DNA of 64,000 bases from Magnetococcales bacterium. Its GTDB lineage: Bacteria; Pseudomonadota; Magnetococcia; Magnetococcales; JADFYX01. Shown piece after piece: positions 1 to 64,000 of this stretch; the stretch's first letter is position 1; the number at the start of each line of letters is the position of its first letter. The DNA is taken from positions 62,001-126,000 of the forward strand of contig PEAM01000005.1 in the NCBI GenBank assembly GCA_002753565.1, given 5' to 3'. Under the pieces are notes generated by a model. The model had not been told where the DNA came from. It ran no database searches and saw only the letters and a list, made by a program, of their open reading frames with translations. Made by a program: the position numbers and the translations under genes.

Positions 1-229
1 CCCGGTTCAGCCGGGCAACGGTCTGTTGCGCCGTTCTCCATGCGGTTTTGGCGCGATCGGTTTTTTCCTTCAGGGTCTGGAACTGTTCCAACCGCCTGCT
101 GCGAGCCTCCAAACCCCGAATGGCATTTCCCAACTGGGAAACCTGGGCCGGAGCCCTGCGAAAGGCCGATGTCCAGCCCGCTGAGAGGGAAGCGCCGATC
201 TCAACGGATACACTGTGTCTACTGCTCAT
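1..229 (-). CDS. Tail tape measure protein, N-terminal fragment
   Basis: An ATG at 229 opens a frame that stays open to the window edge (76 codons seen). The sequence starts MSSRHSVSVEIGASLSAGW and continues as a charged, Q/K/R-rich alpha-helical stretch typical of tape measure coiled coils. It lies directly after the tail assembly chaperone, exactly where P2-, Mu- and lambda-like phages place this gene. The protein sets tail length and is ejected with the DNA. The call rests on position and composition; most of the gene is outside the window. Confidence 0.7.
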   Translation of the reverse strand, partial: MSSRHSVSVEIGASLSAGWTSAFRRAPAQVSQLGNAIRGLEARSRRLEQFQTLKEKTDRAKTAWRTAQQTVARLNR

Positions 230-236
230 GACTTTT

Positions 237-380
237 TTACCCGGTCTCACGAGGGATGGTCTGGTGCCAGTCGAGAAGTTCCTCTATATCCATCTCCATC
301 AGGGTCTCAAACGACCAGTGACTGTAGTGGGCGAGATCCAGAACCAGCTCCTTGAGGTTTGCTGGAGTCAGGACAAAAAA
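237..380 (-). CDS. GpE-like extension read by -1 frameshift (long chaperone form)
   Basis: On the minus strand the short chaperone frame ends GGT TTT TTG TCC TGA. Slipping back one base on T TTT TTG (374-380) opens a frame of about 46 codons ending at 237-239. Its product contains LVLDLAHYSHWSFETLMEMD followed by ELLDWH, which matches the pattern of the P2 GpE tail proteins. The frame has no convincing start codon and no ribosome site of its own. The same heptamer drives the known gpE/E' frameshift in P2. A frameshifted fusion of about 128 residues is therefore the likely product. Confidence 0.75.
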   Translation of the reverse strand, partial: FFVLTPANLKELVLDLAHYSHWSFETLMEMDIEELLDWHQTIPRETG

Positions 381-619
381 CCGGCAAAACCCTCCTGCAG
401 GGCCTGATAATCCTTCAGGTCCAGATCCTGGATCACCTCCGGGGTCTGTTCGGTGAGGTTGGCGAAAAGCCGGATCTCCCGTTCCATCTCCGACCCACCC
501 GACTGGGCGGCCAGCTGATCCCGCACCTTGGGCCGGCGCAGAATCAGGGAGCGAACCTCGACACTATTGATGGTGATGGGGAATTGGAGAGAAATGGTTT
601 TGGTGTGCTCAAGAGTCAT
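368..619 (-). CDS. Tail assembly chaperone, short form (Mu gp41 / P2 gpE type)
   Basis: This 83-residue acidic protein has the look of the Mu gp41-type tail assembly proteins (motifs ITINSVEVRSLILRRPKVRD and LDLKDYQALQEGFAGFL). Such proteins bind the tape measure during tail assembly and are not in the mature virion. It starts 16 bases after the tube gene with a GAGGGG ribosome site. The end of the frame contains a T TTT TTG heptamer that can send ribosomes into the -1 frame (see the next entry). Family assignment is from motif and position. Confidence 0.75.
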   Translation of the reverse strand: MTLEHTKTISLQFPITINSVEVRSLILRRPKVRDQLAAQSGGSEMEREIRLFANLTEQTPEVIQDLDLKDYQALQEGFAGFLS

Positions 620-635
620 GGTTTATACCCCTCAT

Positions 636-1139
636 TCAGATGCCGATGGCGTTGCGCACGGATTCCAACTGATCCACCCCGTTGACCTTCTGGATCATGT
701 TGACCGCATCGATCTCGTGGATCTCCTTGCCATCCATCTCCAGCCGATAGTAACGGCAGGAGACTTTGCATTTCTTCTCGATTTTCGATGCGGCCTGCCA
801 ACTACCCACATCGATCTCGGTGAAGAGGCCGCGCACCGCGATCAACACGGGGATGTCCTTGCCGCCTTCGTCCCGGATGGCGCCTCGGAAGGTGATCTGC
901 ACCGCATTGCCGTCGGCGAGACCAAACAGGGCGAAGATCTCCGGGTTGTATTCCGACAGGGTGAACTCGCAGGTCAGCTTTTCCAGCCCCATGTCGATAT
1001 CCACCGGGGCCGCCATGCCGCCGGCACGATACTCCTCGGTCTTGAGGGTAAGCTTGGGCGGCGTCAACTCAGGCACCTTGCCCACATAGCCCCGGCCATC
1101 AACAAAAAGGCTGAATTCCCGCAGGATGGAGTGGCTCAT
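636..1139 (-). CDS. Major tail tube protein (P2 FII-like)
   Basis: The 167-residue protein resembles P2-type contractile tail tube subunits: an N-terminal MSHSILREFSLFVDG segment, then beta-rich repeats (KLTLKTEEYRAGGM, LEKLTCEFTL), and a C-terminal YYRLEMDGKEIHEIDAVNM segment. Subunits stack into the inner tube through which DNA passes. The start ATG overlaps the stop of the sheath gene (ATGA), so the two are translationally coupled. Length and order (sheath, tube, chaperone, tape measure) match P2-like phages. Confidence 0.9.
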   Translation of the reverse strand: MSHSILREFSLFVDGRGYVGKVPELTPPKLTLKTEEYRAGGMAAPVDIDMGLEKLTCEFTLSEYNPEIFALFGLADGNAVQITFRGAIRDEGGKDIPVLIAVRGLFTEIDVGSWQAASKIEKKCKVSCRYYRLEMDGKEIHEIDAVNMIQKVNGVDQLESVRNAIGI

Positions 1140-2317
1140 TTGAACACCTCGGTGATGTAGTCATTGACCAGATGCGAGCGAAATGTGACGTGCTCCGCCG
1201 GATAGGGCGGAGTAAAGTCAAAGTCGAAATAGACCTTGCCGGCGGCAATCTGCTCCGGAGTATTCAACTCCGGATCGGCCCAGACACTACCTCCGAGAAT
1301 CGCCCCGATCGCCTTCAAGTGATCCAGGTAGGCCCGCACCCCTTCGGTCACGTCCGCAACGTAGGTCTTGGAGATGTTGCGATCCACCGCCCAGAGGTGG
1401 GCGCGTTGCAGGGAGTCATGGATCATATCGGCGGTGCGCCGGACCGAAAGCATCGCCCACTTGGGATCACTGGAGCAGGTTCGGTTGCCCCAGAGCCGAT
1501 AGCCATCCTGCTGGATGATGGTGGCGACCTCGTTTTCGTTGAGATGGTTGGCGCGACAGTTGGTATCACCCAGGACAAAATCCACTGGGCGACTGGTGCC
1601 CATGATGCCGTAGACCTCCCGGTTGGAGGGAGACCACCAGAAGCCGCGCTCGTTGTCGGATTTGGCGATCATCCCGGCAACACGGGTAGAGGCCGGTTGG
1701 CTCTCTGCGGTATTGGTCTCCGTATTCCAAACGGAAACCCAGGGATCTACCACATAGACCCGGGCCGAGCCCCAATCCTCTCGATAGCTGATGGCATCGG
1801 TATCGTTGCTGTTGGGACCATCGGCGATTATGATGGCACGCATTCGGTCGGCAATGCCAAGCAGTTCGGCCACCACCGGGTTGGCTCCTCCTTCGGGTTT
1901 TTGATGGGTGAAGCCGGGGGCGCAGAGGATGCGTGGCACCACTTTGACCACCGATTCGGCAGCCAGAAGGGCCTGCACGCCCAGATAGTCCCCAGTGGCC
2001 TCATCCACTCCACCGATTACGTTGGAAATGGTGGCGGCCTCGTCGGTCTCCTCATTCACGCGGATTACCACCACCATGGCACCGGCCTGATCGAAAATAC
2101 CATCCAGTGCCTTGGGCAATGTTCCGGTGCTACCGAGTTTGGCTGCTTCAAGACGAGAGCCGACGATCAATACCGGGGTGTCGAGGGGAAAATCGGTGTC
2201 CAACGCATCCGGAGCGGTTCCGACCACGCCGATGACGCTGGACTTGACCGTGCGAATGGGACGGGGGCCGGAGTCGATCTCGACGACTTCGACACCATGC
2301 AAAAATTGTTCTGGCAT
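1136..2317 (-). CDS. Contractile tail sheath protein (P2 FI-like)
   Basis: This 393-residue protein starts MPEQFLHGVEVVEI and carries the usual sheath features: the early PRPIRTVKSSVIGVVGTAP segment, a central alpha/beta domain, and a C-terminal TPPYPAEHVTFRSHLVND arm that in this family donates strands to neighbouring subunits. The sheath contracts to drive the tube into the host envelope. The frame is open upstream to 2377, but GGAGG lies ahead of the ATG at 2317 and only this start gives the conserved sheath N-terminus. Confidence 0.93.
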   Translation of the reverse strand: MPEQFLHGVEVVEIDSGPRPIRTVKSSVIGVVGTAPDALDTDFPLDTPVLIVGSRLEAAKLGSTGTLPKALDGIFDQAGAMVVVIRVNEETDEAATISNVIGGVDEATGDYLGVQALLAAESVVKVVPRILCAPGFTHQKPEGGANPVVAELLGIADRMRAIIIADGPNSNDTDAISYREDWGSARVYVVDPWVSVWNTETNTAESQPASTRVAGMIAKSDNERGFWWSPSNREVYGIMGTSRPVDFVLGDTNCRANHLNENEVATIIQQDGYRLWGNRTCSSDPKWAMLSVRRTADMIHDSLQRAHLWAVDRNISKTYVADVTEGVRAYLDHLKAIGAILGGSVWADPELNTPEQIAAGKVYFDFDFTPPYPAEHVTFRSHLVNDYITEVFK

Positions 2318-2325
2318 GTTTTCTA

Positions 2326-2616
2326 TCAACCTCCAGCAGAGACGTTTGAAGAACCTGTAGCAACCGATGACCCACAAGCCACCGGATCACCGATGCGGCC
2401 CAGGGGTCTGCCATTGACAGAAACCGTAGAGGAACCTGCCGCCAGTACCGATCCATGAGGTGCACAAACCGCGCAGCCATGGGGAGCCCAGGAATCGCCA
2501 ACCCGATGTACCGGAATGCCGTTGCAAGAGACGTTGGGACTGCCACCGGTTGAATGACGGGCTGGAAAACAGCCGTGTCCTGTGCAGAGATCGCCAAGTC
2601 GAGTGACCGCAGGCAT
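2326..2616 (-). CDS. PAAR-domain tail spike tip protein
   Basis: The 96-residue product begins MPAVTRLGDLCTGHG and holds regularly spaced Cys, His and glycine turns (VRVGDSW-like, PHGC, GRIGDPVACGS) typical of PAAR proteins, which cap the baseplate spike and often bind a metal. The start was set at the ATG preceded by GGGAGGATAAC; longer readings lack a ribosome site. It follows the gpV gene, its expected partner in the spike. Confidence 0.85.
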   Translation of the reverse strand: MPAVTRLGDLCTGHGCFPARHSTGGSPNVSCNGIPVHRVGDSWAPHGCAVCAPHGSVLAAGSSTVSVNGRPLGRIGDPVACGSSVATGSSNVSAGG

Positions 2617-2618
2617 TG

Positions 2619-3089
2619 TTATCCTCCCAGGTTCCAATGAATATGTTCAGCATCCAGCCACATTTGACCGGTTGCGCGAATACGGATTTCCCCGCCGGCA
2701 TCGATCTCGATATCGCCGGGCGTATGGAACGAGAGTTTCTTGGCGGCCCGGTCATAGGAACACCACGCCCCATCGGCAAAAGTTACTTTTTGGATTGTCT
2801 CTCGGTTTTCCAGTGCCGGATGTTTTTGTTGGTAGATCGCTGGCAATACCACTGCCTGCATGGGATCACCACAGGGAGCGAGCAGAACCACTTGCTCCCC
2901 GATCTCTGGGGCCCACCAATCACTGTCAAAAGAGGCCCGGCGAGTGATCCAGGGAATCCAGCCGGTCAGCATCTCGCCGCTACGGACCCGAACCAGGGCT
3001 TTCTGGTAATCGGTCTTTTCAATGGTGCCGATGCGGATCATGTTGGCGAGCAAACGGGAGAGCTCGGTGATCTCAAACTGTTGGGACAC
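2619..3089 (-). CDS. Baseplate assembly protein V (spike)
   Basis: The 156-residue protein has an OB-fold N-terminal half (ALVRVRSGEMLTGWIPWITRR, WWAPEIGEQVVLLAPCG) followed by a beta-helix-like C-terminus (PGDIEIDAGGEIRIRAT), as in P2 gpV and related spikes. It forms the membrane-piercing trimer at the baseplate centre. The start is GTG with an AGGTGA site; it overlaps the preceding gene by 17 bases. PAAR follows immediately. Confidence 0.88.
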   Translation of the reverse strand: MSQQFEITELSRLLANMIRIGTIEKTDYQKALVRVRSGEMLTGWIPWITRRASFDSDWWAPEIGEQVVLLAPCGDPMQAVVLPAIYQQKHPALENRETIQKVTFADGAWCSYDRAAKKLSFHTPGDIEIDAGGEIRIRATGQMWLDAEHIHWNLGG

Positions 3090-3606
3090 CGCTCACCTGC
3101 ACATAATCCGGTTCATGGGCGGCTCCGATATTGGGGGCAATCCCCAGCATCACCGTTTCCGGAACGATGCCGGTGTCATCCCATTCAGACTCGCCAAGGA
3201 AAAGCGTCTGCTCCCAGATGACGCACCAGCTCTCAAATCCGGCCTTGCCGGGCTTGAACTCGCCGGGATGGAGTTCCAACGTTTGCGGCCATGAGACATC
3301 GGCCCCAAGACCGAACTTGTTGTCGGTGATGAGGGTGAAAAACTGGGCGGCGAAGGATCGAACCTCCAAGCCGATATGCTCCGTCTGGTAGCCCAACACG
3401 CAGTGGGCGGCCATACGGCACCGCAGAGCCAAACGGCCATCGCCTGGATCCTGTCCTTCTTCGGCGGACTCCATCTCCAGGAGTACCGCCGGTGTCCGGA
3501 TCTCGTTGCTTTCCAGAGGGTAGGCCAACACCTGGACCTTGCCGGCGAAATGCCCGGCAATGGCATCCATGATCGATTGATGAAACGTTTTTACAGTGGT
3601 GGTCAT
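3073..3606 (-). CDS. Tail completion/terminator-like protein (Mu gp37-like)
   Basis: The 177-residue protein begins MTTTVKTFHQSIMDAI and is rich in short beta strands (ALRCRMAAHCVLG, WCVIWEQTLFLGES). It sits between a minor tail protein Z homologue and gpV, where Mu/P2-like phages encode a tail terminator or completion protein. Its ATG overlaps the upstream stop (ATGA). The function is inferred from position and general fold; I do not recognise a decisive motif. Confidence 0.55.
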   Translation of the reverse strand: MTTTVKTFHQSIMDAIAGHFAGKVQVLAYPLESNEIRTPAVLLEMESAEEGQDPGDGRLALRCRMAAHCVLGYQTEHIGLEVRSFAAQFFTLITDNKFGLGADVSWPQTLELHPGEFKPGKAGFESWCVIWEQTLFLGESEWDDTGIVPETVMLGIAPNIGAAHEPDYVQVSGVPTV

Positions 3607-4184
3607 AAAATCCCCTGGGCTTTTTTTTGTTCGAACTCCAACTCTTGCCGCAGCACTGTCAGCAGCCGGGACTGGCCGCGTTCCACCAGCCGCTCCACCA
3701 CCAGGTTGGCCTGCTCATTGATGGGGATCATCTGCCGGATGATGGGGATGCGTTTCCGATTCTTACGGCGATAGAGCCCGACCCGATTCGATGCCGGGTA
3801 GTTGATGTGGAAAGCCCGGAACGCTCCTTCGAAAAAATGCTTTCCAACCCGGTAACCGGAACCGGATGGCCGGCCCTTCAAGCCCAGTTTCATGGGGTCG
3901 ATACCATCGGTACCAAACCAGATATGAGCCGACTGCTCCTCGGAACCGGCCCTGGCCAAAGCAAGCCGAAACCGGGCCCGCATCGCTTTTTGCGGAAGGC
4001 CGGTCAGTTGACCGATTCCTCGCAGCAGATAGGTGCGAAACCAGCGAGCGACCTTGTTGACCGCCCGGCGTTGGGCTCGGGCGATGGCTTTGTCGCCAAG
4101 ACCGAATCGGGCCTCGGCGAGCTTTTCCAGTTCAGCCAGATCACCGGCATGGAAGGTGAGGCCGAGATGCCCTTGATGGATCAT
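3603..4184 (-). CDS. Minor tail protein Z-like (lambda gpZ family)
   Basis: The 193-residue basic protein contains the conserved features of the Minor_tail_Z family: a helical N-terminus (AIARAQRRAVNKVARWFRTY), a central FGTDGIDPMKLGLKGRP segment and a C-terminal helix rich in E, R and Q. In lambda gpZ helps finish the tail before head joining. It overlaps both neighbours by four bases (ATGA), so it is part of the coupled late operon. Confidence 0.8.
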   Translation of the reverse strand: MIHQGHLGLTFHAGDLAELEKLAEARFGLGDKAIARAQRRAVNKVARWFRTYLLRGIGQLTGLPQKAMRARFRLALARAGSEEQSAHIWFGTDGIDPMKLGLKGRPSGSGYRVGKHFFEGAFRAFHINYPASNRVGLYRRKNRKRIPIIRQMIPINEQANLVVERLVERGQSRLLTVLRQELEFEQKKAQGIL

Positions 4185-4534
4185 CGCCAGATATCCTCGA
4201 CCTGATTGTTGCCATCCTGGTGCTCGGTCAGGACCAATCGAATCAGCCCACCACTGACCGGCTCTTTGTGCACGATGTCGAAGGAACCGGTCAGTTCATC
4301 AGACGCCAAGGAAACGGTGTCACCGATGGAAAGAAGCGCCCCATCGACAGCGGCCACCTGCAGAGAGGCATTGACCGTACTCATTTCCACTCCCTGAAAT
4401 CCGCTCTTATGCCGCAGCCGGGTTTCGTCCCGATCGACCGAAACCAGTGCGGTCATCAAACCAGCTGGGGTCTCAATCGGCACGCCAAATTGGTAAAAAA
4501 GAGTATTGGCGGCGAGGGAAAGGAGCTGTTGCAT
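4181..4534 (-). CDS. Head-tail connector protein (gpFII-like, by position)
   Basis: This 117-residue beta-rich protein (ALVSVDRDETRL, GDTVSLASDEL, GLIRLVLTEHQ) lies between the capsid decoration gene and the gpZ-like gene. Lambda gpFII has the same length, location and a similar pattern of a GDT turn followed by paired strands, and joins head to tail. The assignment is by position and length; sequence similarity is weak by eye. It shares one base with the upstream gene and overlaps the downstream gene by four bases. Confidence 0.5.
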   Translation of the reverse strand: MQQLLSLAANTLFYQFGVPIETPAGLMTALVSVDRDETRLRHKSGFQGVEMSTVNASLQVAAVDGALLSIGDTVSLASDELTGSFDIVHKEPVSGGLIRLVLTEHQDGNNQVEDIWR

Positions 4535-4872
4535 CAGACAGCAGCACTGCCGTTCATGCGGATTTCGACCGAGGTGGCCCCACTGCCGGCAGCAAAAACA
4601 GCGACACCGACCAGTTTGTTGTCCGTGGCGGTGACCGTGAGTTGGCCGTTGGTCGCATCCCAGTAGAGGGGATCCCCCACCGCGACGTTGTCGGTAGAGA
4701 GTTTCGGCAGCGACATCACGCCGGTCATCTGGATCTCCAGGCTTTCTCCCTCGGCGGCATCGTAGGTGGCCACCCCGAACAGGCTGCCGATCAGGACGCC
4801 ATCGCCGGAGGATACCCCTCCGACAGGAGCGGTGACGGTGATGATGTTGCCCGGCTGAATGAGTGTTTTCAT
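4534..4872 (-). CDS. Capsid decoration/cement-like protein (DUF2190)
   Basis: The 112-residue protein starts MKTLIQPGNIITVTAP and continues with GGVSSGDGVLIGSLFGVA and a KLVGVAVFAAG segment, the pattern of DUF2190 proteins, which are encoded next to phage capsid genes and are thought to stabilise heads. A TTG five codons upstream is possible, but the ATG at 4872 has GGAG at proper distance. It lies 34 bases downstream of the capsid gene. Confidence 0.82.
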   Translation of the reverse strand: MKTLIQPGNIITVTAPVGGVSSGDGVLIGSLFGVATYDAAEGESLEIQMTGVMSLPKLSTDNVAVGDPLYWDATNGQLTVTATDNKLVGVAVFAAGSGATSVEIRMNGSAAV

Positions 4873-4906
4873 GGATCCGTTCTCCAAGTCAGATTGAATT
4901 CAATGA

Positions 4907-6925
4907 TCAGGCCGTAGCCCCGGAATTTTTGAAAATGCCTCGCCAATCGATGGCCTTGGCTCCAAAATCCAAACGGGCCTTGATTTCAACGCCATCCACA
5001 TCAAACCCGACCCGGGTTTCGATGTAGACCCCGGTCTGGCCTTCCAGATAGGCATATTCGATGGTATCGATCTGGCTGGGGGTGGCGGCCAGAAACCAGG
5101 CGGTCTCGGAGGCGTTGTCGAGCCGGGCCTCGGGGATTACCGACAGGGTGCGCACCGACTGCGGTACCACATCCGAGGTGGTGGTGGGCATGAGGTTTTG
5201 CGCCACCATCTGCTCGGCGGTCATCTCCAAAGAAGCCGGGACGATCAAATAGGCAGGCCGGACGTTCAGAACCGTTTTTCCATCCAATCCCACCTGTTTC
5301 GACATGGCGGCGCGGCCCTTGCCGACGGCAGCTACGGAAAGCACCGTACCGGTTCCGGCCAGGTTCTTGTGATTGCTGTGAAACAGGTTGGTGCCGTCAC
5401 CCATCTTCGGATTGTCGGTGAAGATGGACCAGACGACGTCCGATTCCAGGTTGGCAGCAGCGACCCCGAAGAGTTGTGGGATGCGGGTGAAGGCGTCGAG
5501 ATCGTCATTGATCAGCACCTGCCGGGAGATGGAGATGATCTTGCCGTAGGTCTCCACCCGGTAGGACTCCTGGGCCTCGCCCATGGATCCCCGGTGGTAT
5601 TCACCGTTCTGGTTGACCTTCTCCAGTGACGGTGCCTCACCCAACTGGATCCGCTGCATGGACTTGAAGTCCGATGCCGTTACCTGCCGGCAGAAGGGCT
5701 GGAAGGTGCGCGGAGCGGTGTCGTAGGCCTTGCGCAGCGTCTTGTTGGCGACGTTGGCCAGGATTAGGGGAAAGTCGGAGGTGGTTTGCAGGGCGCGGGT
5801 CGCGATCTCATCCCGCGACAGACCCCGCATTCTTTTTCCCTCGGCTTCGAGAAAGTGGCGGGCCATCTCCAGCAGGGTCATGCCGCGCCACTGCCTGGCG
5901 GCATCGTTCATCTGATGGGAGACAGGATCGAACCGGTGCATGAGGGCGGTCTCCACCGCCATTTTCCGGGTCTCTTTCTCATCCAACTCGCCGGCCATGA
6001 CCGTGTGGTTGCGGATCTGGTTGGCCTGGCCCCGTTTGGCCGCCTCATCGATGAGTTGGCGTCGGGCATCATCCAGGGAGATGCCACGCTCCACCAAACC
6101 ATCCGCAAAAGCACGCTCCACCCCCAGTTTGGCCTGGGAGTCAAAGATGCCGGCGATACGAGTCCGTTCGGCGGACACCGCTTTTTCAGCCGCCATGCGC
6201 GAGGCGTCCAACGACGCTGTGGAATTGACTTTCTTGGACCGGGTCTCCGTCTGGGCCACAGTGCTCTCCACGGTGGCGATCTCCTTATTGGCCCTCTCAT
6301 CTTTTTCTTGCTCGGTATCCATAGTTTGCTTTCCTTCATTGGGGATGGAGGGCACATCGGCCCGGGTGATCAATTGGCAGGAGGTGTCGGCAGTGGACTC
6401 GCTGCGGAATCCGGCACCCGGATCGGCACCGATGGGAACGGCGGAGAGTTCCATCGGCATCCAATCAACTGCACGCCAGACCGGTATTTTTCCTTCTTCC
6501 TCGGTAATTTCGTAGGACCGGACCCGGTAGCCGACGGAGACGGCACGGATGATGCCGCCTTTCACATCGTTCCAGATGGGGGTGATTTCTTCGCGCTCGG
6601 AAAAACGGACCCGGGCGTGTCCTTCGAGTTGATCCCCGTTGTTCTCGATCCGGGCTTCCTCCACCACGCCGATGACGCCACCCAGGTTCCAGGCCTTGTG
6701 GGAATCGAGCAGCGGCGCTCCGGCGTTCAGACGGGAGAGGTCCACATGGGCAGGATCCAGAGAGAGCTCCTCATCAAAGGGTTTTCCGGTCCGATAATCA
6801 TGGCGGCGGACGGTGGCCCCGGTGGACCAGATCATCTCGATGGTTCTCTCTTTCTCGTCCACCGATTCGGGTTTGAACGCGGCGGCACGGCTCTGCATCG
6901 GCAGATCGAGGGTTTCGATCGGCAT
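4907..6925 (-). CDS. Prohead protease / major capsid protein fusion
   Basis: One 672-residue frame joins two usually separate proteins. Residues about 1-190 look like an HK97-type prohead protease, with LLDSHK (catalytic His) and IRAVSVGYRV (catalytic Ser). A charged linker (TEQEKDERANKE and onwards) follows and may act as scaffold. From about residue 370 on is a Mu gpT-like capsid domain (LILANVANKTLRKAYDT, DVVWSIFTDNPKMGDGTNLFHS, GFDVDGVEIKARLDFGAKAIDWRG). The frame is open further upstream, into the portal gene, but the ATG at 6925 follows GGAG by six bases. Such fusions are known in phages and are presumably self-cleaved. Confidence 0.92.
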   Translation of the reverse strand: MPIETLDLPMQSRAAAFKPESVDEKERTIEMIWSTGATVRRHDYRTGKPFDEELSLDPAHVDLSRLNAGAPLLDSHKAWNLGGVIGVVEEARIENNGDQLEGHARVRFSEREEITPIWNDVKGGIIRAVSVGYRVRSYEITEEEGKIPVWRAVDWMPMELSAVPIGADPGAGFRSESTADTSCQLITRADVPSIPNEGKQTMDTEQEKDERANKEIATVESTVAQTETRSKKVNSTASLDASRMAAEKAVSAERTRIAGIFDSQAKLGVERAFADGLVERGISLDDARRQLIDEAAKRGQANQIRNHTVMAGELDEKETRKMAVETALMHRFDPVSHQMNDAARQWRGMTLLEMARHFLEAEGKRMRGLSRDEIATRALQTTSDFPLILANVANKTLRKAYDTAPRTFQPFCRQVTASDFKSMQRIQLGEAPSLEKVNQNGEYHRGSMGEAQESYRVETYGKIISISRQVLINDDLDAFTRIPQLFGVAAANLESDVVWSIFTDNPKMGDGTNLFHSNHKNLAGTGTVLSVAAVGKGRAAMSKQVGLDGKTVLNVRPAYLIVPASLEMTAEQMVAQNLMPTTTSDVVPQSVRTLSVIPEARLDNASETAWFLAATPSQIDTIEYAYLEGQTGVYIETRVGFDVDGVEIKARLDFGAKAIDWRGIFKNSGATA

Positions 6926-6950
6926 GGCATTCTCCATATAAAAGGTTGAA

Positions 6951-8420
6951 TCAGTTTGTCGTCGTTGATTTGGCTTGCCCGGTCCGAGTGCTCTTGCGCG
7001 GGTCGGTATCGAGGATAATGCCCAGTCGATCCAGTTCATTGAACGTTTCAGAGATCTCAGCCAGTGTCTGGCCGGGATCGTACCCCTGACGGGCGATGGC
7101 CTCTTTCAGGGTCATCATGCCAGCTCGAACCGAGAGTATCTCCGCCTGGATATCCTTCATGGGATCCACCGCCTCGAACCGGGGCGGCGTCCATTCGGCC
7201 CTGATCTCTTGGCCGGAAGGAATCTTCCCCGCTGCCTGGGCGGTCTCGATGAATCTCTTCCAGACCGGGCGGCAGAGGCCAGGAATCAGCACCTGGGCCT
7301 GTAGCGCCTTGATCCGCCGCCGAAACTCGATGAGACCGGCGCGGATGCTGGAGTAGTTGACCTGGGAGAGGTCCCCGGTCAAAAGCTCATAAGTCAGCCC
7401 CACCGCCGAGGCGATGGCGTGCAGTTGCACCCGCATGTATTCGGAGTATCCGGCACTGGCTGAGGGCTGGCCGAATTTCACATCCTTTCCGGCAGGTAGA
7501 TACTCCACCATGCCGGGCTCGAAGGATTCAATCCGGCGACCATCAGAGTGCTGAGTGGCATCACCGAGGGTCTCACCGTCATCGCCGTTCAGCACAAAAG
7601 CGACGAAGCAGGCCTCGATCTTTTTCCGGACCAGTTCCGCCTCGTCATACTCATCCAGATCCCGTAGTTTGACGATGGCCGGAGCAAACCAGGTCACGCC
7701 CCGGCTCTGGCCGGGACGAAGCCGGTCGAAAATGTGCAGTACATCCCGGGCAGGAATGCGGAGGCTTTTAGTTGATCCAAGGGACTGTTTGCCGCCCGGA
7801 TGCTTTGGAAAGAGCCAATAGGCAACGCGCTGCCCGGAAGAGTTGAACTCAATGCCCTGCTGAACGTAGCCTCCGCTTGGCAATTCGCGATCCTGGCCGG
7901 AATCCAGATGGTCCGGTTCCAGCAGCTGCAATTGCAGGGGGATGGTTCCATCATCATGATGCGGTGTCTGCCGGAAGAGGATCATGCACTCGCCGCTTTC
8001 CACCATGGTACGGACTACCAGGGTCTGGATGCCGTAGAAATCCAGCCGCCCATCGGCGTCACATGCTTCGGCAAATCGGTTCCAAAGCCTGTCAGCCTGT
8101 TCGGATAGGTCGTCATCACCGGTGCGTGACCGAGGAATGATGCCGGTTCCCACCAGATTGCTGGAGAGTGCGGTCATCGCCTTGGCCGCATAGGCGTTGT
8201 TGCGCACCAGATCCCGGGCCCGCTCCCGCAGGCGGCTGGAGGCCGAGGCGATCTCGCCGTTGGCGTCGGTGCCGGCGGTGATCCATCCCCCATGGCGGCG
8301 ACCGGTTTTGGCTCCCTCATAGCTGCGTTTCAGGATGTTGGTGGCCGCCCGAGCACGGGCACGGCGGAATCCGGCTTCCGGGGAAAAAAAGCCGACAGCA
8401 CTGTCCAACCAGTTACTCAA
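6951..8420 (-). CDS. Portal protein (lambda gpB family)
   Basis: The 489-residue protein has the lambda portal signature: TGRRHGGWITAGTDANGEIA, RLRERARDLVRNNAYAAKAM, NLVGTGIIPRS near the N-terminus and GLTYELLTGDLSQVNYSSIR in the stem region. The dodecameric portal is the DNA gate of the head and docks the terminase. The start is a TTG preceded by AAGGA at nine bases; no in-frame ATG fits. The downstream protease/capsid gene starts 26 bases later. Confidence 0.93.
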   Translation of the reverse strand: MSNWLDSAVGFFSPEAGFRRARARAATNILKRSYEGAKTGRRHGGWITAGTDANGEIASASSRLRERARDLVRNNAYAAKAMTALSSNLVGTGIIPRSRTGDDDLSEQADRLWNRFAEACDADGRLDFYGIQTLVVRTMVESGECMILFRQTPHHDDGTIPLQLQLLEPDHLDSGQDRELPSGGYVQQGIEFNSSGQRVAYWLFPKHPGGKQSLGSTKSLRIPARDVLHIFDRLRPGQSRGVTWFAPAIVKLRDLDEYDEAELVRKKIEACFVAFVLNGDDGETLGDATQHSDGRRIESFEPGMVEYLPAGKDVKFGQPSASAGYSEYMRVQLHAIASAVGLTYELLTGDLSQVNYSSIRAGLIEFRRRIKALQAQVLIPGLCRPVWKRFIETAQAAGKIPSGQEIRAEWTPPRFEAVDPMKDIQAEILSVRAGMMTLKEAIARQGYDPGQTLAEISETFNELDRLGIILDTDPRKSTRTGQAKSTTTN

Positions 8421-8426
8421 GTGGTT

Positions 8427-8630
8427 TTATCCTTTGGAAAATCGGGCGAGACTGCGATTCGGTTGGCCGTTTCCGTTGGATGAACGAATTTCCCGCTCAA
8501 TCACTCGGATCCGGCGCAGAAGATCAGCCTCGGAGCCGTATTCGACGGTTTTGTCATCGAAACGCACACGAAGGGTTCCGGAGGCGTAGGCTCTCTTCAA
8601 GGCGTCCAGTTCGGTCTGGGTCCAGCCCAT
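8427..8630 (-). CDS. gpW-like head-tail joining protein
   Basis: The 67-residue product (MGWTQTELDALKRAYASG, then VEYGSEADLLRRIRVIE) matches the small helical gpW family, which plugs into the portal after packaging. A GTG start at 8657 would add nine residues and overlap the terminase; the ATG at 8630 gives the normal family length of under 70 residues. It lies between large terminase and portal, as in lambda. Confidence 0.82.
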   Translation of the reverse strand: MGWTQTELDALKRAYASGTLRVRFDDKTVEYGSEADLLRRIRVIEREIRSSNGNGQPNRSLARFSKG

Positions 8631-8631
8631 A

Positions 8632-10587
8632 TCAGCGATCCAGCCAGCGGCTGCCACGCCGGTTCAACCATCCAGAGCGGTTGGCTGTTCGGTTTTGCCC
8701 CACCTCCCGGCTTTCCTGCTGTTCCTTTTGATGGCTTTGCATCATCACCGGCTCCTCCAACCGCTTCCACTGTTTTTCTCCGAACCGATCGATCCCGTAG
8801 ATGGCCGCTGCTGCCCGGGCGTAGATCCGACAGTCCAGCGCCTCGTTGCGCCGCCCCGGCTCCTTCTCCCAGGATTGTTTCGGAAATCCCTTCACGATTC
8901 GGGTCACCAATCGCTCAGCGGTCAGTTGCTTGAAGTACTCCTCCGCATACTGGGGAAAGTGGCAATACCCGGGCGCAAACGCCTCACCGTCTGCCAACTC
9001 CTCATCGGAAGGCCGGTCCAGCTTCAACCAGCGATAGAGTTCCGACTTGGCCAACGGCGTGCCGATGGACCAGACTTTCAGTCCTTTCTTCCTGTGCCCG
9101 GCATCGGCCTTGGAGACTGAGAGCAGCAGGGCCGTATCCCTGTCCCGACCCTTGATCGCCACTACGCTTCGTGGCTGTCTCGCCACCGATCCCGACGGTC
9201 CCCAGGTGGCCTGTGGATGAAGGCGAACCCAGTTGTAGACATCCTGGGTGGCATAGCCGGAATCGATACAGAGAACCCGAATTGGCAACCGTTGGCCGGA
9301 GACGTGCGGCCAATCCCTCTCCAGCACCCGGGCCAGTTTTTCCCATACCTCAGGGCGGGCGGTATCTCCATCCAGAACAAAATAATCGATGGACCAGGAC
9401 TCCTTCATCCGGCCCCAGGCAACAACCTCAATTTCAATACGATCTTTCTGAATATCCGCTCCGGCCGTGACAAACAGCCCACCCTTTGGAATGACCCCAA
9501 TTTTGAACAGCTCTCGCCGTTCATAAATCCGAGTCCATTCTGGGGCTTCATGCTCTTCCTCGAAAGGCTCACCCAAAACTGTATTGACAAACCCCTTCAT
9601 CAAATCAGGCGTTTTCTTGGCAGTATCATACATCTCAGCAGCATCCTCCCAAGAAAACCATCCAACAGGGGAATAGAGGCTGTTCAGATGAAATCCTGCT
9701 GTCTTGCCATTACCTGCCGCTGTCGCTCTCCACTGGCCATTTTCCAGCATCCAGGTTTTCTTGTGTTCAGGAATGCTGGCTTCGCAATGCTCACAAGTGT
9801 AGGTGATATCCGCTGGCTTTCCCTCCGGCCAGGAGAGATTGCCAAACTCCAGAGGTTGGTATTCACCGCACTCCGGGCAGGGCACAAAAAACTTTCTCTG
9901 ATCACTGGCCAAATACTCTCGTTCGATTCGAGAGAGCCCTCTGCGATTGGGCGTGCTCACCAAGAGAATCTTCCGGCGTTGGAAGGTGGATGACCGGCGC
10001 TCGGCAAGCAAGATCGGATCACCTTCACCCTCCACATCCCCCGGATAGCCGTCCACCTCATCCAGGAACAGATACCGGGCCGGCATGGAACGAAGTCCCA
10101 CGGCGCTGTTGGCACCGGTGAGAATCAGCACCCCACCGGGAAATTCTTTGCTCAAAACGGTGTTGCCGGAATCCCGGCTCCGGGCTGGTTTCACCAGTTC
10201 CCGCAGAACATCACTCTCCTCGATGAGAGGATCAATACGCTGTTTGGAGTTTCGTTTGGCCAACTCCACCGTCGGAGCCACCGCCATCATGGGGCCGGGG
10301 GCCTGATGGATCACATAGCCAATCCACCCATTACCCGCTTCGGTGCCGCCGACCTGAGCCCCTTTCATGAACACCACCCGCCGCACCGGGGAAGATGGCG
10401 ACAGGCAATCCATGATCTCTTTCAGATAGGGCGTCCGGCTGGTTCGCCACCGTCCCGGCTCCGAAGAGGCGCGTTGGGAGAGCACCCGGTAGCGGTCTGC
10501 CCATTCGGAAACCATGAGCACTGGATCGGGCTTGAGCCCCTCCCGCCAGGCGGCCTTCGCACCCGCTGCATCGTCATCGTTGCGCAC
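8632..10587 (-). CDS. Terminase large subunit (GpA family)
   Basis: The 651-residue protein is a GpA-type DNA-packaging ATPase-nuclease. Near residue 25 is MVSEWADRYRVLS, the family N-terminal signature. A Walker A-like FMKGAQVGGTE lies at 73-83 and Walker B with catalytic acid (LFLDEVDG) at 173-180. A four-cysteine zinc knuckle (CPECGEY and CEHC) lies around 235-270, and the nuclease half carries GADIQKDRIEIEV and CIDSGYAT. The enzyme cuts concatemers at cos and pumps DNA. The start is GTG because a stop lies four codons upstream and no ATG is available. Confidence 0.95.
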   Translation of the reverse strand: MRNDDDAAGAKAAWREGLKPDPVLMVSEWADRYRVLSQRASSEPGRWRTSRTPYLKEIMDCLSPSSPVRRVVFMKGAQVGGTEAGNGWIGYVIHQAPGPMMAVAPTVELAKRNSKQRIDPLIEESDVLRELVKPARSRDSGNTVLSKEFPGGVLILTGANSAVGLRSMPARYLFLDEVDGYPGDVEGEGDPILLAERRSSTFQRRKILLVSTPNRRGLSRIEREYLASDQRKFFVPCPECGEYQPLEFGNLSWPEGKPADITYTCEHCEASIPEHKKTWMLENGQWRATAAGNGKTAGFHLNSLYSPVGWFSWEDAAEMYDTAKKTPDLMKGFVNTVLGEPFEEEHEAPEWTRIYERRELFKIGVIPKGGLFVTAGADIQKDRIEIEVVAWGRMKESWSIDYFVLDGDTARPEVWEKLARVLERDWPHVSGQRLPIRVLCIDSGYATQDVYNWVRLHPQATWGPSGSVARQPRSVVAIKGRDRDTALLLSVSKADAGHRKKGLKVWSIGTPLAKSELYRWLKLDRPSDEELADGEAFAPGYCHFPQYAEEYFKQLTAERLVTRIVKGFPKQSWEKEPGRRNEALDCRIYARAAAAIYGIDRFGEKQWKRLEEPVMMQSHQKEQQESREVGQNRTANRSGWLNRRGSRWLDR

Positions 10588-10696
10588 ATCTCCGAGCCGT
10601 TAAAAAAAGTGATGAAAAAGCAGAGTATTACCTGGATATGATCAGTGAAGCGATGGCTATATGGCGTTAACAGCAACGCCAAAGGGAGAGACCAAA

Positions 10697-10918
10697 ATGG
10701 CCAAGTTTTTCATCACCATGACCCGCCAGATCACTATCCAGGCCCAAGTGGATATCGAAGCCGCAACCGAAGAGGAGGCGCGGGAAAAAGTCCTGGAGTT
10801 GGCCTCCTGGGACAACGCCCGCGACAACCGCGCAAACGGCATCGAATGGGAGTCCGATCGCATTCGTTGGCTGGACGCCACCGACCCGGATATCAACCGG
10901 GTGGTAGAGCTGGACTGA
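10697..10918 (+). CDS. Small hypothetical protein (moron-like)
   Basis: A 73-residue protein, MAKFFITMTRQITIQAQVDIEA with an ETEEEAREKVLELA-like helix, on the opposite strand to the late operon. The alternating strand-helix pattern with conserved EAATEEEAREKV is common in small phage proteins of unknown role. The ATG at 10697 follows GGGAG at eight bases. It is first of three rightward genes lodged between the large terminase and the IHF-like gene. Confidence 0.6.
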   Translation: MAKFFITMTRQITIQAQVDIEAATEEEAREKVLELASWDNARDNRANGIEWESDRIRWLDATDPDINRVVELD

Positions 10919-10972
10919 CCGACCCAACACCGGGGCGGTTGGCCCGCCCCGCCAACTTGAAGGAGACCAAAC

Positions 10973-11473
10973 ATGAACCTGACCGACACCCAGAAAACCA
11001 TCCTTGAAGCCGCCGTCACCCGCCCGGACGGCGATATCAACCCCTTGCCGGAACGGATCAAAGGCGGTGCAGCCATCAAGGTGATCACCGCCCTGGAAAA
11101 AAAAGGGCTGATCTTTGATGCCAGCCTCAACCCGCCATACCGCAATTGGCGCATCAGCGACGAAGGCTACCGCGCCATCGGCCTGGAACCACCGGCAACG
11201 GATAGCAAAGAGGAACCGGATACCGAAACCAAGCCGGCCCGCAAAACAAGAGCAGGCACCAAACAGGCCCGAATCATCGAAATGATGAAACGGCCTGAAG
11301 GCACCACGATTGAGCAGATCAGCCATGCTACCGGCTGGAATGCCAATTCGACCCGGGGATTTATTTCCGGAACACTCAGAAAACGTCTGGGCCTGAATAT
11401 TATCAAGCAACGGGTATCCCATGTCGGACCCAACGCACAGGGCAGCTACACCACCTACAGAATAGAGGAGTAA
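10973..11473 (+). CDS. DUF3489 winged-helix protein
   Basis: The 166-residue protein has two DNA-binding-like halves. The N-terminal half (TDTQKTILEAAVTR, IKVITALEKKGLI, YRAIGLE) resembles a winged helix. The basic linker KPARKTRAGTKQARIIEMM leads to a C-terminal DUF3489-type domain (EGTTIEQISHATGWNANSTRGFISGTL ending near YRIEE, quoted in part). DUF3489 proteins are frequent in proteobacterial prophages; their target is unknown. GAAGGAGACC precedes the ATG. Antisense to the late operon, so probably expressed in the lysogen. Confidence 0.8.
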   Translation: MNLTDTQKTILEAAVTRPDGDINPLPERIKGGAAIKVITALEKKGLIFDASLNPPYRNWRISDEGYRAIGLEPPATDSKEEPDTETKPARKTRAGTKQARIIEMMKRPEGTTIEQISHATGWNANSTRGFISGTLRKRLGLNIIKQRVSHVGPNAQGSYTTYRIEE

Positions 11474-11478
11474 ACACG

Positions 11479-11685
11479 ATGGCGACCAAACCTTTTACGG
11501 TGGTGGGCTATACCATCGGTCAACATTACGCTGCATTTTTTGAATGGACTTGGGCCGCAACCCCAAAAAGCGCCATCAAAAAGGTCGGACCGACGGTGTT
11601 GGATCCGAATGACGAAGAGGCGGATTTTATCATTTGCGCGGTGCTGGCCGGACATCAAGAAGATTTGACTCCCGACGATTACTGA
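11479..11685 (+). CDS. Small hypothetical protein
   Basis: The 68-residue product (MATKPFTVVGYTIGQHYAAF, ending in an acidic tail with DLTPDDY) follows the DUF3489 gene after six bases and is probably co-transcribed with it. A GAGGAG site overlaps the upstream stop. I do not recognise the family; the FTVVGYTIG and ICAVLAGH segments suggest a small beta-sheet fold. Confidence 0.6.
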   Translation: MATKPFTVVGYTIGQHYAAFFEWTWAATPKSAIKKVGPTVLDPNDEEADFIICAVLAGHQEDLTPDDY

Positions 11686-11752
11686 TTTTTACAACCTTCA
11701 ACCAGAAACAATCCGGCATTGGCTGGGTGTTTCTGCTGGGATTTTACAAGAT

Positions 11753-12040
11753 TCAGTTATTTACCCGCTCCCGCAGAATGGTTGAGGGTTTGAAGCTGAT
11801 CACGTTTCTGGCCGTGACCTCAATCTGTTCACCGGTTTTGGGATTCCGTCCCATCCGGGCACTTTTACTGCGTACCAGGAAATTGCCAAAACCGGGCAAT
11901 TTGATGTCGTTACCCTTTTCCAACTCTTCCCGAATCGTCTCAAACAGGACCTCCACCAGTTCCTGAACCTCCCTTTTTGGAGAATCCAACTCCCGGCAGA
12001 GAGCTTCGATCAGATCGTTTTTGGTGGTAGATGCGTTCAT
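11753..12040 (-). CDS. IHF/HU-family DNA-bending protein
   Basis: The 95-residue protein shows the full HU/IHF fold: MNASTTKNDLIEALCRE, an FETIREELEKGNDIKLPGFG dimer region, and the MGRNPKTGEQIEV arm whose RNPKTG motif carries the intercalating proline. It looks closest to IHF alpha. IHF bends DNA at att and cos sites of many phages. The ATG at 12040 has no clear ribosome site; a TTG 12 codons upstream is the alternative. Its place among the packaging genes suggests a role at cos or in replication. Confidence 0.88.
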   Translation of the reverse strand: MNASTTKNDLIEALCRELDSPKREVQELVEVLFETIREELEKGNDIKLPGFGNFLVRSKSARMGRNPKTGEQIEVTARNVISFKPSTILRERVNN

Positions 12041-12093
12041 GGAAAAGAATCTACAGTCAACTGCATCATTTTGCAATCGTTCATGAAATGGAT

Positions 12094-13440
12094 CTATTTA
12101 TCGATCTTGACACCCCGTTCCGCCGCCACATCCTCAAACCGTTTCCCGCCCGATCCCTCCAGATAGACAATCTTGCCAGTAGCCTGAATGAACCGCTTCA
12201 CCGCCACGTCCACATACACAGGTGAAATCTCTACTGCGTAGACCCGCCGTCCCGTCATCTCCCCGGCCATGATCTGGCTGCCACTGCCGGAAAACGGCTC
12301 GTAACAAAGTCCGCCCGGTTTGACATGTTGTTTCATGGGAATGGCGAAGCAGTCCAACGGTTTCGGCGTCGGGTGGTCTGGGCGTTCGTCACCCTCCAAC
12401 CCGGCGATTGGCCAGATGGTGGAGAGGTATTCGTCACTGACACGTGGTGGGCGGTTGCCCTTGATCCAGCCGAAAAAACAGGGTTCATGACCCCACAGAT
12501 AGTGGGTCCTTGTCATCACCGCCCGATTCTTGGACCATATGATCTGCTGATGGACGAAAGCCCCGAATTTTTCCCAGACGGCCTCCAGCATAGCTTGCCG
12601 CTTGGAGGCGTGCCAGCAATAAAAAGCTGCATCTTTCTCAATGGCGTGATCGATGGCATTCTTGATGAACCCCTCGTAGAGTTCCGGTCCCTGGGATGAG
12701 TCATCCCACGTCACCCCATAGGTGGCCGACCAGTCCTTGTTGCCGTGGGATCCGGTGGATCCGCTTTCGGCATCCTTGGCCTTGTGCCGCTTGTTGGGTG
12801 GGTGGTTCGTGCCATCGTAATCGACGAGATAGGGCGGATCGGTAGCGAAGAGGGCGGCCCGTTCGCCGTTCATCAGGCGGATGACGTCATCGGCAATAAG
12901 GCTGCTACCACAGAGCAGGCGGTGTTCGCCCAGCACCCACAGATCGCCCGGCTGGCTGACCGGGGTGACCGGCGGTTCGGGAACGGGTTCTTCACCGCCA
13001 TGGGCTGCGTCGCCATCTCCATCATCCAATCCATCCAGCAAATCGGCCAGTTCTTCATCGGAGAAGCCGATCATGTCGAGGTCAAAATCGGCCTCTTGTA
13101 GTTCGTTCAGTTCCAGCTTGAGCAGATCGTTGTCCCAATCCGCCCAGTTGGCCGACTGGTTGGCCAGCAGGCGGAACGCCTTGATCTGGGTTTCGTTAAG
13201 ATCATCGGCCAGCACTACCGGCACGCTCTCCAGTTCCAGCCGTCGGGCCGCCTTCAGCCGCAGATGACCGTCCACCACGGTGCCGTCGCTGCGCACCACC
13301 ACCGGAATACGAAAGCCGAACTCCTTGATGGCGGCGCACATGCGGTCCACCACATCGTCGTTCTTGCGCGGGTTGCGGGCATAGGGAATCAGCCGGTCGA
13401 GGGGCCACTGCTCCATGACCAGGTTGCCGATAGGGTCCAT
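12094..13440 (-). CDS. ParB-domain/DNA adenine or cytosine-N4 methyltransferase fusion
   Basis: The 448-residue protein has an N-terminal ParB/Sulfiredoxin-like domain (LIPYARNPRKNDDVVDRM, VVDGHLRLKAARRL), an acidic linker with PEPPVTP, and a C-terminal amino-methyltransferase with the catalytic DPPYLVDYDG motif and the SAM-binding CYEPFSGSGSQIMAGE motif. This permuted (beta-class) layout is common in phages and may protect phage DNA from restriction. It starts at an ATG after GGAG, overlapping the end of the small terminase gene. The site specificity cannot be read from sequence. Confidence 0.92.
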   Translation of the reverse strand: MDPIGNLVMEQWPLDRLIPYARNPRKNDDVVDRMCAAIKEFGFRIPVVVRSDGTVVDGHLRLKAARRLELESVPVVLADDLNETQIKAFRLLANQSANWADWDNDLLKLELNELQEADFDLDMIGFSDEELADLLDGLDDGDGDAAHGGEEPVPEPPVTPVSQPGDLWVLGEHRLLCGSSLIADDVIRLMNGERAALFATDPPYLVDYDGTNHPPNKRHKAKDAESGSTGSHGNKDWSATYGVTWDDSSQGPELYEGFIKNAIDHAIEKDAAFYCWHASKRQAMLEAVWEKFGAFVHQQIIWSKNRAVMTRTHYLWGHEPCFFGWIKGNRPPRVSDEYLSTIWPIAGLEGDERPDHPTPKPLDCFAIPMKQHVKPGGLCYEPFSGSGSQIMAGEMTGRRVYAVEISPVYVDVAVKRFIQATGKIVYLEGSGGKRFEDVAAERGVKIDK

Positions 13441-13442
13441 GT

Positions 13443-14000
13443 TCACTCCAATTCCAACGGGGTATTGACAATATCCATGAGAAGTTCCCGGACATACCTG
13501 TCCAGGGCGACGTGCATAAGGTGGGTGTCCACACCCAGTTCCGCCGCCATCTCCGGTGCAACTCGTGATGGCCAGTTCTGGATCATGTCCCGAAGCTGGC
13601 GGGCCAGCTTGAAGACCTTGGCGTTGTACGCCTCTTTGCTGACCAAGCTTTCCTTGAGTCTTTCCAGTTCAATCTTTCGGTGTTGCGCCCGCATGACCAT
13701 GTCGGCGGTCCGGGCCTGCATGTAGGTTCCGCTTGCTCCCGGCGGTTGACCGGTTTCATGCACTGTTTCGCGAACCGAATTTATGGCGGTCTCAGGAACG
13801 GGTTTCATTCCTTCGCGCCTGGAACCCCGTTGCTTGGCCGGATCGGTGTTACGGCCCCATTGGGACCGAACCCGTTCCGGATTCCAGGAACCGTCCGGCT
13901 CCCGTTGGATACGACCAGATTTTTCCGCCTTGCGGATGGCTCCTTCAGAAACGCCTAAGGCTTGAGCCAGTTCCCGATTGCTCGTTTTAAATCCGGTCAT
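13443..14000 (-). CDS. Terminase small subunit-like protein
   Basis: The 185-residue protein begins with an HTH (MTGFKTSNRELAQALGVSEG, AIRKAEKSGRI), followed by a basic linker and helices with RTADMVMRAQHRKIELERLK, the arrangement of Nu1-like small terminases. These bind repeated sites at cos and hand the DNA to the large subunit. The region just upstream carries six TGCGTAC repeats, which fit as its binding sites. Unusually, a methyltransferase, an IHF-like gene and three opposite-strand genes separate it from the large terminase. Confidence 0.72.
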   Translation of the reverse strand: MTGFKTSNRELAQALGVSEGAIRKAEKSGRIQREPDGSWNPERVRSQWGRNTDPAKQRGSRREGMKPVPETAINSVRETVHETGQPPGASGTYMQARTADMVMRAQHRKIELERLKESLVSKEAYNAKVFKLARQLRDMIQNWPSRVAPEMAAELGVDTHLMHVALDRYVRELLMDIVNTPLELE

Positions 14001-14240
14001 TGACTGCGTACCTCGAGTGCGTACCGGGTGCGTACCAAAATTGTTTGGTACGCACCCTGGAAATGTGTGTAATGATTTGTTATTAAAAGAAAAAAAATAA
14101 TCAACGGTGCGTACTGCGTACCCAAAATTTCACCCTGTCAGTAGCGAAATTCGGCGCGTTTGGCATGCGCTCTCAAAGAGTGCCAGGAAGGAACCAAAAA
14201 TCAATGAGTTACGGTGATTATGAGCGTTGTTCATAATTGT
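14001..14240. other. Candidate cos/packaging region with TGCGTAC repeats
   Basis: No gene lies here. Six copies of TGCGTAC occur: starts at 14005, 14018, 14029, 14108 and 14115, plus an inverted copy at 14048-14054. The third and the inverted copy sit in a perfect 14-bp inverted repeat (14026-14039 and 14044-14057, four-base loop). A 19-base string AGTGCCAGGAAGGAACCAA (14179-14197) and an upstream TAGCGAAAT recur in the ssrA island. An AT-rich hairpin (14217-14237) precedes a T-run. In lambda, cosB repeats bound by the small terminase lie between cosN and the terminase genes; the same order is seen here. The function is inferred. Confidence 0.55.
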
Positions 14241-14257
14241 TTTTTTACTCATTTTGG

Positions 14258-14629
14258 TCACCAGGATTCAACCAAAACCGTACTCTTTTCCTGTTTTCTA
14301 GATGAGGTTCCTTTGTCGGTCTTCATGCCAGAACAGACATCCTCAACCCGTTTGATTCGTCCTTCCAGACCTTTGATTACTTGGTCACGAAGAGCAAAAT
14401 CCCGGTTGGCGTCAGCCGTCCGATAGCGATCAGCTGATGCATCATCGACCCGAGCAGCCAGTGCATCAACCCGTCCACTGAGGATCGCCAGTTCAACCCG
14501 CATCTCCTCAATGGTAGTGAGTTGCCAAGCCATTAGGCCTGCAACACCGATGGTAAGGATGGTTTGTATGTGGCGCTCTACACCGCTTTGGCGGCGTTCG
14601 TTGCCGTACTCTTGATCCAAGATGGTCAT
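14258..14629 (-). CDS. Membrane-anchored coiled-coil protein of the lysis block
   Basis: The 123-residue protein has one membrane segment near residues 20-40 (HIQTILTIGVAGLMAWQL) followed by a predicted coiled coil (MRVELAILSGRVDALAARVD) and a charged tail. This single-pass, N-in/C-out layout is common for phage spanin-like or holin-accessory proteins. Its start ATG overlaps the stop of an open frame running in from the holin side (ATGA). A precise function is not recognised. Confidence 0.6.
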   Translation of the reverse strand: MTILDQEYGNERRQSGVERHIQTILTIGVAGLMAWQLTTIEEMRVELAILSGRVDALAARVDDASADRYRTADANRDFALRDQVIKGLEGRIKRVEDVCSGMKTDKGTSSRKQEKSTVLVESW

Positions 14630-14744
14630 GAGGGTGCTCCTTTTTCTCCGACAAAGACGAAGAGGATTTTCCCCTTGTCCAGGCAGGTGATAATGTGACG
14701 TAATTTATTCTGGATGGTGGCTGGATCGACGGTATAGGCAGAGC

Positions 14745-15140
14745 TTATTTCGTTCTTCCAGACTGTTTTTCCCAGGTGCGCAAGCCCGCCAGTCCCAGCA
14801 TGGCGACTACCAGTTCCTGCATGTAATTCAACGGCAGTTCTGGACCCGGCCTGCCGCTCCACCACTGGATAATGGGGTTGATGACGTAGGCGAACCCAAG
14901 GCCGACACCGCAGATCCAACCCAGGAAGGGCCTCCAGCCGGCGACGAACACCGAGCGGTGAGCCGCCTCGATCTTGTTCAACTCCACCTGCAACGCTGCG
15001 GGCTGTTGGGCCAGACGGGTAAGGATGGCCTGTTTGTCCAGGCGTTCCTCGTCGGAGGTGAAGAGGGAATCCAACGCTTTGCCCACTGCCTCGATGGGTT
15101 GAGCCGCCGAACCACCGATTATTTTATCCAAGATGCCCAT
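14745..15140 (-). CDS. Holin, 3TM GTA-type
   Basis: The 131-residue protein matches the GTA_holin_3TM pattern: an amphipathic N-terminus with EERLDKQAILTRLAQQP, then membrane segments FVAGWRPFLGWICGVGLGF, YVINPIIQWW and LVVAMLGLAGL. Holins make the inner-membrane lesion that releases endolysin. The gene lies three bases downstream of the M15 peptidase gene, forming a lysis cassette. Confidence 0.8.
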   Translation of the reverse strand: MGILDKIIGGSAAQPIEAVGKALDSLFTSDEERLDKQAILTRLAQQPAALQVELNKIEAAHRSVFVAGWRPFLGWICGVGLGFAYVINPIIQWWSGRPGPELPLNYMQELVVAMLGLAGLRTWEKQSGRTK

Positions 15141-15143
15141 GGC

Positions 15144-15536
15144 TCAATAGCTCCACACCGTGGGGCGGGGTCGTCCCGGACCATTTTCAATGGTATCCAG
15201 ATGGATGAAACGTTTATTGTGGGGGCCGCGCTGACTGATGCCGAGTCCGGTGAAATTGTGGAGATAGGCCAGAGCCAGCAGATCGAAAGCGTTTTGACCG
15301 GAAACGGCTATATCTACCGACTTGCCGGTAACGTGAGGACCTGCGAATCCAGTGCTTGAAACCTGAGCGTTGTGGTTGGGGCACCGGAATGCCGAGGTGA
15401 CTGTCATGGGCTTGTCGAAGGTAACCCGAAGCTGCTCAAGCCGATCCATGAAATCGGCATCCATATCCATCTGGCCACAGCCGCATTGACAGGTTAGTTC
15501 GGATTGTGAGAAGTGCGGCCAGGGGGTATCGGACAT
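15144..15536 (-). CDS. M15-family D,D-peptidase endolysin
   Basis: The 130-residue protein starts MSDTPWPHFSQSELTCQCG and carries VTSAFRCPNHNAQV, HVTGKSVDIAV (zinc His and Asp) and RFIHLDT (third ligand), the signature of peptidase M15A. These enzymes cut peptidoglycan cross-links and serve as phage endolysins. The frame is open further upstream, but GGAGACCGAAA precedes the ATG at 15536 and the upstream part would read through a terminator hairpin. Confidence 0.87.
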   Translation of the reverse strand: MSDTPWPHFSQSELTCQCGCGQMDMDADFMDRLEQLRVTFDKPMTVTSAFRCPNHNAQVSSTGFAGPHVTGKSVDIAVSGQNAFDLLALAYLHNFTGLGISQRGPHNKRFIHLDTIENGPGRPRPTVWSY

Positions 15537-15548
15537 TTTCGGTCTCCA

Positions 15549-15590
15549 GAAACAAGAAAACCCGCCACCGAGAAGCCCGGGGCGGGTTTG
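15549..15590 (-). terminator. Intrinsic terminator between early and lysis genes
   Basis: The minus strand forms a stem of AAACCCGCC with GGCGGGTTT (15581-15589 and 15558-15566) around a 14-base loop, followed by TTTTCTTGTTT. It would end transcription coming from the replication block just before the endolysin gene, so the lysis genes may need antitermination or their own promoter. Confidence 0.65.
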
Positions 15591-15693
15591 ATAAGCGCCT
15601 TGTGCGCATGAATCCAATTTTGAGAAGAATTATGGCAAATCTTATCTCGGTTGTCGCGTAAAATATGGTTGCAACCGATTTGTTGCCAATCAT

Positions 15694-16077
15694 CTACTTT
15701 CGGTGGAAGTTGATAAGCGCCGTCAATTTCCGCATGACAGCTTTCCATTCCCGCCAGACTGTGGTGCGATGAACGCCCAGCATTGATCCAATCAGTTTCC
15801 GGTTGATGCCGCAAGCCACCGCCCAGGCCAGTTTGGTCTCATCCGGTTCAAGCCATCGGAACCAGCCGAGGGTTTCATCCATCCGGTCGATTGCATCCGG
15901 TGATGGCGGCCCCAGGCGTACCCGAGTTTTCTCATCACCGTAATCACCCCAAACCGGAATCGTCTCCGGCCAGTTGGATTTGAGCCGATGGATTTTTTCT
16001 TCCGGCAACCGTTTGATGGTTGCCGCAGCCTCTTTCAATCGCTCTGCCACCTGATTGGTGGTCATTTTCTTAGCCAT
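15694..16077 (-). CDS. DUF6362-like HTH protein
   Basis: The 127-residue protein starts MAKKMTTNQVAERLKEAAAT and has a PSPDAIDRMDETLGWFRWL segment and a C-terminal HTH (INRKLIGSMLGVHRTTVWREWK). This pattern is found in phage proteins located at the end of the replication block, near the lysis genes, and may regulate late transcription; that role is inference. The ATG follows GGGAGG at five bases. Confidence 0.7.
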   Translation of the reverse strand: MAKKMTTNQVAERLKEAAATIKRLPEEKIHRLKSNWPETIPVWGDYGDEKTRVRLGPPSPDAIDRMDETLGWFRWLEPDETKLAWAVACGINRKLIGSMLGVHRTTVWREWKAVMRKLTALINFHRK

Positions 16078-16285
16078 GGTGACCTCCCTGGCGGCGACCC
16101 CGCCCATACAGCTTTTCTCCAAGGTTCCGTACCAGTTCCCGTTCCGGCCACGAGAGCCTGTCATCATCGACCGACACCACGAGAATGCCATGCCGGTTCC
16201 AGCCGAAAACCTTGGTTGGCTCGGCGTTGATGGTCACCCCCTGCATACGGGACAGGGAAGAACGTGGAGGTTGCGGGCCGCTCAT
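16070..16285 (-). CDS. Small hypothetical phage protein
   Basis: The 71-residue protein (INAEPTKVFGWNRHGILVVS in its middle) starts with an ATGA overlap on the RuvC-like gene and overlaps the next gene by eight bases, so it is firmly inside the operon. The basic C-terminus is rich in G, R and H. Family unknown to me. Confidence 0.6.
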   Translation of the reverse strand: MSGPQPPRSSLSRMQGVTINAEPTKVFGWNRHGILVVSVDDDRLSWPERELVRNLGEKLYGRGRRQGGHHG

Positions 16286-16830
16286 GAAAACACTCCCTGG
16301 TTGATGGCCCAGTGCAGAATAGCCAATGCATCGGCCTCGTTGTGATCGCCAGGGTCATGACCAAGCTCTCGCATGGCCTGGATGACGGCTTCCTTTCCGG
16401 CATTGCCTTTTCCCGTTGCCGATTTCTTGATCGTTCCGACCGGCACACCCTGGTAGGGAATTTCCCTGGCTTCGGCCCAGGCGGTGAGATGAGCGAGAAA
16501 GCCGCCGTAAACGTGGGCGGCGGTGGTGCCCGCATGTCGACGCACTTCCTCGAAAACGATCCGGTCAATCGGCCCTGAGTATTCTTGCACTTCGTCCAGC
16601 CAGCCCTTGAACCGGACGAAAGCCATGCCGCCGCCTTCGAACCGACTGGGCCGAAAGCTCATGGTTCCGCTGACGATGCCGCTGTCCAACTGGCGCAAGG
16701 CCCAGCCGGTCTGGGAACCCAGATCCAAAGCCAGGATGGTGGATAGTCCGAAAGAAACCGGGTTTTTCACTGCGATTGTGATCGGAAGGTTCACTTCCGT
16801 GCCCGAATCGGGCAAAGTCTGTTCAGCCAT
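16282..16830 (-). CDS. RuvC-like Holliday junction resolvase
   Basis: The 182-residue protein has an RNase H-like fold with the expected acidic residues: ILALDLGSQTGWAL (first Asp near residue 36), IDRIVFEEVRRHAG (Glu), and DHNEADALAILHW (last Asp pair). It has the length of RuvC. In phages these enzymes resolve branched DNA made during replication and recombination before packaging. It overlaps the upstream gene by eight bases and the downstream one by four. Confidence 0.85.
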   Translation of the reverse strand: MAEQTLPDSGTEVNLPITIAVKNPVSFGLSTILALDLGSQTGWALRQLDSGIVSGTMSFRPSRFEGGGMAFVRFKGWLDEVQEYSGPIDRIVFEEVRRHAGTTAAHVYGGFLAHLTAWAEAREIPYQGVPVGTIKKSATGKGNAGKEAVIQAMRELGHDPGDHNEADALAILHWAINQGVFS

Positions 16831-17203
16831 GTCGTTTCTCCAAAAGGTTCGGTGTGGTCAGGGCGGCGGCGGGCTCCTGCAAGAACATCGCTGCCGTCCG
16901 TTTTTCAGTTTTTGTTTGTCGTGTCGTCGGTGTTGTGCCGAGCAAATCAGCCAAAGGTATCGGTTTCCCCCATAGCACGTTATGTTTTACCTTCCGACTA
17001 CTGACCGCATGCTCGGGACATCGACGGTTTAGATATTTGGGGTTCTCGATGGTCATGACCTCAAACATTGCACCGCACTTAGCGCAGTGTGTTCTCCAAA
17101 CTACCAATTGGGTGGAAGTGCCATCTTTGCGAACATGAGGGCGTGTTCCGATTTTGGCGTAAAGCTGCCCTAAAAAATTCCAAATTTCGTATTGCGGTTT
17201 CAT
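16823..17203 (-). CDS. Putative zinc-binding phage protein
   Basis: The 126-residue protein starts MKPQYEIWNFLGQLYAKIG after a very strong AAGGAGGAG site. It has CAKCGAMFEVMTIENP, a later RRCPEH, and a T/K-rich C-terminus. The paired cysteines suggest one zinc knuckle. The upstream in-frame extension is rejected because it reads through the iteron region and gives a repetitive FHFQPFPW peptide. Confidence 0.6.
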   Translation of the reverse strand: MKPQYEIWNFLGQLYAKIGTRPHVRKDGTSTQLVVWRTHCAKCGAMFEVMTIENPKYLNRRCPEHAVSSRKVKHNVLWGKPIPLADLLGTTPTTRQTKTEKRTAAMFLQEPAAALTTPNLLEKRHG

Positions 17204-17484
17204 AGGCTCCTCCTTGCGTGGGCCAGTGGTTGTTTTGTTGTGTTCAATAGATGGGGGGCTTTCTAGACCCCCTCTATCTATTACGGAGTAATAGGGAAAT
17301 GGTGGAAATTGGAAATCATTAAAAAACTCCAAACAATACAATGGTTTATACGTTTCCAAATCACATGGAAATGGTTGGAAATGGAAATGGTAACTTGTTG
17401 TATTCATTGAATAAGGTGTTGCCATTTCCAACGGTTTCCATGGAAATGGTTGGAAATGGAAATGGTTTGACGGCCAAAAAACAC
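17204..17484. repeat. Iteron-like repeats, candidate phage origin
   Basis: A 280-bp gap inside the otherwise gapless leftward operon. A 25-base unit built from GGAAATGG words occurs identically at 17367-17391 and 17442-17466, with a degenerate copy at 17295-17316, so copies are spaced about 72-75 bp. An inverted version (17423-17440) meets the last copy in a TTTCCATGGAAA palindrome. It lies directly downstream of the primase-helicase gene. Iterons of this kind usually bind a replication initiator; here that is inference. Confidence 0.6.
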
Positions 17485-19647
17485 TCATTTTGATTGCCCC
17501 GTTTCTGGCCCGGAACCGAACTCAAATTGACCGACTCCTTTTGCGAAATCACCACCGGGGACATCAAGCCATTGTTTCAATTTGCTCCCTTGTGCGACAC
17601 ACTGAACCAATCGACCGGAGTCCAAGAGAGTGTCGGCCAACTCCCACAGTCGGCGTTTAGGAAAAGTCGCCAATTCACCCGGTAATTCAGAGCGTCTTTC
17701 AAACAACCCATTACCACCGGTTCGAGTGAACGGTTGGCCGTTTTTAGATGCCTTGACCACCTGTGCAACAAGATCATTCAAAATGTCCGGGCGTTCCGTG
17801 TCCACCAGTTGAATATCCACGGTGCGATCAATCAACAGGCCGGTTGACAATGACCGGATAAAGACTCTTAAACCCTTATCTACAGGCCAGTTACTCTTTA
17901 CCACGGCACTGCGATAGGCGGTGTCCCGGTCGTATCGGGGGCCTATCTGTTTGCAGACTTTTCTTGCCTCGTCCGGCTCCATGTCCCAGAGGGCGTATGA
18001 CCATCGACCGCCATCGACCAAGGCGGTGGTGCCTCGGATTGATTCACGGGCTTCACTGGCCGTTGTGATTGCTTTGCCGCCACTTTTTCGGAAATGGTGT
18101 GAGACCAACGTGGTTGCCTTGGTCTCGGCGGCGATGCGTCCCATTCCGGCAAAAAACAGAGCGCCAACGGCGGGATCGCTGTTTATGTCGCCACCGGCAA
18201 AGTTTTGAAGCGGATCAAAAACCACCAGCCTGAGATCAGGGATTTCGAGCAGTTCTTCGCGTATTTCGTGGTACTCGTCGGTAAAATACGGGCCGTCGCG
18301 TCCGACGCCGACCAGAGGCATGGCACCACCGGCGTTGGGCAACGGGACGACTATCAGTTTTTCCGGGTCAGGCTCTTGTGGAACCAGGGCGTCCAGGCGG
18401 CGGTGAACTTCCTCTTCATCATCTTCAGCGGTAAAGATGACCGCCGTACCGGCGATAGGGGTCAGGGGACCGCCAAGAGCCTCCATGGGAATGGGGGAGT
18501 CCGTCTCCGTCAGTGCCACCTTGATGGCCAGATCCATGAGCAACATGCTTTTTCCGGCACCGCCGATGGCGGCCACCATACCCGGCACACCCAAGGGAAG
18601 GATGTTGTCGATCAGCCATTTGCGTTTAGGGGGTGGACCTTTGTAGCGGTCGTAGGTCCACTCTTTCAGGTTGATCCGGCGTTTTTTTCGTGGTGGTTCC
18701 TGGCGTTTGGCTGAAGCGAGAAAACCATGGAGATTCACCCCGTCAGCTACGGCGTCGGCGGCATCCCATTTTGCCGGTTTGTCATCTGGTGGAATCAGAA
18801 TGGAGACCGCACCGGCTCCGGCGGCGCGAGCAGCATCCGCTACCGCCTCGGCATAGTCCCAACCGGCCTTATCTTTATCTGGCCAGATGGTCACATGCTT
18901 TCCTGCCAATGGAGACCAATCCGTTTTCTCAATCGGACCGTTGGAGCCATGCATGGAAGTGGTGGCGACGATCCCGTTCTTGATAAGGGATTCAGCCGTT
19001 TTTTCTCCTTCGACCAGGACCACATGCCTGGCACTCATAATGCCCGGCAGATTGTAGAGAGGTCGGTTGTTAGAAGGAGCTTGCCATTTACGGGTTTTTA
19101 CGTCCCATGGCCTGAACTGCTTTTTCTGCTCAGGTGGATCGTAACGATAGACGCAGACCAAGAGTGTCCCGTCCTGATGGTGATAATCCCATTTGCCGGT
19201 GGGTGGCCCAAGCTCATCCATGGGCGGCTCCTGGCGAGATGGTGACGGGGAGAGTTGCCGAGGGGATCGTGCTGGTTCACCCAGCCAACCTTGGATTTCT
19301 TCCATGACCTGGGGGAATTGGGTGGTCGTGTCCAACCCTTTGGTCAACGCCCACAGATTGAAAATATCACCACCTTCGCCAGTGGCATGGTCGAACCAAA
19401 CACCGGCCTTGTCGCCGGTCAACTCCACCTCCATGCTGTCACCGGGATTGCCATGGACATCACCTATGTGGAATTTGCCATGCCGGATTTTCCCTGCTGG
19501 AAGCAGGAAGGAAAGCACATCCTCAATACGGCCAAGAAGGCTGGCTTTGACCGCCTCCGTGTCCAGGGTCGGACGGGAGCCAGGCAGACCGTCACTTCCC
19601 TGAGGGGCGGCATCATTGAAATCCATCATGGTGATATCCGTTTTCAT
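17485..19647 (-). CDS. Primase-helicase (TOPRIM plus RepA-like AAA_25)
   Basis: The 720-residue protein combines two replication enzymes. The N-terminal third contains a CHC2-like region (LLPAGKIRHGKFHIGDVHG, GVWFDHATGEGGDIFNLW) and a TOPRIM domain (HVVLVEGEKTAESLIKNG, VTIWPDKDKAGWDYA). The C-terminal half is a RecA-like hexameric helicase with Walker A AIGGAGKSMLLMDLA, Walker B LRLVVFDPLQNF and a TTLVSHHFRK segment. It presumably primes and unwinds phage DNA. The ATG at 19647 overlaps the upstream stop (ATGA). Confidence 0.88.
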   Translation of the reverse strand: MKTDITMMDFNDAAPQGSDGLPGSRPTLDTEAVKASLLGRIEDVLSFLLPAGKIRHGKFHIGDVHGNPGDSMEVELTGDKAGVWFDHATGEGGDIFNLWALTKGLDTTTQFPQVMEEIQGWLGEPARSPRQLSPSPSRQEPPMDELGPPTGKWDYHHQDGTLLVCVYRYDPPEQKKQFRPWDVKTRKWQAPSNNRPLYNLPGIMSARHVVLVEGEKTAESLIKNGIVATTSMHGSNGPIEKTDWSPLAGKHVTIWPDKDKAGWDYAEAVADAARAAGAGAVSILIPPDDKPAKWDAADAVADGVNLHGFLASAKRQEPPRKKRRINLKEWTYDRYKGPPPKRKWLIDNILPLGVPGMVAAIGGAGKSMLLMDLAIKVALTETDSPIPMEALGGPLTPIAGTAVIFTAEDDEEEVHRRLDALVPQEPDPEKLIVVPLPNAGGAMPLVGVGRDGPYFTDEYHEIREELLEIPDLRLVVFDPLQNFAGGDINSDPAVGALFFAGMGRIAAETKATTLVSHHFRKSGGKAITTASEARESIRGTTALVDGGRWSYALWDMEPDEARKVCKQIGPRYDRDTAYRSAVVKSNWPVDKGLRVFIRSLSTGLLIDRTVDIQLVDTERPDILNDLVAQVVKASKNGQPFTRTGGNGLFERRSELPGELATFPKRRLWELADTLLDSGRLVQCVAQGSKLKQWLDVPGGDFAKGVGQFEFGSGPETGQSK

Positions 19648-20411
19648 GCGGATAGGCTCCAACAGCGATCTTGCCAACTGCAAATTTTGCATTCAAAGTG
19701 AGTGGCAGTTCGGGAGATCCTGGGTAGGAGTTCTCCAACCTCAGTGGCCTGGATGATTCGCACCCCCTTGTCGCTCATCTTCTGAGCCAGGGCCGAATCG
19801 AACGGGAGCAACTCGTGGTGGATCTCGGCGGTATCTTTATTGATGGCGGTAAAAAGGGCCGGATTGGATGAAATACCCTCAACCTGGGGTTCCATGTAGG
19901 CCTGATAGGTGGCGATCTGGGCGGCATAGACCGGTTTGGAAATGGAGACGCCTTTTTTTACCGTGTCTTTCCAAGATTTATTGTTGAGGGATTTACATTC
20001 CCATAGAGCTGGGTAGCCCATAGGGATCTCCGGCGGACCGCCGATGATGATGCCATCCACATGGCCCTGGATGAGTCCACCGGCAGTCTCGAATCCGAAC
20101 TGTTCTCCACCTGGGCGATCGCCTTTGGTGGTAAAAAGCTCGAACCCGGCCAGCTTCAGCCATTTGATGGCCAGGTCTTCGAAGAGGTGACCGGCGGCAA
20201 AAATGCGCAAAAGTTGACCAGAAAAACCTCGGCCTTCATCTTTTGGGGCTTTGGCGTATTCGAATTGCAATGCACGCTGGCAGGCCACACCCAACCGGGA
20301 GCCGCCCAGATAGGAGCGTGGTGTTTTGGTTGCCTCGTCAGCCACCAGCGCGGCATCGATGCGGTCATTGACATGTTCACAGAAGGAAGCGGAGTGATTA
20401 AAATCAAGCAT
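19644..20411 (-). CDS. Cas4/RecB-like PD-(D/E)XK exonuclease
   Basis: The 255-residue protein has the Cas4-type layout: an N-terminal Cys (GVACQRALQFEYA), the nuclease core GHVDGIIIG ... PALWECKSLNNK (Asp, Glu-x-Lys) and a C-terminal CKICSWQDRCW cluster. Four cysteines of this spacing normally hold an iron-sulfur cluster. In phages such nucleases work with annealing or Sak4-type recombinases. GGAGCATACCC precedes the ATG. Confidence 0.85.
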   Translation of the reverse strand: MLDFNHSASFCEHVNDRIDAALVADEATKTPRSYLGGSRLGVACQRALQFEYAKAPKDEGRGFSGQLLRIFAAGHLFEDLAIKWLKLAGFELFTTKGDRPGGEQFGFETAGGLIQGHVDGIIIGGPPEIPMGYPALWECKSLNNKSWKDTVKKGVSISKPVYAAQIATYQAYMEPQVEGISSNPALFTAINKDTAEIHHELLPFDSALAQKMSDKGVRIIQATEVGELLPRISRTATHFECKICSWQDRCWSLSA

Positions 20412-20718
20412 GGGTATGCTCCTGAATCTTCTGGAGCTTTACACGGTGCGATTCTTCAATCGGAATTGCCCACGTTAGGAAGGATTCTCTCTCGATCAAC
20501 AGGTCATCGCTGCATCGCCATACCAAGCAAGCATTTTCTAGAATGATGCCGCTTATGGTGGTGTATTTCACATCACCGCGCATAAGGGCGTTCATCAAAG
20601 CAGAATAACGTGCAGTACGGCACATATTGTCCCCAGCCGACCAAATGTCCAAGGTGACTTCCACAGTATTGAGTAAATGCAAACTGTCCCATCGAATCGG
20701 ATTTAACTCTTTACACAT
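20404..20718 (-). CDS. Hypothetical phage protein
   Basis: The 104-residue protein begins MCKELNPIRWDSLHLLNTVE and ends KIQEHTHA, overlapping the nuclease gene by eight bases. A GGGGAG site lies upstream. I see no known motif; the mixed alpha/beta pattern and two cysteines give no function. Confidence 0.5.
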   Translation of the reverse strand: MCKELNPIRWDSLHLLNTVEVTLDIWSAGDNMCRTARYSALMNALMRGDVKYTTISGIILENACLVWRCSDDLLIERESFLTWAIPIEESHRVKLQKIQEHTHA

Positions 20719-20745
20719 CCACTTTGCTCCCCATGTTTTGAGTGT

Positions 20746-21168
20746 TTAAAAGGGTACGTCAGAGTCGGCATTTGCCATGTGGCTCTGGAAGGCGGTGACC
20801 ACCACCTCGATCAAGGTCAGAACCTCCTCTTTTTTGTAATCCGCCAGTGGGCGTTGCATACCAATGCTGCCCACATATTCACCCAAGGGGTTGAGTGCTG
20901 AGGCCATGGCCTCTTTTTCAAGATCTGTCGCATCTGTCATCGTTGTTACCTCCAATAGCATTTCTTTGGGAACAGCCCGGACACCGTTCATCAGCCAAAC
21001 CAGAGTGAATCCGGGGTTCTGCTTCAGTATTTTTTCAAAAATCTTCTTATCCCGACCGGATAGAGCCAGCAGTCCCACCCGTCTGGTACGAATCCCTGGG
21101 GGGATCGATCGCCAGCCTCGTTTAGGGTCGTGCCAGGAACTTCGGCGACGGGTCCATATGACGGGCAT
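20746..21168 (-). CDS. Hypothetical phage protein, two possible starts
   Basis: The open frame of 140 residues may hold one or two products. The upstream half (IFEKILKQNPGFTLVWLMNG) starts within three bases of the helicase stop. An internal ATG at 20940 has an excellent GGAGGTAACAACG site and would give a 64-residue protein, MTDATDLEKEAMASALNPLG ending in ADSDVPF, of a type common in phage replication blocks. I favour the short product as certain and the long one as possible. Confidence 0.55.
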   Translation of the reverse strand: MPVIWTRRRSSWHDPKRGWRSIPPGIRTRRVGLLALSGRDKKIFEKILKQNPGFTLVWLMNGVRAVPKEMLLEVTTMTDATDLEKEAMASALNPLGEYVGSIGMQRPLADYKKEEVLTLIEVVVTAFQSHMANADSDVPF

Positions 21169-21170
21169 CG

Positions 21171-22856
21171 TTACGCCACCTCCCGGACGTCATTGTCTTT
21201 AGCAGCCTGGAACACGACATCCCGAATTGCCGCCTTGTTGAACCGGAAGGTGAGAAATGACGAGGCTTGATAGCGGGTCAGGTTATGGTCATGGCGGTAG
21301 TGGTCCGGCAGATATTTCAACTGTCTTCCGGTAGGTGGTTGATTCAACCAGCGGCGGGTTTTATGGGCTGACTCATCGCTCTCGTTATCGTTGAGCCAGT
21401 CGTCGCTTGCGGCCAGACAAACGACTCGTTCGCCGATGGAGAGAAGTTTGGCCGTTTTCCCGTTGGCTCCACCGACCGCATGCCAACGGCCGTTGAGAAA
21501 GAAAATGCCACTCCAGGCGTTAAAGCCGTTGGCCATCAGAGCCGCATCATCCCCGAACAGGTCCACCCAACGGAAACTGGAGCGTTTGAGCAGATCCACC
21601 TCCGACATGACGAAACCAGAGAGGGCCGATTCATCCTGATCGTTTACCTGGGCCTCCCAAACATAACCGCAGAGAGGACATTCCATAACGGCCAGGGGGA
21701 TGGTGGCATTGCAGGCCGGACACTCTTTGGTCGGAGCCTCGCCTTCAAACTCTTTGCCGTCCAGGTTGGCATCTTGTTCCAGGGAGCCGTGAATCAAGGT
21801 GGAGGTGCCGAAATCGAGAACGATACAATCGGTTTTGATAACGCCGGGGAATTCTTCCGGGTCCACAGTCCGAAGACCCCGGCCTACCATCTGGATCAAT
21901 GTGGATTTATAGGAACTGGGTCGGAGTAGAACCACGCAACTGGTGGGCTGGTAATCCCAACCCTCAGTGAGTACGGCCACGTTGACCACCACCTGAGCAT
22001 CGCTACCTTCATAGTGAGCCAATGCAGATTTTCGCTCTTTCTCGGAGAGTCCGCCGTGAACCAGGACGGCATGGACATCGGCTTTGATAAAGGCATTACA
22101 GACGTTGCGGGCATGATCTACAGTTGAGCAAAAGACAACTGTTTTTCGCTCTCCGGCTTTCTCCTTCCAATTTTTGATCACCCCGTCGGTGACGAGGGAT
22201 CGATTCATAATTTTATCCACCTCTTTCATATCGAAGTCGTCGATGCTTTTTTTTACGTTGCTGAGAGCCTCTCTGGTTCCAACATCGATAACGAAGGTAC
22301 GAGGTGGCACCAAATGGCCGGTTTTTATCAACTCACCCAACCGGACCTGGTCGGCCACGTTGGAAAAAACAGGGCGCAGACCTTTCCCATCGCCCCGCAT
22401 GGGGGTGGCGGTGACTCCGTAGACCCAACAATCTGAATTGCGCTCAAGAACACGATCGATAATCCGGCGGTAACTGTTGGCGATCGCGTGATGAGCCTCA
22501 TCGATGACCAAAAGGTCCAACGATGGCATATTCTCCAAGTTGGCATCTCTGGCCAGGGTCGGGACCATGGCAAAGGTGGCTCGGCCATCCCAGGATTTTT
22601 CACGGGCATCGAATATCGAGGTGGAGAGACCGGGATCGACCCTTGAAAATTTGGCCGAGTTCTGACTGGTCAGCTCATCCCGATGAGCCAGAACACACGC
22701 TTTGGCATCGTTGTCCGCCAGCATCTTTCCGGTAACGGCAGACAACATTATGGTCTTCCCCGCACCGGTTGGAGCCACCCCCAGGGTGTTGCCCAGCTTG
22801 TGGAGGGCCGAAACCGACCGCTCCACGAACTTTTTCTGCCTGTCTCGCAAAATCAT
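21171..22856 (-). CDS. SF2 DEAD/DEAH-box helicase
   Basis: The 561-residue protein has a Q-motif-like start, Walker A GVAPTGAGKT (26-35), motif II LLVIDEAHHA, motif III YGVTATPMRG, motif V VAVLTEGWDYQP and motif VI QMVGRGLRT, followed by a CPACNATIP ... CPLCGYVW zinc ribbon. It resembles RecG/UvsW-like phage helicases that act on branched DNA. It lies between the SSB-like gene and the nuclease gene. Confidence 0.93.
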   Translation of the reverse strand: MILRDRQKKFVERSVSALHKLGNTLGVAPTGAGKTIMLSAVTGKMLADNDAKACVLAHRDELTSQNSAKFSRVDPGLSTSIFDAREKSWDGRATFAMVPTLARDANLENMPSLDLLVIDEAHHAIANSYRRIIDRVLERNSDCWVYGVTATPMRGDGKGLRPVFSNVADQVRLGELIKTGHLVPPRTFVIDVGTREALSNVKKSIDDFDMKEVDKIMNRSLVTDGVIKNWKEKAGERKTVVFCSTVDHARNVCNAFIKADVHAVLVHGGLSEKERKSALAHYEGSDAQVVVNVAVLTEGWDYQPTSCVVLLRPSSYKSTLIQMVGRGLRTVDPEEFPGVIKTDCIVLDFGTSTLIHGSLEQDANLDGKEFEGEAPTKECPACNATIPLAVMECPLCGYVWEAQVNDQDESALSGFVMSEVDLLKRSSFRWVDLFGDDAALMANGFNAWSGIFFLNGRWHAVGGANGKTAKLLSIGERVVCLAASDDWLNDNESDESAHKTRRWLNQPPTGRQLKYLPDHYRHDHNLTRYQASSFLTFRFNKAAIRDVVFQAAKDNDVREVA

Positions 22857-22868
22857 CTGCCGATTCCC

Positions 22869-23507
22869 TTATTGCGCCCACTGGGGACGAGTGGGATTGT
22901 TGCTTTGTCCCTGTGGCTGGGTCTGCTGGGCCGGTTGGCTTTGGGCATAGGCCGGTTGAGCACCCTGTTGTGCCGTAGCCGGTTGCTGTTGATAACCTCC
23001 CTGGCGGTTGATGGGTTGATACTCCTTGTGGTCTGGGGTGATGGCGAACTTGATGACGTTCTTGTCTTCGCTGTTGGAATCCTTCTCCACGTCGATCTTG
23101 GCCAGGAATTCGACACCGTCCAGATCGGCAAAGCCATTGATGCGACGAGCCGACATAGCTTGTTGGGACGTGTCTTTTTCGGAGATGCCCCTGGCAGAAT
23201 TAAGAATCCCCCGAATGAAGGACCGGCCCATGTTGGCCCACTCCTGACCTTTGGGACTGAACAACCCGATCAAGCTCCAAACTTTGCGCCGGGCGAATGG
23301 ACCCTCGGTGACGATGAACTCACAATTGAGATAGACCGAGGCGGTGGATTCATTTCTGGTGGCAAACCCACCGGTCCAGCCCTGGGAGTGGTCATCGAAT
23401 CCACCTGGCCGAATGGTCATCCGTACCGGGGCGATGGTCCCCTTGGGTATGAGATCAAATGAGGCTTGGGCCTCGGCATCATTATAATCATTCCAATTTC
23501 CAGTCAT
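22869..23507 (-). CDS. SSB-like DNA-binding protein
   Basis: The 212-residue protein has a beta-rich core (SFDLIPKGTIAPVRMTIRPG, VYLNCEFIVTEGPFARRKVW) and a disordered Q/P/A-rich tail starting near residue 165. This OB-like core plus flexible tail is typical of phage single-strand binding proteins (DUF669-type). A strong AAGGAG site precedes the ATG. Its neighbour encodes a Sak4-like ATPase, a usual partner. Confidence 0.7.
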   Translation of the reverse strand: MTGNWNDYNDAEAQASFDLIPKGTIAPVRMTIRPGGFDDHSQGWTGGFATRNESTASVYLNCEFIVTEGPFARRKVWSLIGLFSPKGQEWANMGRSFIRGILNSARGISEKDTSQQAMSARRINGFADLDGVEFLAKIDVEKDSNSEDKNVIKFAITPDHKEYQPINRQGGYQQQPATAQQGAQPAYAQSQPAQQTQPQGQSNNPTRPQWAQ

Positions 23508-23522
23508 TGCGTATGACTCCTT

Positions 23523-24416
23523 TTAGTTTTGGGTTGTGGCGACATTGCCGGTAGCGGTGCCGCCACCGGTCGTGGTGTTTTGAGGAGGGCTGAATACCAA
23601 CCGCTCCATGATGGGTTTGGCAGGGCTTTGGATCTTCTCCATAAGCCGCCCCAGGTGGGGTTCTTCGATGATGCCGAGCCGACCACTGCGGTCTTTGGCC
23701 GGATAAGCAAATGGGTTCAGGGTTTGGCAGATAAAAGAGCGGTAGGGCCGACCATCTTCGGTCCGCATCTCCGCCATGGTAACCACCTGATCGACGATGC
23801 CGGGCAGTTCCAAACCGGTTTTGGAGCCTTCGATCTGCGGCATGAAAAGTCTGCGATTGAAGTCATCGGTCTTCTCGTCGAGGATGCCGACGAACCAGAC
23901 GTTCTTGTTTCGGGTATGTTGCAAATGGGTGAGCCATCCAATCATCTCCTGACCTTGGAGACCGTAGGCACCTCGGTTGTCGGGCTTGCCGGTTTTCTCA
24001 CTGATGGCCTGAGGCTGGCCTTTACACCATTGAAAACAGAGCCGCCCGGCCACCGTTATGGAGTCGATGAAGATGGTCTGATATTTATCCAATGCCGCCG
24101 GATCACCGAATCTTTCACAAACAGCATCATAGTGAGCCTGGCTGTAACACTGCTCGCTACGTAGAGCTGGGTTGGGACCGCCGATGAAAACCGCAAAATC
24201 CCGGCATTGATCCCAAGTGCGGGGGCGGAGGGTATCACCGGACCACTCCTCAACGGCCAGATCTCCGGCTTCAAGATCCATGAAGAGGGTAGTTTCAGCC
24301 GCCAGAGTCATCAGCAAGGTGGTTTTACCGATGCCGGACTTACCCAGAATGACTCCCTTGGTACCGCGTCGTTCTGCCAGTCGTTCATCTGCATTAACTA
24401 TAGGAAAACCACTCAT
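23523..24416 (-). CDS. Sak4-like RecA-fold recombinase ATPase
   Basis: The 297-residue protein has Walker A VILGKSGIGKTTLL (22-35), the acidic LFMDLEAGD strand and Walker B TIFIDSITVAGRL, then a core ending near residue 250 and a T/G-rich tail. These features fit the phage Sak4/AAA_24 family of single-strand annealing ATPases. It starts by an ATGA overlap with the preceding gene and is 15 bases from the SSB-like gene. Confidence 0.82.
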   Translation of the reverse strand: MSGFPIVNADERLAERRGTKGVILGKSGIGKTTLLMTLAAETTLFMDLEAGDLAVEEWSGDTLRPRTWDQCRDFAVFIGGPNPALRSEQCYSQAHYDAVCERFGDPAALDKYQTIFIDSITVAGRLCFQWCKGQPQAISEKTGKPDNRGAYGLQGQEMIGWLTHLQHTRNKNVWFVGILDEKTDDFNRRLFMPQIEGSKTGLELPGIVDQVVTMAEMRTEDGRPYRSFICQTLNPFAYPAKDRSGRLGIIEEPHLGRLMEKIQSPAKPIMERLVFSPPQNTTTGGGTATGNVATTQN

Positions 24417-24898
24417 GATTGACCTCCCTCATTTTTGGGGGTCAATTTAAAAACGGCTTTTCCAGCTTTCAATGTCCGGGCCGGTTCAAAGGTGCTGCGG
24501 ATATGTTCCGGCCAGGCGTTGAACTTGCTCTCGGAGACCTTGAATTCGGTGGCGACATATTCGTCAGGGTTGTCACCGGCCTCCTGGATCTTTTGCACGA
24601 TGGAGGAGAGCTGTTTTTGATCCCATACCGGTTTTTTGGGTAGGTCGGAGATGACGGTGATGTCACCATCCTCAAAACGGACGGTGCCGAAATCCTTTCC
24701 TTGTATATGACGACAACCGGCAGCTTGTTCGCCATATTTGTGATTCAGGACACCGTCCAAGAGATCCTTGGTCAGTTTGGCGGAACCAATCTGTTTGATG
24801 GCGTCGGCTTGCAGTCTGGCCAGTTGGTTGGCATTTAGGGCGGCGATTTGGCCGACCGGCATGCTGCGTAGTTGGTCGAGTGTGATCTGTTGTTCCAT
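24413..24898 (-). CDS. Conserved phage protein of the replication block
   Basis: The 161-residue protein begins MEQQITLDQLRSMPVGQIAA and has a central KDFGTVRFEDGDITVISDLPK segment. I have seen this architecture next to Sak4-type genes but know no function. The C-terminal KAVFKLTPKNEGGQS overlaps the Sak4 start by four bases. AAAGGA precedes the ATG. Confidence 0.65.
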   Translation of the reverse strand: MEQQITLDQLRSMPVGQIAALNANQLARLQADAIKQIGSAKLTKDLLDGVLNHKYGEQAAGCRHIQGKDFGTVRFEDGDITVISDLPKKPVWDQKQLSSIVQKIQEAGDNPDEYVATEFKVSESKFNAWPEHIRSTFEPARTLKAGKAVFKLTPKNEGGQS

Positions 24899-24942
24899 TT
24901 TTCTATCCTTTTCTCTGGTTTTACGTGGTTAAAAAGCTGTAT

Positions 24943-25884
24943 TCAGGATTGTTCGCTTCTTTCAATCGGGCTGTAATCAGCATCGCCCATCGCATTTTCA
25001 ACGGCTGTGACGGTTTTGAATAAACGGCTGTGAATGTGCTTCAGCTCTTGTATGTGAAGGATTGCTCCGATAGGTCGAATGGCTGACTCAATCTCACTGA
25101 GCAGGGCAAACAAGGTTTCTTTGGGTAGAACCGGAACATATTCAAGCAATGAGAGCGGCTCCGCCCCGACAACCGCTTCGTTGCGACTTTCCAACGCCTG
25201 AATATGGTTGCGGAGGTTGTTGCGCTCCTGGCGTATCGCCAAAAGCTCCTCGGCAACTTGTCTTTCCTTTTTCTCGGCGGCTACCACCCTGCGCTGCCAC
25301 TCTTCAACGTTCTCACCGGATTCGTTCCCGGCGGTTTTGGTCATGTTCTCGCGGTATTCCTGGAGCTTTTTGGTTAATTCCGTATTCCGATCCGCTCGAT
25401 TCTTCAGATCCAACTGTAAAGTGGCGACCTCGGTTTTAAGATTTGCCTGTTTCTCCCGGTGCTGTTTTTTAAGTTGCTTGATCTCATCCTTCCACTGCTT
25501 GACGTCGGCAGCCGTGACGGTGTCGCCGGTATTGGCTATCTCCATCGCTTTTTTTACGACCTCATTGGGTGTGGAGGGGGCGGACAGTTCGTAAATGACG
25601 GACGGGTTGAAATCCACAATTTTTGTGGATTTGCCGAACCTCTTGTAAACATTCATGAAGTTTTGTGCCGTACTCAAAGACATTTTAAATTCTGCTTGGA
25701 GCCATTCCACAAATTGTCCATGAGGCAAAGCACCCTTTACGGCTAACAACTCATGGCCGATCTCAATGATGTCCTCCGCAGTCCGTTTCATCCGCAGGCG
25801 AATCCTCTCCATTGCCCCCAGTACGTTCGTGGTCACGTCAGCAGGCAGACTGTCGTAGGAAAAAACCGTTTTGGCCTCATCCAT
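24943..25884 (-). CDS. DUF3102 coiled-coil protein
   Basis: The 313-residue protein has an N-terminal DUF3102 domain (RTAEDIIEIGHELLAVKGAL, FVEWLQAEFKMSLSTAQNFM), a long coiled coil from about residue 130 to 235 (KDEIKQLKKQHREKQANLK) and a helical C-terminus. DUF3102 proteins occur on plasmids and phages and contain an HTH-like element; their role is unknown. It overlaps the upstream gene by eight bases. Confidence 0.8.
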   Translation of the reverse strand: MDEAKTVFSYDSLPADVTTNVLGAMERIRLRMKRTAEDIIEIGHELLAVKGALPHGQFVEWLQAEFKMSLSTAQNFMNVYKRFGKSTKIVDFNPSVIYELSAPSTPNEVVKKAMEIANTGDTVTAADVKQWKDEIKQLKKQHREKQANLKTEVATLQLDLKNRADRNTELTKKLQEYRENMTKTAGNESGENVEEWQRRVVAAEKKERQVAEELLAIRQERNNLRNHIQALESRNEAVVGAEPLSLLEYVPVLPKETLFALLSEIESAIRPIGAILHIQELKHIHSRLFKTVTAVENAMGDADYSPIERSEQS

Positions 25885-26839
25885 TGGCCGTCTCCAATCC
25901 ATAGATTTCAGGGAACGCTTCCTCATCAGCATCCCAATGAATACGGCCCCGTTTTTTGTCTTGAGAGAAAATGTTCCAGGCCTTGATGGTCATTGCCCGC
26001 ATCTGGATCGATGTGAGCTTTTTACTCGTTCTGTTTTCGGTCAGAGCTTCTCGGAGTCGATAGACCGCATCCTGTCTGGTGATATTTTCTCCACTGCCGA
26101 GCTTTTCCAGAAAATGGTCGGCAGCCGATTGGCCGGATCTCATTTCGATTCCTGTCTGGCTGAAGAGAAAATGGAGTGCCGCCGCATTTGCCGATGTAAT
26201 GAAGCGGGTCGCTTTTTTGCTTATCTGGACGCTGTTGCGTACGGAAGGGTGTTCAGCCAATAGTTTGTCGAGGGTCTCTTGGTCGGGTGTGAATTTGGGA
26301 CCGGACCTATGAAACTGCAGGGTCTTCCACATATACAAAAGCCGGATGGTTGCGCCGAGAACGACACAGTTTTTCTCTCCGCTGATATTGAAATGGTCGG
26401 CATTGGTCCGCTTGACACCTTGGTCGTAGGTCCGCATGACACTATCGTCGACTCCGAAAATAATGACGGCCTCCGCCGGGATACCACTCTTTGCGATTGC
26501 ATGGAGCCGATGTTGACCGTCCAGTAGTCGGCCACCGCTGGAGAAGCAGATCGACTCTCCGTTGAGTCGCCAATGGCTATCTTCAATAGTGGAGACGAGT
26601 TCCTGGACTTTCCGGTCTTTGAGATTGCGGTTTTTCTCGTTTCTCTCCAGCCACTTTCGGGCCAGAGCAGGAGTGATGGTCATAGCACATGCGGAGAGTA
26701 TTTTGGGCCAAAAGTGAATTCCTGGGGCTTGGCCGCTATTGACTGCTCTCGGATCGATACGCTCCAACTGGTAATACATCTCAAAGACCGATCGGTCTGC
26801 ATCGTTCTGTCTGCTGGGGTTTTTAAAAGTTGAATCCAT
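25877..26839 (-). CDS. ParB/Srx-like domain protein
   Basis: The 320-residue protein contains ESICFSSGGRLLDGQHRLHA, the GQHR core of the ParB/Sulfiredoxin fold, which in related proteins binds a nucleotide. The rest is helical and unassigned. It starts after AGGAGATAACAGG; the longer upstream frame (to 26914) lacks a site. It is one of two ParB-fold proteins in the prophage. Possible roles include early gene control or nucleotide sensing; neither can be shown here. Confidence 0.7.
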   Translation of the reverse strand: MDSTFKNPSRQNDADRSVFEMYYQLERIDPRAVNSGQAPGIHFWPKILSACAMTITPALARKWLERNEKNRNLKDRKVQELVSTIEDSHWRLNGESICFSSGGRLLDGQHRLHAIAKSGIPAEAVIIFGVDDSVMRTYDQGVKRTNADHFNISGEKNCVVLGATIRLLYMWKTLQFHRSGPKFTPDQETLDKLLAEHPSVRNSVQISKKATRFITSANAAALHFLFSQTGIEMRSGQSAADHFLEKLGSGENITRQDAVYRLREALTENRTSKKLTSIQMRAMTIKAWNIFSQDKKRGRIHWDADEEAFPEIYGLETANG

Positions 26840-26947
26840 CCTGTTATCTCCTGCTAAAAATCCTGGAAAAAGACCGCACGCCGGACCCGCCAGGAGTCGG
26901 GTTTTTCGGACCATGAATCCTAGACGTGCGGATTCGGTTCCGTGGGC

Positions 26948-27148
26948 TTATGCCAGCTTGGTTGCGGTCGTACCGACCTGCAGCCGCTCCTGCTCGTAAC
27001 GCTCAATATCCTCCATGCGATAGAGAACGTGACCGCCGACTTTGAGAAACGCAGGACCACGCCCCTGGGAACGCCAGTTTTGAAGAGTCTTCGGATTGAT
27101 TCCCCAGCGACGGGAAAGTTGAAACGGATTGAGATGACGGGTTTCCAT
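26948..27148 (-). CDS. MerR/AlpA-type HTH protein (excisionase-like)
   Basis: The 66-residue protein (METRHLNPFQLSRRWGINPK, with LKVGGHVLYRMEDIERYE) has the HTH_17/AlpA pattern: HTH, wing with a conserved R/Y, then a short helix. Such proteins serve as excisionases or as activators of early operons. GGAGG lies five bases before the ATG. The serine recombinase of this element is 8 kb away, so a regulatory role is at least as likely. Confidence 0.8.
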   Translation of the reverse strand: METRHLNPFQLSRRWGINPKTLQNWRSQGRGPAFLKVGGHVLYRMEDIERYEQERLQVGTTATKLA

Positions 27149-27312
27149 GCTGACCTCCACGTTGTGATTGAACTTGTGAAGGAGCCTAGCAAACCCGAAC
27201 TGAGGAGAAACTTAGGCCAAACTTAGGCCAGAGGTGAGGAGAGCACTTTTTTTCAAAAAAAATCGCCCAAAATGGACGATTAAAGAAAGTCAGGTGAGTT
27301 TTTTCGGCTGAA
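27149..27312. other. Short intergenic gap without a gene
   Basis: The 164 bases between the HTH gene and the upstream operon contain an A-rich stretch and a weak AATCG...CGATT hairpin. I see no open frame with a ribosome site. A promoter for the downstream replication operon is likely here but cannot be pinned down. Confidence 0.3.
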
Positions 27313-28248
27313 TTACACTTTGAGCCAACAGTAGCCACCACCGTAATCGATCAGGTCGCGCCAGTCGGGATGACGATTGAAAAGTTGGGAGATGGCCTGG
27401 GCGGTGGATTCGATCTCTTCCAGGATAACGCCTGTCCGGCATCTCGGATTTCCCATTTTCCATTGTTGACAGAGGATCTCCAAAACCTGCTTCTGTTTGC
27501 CACCGGTGAAAACAAACTCTCGACCGTTGACGGTAATCGAACTGAAATCCACATTGTGGATAATCGGACTGCTCTCTTCAGAAGGAGAGTCAAGCCCCAG
27601 AGCACCGTAGAACAGCTCCATATCCAGTTCATAGCCATCAGAGAGTTCAACGATGGCTTTTTCAAGGGACAAAATCCGATGCTTGCCAGGCAACTCGATA
27701 TGGCGACTTTGGGGTGCCGTTTCTGAGAGAATCACCCCGGCGGCTTTACCGGCCCAGTTGGACAATCCATCGTAGATTTTGTCGAAATTGGTCATAAAAG
27801 AGAGTTTCCTGCCATAAAAGACCGTCGCCTTGCGTTGACCGCTCCAGACCGAGCCTAACTCCCAAAGCAAGTTGGGAATGATCTCACGGGGTTTTGTGGA
27901 TTCATCAAGACCAGCCAGACCGGCCAAATGACCCAACGCTCGATCCATGTCAAGATCATACGTTTTCATATCGGCCTCGGGAGCATCAACCCAGCCGCCT
28001 CCATGGGATGTCCAATACTGGTAGGTTCGGGTTTCTGGATTCCACTCCACCTCCCGAGAATCCATCTCATCATCCCAACGGTCCGGCACCACCATGTTTA
28101 GGGCACCTTCCATGAGAATGCCTTTTTCAATCAGTGAGTGACCATCCCGCCGGTAGTGATCCTCCATGAAAAAGCCGTAAACCATGTGGCGGTCCGACTC
28201 CAATGTTTGGAGCACCAACTCAAACTCTGAAAAAGTCAAATCATCCAT
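27313..28248 (-). CDS. Unknown early protein with C-terminal winged helix
   Basis: The 311-residue protein (MDDLTFSEFELVLQTLESDR at the start) has W/Y-rich middle segments and a C-terminal domain (ITVNGREFVFTGGKQKQVLE, then SQLFNRHPDWRDLIDYG) shaped like a winged helix similar to those in replication or restriction regulators. It overlaps the next unknown gene by eight bases; together they are the first leftward genes after the switch region. No family is recognised. Confidence 0.6.
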   Translation of the reverse strand: MDDLTFSEFELVLQTLESDRHMVYGFFMEDHYRRDGHSLIEKGILMEGALNMVVPDRWDDEMDSREVEWNPETRTYQYWTSHGGGWVDAPEADMKTYDLDMDRALGHLAGLAGLDESTKPREIIPNLLWELGSVWSGQRKATVFYGRKLSFMTNFDKIYDGLSNWAGKAAGVILSETAPQSRHIELPGKHRILSLEKAIVELSDGYELDMELFYGALGLDSPSEESSPIIHNVDFSSITVNGREFVFTGGKQKQVLEILCQQWKMGNPRCRTGVILEEIESTAQAISQLFNRHPDWRDLIDYGGGYCWLKV

Positions 28249-29434
28249 GATTCTTTCCCTTCTTCACCAATCCCCATGCAGGCAGATATTTTTCGCAGAC
28301 CAGCCGTTCCTTCTCGATTTTTCCTTTCAAATCGCAACCGTTGGGCAGGGTCAGTTTGAGAGTGATTATTTTGCCACGCCGATTGGTACGGTCCGGTCGG
28401 AAATGAACCGAGATGACAGCTTGGCAAATTTGAAACTCCTTTTTCCCAAACGGATCACCACCTGCCAGCCCCTGGTTGGAAAATTCATATGGAGTTAGTT
28501 GACACTGTTGTTTGAGATCAATGATGAACGAGGCATGCGGAATATCCTTATGATTCATTGTGATACTCATCACCTGAACATGGGAGATACCGTCCTTGGG
28601 ATCGGTGGGAAATCGGCGTGGAATTCTCAGCGATGAAAGATCATATTCACGCATGGGCATAAAAATGCCCATGATCCGTTGGCGTAGAATATGTTCGGCA
28701 AACAGGCGAGCCAACCTGGGCCGGGATTTGGAATCTTGTCCCACCACTTCAATGGTCCCGGTGGAAGAATCATAGGTGATGACGGCCTCCAGGACGGGGC
28801 GATAGGGTCTGACTGCCAGTTTTCCGTTTTCGAACTCCAACCGACCATTGGGTAAACCTTCCCGATAAACTACCGCTTGGGTCAGCGGAAATAACTCACC
28901 CTGCAACCCGAAGCGGACTCGATCATATAGTTCCAGATGGGCTTGTTGGGAGTTGAACAGGGAACAGATGGCCTCTTCGAATTCACGGCAGTGTTCGATA
29001 GAGCGACTGATAGGCTTACTGGCAGGACCGGAAAATCCAGCCCAACGGCGTCCTTGGCGATTGTGGTCGGCATAACGAACTTCCTCGGCACGCCGGAAAC
29101 GCTTCTCATCATTGACGAACAGCCACATGGCCCGATCATACGGATTCTCCAGGGCTTGCCACTCATCCTGATCACGCAACAAGCCGATGATGGCCTGCTG
29201 TCCAGGCTCATCTGTCATATCGAACACCCGGTCAAAATCCATGGCCATAGCGGCATGAACCTCCGGGTCCAACTCGGAAATGGATTTCAGCAGTACGTGC
29301 GGAGCAAAAAACTCTTTCCCGAACCAACCCGGCACGGCACCGCTCTCAATTTTATCTCGGCCGAACCGTCCGTTGAAATAACTCCTCAATCTTTTTACCG
29401 GTGTTTGGCGGATTACGCGGGTCAGTGCTGTCAT
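28241..29434 (-). CDS. Unknown early protein, first gene of the leftward operon
   Basis: The 397-residue protein (MTALTRVIRQTPVKRLRSYF) shows alpha/beta character with LFNSQQAHLELYDRVRFG and EHILRQRIMGIFMPMREYDL; no enzyme motif is visible. The ATG at 29434 follows GGAGGGGAGC. Being directly downstream of the repressor-controlled promoter, it is expected to be made first on induction. It may be a host-takeover or defence-related protein, but this is only position-based. Confidence 0.6.
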   Translation of the reverse strand: MTALTRVIRQTPVKRLRSYFNGRFGRDKIESGAVPGWFGKEFFAPHVLLKSISELDPEVHAAMAMDFDRVFDMTDEPGQQAIIGLLRDQDEWQALENPYDRAMWLFVNDEKRFRRAEEVRYADHNRQGRRWAGFSGPASKPISRSIEHCREFEEAICSLFNSQQAHLELYDRVRFGLQGELFPLTQAVVYREGLPNGRLEFENGKLAVRPYRPVLEAVITYDSSTGTIEVVGQDSKSRPRLARLFAEHILRQRIMGIFMPMREYDLSSLRIPRRFPTDPKDGISHVQVMSITMNHKDIPHASFIIDLKQQCQLTPYEFSNQGLAGGDPFGKKEFQICQAVISVHFRPDRTNRRGKIITLKLTLPNGCDLKGKIEKERLVCEKYLPAWGLVKKGKNHG

Positions 29435-29581
29435 GCTCCCCTCCATTTTTTTGTTGGCTTATGATTCCCTCTGTGATTATATATATCGACATGGAGAACT
29501 TCTTCGCAAGCAAAAATTGCCTCATATAGAGAATTAATTATGATAGTAATGGCGATATTATTGATTTAAAAGGAAATGCCG
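29435..29581. promoter_or_regulatory. Divergent lysis-lysogeny control region
   Basis: The 147 bases separate the leftward early operon from the rightward repressor gene. Rightward, TTGCCT (29517-29522) and TATGAT (29539-29544) are 16 bases apart and form a good repressor promoter. Leftward, a TATAAT (29476-29481 on the minus strand) lies without a clear -35, as expected for a repressed promoter. No obvious long operator repeat is visible. Confidence 0.6.
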
Positions 29582-29905
29582 ATGTCCGTTGAAATGGGTG
29601 AGAGAATACGCAAGTTAAGGAAGGGTCAGAAGATGACCCTGGACCAGCTTTCCGAGGCTAGCAAGACAGCGAAAAGTTTTTTGTGGGAGATTGAAAAAGG
29701 TAGGAAAAAACCCACTATTGAGAAAGCCAAGGCCATTGCCTCGGCGTTGGGGGTAAGTACGTCATTTCTAGCGGGAGAAGAGGAAGAAGGGGAAAATACG
29801 GCCCAGGATGCCATGGATCATGCTTTTTTTCGCAAGTTTAGAGACCTGCCGCCGGAGACAAAAAGAAAGATTCAGGATCTGGTCAATGTCTGGAGTAAGG
29901 GTTGA
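29582..29905 (+). CDS. XRE-family repressor
   Basis: The 107-residue protein has a Cro/CI-type HTH at about residues 5-65 (GERIRKLRKGQKMTLDQLSE, KSFLWEIEKGRKKP, SALGVSTSFLAG). The short C-terminal tail lacks a LexA-like autoprotease, so release from repression probably depends on the ImmA-like peptidase encoded next. The second ATG was chosen because AAGGAA is then seven bases upstream. Confidence 0.88.
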   Translation: MSVEMGERIRKLRKGQKMTLDQLSEASKTAKSFLWEIEKGRKKPTIEKAKAIASALGVSTSFLAGEEEEGENTAQDAMDHAFFRKFRDLPPETKRKIQDLVNVWSKG

Positions 29906-30759
29906 AACCGGTGGAACCAAAAGGACCCCTTGAGTGGGCGCGATTTATCAATCTGGTGTTGGGCGAGGCCTATGGCTCTGAACGCCATCCCATGAGTGTG
30001 GTGGAGACGGCCAAGATGTTCACGGCCAGCAAGTATTCAGATGATCCGATTCAGATGGTGGAGGGTGGCGATTTTCCGGGACTGGAAGGAATGTTGATGC
30101 CAGCACCGGAAGGACAAAAGGGGTGGGCCATATTTTTCAACCACCAAGTTCCTTCCAAACGGCGCATCCGTTTTACCCTGGCTCATGAGTTCGGCCACTA
30201 TCTACTGCATCGGCACAGGTTTCCCAAGGGGCTGCAGTGTATCAATGCCGAACTACCCAACCGGAACCGGGCGTTGGCCACCATTGAGGAAGAGGCGGAT
30301 ATTTTCGCATCCAACCTGCTGATGCCTATTGATGATTATAAAAATCTGATTGGCCCGGATGAATTCACCGATCTGAATATGTTGGGTTGTGCAGCGGACC
30401 GCTATGGTGTCTCCATGCTGGCGGCTATTCGGCAGTGGCTGCGCTATACCAACATCCGGGCGGTATTGGTGGTTTCCGAAGAGGGGTATTTCGATTGGTC
30501 GGAATCCAGCAAAGCAGCCAGGCGAACCGGGCACAAATTCCCCAGCTTCGCCAGCCCACCAGCAGAAGTTCCGGTTGATTCATTGGCCGCCAAGCGAGAC
30601 ATCACCAACTATCCAAAAGATGGCGTTCCCATGCCAGCCGGAATCTGGTTTGAAAAAGATCCGGTCTTGGAGATGGCTGTGTTCGCTGATAAATACGATT
30701 TCATTGCCTCACTATTGATTTTGGATTTTGAGAATCATCCGGAAGCGGAGGCCGGATAG
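29902..30759 (+). CDS. ImmA/IrrE-family metallopeptidase
   Basis: The 285-residue protein has the zinc motif LAHEFGHYLLH (His95, Glu96, His99) and a downstream EEEADIFASNLLMP segment that supplies the third ligand, the hallmark of ImmA/IrrE peptidases. In ICEBs1, ImmA cleaves the ImmR repressor after DNA damage. Here it overlaps the XRE repressor gene by four bases and starts with TTG after GGAGTAAGG. It is the likely antirepressor of this prophage. Confidence 0.88.
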   Translation: MKPVEPKGPLEWARFINLVLGEAYGSERHPMSVVETAKMFTASKYSDDPIQMVEGGDFPGLEGMLMPAPEGQKGWAIFFNHQVPSKRRIRFTLAHEFGHYLLHRHRFPKGLQCINAELPNRNRALATIEEEADIFASNLLMPIDDYKNLIGPDEFTDLNMLGCAADRYGVSMLAAIRQWLRYTNIRAVLVVSEEGYFDWSESSKAARRTGHKFPSFASPPAEVPVDSLAAKRDITNYPKDGVPMPAGIWFEKDPVLEMAVFADKYDFIASLLILDFENHPEAEAG

Positions 30760-30764
30760 TCACC

Positions 30765-31889
30765 ATGGATGCCAGCCGTAAAATCATCCACATCGATATG
30801 GACGCATTCTACGCTTCGGTAGAACAACGGGACAACCCGGAGTTGCAAGGTCGCCCCCTTGTTGTCGGTGGAAAAAGCGATCGAGGAGTGGTGGCGGCCG
30901 CCAGCTATGAGGCTCGAAAGTTCGGAATACATTCTGCCATGGCGATGAAGAAAGCATTGAAAAAGTGTCCAGATTTGGTGGTGGTTCGTCCCAGGATGAG
31001 TGCTTACAAAGCGGTATCCCTGCAAATCCGTGAGGTCTTTCTGGAATATACCGACTTGGTGGAGCCACTCTCCCTGGATGAAGCTTTCCTGGATGTGACC
31101 CACAATAAAATGGGGATGGCCTCAGCCTCCATGGTAGCCCAGGAAATCCGAGCCTTGATCAAAGAGCGTACTGGTTTGACCGCATCCGCCGGGGTTTCCA
31201 TCAACAAGTTTTTGGCCAAGGTGGCCTCGGACATGAATAAGCCCGACGGTTTCACCCTGATTACGCCAGAACAGGCGGATGCCTTCATAGTGTCCCTGCC
31301 GGTCGAGAAATTTTTCGGTGTTGGCAAGGTCACCGCCGGGAAAATGCATCGCCTGGGCATCAAGACCGGGGCGGACCTGTTAAAGTGGTCTCTGGACGAT
31401 CTAAGATCAGCGTTTGGAAAAGCTGGGAAATCCTATTACCACATCGTGCGCAATGAAGATTCCCGTCCGGTCAATCCTAACCGGGAACGTCACTCGGTGG
31501 GTACGGAGGATCCCTTCGAGCAAGATCTATATGATCGGAAGGAGGTGCTGGCCCGCCTGGATGCCTTCGCCCATGAGGTGGTACGGCGCATGGAAAAAAG
31601 CCATTTTACCGGCAAGACACTTACTCTGAAGGTGAAATTTGCCGATTTTCGGCAGATCACCCGTAGTCGGACCCTGGATCATCCCATCCAGGATGTGAAA
31701 GAGATCATGAGCTGGACCCGGTTTTTGTTTGCCCCGGTGGAGATCCTGCCTCAGGGGGTACGGCTGTTGGGGTTGACGATTTCAAATGCTTGTGACGATA
31801 ACTTCCAAGGGCTGAAACAACTGGTTTTGCCATTTTTTATCAACAATGAGGACAAGGTATCATGCACACAATCAACCGCGCCATCCTGA
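30765..31889 (+). CDS. dinB: DNA polymerase IV (Y family)
   Basis: The 374-residue protein carries the Y-family catalytic motifs IHIDMDAFYASVEQ (Asp11) and LSLDEAFLDVT (Asp105, Glu106), the thumb HhH segment SLPVEKFFGVGKVTAGKM and a little-finger domain. Pol IV copies past DNA lesions. It starts five bases after the peptidase gene, so it is probably expressed with the repressor/peptidase pair, unlike host dinB. The C-terminus has a short PFF tail that may act as a clamp-binding end. Confidence 0.93.
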   Translation: MDASRKIIHIDMDAFYASVEQRDNPELQGRPLVVGGKSDRGVVAAASYEARKFGIHSAMAMKKALKKCPDLVVVRPRMSAYKAVSLQIREVFLEYTDLVEPLSLDEAFLDVTHNKMGMASASMVAQEIRALIKERTGLTASAGVSINKFLAKVASDMNKPDGFTLITPEQADAFIVSLPVEKFFGVGKVTAGKMHRLGIKTGADLLKWSLDDLRSAFGKAGKSYYHIVRNEDSRPVNPNRERHSVGTEDPFEQDLYDRKEVLARLDAFAHEVVRRMEKSHFTGKTLTLKVKFADFRQITRSRTLDHPIQDVKEIMSWTRFLFAPVEILPQGVRLLGLTISNACDDNFQGLKQLVLPFFINNEDKVSCTQSTAPS

Positions 31890-32206
31890 TCGTCAAACCC
31901 AGAACGCCCTATCTGGATTGGGTGAATGGGCTTAATCAGTCGGAAAAACCCGTGACGTATGACGAATTGATAACTGAACAATCGGTCTTTCTCATCCCGG
32001 AAGTGGATGAGGGAGAACTTGAACTGCATGTGAGACGGCATTTCAAGACGATTTTCGAGAATGAGCTTGAAGGGTGGTCGTTGGATCATGGGGATTGGCC
32101 ACAAAAGCGGACGTTCAAACTGTTCAAGGAATGGTTCCAGTTAGAATGGGGGTCGGAGGTTTATGACCTGGGCCGGGGTGAGATTGAGAGGGAGTCGAAG
32201 GAGTGA
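31862..32206 (+). CDS. Hypothetical protein following DinB
   Basis: The 114-residue acidic protein (MHTINRAILIVKPRTPYLDW) overlaps dinB by 28 bases and the next gene by four. The VFLIPEVDEGELELHVRRHF and FKEWFQLEWGSEVYDL segments are seen in small conserved proteobacterial proteins of unknown function. No catalytic motif is visible. Confidence 0.6.
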   Translation: MHTINRAILIVKPRTPYLDWVNGLNQSEKPVTYDELITEQSVFLIPEVDEGELELHVRRHFKTIFENELEGWSLDHGDWPQKRTFKLFKEWFQLEWGSEVYDLGRGEIERESKE

Positions 32207-32451
32207 TGAATCAACCTGCGTCCAGATTATTGACCTGGCTAAAATGGATTGGAACCAGTACTGGTGTGACGGGTGCCTTGTTGGTTGCCCTAAATATTCC
32301 CCAGTCCGGCTATGGTTTTTTGTTGTTTTTAATTTCGTCATTGACCTGGTTTGCCGCCGGATGGCGAATGAGAGAGCCCAGCCTCATGGTACTGCAGGGG
32401 GTGTTCATCGGTGTGAATATTTTGGGAATCTGGCGATGGCTGGTTGTTTGA
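32203..32451 (+). CDS. Small membrane protein
   Basis: The 82-residue protein has three hydrophobic segments: WIGTSTGVTGALLVAL, YGFLLFLISSLTWFAAGW and LMVLQGVFIGVNILGIW. The N-x-x-G-I-W-R-W ending recalls small transporters of the PnuC/SemiSWEET fold, but this is a loose resemblance. The start is GTG or the following ATG, overlapping the preceding stop. It may insert in the inner membrane of the lysogen. Confidence 0.6.
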   Translation: MMNQPASRLLTWLKWIGTSTGVTGALLVALNIPQSGYGFLLFLISSLTWFAAGWRMREPSLMVLQGVFIGVNILGIWRWLVV

Positions 32452-32467
32452 GGGAGTGGAGTTGATC

Positions 32468-33814
32468 ATGGAGTGGGAAAAATTGATGGCAACCTCCCGG
32501 CATGGCTCCCCGATATCTGGAGAGTGGGACCTGCGGCATCCGGTTGAGGTGGATTTGGACCGGATCACCTTTTCTGCTTCATTTCGCCGACTGAAGGATA
32601 AGACACAGGTGCATGCCTTGCCGGACAACGATCATGTTCGCAATCGGCTGACGCATAGTATTGAGACGGCTTCGGTTGGGCGGTCCATTGGTGTTGTCGT
32701 TGGCAACGCTCTCCTTAAGAAAAACGCGGACCTTCCGTTTCACCCATCCCATTTTGGTTCCATCGTTCAAGCTGCCTGTTTGGCTCATGATATCGGCAAT
32801 CCGCCCTTTGGCCACGATGGTGAAGTGGCGATTCGATCCTGGTTTGAAAAAAAACGTAAGCAGAAGTGGTTCAAATCCCTGAGTGAGGAAGAGCAGAGTG
32901 ATTTCCTCCATTTTGAAGGGAACGCTCAGGGATTCCGTATTCTCACCAACCTGGAAATGGGGCGACGTTCTGGTGGGCTGCGGCTAACCCATGCTGTTCT
33001 CGGAGCTTTTGGTAAATATCCCCGAACGGCAACCGTGTGCCATGAAAATCCAAATAACGATGCCGCCAGGAAAAAGAACGGTCTGTTTATCTCCGAAATA
33101 AGTGCCATGAGGGAAGTAGCTGAAGCCACTGGGATGATGAGCTCATCACTAGAAGACACCCCTTGTTGGCACAGGCACCCATTTGCTTATCTGATGGAGG
33201 CGGCGGATGATATCTGCTATGGGGTTGTGGACATCGAGGATGGTTTTGAACTCGGATTCCTCAACTTTCATGATGCATCGACCATCCTGGCCGATCTGGC
33301 TGATTGGAAAAAGGAGGTCCGGGCCGATACCACGTTGGAGACTATCCGGTTTTTGCGGGCCATGGCCATTGGCAAGTTGATTGAGGGTGTTTCCCAGACA
33401 TTTGTCGACCATGAACAGGAAATGCTGGAAGGTCGATTTCCTGGAACATTGATCAACGCTTCACCGCTTGCTGCTGAATTGAAAGCAGCCAAGAACAAGG
33501 CTCGTGATGCAATCTACAAAGCCGATGCCGTCGTTATGAAAATGGTGGTTGGTCATCGGATGATCCATGCTTTGATGGATATTTTTCATCCGGTAGTCAT
33601 GAAACTTCACGATGTTCAATGGCGGGCAGAGGAAATTTCTGCTCATGAAGGATATCTTGCCCTGCTGTTTGGAAAAGAAGAGTTGGCTGTCATGAAGAAA
33701 AATCCATCCACCACACCGGGTGATGCGATCCGGTTTCTCACCGACTTCATCTCCGGTATGACCGACGGCTATACCAAGCGACTCTTCCAGAAACTCCATC
33801 TCGGTCAGTCATAA
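32468..33814 (+). CDS. dgt: dGTPase (HD-domain dNTP triphosphohydrolase)
   Basis: The 448-residue protein has the dGTPase N-terminal segment FSASFRRLKDKTQVHALPDN, HD-domain metal ligands NRLTHSIETASV (His63) and CLAHDIGNPPFGHDGE (His107, Asp108), and a YLMEAADDICYGVVDIEDG segment. These enzymes convert dGTP to deoxyguanosine and triphosphate. The ATG at 32468 is preceded by GGAG; a TTG upstream is less likely. Host or phage dGTPases can starve competing phages of dNTPs, so a lysogen-expressed copy may act as exclusion; that is inference. Confidence 0.9.
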   Translation: MEWEKLMATSRHGSPISGEWDLRHPVEVDLDRITFSASFRRLKDKTQVHALPDNDHVRNRLTHSIETASVGRSIGVVVGNALLKKNADLPFHPSHFGSIVQAACLAHDIGNPPFGHDGEVAIRSWFEKKRKQKWFKSLSEEEQSDFLHFEGNAQGFRILTNLEMGRRSGGLRLTHAVLGAFGKYPRTATVCHENPNNDAARKKNGLFISEISAMREVAEATGMMSSSLEDTPCWHRHPFAYLMEAADDICYGVVDIEDGFELGFLNFHDASTILADLADWKKEVRADTTLETIRFLRAMAIGKLIEGVSQTFVDHEQEMLEGRFPGTLINASPLAAELKAAKNKARDAIYKADAVVMKMVVGHRMIHALMDIFHPVVMKLHDVQWRAEEISAHEGYLALLFGKEELAVMKKNPSTTPGDAIRFLTDFISGMTDGYTKRLFQKLHLGQS

Positions 33815-33994
33815 TCAATCTGCCACACTTTTCCACCCTCCCGGAATATCCCGCAAGGTAATTTGTTGTCCCAGCATCTCACTACCCTATTGTTTTGTCT
33901 GTATTTTATACTCTTTTCCTGATTATCTTTTGGTCAGCAAGATTGAATTTCAAACCGAATGCACGGTTTTGATTAGATCGGGAAATAGTTCAAA

Positions 33995-34435
33995 ATGAGT
34001 CATTCTACAAAAAGCCCAGGCCAACCATCAGGGAAAGGTGATCAGCAGTTATTACAGCGACCGGAGTCGTTGGATGGCAGCACCTACAAAATAAAAACGC
34101 CACACTCCGACCACGCCTTCTATGTGACGATCAACGACATCATCATCAGCGGTCACCGCCGACCATTTGAGATTTTTATCAACTCCAAAAATATGGATAA
34201 CTTTGCCTGGGTGATTGCTCTGACCCGAGTCATCTCCGCTGTTTTTCGCCGAGAAGGGAATGTCACCTTCATGGTTGAAGAGTTGAAATCTATTTTTGAC
34301 GGCCAAGGCGGTTATTTCAAAACAGGTGGAAAACGGATGCCGAGCGTGGTGGCAGAGATCGGGGAGTGCCTGGAGAAACATCTGATCAAAATTGGGTTGG
34401 TTGAACCTTCACAGGATAAAAGGAGGCCAGCATGA
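33995..34435 (+). CDS. TSCPD-domain protein (NrdJb-like)
   Basis: The 146-residue protein aligns by eye with the C-terminal TSCPD domain of vitamin B12-dependent ribonucleotide reductases: KIKTPHSDHAFYVTINDIII, RRPFEIFINSKNMDNFAW and VVAEIGECLEKHL. It stands alone without a reductase catalytic domain. Versions of this gene are found just upstream of DUF2924 and recombinase genes in proteobacterial phages. It overlaps the next gene by four bases, so it is part of the recombinase operon. Confidence 0.75.
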   Translation: MSHSTKSPGQPSGKGDQQLLQRPESLDGSTYKIKTPHSDHAFYVTINDIIISGHRRPFEIFINSKNMDNFAWVIALTRVISAVFRREGNVTFMVEELKSIFDGQGGYFKTGGKRMPSVVAEIGECLEKHLIKIGLVEPSQDKRRPA

Positions 34436-34635
34436 GTGGTTATGATTCATCTCTCATGACTGCCGATGAACGGCTGGAGGAAGCGGCAGAAATTCTTGCC
34501 ACTGGCATCCTGCGCTTACGGCAAAAAAAGAGAGCAAAAAAAACATCGGAAAGAGAGACTATTTGCCTGGATAGTCAGGTCGAATCACGGCTTCATGTCA
34601 CTGTAAAACAACCAGGAAATGGAGAAACGACATGA
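34432..34635 (+). CDS. Small hypothetical protein of the recombinase operon
   Basis: The 67-residue protein contains LMTADERLEEAAEILATGIL followed by a basic RLRQKKRAKK stretch. It starts after AAAGGAGG with an ATGA overlap and ends with an ATGA overlap, so it is a firm operon member. This small gene regularly accompanies DUF2924/recombinase cassettes, but its function is unknown. Confidence 0.7.
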   Translation: MSGYDSSLMTADERLEEAAEILATGILRLRQKKRAKKTSERETICLDSQVESRLHVTVKQPGNGETT

Positions 34636-35084
34636 GCGTGAAGGTAGATGTTCTCAAACAGGTGACGGCCCTGCCGGGTATGTCCACCCAGAATCTGAAA
34701 AAAATGTGGAAGGATCTTTTTAATACCGACCCACCCCCCTACAACAAGCAGTTCCTGGTAAAAAGGCTGGCGTATCGGCTTCAGGAATTGGCCTATGGCG
34801 GACTTACCGAAACATCGGAGAAGAGGCTCCAGAGCTTGGCGGACGGTGAAAACCAAACAATTGGAACACCGACCAAACGTACCACTGGCAATCACCCGAT
34901 TCCAGGAACCAGATTGCTCCGGGAATGGAAAGGGGTCGAACATTGTGTTACCACCCTGGCCGACGGTTTTGAACACCAAGGTCAGCACTTCCGAAGCCTC
35001 TCGGCGGTGGCCCGTGCTATTACCGGCACCCGCTGGAATGGCCGGGTTTTCTTCGGAGTGCGCAAGCAGGGAGATAAACTATGA
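34632..35084 (+). CDS. DUF2924 protein
   Basis: The 150-residue protein fits DUF2924: LPGMSTQNLKKMWKDLF, NKQFLVKRLAYRLQELAYGG, RLLREWKGVEHCVTTL, EHQGQHFRSLSAVARAITGT and WNGRVFFGV. The C-terminal half resembles a DNA-binding domain also seen in other recombinase-linked proteins, so it may be a directionality or accessory factor; this is inference from its constant pairing with large serine recombinases. Confidence 0.85.
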   Translation: MSVKVDVLKQVTALPGMSTQNLKKMWKDLFNTDPPPYNKQFLVKRLAYRLQELAYGGLTETSEKRLQSLADGENQTIGTPTKRTTGNHPIPGTRLLREWKGVEHCVTTLADGFEHQGQHFRSLSAVARAITGTRWNGRVFFGVRKQGDKL

Positions 35085-36424
35085 AAAAAAAGATGGTCAT
35101 TCCCAAGGTTCGGTGCGCGATCTACACTCGCAAAAGTACCAATGACGGTCTGGAGATGGAGTTCAACAGTCTCGATTCCCAGGTGGATTCATGTACCTCA
35201 TACATCGCCAGCCAAAAAGCCGAGGGTTGGTTGGTCGTTCAAGATCAATACGATGATGGAGGGTTTTCCGGTGGTAGCCTGGAGAGACCGGCATTGAAAC
35301 GCCTCATGGCCGACATTGAAGCCGGACGCATCGACTGCGTGGTGGTCTATAAGATTGATCGCCTGACTCGCTCATTGATGGACTTTTCCAAATTGGTGGA
35401 AATTTTTGATCGATGCAACGTTACCTTCGTATCAGTCACTCAGCATTTCAACACAACCAGTTCCATGGGGAGGCTGACGCTTAATATCCTGCTCTCATTT
35501 TCGCAATTTGAGCGCGAGTTGGCTGCTGAGAGAATCCGGGATAAAATTGCCACATCACGTCGCCGAGGAATTTGGATGGGTGGTTACGCGCCTCTGGGCT
35601 ATGATGTGCGAAATCGAAAACTCATCCTCAATGAACAAGAAGCGGACTTGATCCGGCACATCTTCAAGCGATTCACCCAACTTGGCTCCTCCACTACCCT
35701 GGCCATGGAACTCAATGCTGCCGGGCATCACACCAAAGCCTGGACCACCCAATCAGGCCGGGTCCGCAAGGGAAAACCATTCGACAAAGGGTCTCTCTAT
35801 CATATCCTGAACAATCAGGTTTACATCGGAATGGCCACCCACAAAGAGGAATCATTTCCCGGAGAGCATGAGGCAATCATCAGCCAAGCCATATGGGGAC
35901 GGGTCAAAACAATCATGGCTGCAAACGCCCCCAATCGTGCCAGCGGAACCAGATCCCAGACTCCAGCCTCACTCAAGGGGATCATTCGATGCGGTCATTG
36001 CGATCGCTCCATGAAGCCCAGCCACACAAAGAAAAAAGGTCGTCTCTACCGATATTATACCTGCATGGCCGCTGCAAAAACATGTCACGACATATGTCCC
36101 GTCAAAAGTGTCGCTGCCGGAGAAATCGAACAGGTGGTTCTTGATCAGCTTAGAACCATCATCCAAACACCGGAGATGGTGGCAAAAACCTGGAGGGCGG
36201 CCAATCGAGGGGATGAGAGAGTCTCAGAGAGGGACATTGTCAATGCGCTGCAAAATTTGGAGCCGGTATGGGACGCGCTTTTCCCAGGAGAGCAAAGCCG
36301 CTTGCTGCAACTTTTAGTCGGCAAGGTAGAAGTCAGAACAGACGGGATTGAAATGCATCTCCTGGGTGAGGGGTTGGACACCCTGGTCCGGGATCTAAGA
36401 AATAACGAGGAGGAAATGGTATGA
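35081..36424 (+). CDS. Large serine recombinase
   Basis: The 447-residue protein has an N-terminal resolvase domain with catalytic serine in AIYTRKSTNDGLEMEFNSLD, the SFSQFERELAAERIRDKI helix, a Recombinase domain (GYDVRNRKLILNEQEADLIR), and a zinc ribbon (GIIRCGHCDRSMKP with a later CHDIC). Enzymes of this class integrate and excise phage genomes at att sites. It is the only complete prophage recombinase here, so it is the likely integrase. It is coupled by ATGA overlaps to both neighbours. Confidence 0.9.
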   Translation: MKKKMVIPKVRCAIYTRKSTNDGLEMEFNSLDSQVDSCTSYIASQKAEGWLVVQDQYDDGGFSGGSLERPALKRLMADIEAGRIDCVVVYKIDRLTRSLMDFSKLVEIFDRCNVTFVSVTQHFNTTSSMGRLTLNILLSFSQFERELAAERIRDKIATSRRRGIWMGGYAPLGYDVRNRKLILNEQEADLIRHIFKRFTQLGSSTTLAMELNAAGHHTKAWTTQSGRVRKGKPFDKGSLYHILNNQVYIGMATHKEESFPGEHEAIISQAIWGRVKTIMAANAPNRASGTRSQTPASLKGIIRCGHCDRSMKPSHTKKKGRLYRYYTCMAAAKTCHDICPVKSVAAGEIEQVVLDQLRTIIQTPEMVAKTWRAANRGDERVSERDIVNALQNLEPVWDALFPGEQSRLLQLLVGKVEVRTDGIEMHLLGEGLDTLVRDLRNNEEEMV

Positions 36425-36831
36425 AACCGAGATTAAGCAAAGATGGGCGAACCATCATTATCAAGATCCCCATGCAGTTTCGCCGTTTGGGTGGCCGGAA
36501 AAAGATCATCGCCCCCGCAGGGGCTGACCACTGGGCTGCACCATTACCCACTCAGGATGATGCTTTGGTCAAGGCATTGGCCCGCGCTAACCGCTGGCAA
36601 CAGGCTCTGGAGACCGGGCAGGTTGGCTCCATGAAGGAGCTGGCCTCAAGGGAGGAGATTGATCATTCCTACATAACCCGCATTCTTCGGCTTAACCTGC
36701 TGGCACCGGACATCATCAATGCCATTTTGGATGGTCGCCAACCGGAGGTTATGACATTGACCACCCTTACCAAAAAACCTTTTCCCATGGAGTGGGAGCA
36801 GCAGCGAGAGATGTGGGGGTTCCAAGCATAA
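36421..36831 (+). CDS. HTH accessory protein of the recombinase operon
   Basis: The 136-residue protein has a KIPMQFRRLGGRKKIIAPAG start and a KorB/ParB-like HTH around residues 60-105 (MKELASREEIDHSYITRILR, LLAPDIINAILDG). This small HTH protein follows large serine recombinases in many proteobacterial prophages and may modulate recombination. Strong GGAGG site, ATGA overlap. It is the last gene of the inferred prophage. Confidence 0.75.
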   Translation: MKPRLSKDGRTIIIKIPMQFRRLGGRKKIIAPAGADHWAAPLPTQDDALVKALARANRWQQALETGQVGSMKELASREEIDHSYITRILRLNLLAPDIINAILDGRQPEVMTLTTLTKKPFPMEWEQQREMWGFQA

Positions 36832-36917
36832 CCAGAAACATCATTATTGTTATTGAAAATCAGTTAGATACTGTTTATGGTTCGTGCGTTTTCAACCCTT
36901 AATACGAGGAATGCCCT

Positions 36918-37139
36918 GTGAATGACACCATAACCCTGACGCTCCAACAAGTAGACACCATCACCATGAGCCTCAATAAAGCCTCATCACTATCCCAACT
37001 CCTGATTAGCTGCGGATCTGACGATGGCCAAAAACCGGAAGCTCTGGATAAAGATTCGGTGTTTGTGGTCATGCAGATTCTATCAGAAGAGTTGGCCACC
37101 ATCGAAAAAGTATTTGAAACAGCTCGCAACCGTGACTGA
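36918..37139 (+). CDS. Small hypothetical protein
   Basis: The 73-residue protein (GTG start, MNDTITLTLQQVDTITMSLN) is mostly helical and acidic and has an ACGAGGA site upstream. It lies just outside the recombinase operon after 86 bases, so it may belong to the prophage edge or to the flanking region. Family not recognised. Confidence 0.5.
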   Translation: MNDTITLTLQQVDTITMSLNKASSLSQLLISCGSDDGQKPEALDKDSVFVVMQILSEELATIEKVFETARNRD

Positions 37140-37180
37140 TCAAATCTGAGTCTATCGTCAGTGTACTTGTCAAGAATTGA

Positions 37181-38157
37181 TCAACCTCTCTTTCCCTTCT
37201 TTTTTCTGTTCTGCTTTTTCCATCCTGGAGCAAGTTTAAATTTTTCCTTGTCTTCTTTTAATGAAACCATATAAGAATGAAATGCTGGATGAATTTCCCA
37301 TTGATAATTTTGCATTTCATTCCAATTTCCACTTGCTACGAGTATTTTTTCTGGATCAAATTCCTCGTGAGAATATTGTAATTCCATATTGGGGTCGGGC
37401 TTTCTTGGATTAACAAAATTTGCCATATGAAGAAGTTTAAGAAGTGAGAAAGCACTTTCTTTATTCTGTTTTTCACATGGACTTATTGTTTTTTTGTCAA
37501 TTGTAATTGATCTGATCGATGGTGAATTGCATAGAATGTTAATAATCTCTTCTGACGAATATGTGTTTTGCACGCAAAGATCTTTTGTAATATCTGATAT
37601 TTGAGGGCAAATCTCCTCAAATTCATTTCCTATAAATTTGACTCGTTCTTTTCCAAATTTTACCATTGTTGATTTTGCGTGGAGGGACGTTATAAGCGTA
37701 CCTTTATTCGACTTGCATTCAGCAACTAGGGCTTGAACCATATGAACCAAATCTCTCGGTCTCTGACGCGCAGTCTTTGCTAACCATTGCCTCCATGTCC
37801 TTTTTGTGTCGGTAAAACCAGGCAGTGCAATTGTTTCTTCTTTAAAAAAAACCGAAAAATAATCAGTCGGCACTCTTTTACCCTCATGTTGAGCGTAAAG
37901 TTCAGATGCTAACCGGACTCTCTTTTCAAGCAACTGTTGAAGATGTGGTTCATCAAAATTTAGCCTAAAAATATCCCTAATTTTGTCTTGTCGATCACGT
38001 CCAAACTTTTTTACTGTTGTCATTGTATGCCAAATATCAGTTCGAACAGAAATTATAGTACGGAAAAATTCGAAATCATCTGCAAGATCAATTGCAGCGG
38101 AAATAATAGCCCAACGAATTAAGGCTTTTTGCGGCGCGTAGCCGACGCAAAAACCTG
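37181..38157 (-). pseudogene. Sll1717-like P-loop ATPase, C-terminal part
   Basis: An AT-rich open frame runs from the IS edge at 38157 to 37181 (about 325 codons); an internal ATG at 38023 gives 280 residues. The upstream part reads ALIRWAIISAAIDLADD and EFFRTIISVRTDIW, typical of the C-terminal ATPase half of Sll1717-type proteins, followed by a basic lysine-rich end. The N-terminal part lies beyond the IS element. Joining the two edges keeps one frame of 419 codons. Base composition is clearly lower in GC than the neighbouring prophage. Confidence 0.7.
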
Positions 38158-38422
38158 GTTGAACTGGACGCGGTCACAGCATGAGCAAAGACTATGGAGT
38201 TTTCAATTTTCCGAGGATGGGATATTGTCGTTTGGGCCGGCTTGTTCTGATGCTGCGGCATGATTGAGCGGGAAATATTTCTGCTTTCCCGGAGGGAAAG
38301 GGCATCTCTGAGCCTTGGTTCTGCGGATTCGGGCATTTGGGCGCATGCCATCCTGCTCCTCTACCGGGATTTGTTTCGGAGGAGTCATGGTCCGACACCT
38401 ATGGCTGATCCCATCGTTGGAT

Positions 38423-39547
38423 TCAGGGAGGCCGAGTTGCCGGTCTGGGGATGGTTTGCAGGAGGAGCAGCCTGCCCTGATGGCATTCAGGGCAGATTGC
38501 GCCGACCTCAATTTGTTTATCGCTGCTTTTTGAGGAATTGTCGCCAGACACGTCAGAATCCTCTCTCTTTTCCTCTGTTTGGGTCCGTTCCAGATTGAGG
38601 TGGATTTTGATCTTTGAGGCCAGATTCCGTTTGGCGGGATGCCACAGGCCGAAATATCGGATCTTGTGGAATCCCTTTGGCAGAACGTGCTGGAGGAAGC
38701 GGCGCATGAACTCCTCGCCGGACAATTGGCATTGACGCGGCCGCCTTTTCTTTCGATCCTTGTAGCGGAAGGTGACGGTCTGCTCATCCATGGCGAGTAT
38801 GCGGTGATTGTTGATGGCAATCCGAAAGGTGTATCGGGCCAGGTATTCAAGAACAGCCTGTTCGCCTTCTCCCCAATGGACGCAGTGGACCACCCACTCC
38901 TGTTTCCAGGCATCCTGGGGCCACAGGATGTCTGGACGGGAGTTTTTCAACGCCATCAAGGCTTTTCCACGTATGAGGCGGCTCAATGCCTTGACCGGGA
39001 CGAGAAACTCCTTTTTTGCCGGATGCCACGAATTTCCATCATCGGAGATTCCTCCTCCGGTAACCAGACAGTGAACATGGGGGTGAAAAATGAGTTGTTG
39101 GGTCCAGGTGTGCAAGACCATGAGGATACCGACAGTGCCGCCGACGTATTTGGGGTTTCTGGCCAATTCAATGGTTGCCTCCCCGGCGGCTTTCATGAGG
39201 ATGTTGTAGCAGTCGGATTGATTGGACCGGAAAATATCGCGCAAGGATTCCGGTACCGTGACGGTCAGATGGAAATAGGGGGTAGGCAGCATTTCTGATT
39301 GGCGTTTTTCGAGCCATCTTTGTGTTTGACCGGTATGGCATTTCGGACAGTTCCGGTTTTTACAGGAGTGGTAGGAGTAGATCCTGGCATCGCATTGGTC
39401 GCAACCGTACAGGTGCCCTCCGAGAGCCTCTGTACGGCACTGGATGACATCGTTGATCACCCGCTTGTGGGATGGAAGCATGGAGGCTCCGTGAGCATCC
39501 AGATAATCAGTACTGAATTGACGGAAAACATCGGCAAGCTCGATCAT
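38423..39547 (-). CDS. IS91-family HUH transposase
   Basis: The 374-residue protein has the N-terminal zinc-binding region (LYGCDQCDARIYSYHSCKNR, NCPKCHTGQTQRWLEKRQ), the HUH motif LIFHPHVHCLVTGGG, and a C-terminal CPECHQGRL. It nicks one strand and moves the element by rolling-circle replication. An ATG just downstream of the recombinase gene starts it, and the frame looks intact. Confidence 0.9.
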   Translation of the reverse strand: MIELADVFRQFSTDYLDAHGASMLPSHKRVINDVIQCRTEALGGHLYGCDQCDARIYSYHSCKNRNCPKCHTGQTQRWLEKRQSEMLPTPYFHLTVTVPESLRDIFRSNQSDCYNILMKAAGEATIELARNPKYVGGTVGILMVLHTWTQQLIFHPHVHCLVTGGGISDDGNSWHPAKKEFLVPVKALSRLIRGKALMALKNSRPDILWPQDAWKQEWVVHCVHWGEGEQAVLEYLARYTFRIAINNHRILAMDEQTVTFRYKDRKKRRPRQCQLSGEEFMRRFLQHVLPKGFHKIRYFGLWHPAKRNLASKIKIHLNLERTQTEEKREDSDVSGDNSSKSSDKQIEVGAICPECHQGRLLLLQTIPRPATRPP

Positions 39548-39561
39548 GATCGTCTCCCCAC

Positions 39562-40406
39562 TCAGAGGTTAGTCATGATGGCGTCAAGCCGATCCCGTAA
39601 TTTTTTCCGTTTTGGTTCAGTCAGATGGGTGTAGATGGTCGTGGTTTTGATGTCGGCGTGCCCCAGGAGAATCTGGATGGTACGAATATCGACATCATTT
39701 TCCGATAGCCGAGTGGCATAGCTGTGCCGCAGGGCATGCGGGGTTGTCGCGACGGGTAGACCGGCCAAATTCAAGGCATCCTTGAATGCGCGGTATAGGA
39801 TGCAGGAGCTGATAGCGTTGCCCCCACTTTGATTGGGAAACAGCCATCGCTTGTTTCGGTGTGTTTTCCAGAGTCCACGCAACTCCTTCAAAGTCGGCGT
39901 CGGAATCGGGATCAACCGCTCCTTGTTGCCTTTGCCGATGATTCTGAGAATCTGGTTGTCGCCGTCAATGGAGTGAACTTCGAGTGGTCGGGCCTCATTG
40001 GTGCGTAGGCCGCAGGCGTACATCAAGGAAAAGCAGTTTTGCAGAACGGGACTGTGGACATGGCTGAGAAGCCGCTGAATTTCCTTGTGCGTCAGTGCCT
40101 GGGGAAGCCGTTTTTGTCGGGGTTGCCGGATCTTTTTTTTCCAAACAGCGGCCAGTCTCGACCAAGCGTCTGCTCGTAAAGGAACTTGACGCCATGCCAG
40201 TTGGTCTTGAATGTGCCCTTGGCTGCTCCATTGTCCCGCAGGTTCAGGAAATAGGCCCGGACCTCATCCTCGGTCAGTTCCTCAATGCCCTTCCAGGTCT
40301 GGGTAACCAGCCGGCCAACGGCGTGGAGGTAGGTTTCCCTGGATTGAACTGAGAGCCCGGCGAGGTCCATGTCGTCGATCATGCGCTGGCGTAGAGTGTT
40401 TGTCAT
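39562..40406 (-). CDS. IS-associated tyrosine recombinase, frameshifted at an A8 run
   Basis: Two frames encode one recombinase. The first 104 codons (40406-40092) hold the SAM-like arm domain (MIDDMDLAGLSVQSRETYLH). The catalytic part (to 39562) has CGLRTNEARPLEV, TPHALRHSYATRL, LLGHADIKTTTIYTHL with the R, H-x-x-R, H and Y residues. They join by a -1 shift at eight adenines on the minus strand (40133-40140), which yields about 280 residues, the normal size for IS91-linked integrases. Either a slippery programmed site (A AAA AAA G) or a simple one-base mutation. Confidence 0.75.
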
Positions 40407-40538
40407 CGTCGTTTCCTTCCATCAAAAGGTGAGGCCGGATGATTCCGGCTGATGGAGGTAATCTTACGACAAATGGGGGCGGTGGGGCGTAAAAGATGGT
40501 GGCGCGGCATCAGCCACGGCGAAGCCGTTCAGTTCAAC

Positions 40539-40821
40539 TTGCATCATAATGGATTTTTGAATTATCAGAGAAAGAAGCCAAGTCAACATCATCAATTAAT
40601 ACCGATATTGTGTCGTTCCCAAGTAGGGCATCATGTAGTGCATAAAGAAGGATTGATTTCCCGATTCCTTTACTACCAAGGAGGATTTTAGACCTGGAAA
40701 TACTAAAAGACATAAAGTCCTTGAAGCCAGGAGGTTCGACAAAAACATCATTTCGAATCTCTGATTCTGATTCAGCCTGACCCCCAAAAAAATACTTTTT
40801 TAAACAATCCAGATTGTGCAT
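40539..40821 (-). pseudogene. Sll1717-like P-loop ATPase, N-terminal part
   Basis: The first 94 codons (MHNLDCLKKYFFGGQAESES) include Walker A ILLGSKGIGKSILLYAL (residues 49-56 core) and the FVEPPGFKDFMSFSISRSK segment typical of Sll1717-family P-loop ATPases. GAGGAAAAA precedes the ATG. The frame runs into the IS and stops after two more codons. Proteins of this family are often found in defence islands, but their job is not settled. Confidence 0.72.
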
Positions 40822-41427
40822 TTTTTCCTCATAGATTACAGTAATTTAAGTAATCAAAAAATAAACAGTATGTGAATTTTGACTTTGCAATATCTTGGTT
40901 TTTCAAAGTAAATCTGGACACACATTACTAACTTTATTTATACAAAAAAAGGTCAGATTAATCCGCACAACAACTTGTGCAATTCCAACAATTAATCATT
41001 GTAATCATTGTTTATGGGTGAATCAAGTACACAGGTAAATAGCAACAAAATTTGCTGGCGATAGGCGTAGTGATTTTTAACCTAAAGACTAAAAAAAACA
41101 AGCAATAAACTACGTACCACACCCCAAAAGGCACGCTGCAAGATACCAAATTCTGGACTTCCGTTTCGCCACGAGTTTTGTCTCCTCGACCAGATGGGGG
41201 TCGAAAGGTCCAATATTAGCAAACGCTTTAAATACTGTGATTCTCCTAGACTTTTTGGAGGTCAAAAAAACGGCAAAGCTGTTGACCGGGTCAACAGGTC
41301 ACAGAGAGAGAGAAGAGAATAGGCCAAAATAGTACCCAGGTCTGTTTTGGTCGGTCAAAAATTTAACCACCCTAAATTTTGCGACTATTCTCGTAACTGT
41401 TGAAATTGTTGGGGAAATGTAGACATG
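40822..41427. other. AT-rich intergenic region, no gene seen
   Basis: About 600 bases upstream of the broken ATPase gene without a convincing reading frame. The only clear structure is a 17-bp perfect palindrome, TGTTGACC-G-GGTCAACA, at 41280-41296, which looks like a dimeric regulator site. The region presumably was the chromosome immediately downstream of ssrA before the island inserted. Confidence 0.4.
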
Positions 41428-41453
41428 AAAAAACCGCCGTAAGTGGCGGTTTT
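41428..41453 (-). terminator. Original ssrA terminator, displaced by the island
   Basis: On the minus strand AAAACCGCC, a six-base loop and GGCGGTTTT are followed by TTTTTT then CATG: a textbook intrinsic terminator. It lies 30 bases downstream of the left copy of the ssrA 3' end, in the orientation of ssrA. It therefore most likely terminated ssrA before the 18-kb island separated them. Confidence 0.8.
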
Positions 41454-41482
41454 CACTGGGAGAATATTCCCAAAAAATAAAA

Positions 41483-41509
41483 TGGTGGAGGTGGCGGGAG
41501 TCGAACCCG
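41483..41509. repeat. attL: 27-bp copy of the ssrA 3' end
   Basis: Identical to 59658-59684 over 27 bases and diverging on both sides (AT-rich left flank, ATGCCATG right flank). On the minus strand it reads CGGGTTCGACTCCCGCC then ACCTCCACCA, the T-arm and acceptor end of tmRNA. Because only this piece is present it is not a tRNA gene but the crossover repeat left by integration. Confidence 0.92.
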
Positions 41510-41644
41510 ATGCCATGCTATTCTATGCTGATCTATTCATAAAGGTATCAATACGTTGCCGGAATGGGTATGAATAGAGTCGCGCTCGTTTGGTCACAAT
41601 TTGGCCACAAAATGGTCACGGGCAGTATTCTGAGTGTTCTGTTG

Positions 41645-42145
41645 TTATTCCTCATGATCGTACTCAATTTCTGATTCATCACTTACTGTTATTTCGGCAC
41701 CAAGATTCAGGTATTCGGTAATAGAATCCTCCAAGGTATATAATTCACATTCTGCGTTTCTATGGCCACCGATTTCGATGATCCACCCTGGCTCTGAAAA
41801 ACTATCGCTCCCGACCCCCTTGTTGTATACGCTGCCACCTATTGATATCTCGAATGTAGACCCTGAGATTCTGAAGTCGATATAACGCATCTCGCTAAAA
41901 TTATCATCACCTGCTCGATAAACGATGCCGAACTCAGACAAAGATCCGGGAGTAGAAAGGGGTAGTTGTTCAAGAGCATATAAAGCGTTGCCGAGACCAA
42001 TTATTTGTTGAGGCGTGATCTGGGGATGCCCAAGAAGGCGACGAGCTATGTTTTTTGCAATTTCAACTGCAAATACATCCTCGTCTGTAAGGTCAAATTC
42101 ATCCACCGCTGTACCACCCTTATTGAAAGAAATCCGAATAAACAA
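41645..42145 (-). CDS. Hypothetical island protein
   Basis: The 166-residue acidic protein begins (TTG start) MFIRISFNKGGTAVDEFDLT and has a beta-rich second half (MRYIDFRISGSTFEISIGGS). A GTG at 42106 is an alternative start. I do not recognise a family; the pattern of an N-terminal helical part and C-terminal sheet suggests an immunity- or regulator-like small protein, but nothing firmer. Confidence 0.5.
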   Translation of the reverse strand: MFIRISFNKGGTAVDEFDLTDEDVFAVEIAKNIARRLLGHPQITPQQIIGLGNALYALEQLPLSTPGSLSEFGIVYRAGDDNFSEMRYIDFRISGSTFEISIGGSVYNKGVGSDSFSEPGWIIEIGGHRNAECELYTLEDSITEYLNLGAEITVSDESEIEYDHEE

Positions 42146-42148
42146 TCA

Positions 42149-42201
42149 TGACACTTTTTGCTCTATCTCCTGAACAAACCTACAAAACCGATAAAACCTA
42201 C
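42149..42201 (+). repeat. Dispersed 53-base repeat, copy A
   Basis: The unit is TGACACTTTTT, a 16-base variable middle, then three 9-base AAACCGATA-like words. Copy A lies in the gap between two leftward genes, 17 bases upstream of the cos-like sequence. Other copies lie at 55758-55810 and, inverted, at 58219-58271, with exactly the same 27+26 layout. A triple 9-mer without the leader occurs in hsdM. Confidence 0.7.
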
Positions 42202-42217
42202 AAAAAAAACTTCAAAG

Positions 42218-42300
42218 TGCGAACCCGTTTTTCACGCCTGACGCTAGCGAAATCATGCGGTCGCGCGGTACCCATACTGGAAGTGCCAGGAAGGAACCAA
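42218..42300. other. Cos-like sequence shared with the prophage
   Basis: AGTGCCAGGAAGGAACCAA (42282-42300) is identical to 14179-14197. TAGCGAAAT lies 28 bases upstream in both copies, and TGCGNACCC lies 18 bases before that. In ungapped register 51 of 83 bases match, with no gap in spacing between blocks. In the prophage this sequence lies beside the TGCGTAC repeats and the small terminase gene, the expected place of cos. The region is intergenic in both places. Function as a borrowed packaging site is inference. Confidence 0.6.
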
Positions 42301-42359
42301 GAGTTTCCTGGAATAATAACTTGTTCTGCAAAACGAACCCAAAGGAGAAGATCAAAGAG

Positions 42360-42770
42360 TTAAGAAAATTCACCACCTTCAAAACGGCTTAGATCCCTGT
42401 TACCTGCCTCAACCCTGAGTCTAGACATAAGTTCTTTGGTAAGCGCATCATCATCAATTGGAACTTCATCTTCAACTTCATCATCCCAGTCTTCTTCAGT
42501 TCCGAAAAAGAGTAATTGCTTCTCCGTTTCCGGCAATCTGGAAATTATCTCAGCACAAAATGGGTGGATAGTTTGTTCCCATGCATCCAGGTCAAAATCA
42601 CCATATTGCGTCTCATGGCAGAACTCGTCCCAAAGGGTTTTATATTCAAAATCGTCACCGTGGATGCCACTCGCACCGATCCTACGGATATGCCAGATGG
42701 CTTTCTTAGCCATTTCGGTAAACCTGTCGTTTGAGAACTTCCATACCACCTTTAAAAGTCCGCTGGCCAT
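42360..42770 (-). CDS. Hypothetical acidic island protein
   Basis: The 136-residue protein (FTEMAKKAIWHIRRIGASGI) is W/E/D-rich with an acidic EEDWDDEVEDEVPIDDD stretch. Its middle (LWDEFCHETQYGDFDLDAWE) occurs in small phage and island proteins of unknown function. A weak AGGA site precedes the ATG. Nothing more can be assigned. Confidence 0.5.
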   Translation of the reverse strand: MASGLLKVVWKFSNDRFTEMAKKAIWHIRRIGASGIHGDDFEYKTLWDEFCHETQYGDFDLDAWEQTIHPFCAEIISRLPETEKQLLFFGTEEDWDDEVEDEVPIDDDALTKELMSRLRVEAGNRDLSRFEGGEFS

Positions 42771-42841
42771 TGTCCTATTCCACCGATAACGCTTCTTTAT
42801 TATACCATAGGCTTGTTGAGTGGGTTATTGTTTGAAGATAT

Positions 42842-43447
42842 TCAACTACCAACATTCATCCCCAACCGCTTCGACATCTCCATCATCCCGCTGGATTCGC
42901 AAATCTCTGCTTGCTGGCGTAGCACATCATATTTCCTCTGCCACATACCCTTCGGCCTTTCAGGGAAAGGTTCCATCAATGATGCAGAGCCGCCCAGCTG
43001 CCGCCGGATATTCTGTGCCTTGGTCGTCAACCGGCTGGCCAGATGCTCACGGGTGGACTCATACGCCAGATTGTGACAATGCCTACACCGGAACTCCCCT
43101 CTCTGTAAGAGTTTCGCCACCCGGCGCTTACAACCAGGGCATAGAAACCATACACGTTTGCCACCAAGGTGACAATCGGTCCAATCAAGGTGGATAGGTG
43201 TTTCAACATTTTGCCATTCACCTTCACCAGACCGTCTCTGCCGATAGTGAAGGACAACTCTTTGGTCTTCGACCCATGCACCAATGGAGTTCTTGTCACC
43301 ATTCCAACTGGTCCAGGTGGTGGTGATCCTGCTCCCCGGGGTTAGCAGTCCTTTCCGCTTCCACTCCCGGATATCGATGCTGCGGCACTCTTCAACAGTA
43401 TCTCGGCTATTCCATCGATACCAACTGCCTGAGCCAGAGCCACCCAT
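42842..43447 (-). CDS. Zinc-finger protein of the MGGSGSG family
   Basis: The 201-residue protein begins MGGSGSGSWYRWNSRDTVEE and has a double-knuckle zinc finger (WFLCPGCKRRVAKLL, FRCRHCHNLAYES). Proteins with this N-terminus and finger are widespread on proteobacterial mobile elements but have no known function. The basic C-terminal helices (KAQNIRRQLGG) suggest nucleic-acid binding. GGGAG precedes the ATG. Confidence 0.7.
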   Translation of the reverse strand: MGGSGSGSWYRWNSRDTVEECRSIDIREWKRKGLLTPGSRITTTWTSWNGDKNSIGAWVEDQRVVLHYRQRRSGEGEWQNVETPIHLDWTDCHLGGKRVWFLCPGCKRRVAKLLQRGEFRCRHCHNLAYESTREHLASRLTTKAQNIRRQLGGSASLMEPFPERPKGMWQRKYDVLRQQAEICESSGMMEMSKRLGMNVGS

Positions 43448-43497
43448 TTATCTGGCTCCCACGATTATTGCCGAAATCATTTGATAAAGTCCAACTT

Positions 43498-44352
43498 TCA
43501 CTGCACGACATTCAGTACGGCTTCAGGGGGATTTTCAATAGCGGGAACGGCTTCTCCCTCCATCGTTTGTAACCGCCACTCTTGTGCTTCTCTGAATGCC
43601 TTCATCGCCTTGTAGAGCTGATTATCCAGACTGGTTTGGTAACGAGTCATCAACTCCAGATACTTCTCCGGCAAGATCACCTTCTTACCTCGAACCTTCT
43701 GAGCAGTAACAAGGATACGGGGCCGCTGGTTGGCTTTATCCAACTCTTCCCGGCACCAGCGCACTAGATCGATAACATACTCTTGGAGGCCGTTGTCGTA
43801 GTTGGCGAGATACTCCTCCAGTGTCTCCTCATCTCCTTCAGCTTCCTCGACAAGCTGTTGATGGATGGAAGGGGCCTCTTTAGAAAGGGCCTCCAGGGTA
43901 ATATCAGAAAGGGACTCCAACTCATCAACCGCCCCTTGGCACCAATCCGCCTGCTTACTATCAAAGGGGAGCAGTTCATCTTCTTTCAATTCGTTGTCCC
44001 AGGCCCGGCCCAATTCTCGTGATGCCGATTTTGCAATCTTTTGTGGTGTACGCTCAAGATCAAGCATAGAAGTCTCTGCCTGGACCAGTCGCCGTTGCCG
44101 CCACATGTTGACAGCGATCCGCTCAACCAGTGTCTGCTCCAAAGCCCCCACAGGGCGAAGAGTGTGGTGAAGGTCTTCCTCTAGAGCCTGATAATCATCA
44201 GAGTACTCATCATCAAGGAAAAGGTGTTGGCTGAATAGGCCATGGCGAACGGCGTTCATGCTGGAACGGGCTTTGCCTGCCTCAGTCTTCGGGCCTGTGC
44301 TGAGGGTTGCGTTTTTTCGATTGGCCTGGATCTTTTTTTGACTGGCTGCCAT
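43498..44352 (-). CDS. Conserved mobile-element protein (STGPKT family)
   Basis: The 284-residue protein begins MAASQKKIQANRKNATLSTG followed by PKTEAGKARSSMNAVRHGL, a very recurrent N-terminus among proteins on mobile elements. The rest is helical and acidic. The basic, AT-hook-like N-terminus suggests DNA binding. The ATG at 44352 follows GGAGGTTCCT; longer readings have no site. Function unknown. Confidence 0.65.
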   Translation of the reverse strand: MAASQKKIQANRKNATLSTGPKTEAGKARSSMNAVRHGLFSQHLFLDDEYSDDYQALEEDLHHTLRPVGALEQTLVERIAVNMWRQRRLVQAETSMLDLERTPQKIAKSASRELGRAWDNELKEDELLPFDSKQADWCQGAVDELESLSDITLEALSKEAPSIHQQLVEEAEGDEETLEEYLANYDNGLQEYVIDLVRWCREELDKANQRPRILVTAQKVRGKKVILPEKYLELMTRYQTSLDNQLYKAMKAFREAQEWRLQTMEGEAVPAIENPPEAVLNVVQ

Positions 44353-44493
44353 AGGAACCTCCATAATGCTTGTGGTCTTGGTTCCCAATTATAGCACAAT
44401 AACCACAACCTAAGCATGGTTATTTGACAGTCCTCTCAGTGTTTATTCCTTTTTTAATCAAAAGAAGTCACTCAACCTGTCATCATCGGAAAA

Positions 44494-44658
44494 CTAATCT
44501 TCATCGTCAAAGTCATCATCCTTCCATTCAACATCAAGAAGGTCCTGAGCAGTGACGTCAGGATGTTCATTTTTTAAATGTTCTGCTAAATCGCGGCCAA
44601 TTTTCTTGATTAAATGACCGTTAAAATCAACAACATTATCAGTGTCTTTCTCGCCCAT
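44494..44658 (-). CDS. Small acidic protein (54 aa)
   Basis: A 54-codon gene, MGEKDTDNVVDFNGHLIKKI ending in DDDFDDED, with GGAG six bases before the ATG. It lies 27 bases downstream of the metallopeptidase gene and is probably the last gene of the RM operon or a separate unit. Strongly acidic small proteins may mimic DNA, but that is speculation. Confidence 0.55.
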   Translation of the reverse strand: MGEKDTDNVVDFNGHLIKKIGRDLAEHLKNEHPDVTAQDLLDVEWKDDDFDDED

Positions 44659-44685
44659 CAAAATCTCCATAAGAAAAGGTACATT

Positions 44686-45417
44686 TCACTCATTCAATAG
44701 CAGCTCCGCCATCCCATCCAACTTAGCTTTGACCGATCGCCACTCCGGCATTTGTCGCTCCAGTAACTGATAGAACCGATCGCTGTGATTGCGTTCCTTC
44801 AGGTGGCAAAGCTCATGGAGGAGGACGTAATCCACGCACTCCCTCGGTGCCTTCACCAGATGGGCGTTTAAAGAGAGCGCCCCCTTCGGTGAGCAACTCC
44901 CCCACTGCTTCTGCATCGAAGCCAACTTCCAAGGTGGTGGTGCTGACAGCCAAGAGATCCCGTCAGTATGGGTGTTGAGGCGGCGTTGTATGAACTCCAT
45001 GCTCCGCTTCCGATACCAAGCCCACAGCAGATCCTTGATCATGCCAGGGTTATCTTTTGGGCATTGGACCTCTAACCGTCCACGAACCAGCTTTACGCCC
45101 GCTTTCTCATTCGCATCAATAGAGACCTTCAAAACATGACGCCGACCAAGGTAAAAGTGGCTCTCTCCACTGACGTACTGTCGGGGGAGGACATGCTCCC
45201 TCTGCCGTCTGGCTTCTGTGACGTGCTTTAAAACCCATCTGGCACGCTTCCGAACTGCCTCCCGCACTTCACCGTTAGCAACCCCTTCAGGGGTATCCAC
45301 CTGTACCGACCCATCTGGGTGAACGTGGATGGCCACTTTTCGCTTAGGTCGATCAGGGACAACACACACATGGAAGTTGATGCACTCCTCCCCGTAGAAG
45401 ATGCTCTGGGATGTCAT
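44686..45417 (-). CDS. YgjP/SprT-like M48-type metallopeptidase linked to type I RM
   Basis: The 243-residue protein has the YgjP-like fold with KRKVAIHVHPDGSVQVDTP at the start, an MQKQWGSCSPKGALSLN segment, and the zinc site LLHELCHLKERNHSDRF (His201, Glu202, His205; His211 nearby). It overlaps hsdR by four bases. This metallopeptidase is recurrently found beside hsdR, where it may control the amount of restriction subunit; that role is not proven. Confidence 0.85.
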   Translation of the reverse strand: MTSQSIFYGEECINFHVCVVPDRPKRKVAIHVHPDGSVQVDTPEGVANGEVREAVRKRARWVLKHVTEARRQREHVLPRQYVSGESHFYLGRRHVLKVSIDANEKAGVKLVRGRLEVQCPKDNPGMIKDLLWAWYRKRSMEFIQRRLNTHTDGISWLSAPPPWKLASMQKQWGSCSPKGALSLNAHLVKAPRECVDYVLLHELCHLKERNHSDRFYQLLERQMPEWRSVKAKLDGMAELLLNE

Positions 45418-48400
45418 TTCATGTCACCACGGCTTAGGCCAACACGGGTGATCTGGATAACCTGATCAATCACCTTCTTGGCTGCATCTAGCCCCACCAG
45501 CTTGAAAAGACGCGGCAGCAGACCCTTGCGGATGTCAGTCTCGATGTTCTGCGGGTTGATGGAATGTTCAGCCACGGAGTGGCGCACCACCTCGTCCACC
45601 GCTTTGGCCTCCTCAACAAAACGGCGTTGTTCAGTTTCATCGATGGTCTCGAACCTGTCGTCACCCAGGACGATACGGAATGTGCCGTAATAGGCTTTGG
45701 CGTGTTGGTTGTCTCCGAACTCGTCGGGTACGCCATCCACCTCTCTGGCGTTCACCTTATCCTCGAAATCACTGAATAGGACATACTGCTTGTTTGGGTG
45801 ATCAAATAGAGCCTCCGCCTGTTCGATGGCTTCCCGTAGCAATTGGGAAAAAACCTTCTGAGCGAAGGGATCATCGGCCAGGGTCTGTTCGATGGTCTTC
45901 TTCACTCTGGTGCGGATGATGTCGGTCTCGTTGCGGGTCTTCTCCTCGGACCAATCCTTAGGATCGTCCTTGGACATCTCATCAACCAAGATGACCCCAT
46001 CCGGCTCATCAATGCCTGTTCCTATAACATGCTTATCCACCAGCTTTCTGATCTGCTCCTCATAGGCGCTGAAGTCTACCGTCTCCTGAGCATCCTGCCG
46101 GGCAATCTTGCGCAGGTTGGTGAAGAATTTGAGGTCCGTCTTGTAACGGGCGATGGTCTCCTCTGTAAATGAGGCATCCTCGAAGAAGTGCTGTGAGGAT
46201 AATGCCACCTTCAGGCACATGCCAAACTCGGTCAAGGCCGCATAGAAATCCTCCCGGACCTTCTGCCGGGTATCATAGCTCTCTCCCTCATCATCTTCGG
46301 CATATTTCGGTACCAGGACTTGCCGGTACTGCTCCAGGTCCTTGCGGTTCTCAACGGCTTTGAAAACGGCCCACAGACGATCGTGAAGGGACGGCAGCCG
46401 CTTGTACTCGGTACTCATCTGACTGTATAGCCCATCGATGTCGTCGATGTCATATCCGCCTTGGGTACGGCTGGCCAGATCCTGATAGTCGGCGATGGCG
46501 GTATCAAGCTCTTTCAGGATGCCCCGGTAGTCGATCAGCAAGCCGTGGCGTTTATGCTCATGAAGACGATTCACCCGGGCAATAGCCTGGACCAGACTAT
46601 GCTCTTTCAGTTGTTTGTCGATATAGAGGACAGCGTTCCGAGGCTCGTCGAAGCCAGTGAGCAGTTTATCCACCACGATGAGGATGTCGGGGTCACCTTC
46701 GGTAGAGAAGGCATCCACCATATCTCGTTCATAGTCGGCGTTGTGGCCAACATTGTCCTTCCACCACTGCTGTACCTCGGGCATCTTGGCCTCATCCACG
46801 CCCTTGTGGCCCTCCCGGCTATCTGGAGAGGAAATGATGACGGTGCTGCTTACCAGTCCTGTCTCATCAAGGGCCTTCTTATAGCGGATGGCGGAGAGTT
46901 TACTGTCGGTTGCAAGTTGCCCCTTCAGCCCGGTTCCCAGAGATTTGATGTTCTGATCGAAGTGGACAGCGATATCCCAGGCGATCAAGTCGATACGGTT
47001 GGCAGAGCCATAGACCGGACCCTTCTGACCATACTTGCGCTTCAGGTCCACCTTCTGGATGTCATTCAGCCCGTTAGTAATCTTCTCGAACCAGTTGTCG
47101 ATAGCGGTCTCGTTTACCTCCAGCTCGGGCTTGCGCTCCTCATATAGCAGTGGGGTTACCGTGCCGTCCTCTACCGCCCGCTTCATGGTGTAGGCGTGGA
47201 CGATTGGGCCGAACTTGCTGGTGGTCTTGTCATCCTTCAGCAGCGGGGTTCCGGTAAAGGCCACATAGGCGGCATTGGGCAGAGCTTTGCGCATGCGCTC
47301 ATGGTTCTCGCCCCCTTGGCTGCGGTGGCCCTCGTCGATGAGGACGATCAGATTATCGCTCGGGTTATGGCAGGCCGGTATCCTGGAGGCGGTATTGAAC
47401 TTGTTGATGATGGTGAAGATGATTCGCTCATTGCCCTGGGAGATTCGGAAAGCCAGCTCTCTTCCCGATGAGACTTTGGCTCGCTCTCCCTCCTTGCGAG
47501 TGGCGATCTCTGAGCCGAAAGCTCCCCCTGACAGAAAGGTTCGGGCCAGCTGCTTTTCCAGGTCCACACGGTCAGTAACCACCACAATGCGGCACTCTTT
47601 AAGTGAGTCGTAGAGTAGTAGAGCCTTGCACAGGAAGACCATGGTGAACGACTTGCCGGAGCCGGTGGTATGCCAGATAACTCCACCTTCACGGCCACCT
47701 CCGGGCTTCTTCTTGTTGATACGGTCCACCAGAGCCTTGATGCCGAAAGCCTGTTGGTAGCGGGCGGCGATCTTGCCAACCTTTTTGTCGAAGAGCAGAA
47801 AGTAGCGCACAAACTCCAGCAATCTATCGGGGGAAAGCAGGCTGATGAGAAGTCGATCCTGGTCGGTGGGGAGTTGTGTTTTGGACCACAGGCTCTCAAA
47901 GTAGCTACGGATCTTTGCAGGCTTGTCGGCGAAGAGGGTCTTGCGGGTCACGTCATCAACGGTATCGTTCTTGATGTTGGCGAAGCGGTCCTCTTTCAAC
48001 TCCTCCTCACGCCATTTTGCCCAGAACTTGGAGGGAGTCTTGGTGGTAGCATAACGCCCCTCGGTGGAACTCACCGAGAGCAGTAGTTGAGCATAGGCGA
48101 ACAGGATGGGGATTTCATCCTGCCCCTGATTGCGGATGTTCTGGCTGATTCCTTCAGCTACCATGGACTTGTTGGGATTACCGGACTCGGGACGCTTTGC
48201 CTCGATCACAGCCAGCGGAATGCCGTTGACGAAGCAGATGATATCGGGCCGTCGGGTATGGGTGCCATGTTCTGACAGAACCTCGAACTCCTCCGTGACC
48301 AGTAGGCTATTGGCTGAGTGGTTCTTCCAATCTATGAGTGGGATGGTGGGCTGGGCCTTTTTACCATTGATGAACTCGGTAACCGTCACGCCCAGGGTTA

Positions 48401-48698
48401 GCATGGTGTAGATCCGTTCGTTGGCCGACAACAATCCCTCATTCAGACCGGGAGAGGCTACTTTCTGGACGATATTCTCGATTGCGTTGGGGGAAAGGGG
48501 ATACTCCTTGCCCTTATGGGTGAAGCGGCGTTTCTTCAGTTCGTCTGTAAGTACGCTACGCAGCAGCACCTCCCGGTTTCCGCCACGCATGGCCAAACAC
48601 TGAGCCTGGGGGAGATATGTCCATCCAAGGTTGATCAGGGTAGCCAAGGCTGGAATATGGGCGCTGTACTGTTCTTTGGTCTCGGGGGTGACACTCAT
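45414..48698 (-). CDS. hsdR: Type I restriction endonuclease, R subunit
   Basis: The 1094-residue protein has an N-terminal nuclease domain (RRPDIICFVNGIPLAVIEAK, with the E-x-K residues), Walker A GVIWHTTGSGKSFTMVFL, DEAH-type box LIVLIDEGHRSQ, motif III VAFTGTPLL, motifs V and VI (DKLLTGFDEP, LVQAIARVNR), and a long helical C-terminus for binding the M/S core. It translocates and cuts unmodified DNA. The ATG at 48698 overlaps the Abi stop. Confidence 0.95.
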   Translation of the reverse strand: MSVTPETKEQYSAHIPALATLINLGWTYLPQAQCLAMRGGNREVLLRSVLTDELKKRRFTHKGKEYPLSPNAIENIVQKVASPGLNEGLLSANERIYTMLTLGVTVTEFINGKKAQPTIPLIDWKNHSANSLLVTEEFEVLSEHGTHTRRPDIICFVNGIPLAVIEAKRPESGNPNKSMVAEGISQNIRNQGQDEIPILFAYAQLLLSVSSTEGRYATTKTPSKFWAKWREEELKEDRFANIKNDTVDDVTRKTLFADKPAKIRSYFESLWSKTQLPTDQDRLLISLLSPDRLLEFVRYFLLFDKKVGKIAARYQQAFGIKALVDRINKKKPGGGREGGVIWHTTGSGKSFTMVFLCKALLLYDSLKECRIVVVTDRVDLEKQLARTFLSGGAFGSEIATRKEGERAKVSSGRELAFRISQGNERIIFTIINKFNTASRIPACHNPSDNLIVLIDEGHRSQGGENHERMRKALPNAAYVAFTGTPLLKDDKTTSKFGPIVHAYTMKRAVEDGTVTPLLYEERKPELEVNETAIDNWFEKITNGLNDIQKVDLKRKYGQKGPVYGSANRIDLIAWDIAVHFDQNIKSLGTGLKGQLATDSKLSAIRYKKALDETGLVSSTVIISSPDSREGHKGVDEAKMPEVQQWWKDNVGHNADYERDMVDAFSTEGDPDILIVVDKLLTGFDEPRNAVLYIDKQLKEHSLVQAIARVNRLHEHKRHGLLIDYRGILKELDTAIADYQDLASRTQGGYDIDDIDGLYSQMSTEYKRLPSLHDRLWAVFKAVENRKDLEQYRQVLVPKYAEDDEGESYDTRQKVREDFYAALTEFGMCLKVALSSQHFFEDASFTEETIARYKTDLKFFTNLRKIARQDAQETVDFSAYEEQIRKLVDKHVIGTGIDEPDGVILVDEMSKDDPKDWSEEKTRNETDIIRTRVKKTIEQTLADDPFAQKVFSQLLREAIEQAEALFDHPNKQYVLFSDFEDKVNAREVDGVPDEFGDNQHAKAYYGTFRIVLGDDRFETIDETEQRRFVEEAKAVDEVVRHSVAEHSINPQNIETDIRKGLLPRLFKLVGLDAAKKVIDQVIQITRVGLSRGDMK

Positions 48699-49609
48699 GG
48701 CGTTGCCTTCCATAGCGGATGCTCTTCCCACTTCTCTGGCAGCCCCATGGACTTGCGCCAGGGATCACAGGCAGCAATGGGCTTGATCAGATCCGTGCAT
48801 TGGTTTCGCCAATCGGAACCGGCGTCAAGAGATTGGAGGAGTTGGTTCAGTATCAGGAGCGGAAAAAACAGGCGGCCAGGGTTTGGTGTAATCGGCGGTT
48901 GCCAATGGGGATGCCCGCTGACGTGCTGGGAGACGGAAAAATTCCGGTTCCACAATCGACCGTGGTGAGCGCATATATTCCGGATGTTGGTCAGGGCGTG
49001 CAGATTGTCGCCTAGACGCATGTGGTGGGTATTAAACTGTCGTGAAACCGCTTTCCTGTCGCCAGGTTTTATTCCTAGGTAGAGACGGGACAGGGTCCCG
49101 AGACTCATAACCCCGGTGGCAACCCATATGGGCAGCGCTGGGAACTCCTGATAGGTCCGTTGGTGGTGCAAGACAAACTGTTCCCGGGAGCGCTGGGTCT
49201 CCTTGTCCAGCCCCTCAATCCATTTTGCATGACGGAAATTCGGACGAAAGATGGTGCTGTCCGTATGCGCAAAAGCGCCATATTTTTTGGCGAGTTGGTC
49301 GGAGATGCGGGTGCGTGCCGCTATTTCCACCCGTTCGATGGCATCCAGCACCACCAATCGCAGCAGACGGTCGAATTCATACAGTTCGAGAACGGTGGAA
49401 AAAGTGCTGTTTGGCTGATACCGGTCCGTCACCTCCCCAGAGGCATCCCGCACCCAGAGGGTGCGCCAGTAGCCGCTCAGGCGATAATAGCCAATGGTGG
49501 ACAGGGCATGGAGCGCAGCTGTACGGTCACCGATTTCCATTCCACGTGAGGTGAGGCGTCGTAGTTGCTGGTCAATGGTGAGGAAAGGTTTGTCGAAGGG
49601 CTTGGTCAT
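48695..49609 (-). CDS. Abi_2-family (AbiD/F-like) HEPN protein
   Basis: The 304-residue protein (MTKPFDKPFLTIDQQLRRLT, IGYYRLSGYWRTLW) is a clear Abi_2 protein. Its C-terminal part holds NIRNICAHHGRLWNRNF, a HEPN R-x4-H motif typical of metal-independent RNases. Abi_2 proteins of lactococci abort phage infection. Here it lies between hsdS and hsdR and is coupled to hsdR by an ATGA overlap. GGAGGGCGTC precedes the ATG at 49609. Confidence 0.9.
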   Translation of the reverse strand: MTKPFDKPFLTIDQQLRRLTSRGMEIGDRTAALHALSTIGYYRLSGYWRTLWVRDASGEVTDRYQPNSTFSTVLELYEFDRLLRLVVLDAIERVEIAARTRISDQLAKKYGAFAHTDSTIFRPNFRHAKWIEGLDKETQRSREQFVLHHQRTYQEFPALPIWVATGVMSLGTLSRLYLGIKPGDRKAVSRQFNTHHMRLGDNLHALTNIRNICAHHGRLWNRNFSVSQHVSGHPHWQPPITPNPGRLFFPLLILNQLLQSLDAGSDWRNQCTDLIKPIAACDPWRKSMGLPEKWEEHPLWKATP

Positions 49610-49757
49610 GACGCCCTCCAGGCGGAGGGCAAAAAAAGAGCCACCGTGGTAACGCATCGTTGAGAGGCGTGGTGGCTTCTATTGAAGACAGTATACGCAA
49701 ACCGAAGGCCAGAATCCAGAAGATTTCTGCAGCTGTTGTCATATTTCATGGTGAAAC

Positions 49758-50927
49758 TCATGCCGCAGCCTCATCCACCTTCACCCGCCTCTTGCCGGTG
49801 AGGAGTTGTTGCATGAGGGCTTTCTTCTCACTGACCAAGGCCTGTAGCTGGTTTGATTGGTTCTGAAGTGTTTCGTCACATGCTCCGATAGCCGAAACAA
49901 TCTTTTTCTGTTCACTGAGGCTTTCGGGGAACCTGAAGTCTCGTTCCTTGAGTTCCCGCATGTGGCGGCTGTATCCCAAATTTGGCAAGCGTGCAGCTGA
50001 GATCAAGTAGTAACCAAATTTCGGATCTATTCCAGCTATAGTTTTGATGACCTGCGTACCATCAGCACCAGGGCAAAACTCGAAGTCAACCCATTTGACG
50101 ATTCGTGTGTGATCTCCGAAAACGATTACGGGAACATCCCGGTACGAAGATGACGAGTTGGTATAGCCAACGATGAATGCTTTTCCTTGATCAACAATCG
50201 GCACCATCCCGGTTTCATGGTAGCCGCCTTTCGGCACCTGGGTCTTCTTGTCGTTTGAAACCTTGAAGAGTTCATCAAATCGCCCGAACTTCCATACACT
50301 CTCCTCAAACCCCAGAAACCGCCGCTTCCCCGTCAGCAGCTGCTGCATCAAGGCCTTCTTCTGCGCCTTGCTGTTGGCGATCAGCCGCTCCACGGTCTCG
50401 ATGGCCCGGTCCCAGGTTGAGAGGATGCGGGCGATCTTCTTTTGTTCGGGGAGGGGTGGAATGGAAAGAGGGATTGAACGGACAGTCAGCAAACTCAAAC
50501 CCGCTTTTGCACCCGCATCATTGAGTCTCTTGATTGTCTTCTGATACTGGTCAGAGGCAAGTTGATAGGCCACAAATTTCGTATCGATTTCTTGGTTGTC
50601 GATTCGGACGAGAGCGACATGTTGATTAATATAGCTGTCCACAGATGGATGACGGTCTATAAATCCAATGATCCCAAGGTCGGCCGTAATGGAGATCAAT
50701 ATATCTCCCTTGGATAAAAGAGTCCTTTGCCCTTCTTTTGACCCTTGTGGAAGTTGCACATATTTCAAGCTGGAATAATCCAATTGAATTGTGCCTCGCT
50801 GTAGGTTGGTGATCCGGATAAAACGGTCTCCTTGGTCAGCGTAGTATGCAGCCCAACCCCGTGAACCACTGGTCAAGTGGGATGCAATCTTTCCCAAGCG
50901 TGTTTCTCGCCACCCATCAGGAACCAT
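49758..50927 (-). CDS. hsdS: Type I specificity subunit S
   Basis: The 389-residue protein has two target-recognition domains, each followed by a conserved helix. The repeat KKALMQQLLTGKRR occurs both in the middle and near the C-terminus, as in S subunits with two half-sites. PPLPEQKKIARILSTWDRAIE is the classical end of the first domain. It determines the bipartite DNA target. The gene overlaps hsdM by 11 bases. Confidence 0.93.
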   Translation of the reverse strand: MVPDGWRETRLGKIASHLTSGSRGWAAYYADQGDRFIRITNLQRGTIQLDYSSLKYVQLPQGSKEGQRTLLSKGDILISITADLGIIGFIDRHPSVDSYINQHVALVRIDNQEIDTKFVAYQLASDQYQKTIKRLNDAGAKAGLSLLTVRSIPLSIPPLPEQKKIARILSTWDRAIETVERLIANSKAQKKALMQQLLTGKRRFLGFEESVWKFGRFDELFKVSNDKKTQVPKGGYHETGMVPIVDQGKAFIVGYTNSSSSYRDVPVIVFGDHTRIVKWVDFEFCPGADGTQVIKTIAGIDPKFGYYLISAARLPNLGYSRHMRELKERDFRFPESLSEQKKIVSAIGACDETLQNQSNQLQALVSEKKALMQQLLTGKRRVKVDEAAA

Positions 50928-52449
50928 ATCCCAACTCCTTCAGGTAACCATCCATTTCTACTTCCAAGTTCACCAACTCCGCCTTCAGAGTCTCCCGCTC
51001 AGCCCGTACTGCCTCCAGGTCTATCTCTTCCTCTTCTTCAAAGGTATCGACGTATCTGGGAATGTTGAGATTGAAGTCGTTCTCGGCGATCTCCTCTGGG
51101 GTAGCCAGATAGGCGTACTTGTCTACCGACTCCCGCGCTGTATAGGTCTCCACGACCTTGGCGATATGGCTCTCCTCCAGGAAATTCTGGTTCTTGCCGT
51201 CCTTATACTCACGGCTGGCATCGATGAAGAGGATGGATGAATCGGTTTTGTTGGTTTTATCGGTTTTCTTCCGTCGGAAGACTAAAATGGCAGCGGGGAT
51301 ACCGGTACCGTAGAACAGCTTCTCTGGCAGGCCGATCACCGCATCCAGTAGGTTTTCCTCAATCAGTTTCTTCCGGATCTTCCCTTCAGCGGCTCCTCGG
51401 AACAGCACTCCGTGCGGCACGACCACCCCCATGCGCCCGGTGCCGGGCTTCAGTGTTTCGATCATGTGCAGTATAAAAGCGTAGTCGCCCTTGGTCTTGG
51501 GAGGGATGCCCCGGCGGAAGCGAGCAAAGCGGTCGCCATCAGCTTTCTCGTGGCCCCACTTCTCCAGACTGAAGGGTGGATTAGCTACCACCACGTCGAA
51601 GTGGCGTAGCCGGTCGTCACCATCCAGCAGCTTGGGGTTGCGAATGGTGTCGCCCCACTCAATACGGTGATTGTCCTCACCGTGTAGGAACATGTTCATC
51701 TTAGCCAACGCCCAGGTGCTGCCGATAGCCTCTTGGCCGAAGAGAGCGTATTTGCGGGAACCCGTAGCGGCCTGAATCTGCCGCCCACACTTCATGAGTA
51801 ACGAACCAGAGCCACAGGCCGGATCGCATATTTCATCACCCTCTTGTGGGGCTACCAACTCGGCGATCAGCTCCGATACCTCCGGTGGGGTATAAAACTC
51901 TCCAGCCTTCTTGCCCGATGTGGCAGCGAAGTTCTTGATTAGGAACTCGTAGGCGTTGCCGATGATGTCCAGCTTGCCCACCCGGCTTGGGCGCAGGTCC
52001 AGCTCCCCCTTGGCAAAGTCTTCAAGAATATGGCGGAGGATGTCGTTCTTCTGTGCCTCATCTCCCAGCTTGTTACTGTTGAACGAGATATCCTGGAAGA
52101 CGTCCCTCAGCTTATTGATATTAGCCTCTTCAATGGCATGGAGGGCCTTGTCGATGCGCTCACCGTTGCCCGGCTCATGTCTCCGCTTGTGCAGGACGTA
52201 GAAGCTGGCCGACTCTGGCAGTACGAACCGCTCGTTCTTCATCATTTCGGTGATCAACTCAGGGGAGTCGCCGTACTCGGCTTGGTAGTGTTCCTCCCGA
52301 TCCCGCCAGACATCGCTGATGTATTTGAGAAACAGCAGGGTCAGGACAAAGTCCTTATAGATGCTGGGGTCAACTACTCCCCGGAAGGAGTCACAAGCCC
52401 CCCAGACTGCTTTGTTGATCTCATCCTGACTAACTGTCGTGTTTGCCAT
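50917..52449 (-). CDS. hsdM: Type I DNA methyltransferase, M subunit
   Basis: The 510-residue protein has the HsdM N-terminal domain (LTLLFLKYISDVWRDREEHY), SAM-binding EICDPACGSGSLLMK (207-220) and the catalytic NPPF (290-293) for N6-adenine methylation. An insertion reading KTDKTNKTD near residue 400 corresponds to three 9-base repeats that recur elsewhere in the island. First gene of the leftward RM operon. Confidence 0.95.
   Translation of the reverse strand: MANTTVSQDEINKAVWGACDSFRGVVDPSIYKDFVLTLLFLKYISDVWRDREEHYQAEYGDSPELITEMMKNERFVLPESASFYVLHKRRHEPGNGERIDKALHAIEEANINKLRDVFQDISFNSNKLGDEAQKNDILRHILEDFAKGELDLRPSRVGKLDIIGNAYEFLIKNFAATSGKKAGEFYTPPEVSELIAELVAPQEGDEICDPACGSGSLLMKCGRQIQAATGSRKYALFGQEAIGSTWALAKMNMFLHGEDNHRIEWGDTIRNPKLLDGDDRLRHFDVVVANPPFSLEKWGHEKADGDRFARFRRGIPPKTKGDYAFILHMIETLKPGTGRMGVVVPHGVLFRGAAEGKIRKKLIEENLLDAVIGLPEKLFYGTGIPAAILVFRRKKTDKTNKTDSSILFIDASREYKDGKNQNFLEESHIAKVVETYTARESVDKYAYLATPEEIAENDFNLNIPRYVDTFEEEEEIDLEAVRAERETLKAELVNLEVEMDGYLKELGYGS
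51241..51266 (-). repeat. Triple 9-base repeat inside hsdM (partial copy D)
   Basis: On the minus strand three AAACCGATA-like words in a row encode the KTDKTNKTD insertion. The TGACACTTTTT leader of the full copies is absent. It matches the 26-base end of copies A to C (42149, 55758, 58219). Confidence 0.6.
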
Positions 52450-52473
52450 AATCGGTTTCGCCTTTATTATTGT

Positions 52474-53061
52474 TTAGCTGAGGACCTTGCGGGCAACCGC
52501 CATCATCTGCCGCTCTCGGTTGTGAATCAATGCCTGCATTGTCTGTTTCTCTCGTTGTACTGCCCGAGCTAGCTTTACCACCGTCATCTGGTCCTTCAAG
52601 GACGGTACGACCACCGGGGTTTGCTCCAAAAGTCTCCTGGTCAAGCTGGGCAATCGACTTCCAGCAGCCGCTTGCTTGAAATGGTTCTGAGCTGTCGTCT
52701 GGTTAAGCTGCCAAACCAGGAACTCAGAGTCCAGGCCAGACGCTGGTAAAGGGTGTACCACATAGAAGTGGGGGGAGCAGAGAGTATGCTCAGTGATGGT
52801 ATCCAGATGCACCACATGATTGTGGTACCCCCGAGCAACTACCAGTACGTCACCAGCTCGCAGCCATTGAGGTTCCCGTTTGCTCTGGGCTTCAGTCCGA
52901 ATCAGCTCATTCCAGTTTACACCCAGCTCTTGGGTGATATTACGTAGCTGAATTACCTGAGCAGAACCGTTGGCAACCTTCTGGATGCGGCCCCGGAAAG
53001 GATGTCCCAACCGAACTGATGCAATATGAGAGAGTTTGGTGTGTTTTATAGTTTCATTCAT
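52474..53061 (-). CDS. Half-size type I S-like protein
   Basis: The 195-residue protein (MNETIKHTKLSHIASVRLGH, PQWLRAGDVLVVARGYHN, LLEQTPVVVPSLKDQMTVVK) has a single target-recognition domain and one C-terminal helix. This is the form of half-S subunits or of specificity subunits used by other systems. It lies 24 bases upstream of hsdM, in the same direction. The start is uncertain because no ribosome site is visible and an operator-like palindrome overlaps the ATG. Confidence 0.7.
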   Translation of the reverse strand: MNETIKHTKLSHIASVRLGHPFRGRIQKVANGSAQVIQLRNITQELGVNWNELIRTEAQSKREPQWLRAGDVLVVARGYHNHVVHLDTITEHTLCSPHFYVVHPLPASGLDSEFLVWQLNQTTAQNHFKQAAAGSRLPSLTRRLLEQTPVVVPSLKDQMTVVKLARAVQREKQTMQALIHNRERQMMAVARKVLS

Positions 53062-53126
53062 CATGAAGCAAAAAGTATTTGACTTTAGGCAACAAGTCAA
53101 GCATTTTTTATTTCATCGACCATGAA
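53053..53126. promoter_or_regulatory. Divergent promoter region with paired operator palindromes
   Basis: TTCATTCATCATGAA (53053-53067) and TTCATCGACCATGAA (53112-53126) share the form TTCAT-N5-ATGAA and lie 59 bp apart. Between them TTGACTT and AAGTCAA form a further inverted repeat (53079-53100). The region separates the leftward half-S/RM operon from the rightward unknown genes. One regulator could control both. Confidence 0.6.
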
Positions 53127-53145
53127 GCAGTTAAAGGAGGTTTCC

Positions 53146-54327
53146 ATGTCACAACACTACAGCACACAATCTTTTTTTAGGAAAGCTCCAAACGCTCTCC
53201 TGCAGCGGTACTTCTCTAAGGAAGGAGTGCTGACAGACTTTGAGTTTGACAAGCTCAAGGAAGGGAATCCCAAACCGCTGTTCGATGCTTGGCTTGAGCT
53301 GCCGGTCGAAAAGAGAAACACCATGGATGGAGCATTCCAGGATATCTTCAGGTTGAGCTGTGAAAAGGGTTTTAACGCAATCAAAGATGAGGCTAAGTGG
53401 CATCTTGAGGAGGGCTTCGAGGAGTTTATTCTCAAAATGTCAGGCCTGAAAAATCATTGCGAGCGTGCTTTTATCACTTTCCTGGATCACTCGGGCTATT
53501 GGCCGGGAGCCTTGATGTTTTACCATGCCGACACATTGTCATCATGGAGGAAACGGAAGAATATTCCCAAGGTGGCGGCGAAGTGTGATGATGCCAATCT
53601 TTGGGATCTGGCCCGTCAGATCAAAGAGTATTTTAACTCTACTGAAGGCAGAGGGCGGAACTGTGTCGTGGAGGCACTGCGTCGCAAGGATAAAGACTAT
53701 TTCTTTGCCTATCCCGAAGATTACTCACAACACAGCATCGAATGGGTGGAGGGTGAGTTCCAGCCTCGTCCCCACAATCCCGCTTTTGAAATCATCTTCG
53801 TATATACCCAGAGCGAAGGCACTCTGGATCTGCACTTCAAAGGTAACATGAAGGCCAAAGAGGCTTTGCAATACTATTTCGTTGAAACGATCCTTGGAGA
53901 ATTGGAACTTCAGCCGGAAGAGGATGATGAGCGGGTGTATGATCTCAACCCTCTACGCAATCGAGAGTTTTCTTTCCAGTATGACCCTGAAAGCGGTATC
54001 CAATCCGTAAAGGTGAAGAGAATGAGGCTTTCCTCAAAACTCAGGAAGGGCGACCGGATTACGCTGGAAGCAGACATAAAAGAGACGGATAAAGCCGTTT
54101 ATGACCTCCTGGATAATCTCGCCGAGTCGGTATCTGTCGATATGTACAACGTGACTCGGGTTGAGCTGGTTGCCAGTATTGACAGAGGCGGGGATAAAAA
54201 GCCAAAAAATGAATTATTTAGTGTGACCTTTCCAAACTCATGCTCCTTGAAGTACGACGACATGGGGCTGAAATTACGGGCTATGCTGGAGGCGTCTGGG
54301 ATTGAGCCAAAAGAGGAGGATAAGTGA
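53146..54327 (+). CDS. Unknown protein, first gene of a two-gene module
   Basis: The 393-residue protein (MSQHYSTQSFFRKAPNALLQ, RYFSKEGVLTDFEFDKLK) has a helical N-terminal half and a beta-rich C-terminal half. The ATG at 53146 follows AAAGGAGG. It overlaps the next gene by four bases. No known family is recognised; its constant coupling to the next gene and location beside an RM operon suggest a defence or regulatory module. Confidence 0.65.
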   Translation: MSQHYSTQSFFRKAPNALLQRYFSKEGVLTDFEFDKLKEGNPKPLFDAWLELPVEKRNTMDGAFQDIFRLSCEKGFNAIKDEAKWHLEEGFEEFILKMSGLKNHCERAFITFLDHSGYWPGALMFYHADTLSSWRKRKNIPKVAAKCDDANLWDLARQIKEYFNSTEGRGRNCVVEALRRKDKDYFFAYPEDYSQHSIEWVEGEFQPRPHNPAFEIIFVYTQSEGTLDLHFKGNMKAKEALQYYFVETILGELELQPEEDDERVYDLNPLRNREFSFQYDPESGIQSVKVKRMRLSSKLRKGDRITLEADIKETDKAVYDLLDNLAESVSVDMYNVTRVELVASIDRGGDKKPKNELFSVTFPNSCSLKYDDMGLKLRAMLEASGIEPKEEDK

Positions 54328-55586
54328 ACCCGAACATGGACTCTATCGCCGCTATCAGTGGTCTGTTTGCCCGCTTGGCTGTTACCGGTGGGAAGCCGGT
54401 TATTGTTGGGGGGGAAGAGGTGATCCGATGGCCAGAAGGGCTGTTGTCTGCGTTTGAATCCATCGGGCTACTATCCCAATCATCCCCTGCCACATCTATC
54501 ATCTGTAATGACTGCGAAGAGCAATGCGTCATGCCGGTGATTACCCTGCCCTCTGAAGGGAGTCGCCCAGCCCGGACTTTCTTGCTATGTGACGGGCCAT
54601 CTCACACCAACCGGGTGACGATTGATCCGAAGACCCTTCAACAGTGGAAAATGACCACCACTTCGGTTGCTCATGCTGTTGCGCATCTGCTGGACATCCC
54701 TACCAAACCTGTTTCTATCACTCAAGAGTTGTGGCGACTGGGACAGGCGGAGTTTTCCGATAGCTTCCGCGACTGCTTTCTCTCGTTGACGGATGCTGGA
54801 GATGGAAACGCTTCTCCAGCGGAGGATTCGGCGACCTTCACCCTCATGATGCCGGGGCAGACGAACAAGGGGACCGTCCACCTAACTCGCATACTGATGA
54901 TGACTAAAAACGGGTGGGAGATCAACCGGAGCCGATTGGAGAAAATGATAGGGCCTATTGTCCAGTCCAATGTGCAGACACAGAGCGACTATTTCTGCCG
55001 TCAGGGGAAGGTATGCTCCATTTCCTTTGAGGGCGAGGCGTTCACTCTCAAAGATTCGGTTGGGCTTGGGTATGTGCAATATCTGTTGCGTCGTCCAAAT
55101 AAGCAGGTGTCAGTCCGGGAGATGATTATGGCAGTGAATCCACCGCCGCCATCAGCGATTCAAAGCTATGGTAAGCAGCACTCCGAATCCGCGCTATTGG
55201 ATGAAGGACTTCACATAGATACTGACATCGACGAGGACGTCACCAGTCCAGCTAGTATTGCACATTACAAAAAAGAGGTGCAGCGCCTTAAATCGGAAGC
55301 AACCTTTGCTCGAGAATCTGGCGATGATGAGACGGCAGATCGGCACGAAGATGAGGCCGACCAGTATCAGACATTTATCAATGCCAACACAAAAAGAGGA
55401 AGGAGGCCCCAAAAAACACCCACTCGCTCAACCAAGGACACGGATGCGGTTAGGAAGAGGATTACCGATGCCATAAGCAAAATATCAGAACAGCATCGCA
55501 CTCTTGGCAAGCACCTGTACAACGCAGTTCAGAAGGGTGATCCATGCTGCTACCTTCCAGAAAAAACACCGGAATGGAGCTTCTAA
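54324..55586 (+). CDS. Unknown protein with winged-helix-like C-terminus, second gene of the module
   Basis: The 420-residue protein has a possible zinc site (IICNDCEEQCVMP) near residue 70. From about residue 245 it resembles a C-terminal domain seen in many large actinobacterial and proteobacterial regulators: FTLKDSVGLGYVQYLLRRPN, a helical linker, then RKRITDAISKISEQHRTLGK and GDPCCYLPE. This match is from memory of the family, not a search. Start GTG with GAGGAGGATAA. Confidence 0.6.
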   Translation: MNPNMDSIAAISGLFARLAVTGGKPVIVGGEEVIRWPEGLLSAFESIGLLSQSSPATSIICNDCEEQCVMPVITLPSEGSRPARTFLLCDGPSHTNRVTIDPKTLQQWKMTTTSVAHAVAHLLDIPTKPVSITQELWRLGQAEFSDSFRDCFLSLTDAGDGNASPAEDSATFTLMMPGQTNKGTVHLTRILMMTKNGWEINRSRLEKMIGPIVQSNVQTQSDYFCRQGKVCSISFEGEAFTLKDSVGLGYVQYLLRRPNKQVSVREMIMAVNPPPPSAIQSYGKQHSESALLDEGLHIDTDIDEDVTSPASIAHYKKEVQRLKSEATFARESGDDETADRHEDEADQYQTFINANTKRGRRPQKTPTRSTKDTDAVRKRITDAISKISEQHRTLGKHLYNAVQKGDPCCYLPEKTPEWSF

Positions 55587-55594
55587 ATCATTTC

Positions 55595-55629
55595 GGACAC
55601 GTTTTGTCCGGATCGGACACGTTTTGTCC
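55595..55629. promoter_or_regulatory. Tandem palindromic operators upstream of the primase-helicase gene
   Basis: GGACACGTTTTGTCC occurs twice, at 55595-55609 and 55615-55629, 20 bp apart centre to centre (two helical turns). Each is a palindrome of GGACA and TGTCC arms around five bases; the first extends to CGGACA/TGTCCG. They lie in the 107-bp gap before the replication gene, a natural place for a repressor of island replication. Confidence 0.7.
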
Positions 55630-55693
55630 AGCTATGGGTGATGACCCCGGCATCTTTGCCGACCATCACATCTTTCCGAAAAGGAATAGAACC

Positions 55694-58309
55694 ATGGCTG
55701 ATATTGATTTGAAGAACGATACCACCGACCTGCCTGACCAAGCTGAATCGGAATCTCTGACACTTTTTGGTCTAACGGCAACAGAAACCGATAAAACCGA
55801 CAAAACCGATTTAGTCGATAACCAGGGCTTCTTGCAGGCAGTCTTCGGAACTAGCCAGCATGACAAACTCCCCTTCGTTGTCAGCTTTCCAGGAAACCCT
55901 TCTGATGTCCCCGGCGGTTCTTGGGCGGGTAGTCCATGGAAGAATGATCCGGATGCAGCCGAGAATCTCACTGAATTCAGCAATAATTATTTTAGCCTCT
56001 CAGTATTTCGTCCTAATGATGCAATGCGTTATTACAGAAGGAAGTCACACTTTTCCGGACTCTACGCTGTGATGTTAGATGACATTGGAACAAAGATACC
56101 GATTGATAGAATAATATTGAAACCGTCATGGGTATTGGAAACATCCGAGGGGAATTATCAGGTTGGTTATTTGTTAACTGATCCAATTACCGATGTATCT
56201 ACCACAGATCGTTTGATAAAGGCTGTTATTGCTGCTGAACTTTGTGATCCTGGGGCAGATGGCCCAACTGCTCGTTTAGCCCGCCTTCCTGTTGCTATCA
56301 ATGGAAAGCACACGCCACCGTTTCTGTGCCGCATGAGATTATGGACCCCAGAGTTGCGTTATACCATCGGAGAGTTGGTTGACGGTCTGCAGTTGGACAT
56401 GAGGGAAGCGAGAAGGCCCCGCCGCACCAAATCAACGTCTCCAAGAGAAGGGGCGAAAGCTGATGACCCGGTATTGGTACCTCGTCCTGATGAGAATATT
56501 ATTATTGCAGCCCTTCGTGATCGAGGACTGTACAAAGCTCCACTGGGGGAAGGGAAACACGACATTACCTGTCCTTGGGTCGATGATCATACTGGTGCGG
56601 TTGACGGCGGTACCGCTTATTTTGAGCCCGACGATCATTGGCCTATAGGTGGATTCAAATGTTTTCACGGGCATTGCGCCGACCGAAACATCCGAAATCT
56701 GCTTCTCTATCTGGAAGTGGAGGTCAATGCTGCTCGAATGAAACCGACTATCCGTGTTGTGGCTGGTGAGATTCACCGGGTGGTGGATGCTGCCGAGCAT
56801 GAGCTGGCACAGGCCAAGCGTTATTACCAACGTGGCGGATTGATCGTTACTGTCTCAACTGATCCAGGCACCAAAGAGACCCGTGTCCAGGAGATTAGCC
56901 AACCGGCTTTGGTTCGGGCAATGTCAGGCGCAGCCACCTGGGAGAGGTTTGATGCCCGGGCTGGTTGTTGGGTCCGCATAGATCCACCAGCACGCCATGC
57001 AATGGTGCTATTTGATGCAACAGGATATCCACATCTTCCAGTCTTGAACGGGTTGGCTCGGCAGCCATACCTCCGTCCCGATGGTAGCCTGATGACGTCA
57101 GCGGGGTATGACTCTTTCACCGGCATGTTTGGGGTGTTTGATGCTAGGAGCTTCACAATCCCTGATAACCCATCAAAGGCCAGTGCGCTGTCGGCCATCT
57201 CGCTGTTAAATGATCTATTGTCCGAGTTTCAATTTGCAGCTGATACCGACAAGGCAGCAGCTCTGGTTGCCATTCTCACCGCTGCTGTTCGTCCGAGCCT
57301 GTCACATGCCCCGATGTTCCACGTTAAAGCTCACGTTGTCGGTTCGGGCAAAAGCTATCTGTGTGAGTTGATCACCGTATTCGGCACCCCTCAAAGGGGG
57401 ACGCCGACTACCTTTCCCCGTGATGACGAGGAGTGCAGGAAGTTACTGTTGGCTGAACTGCTGCGGGCGCCAGCCATCATCGAGTTCGACAATCTGACCA
57501 GCGACCTGCTAGCCCATAAGAGTCTCTGCACGGCTCTGACCTCGGAGCATATTAGTGGCCGGATTCTCGGGGTATCTAAAACCGCCACCGTCACCACCAG
57601 AACCCTATTTCTCTCCAGTGGTAACAACGTGGGGCCAATCCAGGATATGACTAGGCGCTGTATCACAATCAATATAGATCCAGGAGTTGAAATTCCGGCA
57701 GCACGTACCTTTAAACGGCCTGATCTGGTCCGTGAGGTTCAGCGTGAGCGAGGCCGTTATGTATCGGCAGCCTTGACCATCGTTCGTGCCTGGATAGGGG
57801 CTGGCAGGCCGAAGTCAGAATGTAAATCATTGGCCAGCTACGGTGACTGGTCAGAGTTATGCCGTCAGCCCCTCATGTGGTTGGGGTGTGCAGATCCGAC
57901 TGCTTCTGTGTTTGAGGCCATGGCGGAAGATCCAGATCGTGAGACCTTGGGGCGACTTCTGACGGCATGGCATGCCGAGTTTGGAATGGCCCCTACAATG
58001 GTACGAGATGCGGTTAAAAGAGCGCACCAGCTCGATCATATGATGACAATGAGCAAAGGGGAGCTTAAAGAGGTGCTTCATGACATTGCCGATGAGCGAG
58101 GTGAGATCAATCGGCGGCGACTTGGGTGGTGGATCAGGCGGCACGCTGGTCGGATAGTCGATAATCTTCGTTTTGTGCGGTCCAGTGCCACTCTTTCAGC
58201 TGAAGCATGGCGGGCTGAATCGGTTTTATCGGTTTCATCGGTTTTGAATGCCCCAGATGGAAAAAGTGTCACGGCACCCGGTTTCAATTCTAACGGACAG
58301 GAGGGCTGA
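55694..58309 (+). CDS. Island primase-helicase (replication protein)
   Basis: The 871-residue protein seems bifunctional. The N-terminal part (FSLSVFRPNDAMRYYRRKSH, FSGLYAVMLDDIGTK) looks like a RepB/prim-pol DNA-binding domain. The middle has ITCPWVDDHTGAVDGGTAYF and CFHGHC, a possible zinc site. The C-terminal part has a Walker A-like AHVVGSGKSYLCEL, an acidic APAIIEFDNLTSDL strand and TTRTLFLSSGNNVGP sensor segment of an SF3-like AAA helicase. ATG after AAAAGGAA; longer frame rejected because it crosses the operators. The gene is bounded by 53-base repeats at both ends. Confidence 0.75.
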   Translation: MADIDLKNDTTDLPDQAESESLTLFGLTATETDKTDKTDLVDNQGFLQAVFGTSQHDKLPFVVSFPGNPSDVPGGSWAGSPWKNDPDAAENLTEFSNNYFSLSVFRPNDAMRYYRRKSHFSGLYAVMLDDIGTKIPIDRIILKPSWVLETSEGNYQVGYLLTDPITDVSTTDRLIKAVIAAELCDPGADGPTARLARLPVAINGKHTPPFLCRMRLWTPELRYTIGELVDGLQLDMREARRPRRTKSTSPREGAKADDPVLVPRPDENIIIAALRDRGLYKAPLGEGKHDITCPWVDDHTGAVDGGTAYFEPDDHWPIGGFKCFHGHCADRNIRNLLLYLEVEVNAARMKPTIRVVAGEIHRVVDAAEHELAQAKRYYQRGGLIVTVSTDPGTKETRVQEISQPALVRAMSGAATWERFDARAGCWVRIDPPARHAMVLFDATGYPHLPVLNGLARQPYLRPDGSLMTSAGYDSFTGMFGVFDARSFTIPDNPSKASALSAISLLNDLLSEFQFAADTDKAAALVAILTAAVRPSLSHAPMFHVKAHVVGSGKSYLCELITVFGTPQRGTPTTFPRDDEECRKLLLAELLRAPAIIEFDNLTSDLLAHKSLCTALTSEHISGRILGVSKTATVTTRTLFLSSGNNVGPIQDMTRRCITINIDPGVEIPAARTFKRPDLVREVQRERGRYVSAALTIVRAWIGAGRPKSECKSLASYGDWSELCRQPLMWLGCADPTASVFEAMAEDPDRETLGRLLTAWHAEFGMAPTMVRDAVKRAHQLDHMMTMSKGELKEVLHDIADERGEINRRRLGWWIRRHAGRIVDNLRFVRSSATLSAEAWRAESVLSVSSVLNAPDGKSVTAPGFNSNGQEG
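55758..55810 (+). repeat. Dispersed 53-base repeat, copy B
   Basis: Lies in codons 22-39 of the primase-helicase gene and encodes SLTLFGL...TDKTDKTD. Same layout as copy A (27-base leader with TGACACTTTTTG, then three 9-base words). Confidence 0.7.
58219..58271 (-). repeat. Dispersed 53-base repeat, copy C (inverted)
   Basis: Lies near the 3' end of the primase-helicase gene in the opposite orientation to copy B, encoding VLSVSSVL on the gene strand. The TGACACTTTTT leader and the 26-base triple repeat are both kept. Confidence 0.7.
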
Positions 58310-58311
58310 TC

Positions 58312-58500
58312 ATGACCAAGTGGGTGACGATCAAAAAACTGTCTGAACTAACCGGCTACAGCCAGGATGCCATCCGACACAAGATGAGTGGCGGAGTTTG
58401 GCCTGAGGGTATTCTCTGGCGGAAAGCCCCGGATAATCGGGTAATGATCAACTTGAGGGAGTATGAGCGATGGGTGGAAGGGCAAATAAAAGTGGCGTGA
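58312..58500 (+). CDS. Excisionase-like HTH protein
   Basis: The 62-residue protein (MTKWVTIKKLSELTGYSQDA, IRHKMSGGVWPEG, then KAPDNRVMINLREYERW) is a typical Xis-type winged helix, as in excisionases encoded just upstream of tyrosine integrases. It follows the replication gene by two bases and overlaps the integrase gene by 31 bases. Confidence 0.88.
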   Translation: MTKWVTIKKLSELTGYSQDAIRHKMSGGVWPEGILWRKAPDNRVMINLREYERWVEGQIKVA

Positions 58501-59636
58501 CTGTGAGGGGTGACAGCATTCAGATCGATTTCCGGTACCGTGGTGTGCGGTGCCGGGAAACACTTAAGCTGACTGCCACAAAGGCGAATATGAAGTATGC
58601 TGAGAATTTTCGGCGTATCATACTCCATGAGATTGCCACGGGTAGTTTTGACTATGCTGCCCATTTTCCAGACTCTAAGCGAGCCGCCATGTTTGGTTTT
58701 GCTCGGGGCGGGAATGAAACGGTGGAGGTTGCCATGAAGGGATATATGGCAGCCATCCATCGCACTACAGCGGTCTCCACCTTTAGAGATTACGAGAGTG
58801 CAGTACGACATCATCTGATTCCTGCTTTTGGGCATATTCAGCTAAAACATCTTGCTGCAGCTCAGGTCCGTGCTTGGATTAGCACTTTGGATATTTCTAA
58901 CAAGCGCATCAACAACGTGATGGTACCACTCAGGGGTATGCTCAAAGATGCCTTTGCTGACGGTATCATTGACAAAGACCCCATGGCCCGCATTAAAAAC
59001 CTGCCTGTAGTGCGTGAAGATCCTGACCCATTCAGCCCTGAAGAGCAGGAGGCCATCCTGGCAGAGTTGCGACCACAGGCGCACAACCTAATCAAGTTTG
59101 CCTTATGGACTGGACTGCGAACGGGTGAGTTGATCGCTTTGGAATGGGGTGATATCGACTGGAAACGGGGTGAGGTAGTTGTGCGACGGTCAATCACAAG
59201 AAAGACGGTGAAGACCCCAAAGACAGCTGCCGGTATGCGAGAGATCAAATTGCTAGGCCCTGCCATGGATGCTCTGACAAATCAAAAGGCACTGACCTTT
59301 CTGGAAGGTGGGCGTGTATTTTACAATGACCGTACCAATAGCCCTTGGGAGACTGATGCACAAATTCGCCGCACAGCCTGGGAGTACGCCATTAAAAAGT
59401 CTGGGGTACGCTATCGGAGTCCATATCAAACCCGTCACACCTACGCCTCTATGATGCTTTCAGCCGGAGAGTCTCCTATGTGGGTCGCCAGACAAATGGG
59501 GCATCGTGATTGGGGGCTGATCAGAACCCGATATGGTCGATGGATTCCTCAAGCTGATGAGGGGGCGGGAAGCCGTGCTGAGGCTCTATTTAGCCACAAA
59601 ATGGCCACAAATAAAAAAGCCAACCAGTGTAAGTGA
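58470..59636 (+). CDS. Tyrosine integrase of the ssrA island
   Basis: The 388-residue protein has an arm-binding DUF3596 domain (GVTVRGDSIQIDFRYRGVRC), a SAM-like core-binding domain (VSTFRDYESAVRHHLIPAFG) and a catalytic domain with GLRTGELIALEWGDIDW (Arg), QTRHTYASMML (Arg/His), QMGHRDWGLIRTRYGRW (His, nucleophilic Tyr). It lies 21 bases from attR in the ssrA 3' end, the expected place for the enzyme that inserted the island. GAGGGAG precedes the ATG. Confidence 0.93.
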   Translation: MGGRANKSGVTVRGDSIQIDFRYRGVRCRETLKLTATKANMKYAENFRRIILHEIATGSFDYAAHFPDSKRAAMFGFARGGNETVEVAMKGYMAAIHRTTAVSTFRDYESAVRHHLIPAFGHIQLKHLAAAQVRAWISTLDISNKRINNVMVPLRGMLKDAFADGIIDKDPMARIKNLPVVREDPDPFSPEEQEAILAELRPQAHNLIKFALWTGLRTGELIALEWGDIDWKRGEVVVRRSITRKTVKTPKTAAGMREIKLLGPAMDALTNQKALTFLEGGRVFYNDRTNSPWETDAQIRRTAWEYAIKKSGVRYRSPYQTRHTYASMMLSAGESPMWVARQMGHRDWGLIRTRYGRWIPQADEGAGSRAEALFSHKMATNKKANQCK

Positions 59637-59657
59637 TTGACTTTTAAAGTAAAAAAT

Positions 59658-60020
<363 letters not shown>

Positions 60021-60210
60021 GATTTCAGGATACTTCACAAGTACGATATCCTCTTTTGTTTTTTTTTTCAATCTTTATCAATTTTTTCGTTACCCATTTT
60101 TATGGAGAAAGCAGGATTCGATGGAAACGATTGCTGTGTGCCGAGGGTATTTATGTTAGATTTGGCAGACCTTTGATAGCTTTTTTGATGGATGATTGGT
60201 AAGGGATGCA

Positions 60211-60918
60211 ATGGAAAATCCAAATCGATTAAGAGCAGCAGATCTGAAAAAAAAGTTTGCTGTTTTCGGTCACTTTTATCAATTCTCTTCTGCTGGTCAT
60301 GCGTGTGCCTGTCGCTCGTTGCTGGAGCTGGTTGCCCATCATCGTGTGCCGGGAGAGACCAGTCAACTGGGGGCTGCTCGGCCTGATCTGTTGGTTGTGA
60401 TGATGAACCCAGGCTCATCACGCCCGCTGAACCCTGATTACCGGCCCCCCACTGTTGACCGATGGCACCAGGTGCCAGACTCTCGGGAGTGGGTATTGAC
60501 ACGACCGGACAATACTCAGTATCAAATCATGCGTTTGATGGCGGCTTTGGGTCTGGAGCATGGGCGGGTTTTGAATCTTTCGGATCTTAGAGAGCCGAAG
60601 AGCCCTGTTCTTTTTAAAAAAATGGCAGATCTGGAAGGGGTTCCTCATGGAGAAGGACACTCTGTTTTCAGCTCACCCAGAGGACAGGAGTTGAAAAATT
60701 TGCTAGAGTATCAGTCGGCTAACAAATCGGTTTTGGTGGGGTGGGGGAGGGATAGAGCGTTGCTGCCTCTTGCTCGACTGGCGTTGGATCGGTTTTCAGG
60801 TTGGACGCTGTATGGGCAGCCGGTGAATGGGGAGGGGACGCTCTATTCTCACCCCAGCCCCATGTTGCAGCGGATGAAAGAGGCGTGGTTGGATCAGGTT
60901 TTAAAGCAGATTGGTTGA
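60211..60918 (+). CDS. DUF1643 protein
   Basis: The 235-residue protein has a DUF1643 core: DLLVVMMNPGSSRPLNPDYR, IMRLMAALGLEHGRVLNLSD and SVLVGWGRDRALLPLARLAL. DUF1643 proteins are uncharacterised, with a fold related to uracil-DNA glycosylase-like or nucleotide-binding proteins in some descriptions. The ATG follows AAGGGA. First complete chromosomal gene right of ssrA. Confidence 0.8.
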   Translation: MENPNRLRAADLKKKFAVFGHFYQFSSAGHACACRSLLELVAHHRVPGETSQLGAARPDLLVVMMNPGSSRPLNPDYRPPTVDRWHQVPDSREWVLTRPDNTQYQIMRLMAALGLEHGRVLNLSDLREPKSPVLFKKMADLEGVPHGEGHSVFSSPRGQELKNLLEYQSANKSVLVGWGRDRALLPLARLALDRFSGWTLYGQPVNGEGTLYSHPSPMLQRMKEAWLDQVLKQIG

Positions 60919-60967
60919 CGGGTAGTTTTTTTGGCCTTTCACACAGAGGATTATTTGGGAAAACAAT

Positions 60968-62521
60968 ATGACTATAAAAAAAATGATCTCACTCTTGGCT
61001 CTTCTCATGGTTCTCTCGGCCTGTGCGGTTAACCCGGTTACCGGGAAGAGTGAACTGGCGCTGATTTCGGAGTCTCAGGAGATGGCCATTGGGAAAAAAC
61101 AGTATGGACCCAGCAGGCAGGGGCAGGGGGGGGACTATGTTGCGGACCCGGCTCTGGTCACCTATGTTCAGCAGGTTGGACAGCGGCTTGCCAAGGTAAG
61201 TGACCGGCAGCTTCCTTATGAGTTTGTGGTGATCAACAGCTCGGTTCCCAACGCCTGGGCGCTTCCGGGGGGAAAAATTGCCATCAATCGTGGGTTGTTG
61301 TTGGAGTTGACCAGTGAGGCGGAGTTGGCGGCTGTTTTGGGGCATGAGATTGTTCATGCGGCGGCTCGTCATTCGGCCCAGGGCATCGAGCGGGGCATGT
61401 TGATGCAGGGGGCGGTGATGGCGGCCGGTATAGCGACTCAAAACAGTGGCTATTCTGATTTGGCCATTAAAGGGGCTGGGCTGGCTGCCAACCTGGTCAA
61501 CCATAAGTATGGTCGGGATGCGGAGCGGGAGTCGGACCATTATGGCATGAAATATATGGAGAAGGCCGGTTATGATGTTCGAGCAGCCATCGCCTTGCAA
61601 GAGACATTTGTCCGGCTGAGCAAGTCGAATAACAGCAACTGGTTGACCGGCCTGTTTGCCAGCCATCCCCCTTCTCAGGAGCGGGTGGATAATAATCGTC
61701 GAGACGCTGAGCTTTTGACGCCGGGGGGTGAGGTGGGAGAAGCGCGGTATCAGCAGGCTATTGCCCATCTAAAAAAAGTAAAGCCTGCCTACGATGCCTA
61801 TGACGAAGGGGTGAAGGCCCTTAAAGAAAAAAAATATGATCAGGCGAGAGCATTGGCAGAAAAGGCTATCTCCATCGAGCCAAAAGAGGGGCTTTTCCAT
61901 GCGCTGTTAGGAGAGGCTCAGCAGGGCAAGGGGGCAAAAAATACAGCGTTGACCAGCTACAGTCGGGCGATTCAGGCCAACCCGGACTTTTTCTATTTTT
62001 ATGAAAAGAGAGGGGAACTCCAGAATCAACTGGGCTATTCAGCTGGAGCCAAAAAGGATCTGGAGCGGGGGGCCGCCCTGTTTCCGACCGCCGCCTCTTA
62101 TCTGGCTCTGGGTCAATTTGCCGAACAAGAGGGGAATACCAAGCAAGCCATTGAATACTATCGTGATGCGGCACAGTCGAACTCCCAGAGTGGCCGACTG
62201 GCTCAGCAATCCTTGGTGCAGTTGGATCTGCAGGATCATCCCAGTCGATATTTGAAAGCCCATTTTGTGTTGGATAGAGCCGGGCGTCTGCTGGTTTCGG
62301 TCAAGAACCCCACCGATTTTCCTGTCGATCAGCTGCGGGTAGCTCTCTATTATTTGAACCAAAAAAGGCAAAGAGAGCAGGTGACCCTTAGGCTGAATGG
62401 GGTTGTTGCTCCCCAACAGTCCCTTATGGTTCGTACCGGAATTGAGTCCATGAATGGCCATCAACTCCGTGAGAGAGGATTTCAGGTGCAGGTGGTGGGA
62501 GCCAGGGTTGCGGGTCACTAG
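60968..62521 (+). CDS. M48 lipoprotein protease with TPR tail (BepA/YfgC-like)
   Basis: The 517-residue protein has a lipoprotein signal (LLALLMVLSAC, Cys19), an M48 protease domain with zinc site LGHEIVHAAARHS (His126, Glu127, His130) and third ligand in RDAERESDHYG, then TPR-like repeats from about residue 270. BepA acts in the periplasm on outer-membrane protein assembly (LptD, Bam). Its neighbour encodes a PpiD-like chaperone, fitting an envelope quality-control role. Confidence 0.88.
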   Translation: MTIKKMISLLALLMVLSACAVNPVTGKSELALISESQEMAIGKKQYGPSRQGQGGDYVADPALVTYVQQVGQRLAKVSDRQLPYEFVVINSSVPNAWALPGGKIAINRGLLLELTSEAELAAVLGHEIVHAAARHSAQGIERGMLMQGAVMAAGIATQNSGYSDLAIKGAGLAANLVNHKYGRDAERESDHYGMKYMEKAGYDVRAAIALQETFVRLSKSNNSNWLTGLFASHPPSQERVDNNRRDAELLTPGGEVGEARYQQAIAHLKKVKPAYDAYDEGVKALKEKKYDQARALAEKAISIEPKEGLFHALLGEAQQGKGAKNTALTSYSRAIQANPDFFYFYEKRGELQNQLGYSAGAKKDLERGAALFPTAASYLALGQFAEQEGNTKQAIEYYRDAAQSNSQSGRLAQQSLVQLDLQDHPSRYLKAHFVLDRAGRLLVSVKNPTDFPVDQLRVALYYLNQKRQREQVTLRLNGVVAPQQSLMVRTGIESMNGHQLRERGFQVQVVGARVAGH

Positions 62522-62543
62522 GGGAGTCTCTGCAGACTCCCCT
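62520..62543 (+). terminator. Hairpin after the M48 protease gene
   Basis: AGGGGAGTCT and AGACTCCCCT form a perfect 10-bp stem with a four-base loop, starting at the stop codon. The T-run is short (GGTGTTTGTGG), so termination may be partial or bidirectional between the convergent genes. Confidence 0.6.
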
Positions 62544-62606
62544 GGTGTTTGTGGTTGATGTGGCTTCCCTGGGAATGGGGCGGCACCGTGGTTGTTTGTC
62601 TGTGGA

Positions 62607-64000
62607 TTAAAATTGGTCCAACATGCTGTTGTTGATGCGAATATCAGACTTTTTCCAGAGACCGTTCAGATAGCTGGTAAGGTGTTCCATTCCCAGGGTC
62701 TGTTGCAGTTTTTCTCGGAGGGCCTGAGCCGATTTTTCGTACTCTTCCGGGTTGGCTGGGGTGATCTTTTGAAGCCGAACCAGGGTAAAGCCATCGCCCT
62801 CTTCGATGAGGTCCGGGTGGTCGGCCTTTTTCAGGGATAGTTTGAAGGCTGCCGCGCGAATGGCCGGAGAAGGGGCATCTTTGCCACCATCTCGTGTAAA
62901 GGGGGCGGACTCTTTGGTCTGGATGGATTGATGGCTTTTGGCGGCATCCTGCCAGCTTTTTCCTTCGGATAACGCTTTTTGAGCTGCTTCCATCCACTCA
63001 CGGGCTTTCTCACGGGCTCTCTCTTTTCGATAAGCAGACAGCACCTCTTCCCTGGCCTCTTTCAGGCTTCTGGGGGCAGGCTCCTTTTTACCCAACACCT
63101 CCAGAGCAAAGAAACGGTTGTCGGGGAGTTCGATCACTGGGCTGATCTCCCCTTTGGGGGTAGAGAAGGCGGCATCCAGGAAGGGGCCCTCTTTTTCAAT
63201 CCCCTCCAGCTTGTCTGTATCGGTCCGGCTGAAAAAATCGGTCTCACGATAGCGTAGATTGAGGTCGGCGGAGATGGTTTTCAAATCTCCCGAGGCAAAG
63301 ATCTGATCTTCCATGGTGATGGAGCGATCATAGACCTGATTGGCTGCTTGGCGTTCGATGAGGAGGGGTTGAATCTGTTGGGTCACCTCTGCCAGGGTTT
63401 TGGTTCGTCCCGGATGAATTTTATCCACTTGAATCAGGTGATAGCCAAACTGGGTTTTGATGGGTTTGGACCGCTCTCCTTCTGCCAGGGAGAAGGTTGC
63501 CTCTTCGAAGGGTTTAACCATCATGCCGCGTCCAAACTCACCCAGGGAGCCGCCCTGAGCGGCGGAGATATCTTGGGAAAGCTCTTTGGCGACCGCTTCG
63601 AAGCTTTCACCAGCCTGGAGTCTCTTTTCGGCGAGTTGGATGGTTTCCAGGGCTGTGGCTTCGTCCACATCCCCTTTTATTTTAATGAGGATATGCCGCG
63701 CCTCTCGGGTCTCCTGTTGGATGTAGCTATCCAGGTTTTCGTCATAATAGTCTTGAAGCGCCTTTTGGGATACGGTGATGGAACCACGGACGCTGTCGGT
63801 GTTGAGCAGGATATGGCGCACTTTAACCTGGGCAGAGGACATGAACTGATCGATATGTTCGCTCAGATAGGCCTGCAGGGTGGCATCATCGGGGTGGAAA
63901 GTGTTTTCAAGGTCGGCTGGTCTGAGGGTCATGGTGGCAATTTGGCGGCTTTCATTGGCCAGTTCAAAACTGTCTCTGACCAAAATTTCCGGGGTGTAAG
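62607..64000 (-). CDS. ppiD: PpiD/SurA-like peptidylprolyl isomerase, partial
   Basis: The frame is open to the window edge, so the N-terminal part (including any membrane anchor) is missing. About 464 residues are visible. The parvulin domain reads ARHILIKIKGDVDEATALET, GEFGRGMMVKPFEEATFSL and TQFGYHLIQVDKIHPG. A linker YYDENLDSYIQQETREARHI is typical of PpiD, and a long C-terminal helical domain (ALREKLQQTLGMEHLTSYLN) follows. PpiD is an inner-membrane-anchored periplasmic chaperone at the Sec exit. It converges on the M48 gene. Confidence 0.8.
   Translation of the reverse strand, partial: YTPEILVRDSFELANESRQIATMTLRPADLENTFHPDDATLQAYLSEHIDQFMSSAQVKVRHILLNTDSVRGSITVSQKALQDYYDENLDSYIQQETREARHILIKIKGDVDEATALETIQLAEKRLQAGESFEAVAKELSQDISAAQGGSLGEFGRGMMVKPFEEATFSLAEGERSKPIKTQFGYHLIQVDKIHPGRTKTLAEVTQQIQPLLIERQAANQVYDRSITMEDQIFASGDLKTISADLNLRYRETDFFSRTDTDKLEGIEKEGPFLDAAFSTPKGEISPVIELPDNRFFALEVLGKKEPAPRSLKEAREEVLSAYRKERAREKAREWMEAAQKALSEGKSWQDAAKSHQSIQTKESAPFTRDGGKDAPSPAIRAAAFKLSLKKADHPDLIEEGDGFTLVRLQKITPANPEEYEKSAQALREKLQQTLGMEHLTSYLNGLWKKSDIRINNSMLDQF

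Follow-up and report, generated by a model that had tools for sequence, protein, structure and literature searches.

The ssrA island and the neighbouring prophage

The window, i.e., the whole 64,000-nucleotide stretch of Magnetococcales DNA that was analysed, harbours at the ssrA tmRNA gene (59658-60020, minus strand) an island of about 18.2 kb (41483-59684), which is a putative phage satellite. This island is delimited by a 27-bp direct repeat, the distal att copy TGGTGGAGGTGGCGGGAGTCGAACCCG (41483-41509, plus strand) being identical to the proximal one (59658-59684, plus strand) that constitutes the 3' end of ssrA, and the tmRNA gene is restored at the right end. On the plus strand are found genes encoding a tyrosine integrase (58470-59636; PF00589, PF12167), a possible excisionase of 62 aa (58312-58500), a primase-helicase (55544-58309; PHROG 29234, 19930, and 4861) and two conserved proteins of 401 and 420 aa (53122-55586) with homologues in a sister island, L281. 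The minus strand carries the defence cargo, namely HsdR, Abi_2/AbiD, HsdS, and HsdM (45414-52449), and a conserved gene (43498-44388) for a 296-aa protein of unknown function, which is 55% identical in L281, has no match in a second, TerS-bearing sister island (L282), yields an AlphaFold model with a pLDDT of 41, and has no PDB relative by sequence. Family scans with Pfam and PHROGs revealed no recognisable terminase, portal, or capsid gene, nor any lysis gene, in the island. The gene content announced by the original prediction thus stands for the integrase, the primase, the lack of structural genes, and the ssrA site, but the excisionase is a weak match only (DUF1233, E 0.0098). The type I restriction-modification (RM) and Abi genes that it described as an antiphage arsenal are indeed present according to Pfam and PADLOC. 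Furthermore, the genome contains exactly four copies of a 14-mer, GGTTTTATCGGTTT, all of them within the island (starts at 42185, 51253, 55785, and 58222); one copy adjoins the site described below, and similar motifs lie at the 3' ends of the primase genes of L281 and L282. These repeats are candidate replication iterons.

The neighbouring prophage encodes, all on the minus strand, a small terminase subunit (TerS, 13443-14000; PHROG 57, E 4e-28), a ParB-domain DNA methyltransferase (12094-13446; PHROG 498, E 2e-121), and a large subunit (TerL) of the lambda gpA family (8632-10587; PF05876, 1.5e-99; PF20454, 3.2e-90). By its TerS (40% identity), the nearest cultured relative of this prophage is RcKemmy, a Rhodobacter phage of the RcC cluster. 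The prophage region also contains an int-alpA RNA (RF02996, 44.2 bits, 26861-26930, minus strand), possibly belonging to another integrated element, and a gene (28241-29446) matching PHROG 37634, of unknown function, as does the island gene at 53122-54327.

Architecture of the two sites and predicted position of the cut

The original prediction rested on a sequence common to the island and the prophage, which we found as described. The 19-mer AGTGCCAGGAAGGAACCAA is identical at 14179-14197 and 42282-42300, TAGCGAAAT lies 28 nt upstream of it in both copies (14142-14150 and 42245-42253), and 18 nt before the latter comes a block, given as TGCGNACCC, that reads TGCGTACCC in the prophage (14115-14123) and TGCGAACCC in the island (42218-42226). 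Both copies are intergenic, that of the prophage adjoining the TerS gene and TGCGTAC repeats. The match is exact and not due to chance, the composite pattern giving 0 matches in 100 dinucleotide shuffles and the 15-nt core having exact copies only at these two places of the 3.87-Mb genome.

Read on the minus strand, which is the direction of the prophage head genes, both sites display in order GGTTCCTTCCTGGC (cosQ), 28 nt containing a cosN of 11-14 nt, the element TTTCGCTA, and TerS-type repeats. This order and spacing are those of gpA-type phages such as lambda, whose cos (GGTCCTTTCC, cohesive end, TTTTCGCTA) aligns with the element; judged by their sequence, both are lambda-type cos sites. 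In the island, the cosQ-like segment TTGGTTCCTTCCTGGCACT is the 19-mer itself (42282-42300), within which GGTTCCTTCC, a conserved part of the phage cos family, corresponds to GGTCCTTTCC of the right end of lambda. It is followed by the predicted cosN GGTACCGCGCGACC (42259-42272), the conserved element TTTCGCTAGCGTCAG (42238-42252), and a single R-like, i.e., TerS-type, site GGGTTCGCAC (42217-42226) having the sequence and place of the first R-site of L334, L351, and other phages. The corresponding prophage segments are the 19-mer (14179-14197), the predicted cosN CGCATGCCAAACGC (14156-14169), the element TTTCGCTACTGACAG (14135-14149), and a cosB located between cos and terS (14001-14125), in which TGCGTACC is repeated on both strands. 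While the prophage possesses about six R elements, the island has its one R-like site and unrelated repeats; every segment of the island site retains spacing and consensus.

Both cosN assignments derive from alignment with the physical ends of lambda and RcKemmy and from the ends of viral contigs. Indeed, 77 viral contigs carry the exact island 15-mer TTTCGCTAGCGTCAG; in 20 of them the first nucleotide lies 18-21 nt ahead of it, and no contig terminates within 60 nt on its other side (binomial about 3e-48). Every contig starting within 60 nt of TTTCGCTAGCGTCAG encodes a gpA-type TerL. These starts are best read as virion ends marking the cut, so that island DNA is predicted to begin at ~42272, at GGTACCGCGCGACC, and, with the same spacing, virion DNA of the prophage at ~14168-14169. 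When the ends of the RcKemmy record are joined, the same architecture appears and the junction falls within the 28-nt segment; the read-mapped ends of this phage carry, where predicted, a 5' overhang of 11 nt (PMC8601537). DNA ends at cosN are thus seen in relatives (RcKemmy and the 20 viral contigs) and predicted for this genome. Since they fall in the 28-nt gap, the 19-mer is cosQ and not the cohesive end that had been proposed. The exact cosN string GGGTACCGCGCGACC also has 24 matches in viral contigs, which come with neither cosQ nor TTTCGC and were dismissed as chance.

Could the element be a promoter or an operator, for instance a control site for late genes or for the methylase, rather than cos? 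It does lie upstream of the ParB-methylase gene in most phages, and TGGCAC resembles a sigma-54 -24 box. However, physical DNA ends occur inside the element in RcKemmy and the 20 contigs, no matching -12 box is visible by eye in either copy, and in the island no phage-type methylase gene follows, which makes such a function very improbable.

A widespread cos family and the question of the helper

When a sequence model was built on 18 phage sites without that of the island, the 3.9-Mb genome yielded exactly three matches, namely the island, with an E value of 4.6e-15, the neighbouring prophage, and another prophage (C5) located on a different contig. Among 48 Magnetococcales genomes, a two-mismatch pattern retrieved the element in 13, with one match for the reversed control. 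The element itself occurs in 26 of the 48, mostly just upstream of TerS/TerL or ParB-methylase genes, in agreement with the claim that it is a phage cos site. Hosts of the element agree at the order level with contigs named as Magnetococcales, which presumably places the window in this order. It is also widespread in Alphaproteobacteria, both in public genomes and in viral contigs, where it nearly always lies upstream of ParB-methylase and TerS/TerL genes on the same strand. By these sequence comparisons, the cos family is a phage element of Magnetococcales and Alphaproteobacteria; in the literature searched, we found no description of it in the latter. It allows the cut to be predicted in many phages and offers a sequence test for satellites devoid of a terminase gene.

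Some features of the family deserve mention. In most members, the ParB-domain methyltransferase gene has its start ~270 nt downstream of cos and often precedes terS by kilobases, and one Magnetococcales genome assembled as a single contig (G037) contains seven prophages of this family (L343, L344, L348, and L351-L354). We did not include among the satellites five loci with cos-like sites and no clear terminase genes (L325, L345, L346, which has a TerS-like stretch, L349, and L356), which correspond to degraded prophages or to elements of uncertain nature. A weak cos-like site was also seen in Mesorhizobium (L089), with no terminase genes in 3.9 kb.

According to the original prediction, the island took its cos from the neighbouring prophage and has this or a related phage as its packaging helper. 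The two are in one genome, share the identical 19-mer at equal spacing, and have R-like sites differing by one base (TGCGAACCC versus TGCGTACCC). However, the cosQ core is common to most members of the family, and its identity therefore says little on the source. Moreover, the cosN segment of the island is identical to that of the neighbour at 8/21 positions, the corresponding figures being 16/21 with the C5 prophage and 17/21 with L330 and L331, from other genomes. Likewise, the island R-site GGGTTCGCAC is that of L334, L351, and other Magnetococcales prophages, and differs from those of the neighbour (GGTACGCA) and of C5 (GGTTGACA). Owing to these cosN and R-site mismatches, the island site is not evidently copied from the neighbour, and both copying from and service by this prophage in particular appear unlikely. 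A more likely helper would have a TerS of the GGTTCGCAC type or be redirected by an island protein; the neighbouring prophage is a possible but not favoured one.

Sister islands, the satellite reading and known systems

Comparison with the order and with 398 genomes of the phylum gave only two close relatives of the island primase. The first, 71% identical, lies in L281 (genome G047), which has three further genes in common with the island and an ssrA-like att core. In L281, a cos-like site is located ~0.25 kb past the primase gene, 0.3 kb before the contig end and in the opposite orientation relative to the primase as compared with the island; this match is weak (8.7 bits, E 0.36, with a model excluding L281). 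No terminase genes are present in its 20 kb. Between the part with cos, primase, and integrase and a second one rich in defence genes lies an ssrA 3'-end fragment without tmRNA gene (L281:7947), which suggests tandem islands at ssrA. The second relative, 68% identical, lies in L282 (genome G028), where no cos match was obtained and an Sf6-type TerS gene directly follows the primase (L282:15839-16399; PF20901, E 1.4e-20); no TerL was found. No cos match was obtained among more distant primase relatives (L284-L287, L289, L290, L469, L471, and L472); L470 is a phage. We tentatively envisage, as a possibility somewhat short of even, a family of Magnetococcales satellites with one replication core that exchanges its packaging module, some having a lambda-type cos and another an Sf6-type (headful) TerS, in which case related satellites would parasitise phages with different packaging mechanisms.

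Altogether, the element at 42217-42300 is quite probably the lambda-type cos (cosQ, cosN, TTTCGCTA element, R-site) of an 18-kb phage satellite at ssrA packaged by a gpA-type helper, and the island itself is most likely a cos-type satellite travelling in the particles of other phages. We infer a cycle in which a helper with an active gpA-type terminase would allow the island to excise and to replicate by its own primase; the helper TerS/TerL would then bind the R-site and cut at GGTACCGCGCGACC (~42272), and packaging would run toward lower coordinates and stop at the next cos. The single R-like site, where phages have several, counts against this reading. Furthermore, with its 18.2 kb the island is short relative to a phage-sized head and would require multimers or small heads, and general family scans identified in it neither a capsid-resizing gene nor a TerS-redirecting one of the Rpp type. 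Alternatively, the island could be a dead remnant, in which cos survives from a prophage whose terminase and structural genes have disappeared, and now be an ordinary defence island. The single R-site would fit such an origin, as would the fact that a primase upstream of cos also exists in the true phages L470 and L283. We consider this scenario rather improbable given that no trace of terminase, portal, or capsid genes subsists, that all segments of the site hold their spacing and consensus, and that one sister island has a cos-like site, oriented differently with respect to the primase, and another a TerS gene.

As a putative satellite, the island can be placed among known systems. The order cosQ-cosN-TTTCGCTA-R sites upstream of terS, together with a gpA-family TerL in the prophage, is that of lambda and its gpNu1-gpA terminase; departures from lambda are the sequences of the R-sites, the ParB-methylase gene that usually comes after cos, and the distance between terS and terL, often amounting to kilobases. 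RcKemmy resembles the prophage by its homologous TerS and TerL (52% identity for the latter) and by repeats beyond cos, but RcC-cluster phages are full phages and not satellites, and the RcKemmy R-site is GGTTTCCAC. SaPI-type satellites have their own TerS, as does L282 with its TerS gene and no TerL found, whereas in the island of the window a cos site is present but TerS is not recognisable. P4-like satellites use a P2-type cos, the cos of the island being lambda-type, and Psu, Sid, and delta were absent from Pfam and PHROGs scans of the main island ORFs. The same scans of the main ORFs detected no AlpA regulator.

A close parallel is provided by the Gram-negative cos PICIs such as EcCICFT073, which, like the island, have an integrase and a primase, no structural genes, a size of about 15-18 kb, and a lambda-type cosQ and cosN with a cosB unlike that of the helper (PMC6092414, PMC6739421). 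In EcCICFT073, cosQ and cosN are conserved, cosB is different, and Rpp redirects TerS (PMC6739421). The island likewise combines an integrase and a specific att site with a primase-replication gene and the lack of structural, lysis, and terminase genes. While lambda-type cos satellites are already known from enterobacteria, the literature searched holds no description of them in magnetotactic Magnetococcales. The island differs from the cos PICIs in its host group, its att at ssrA, and its RM/Abi cargo and, if our reading is true, would be a defence island moving by phage packaging.
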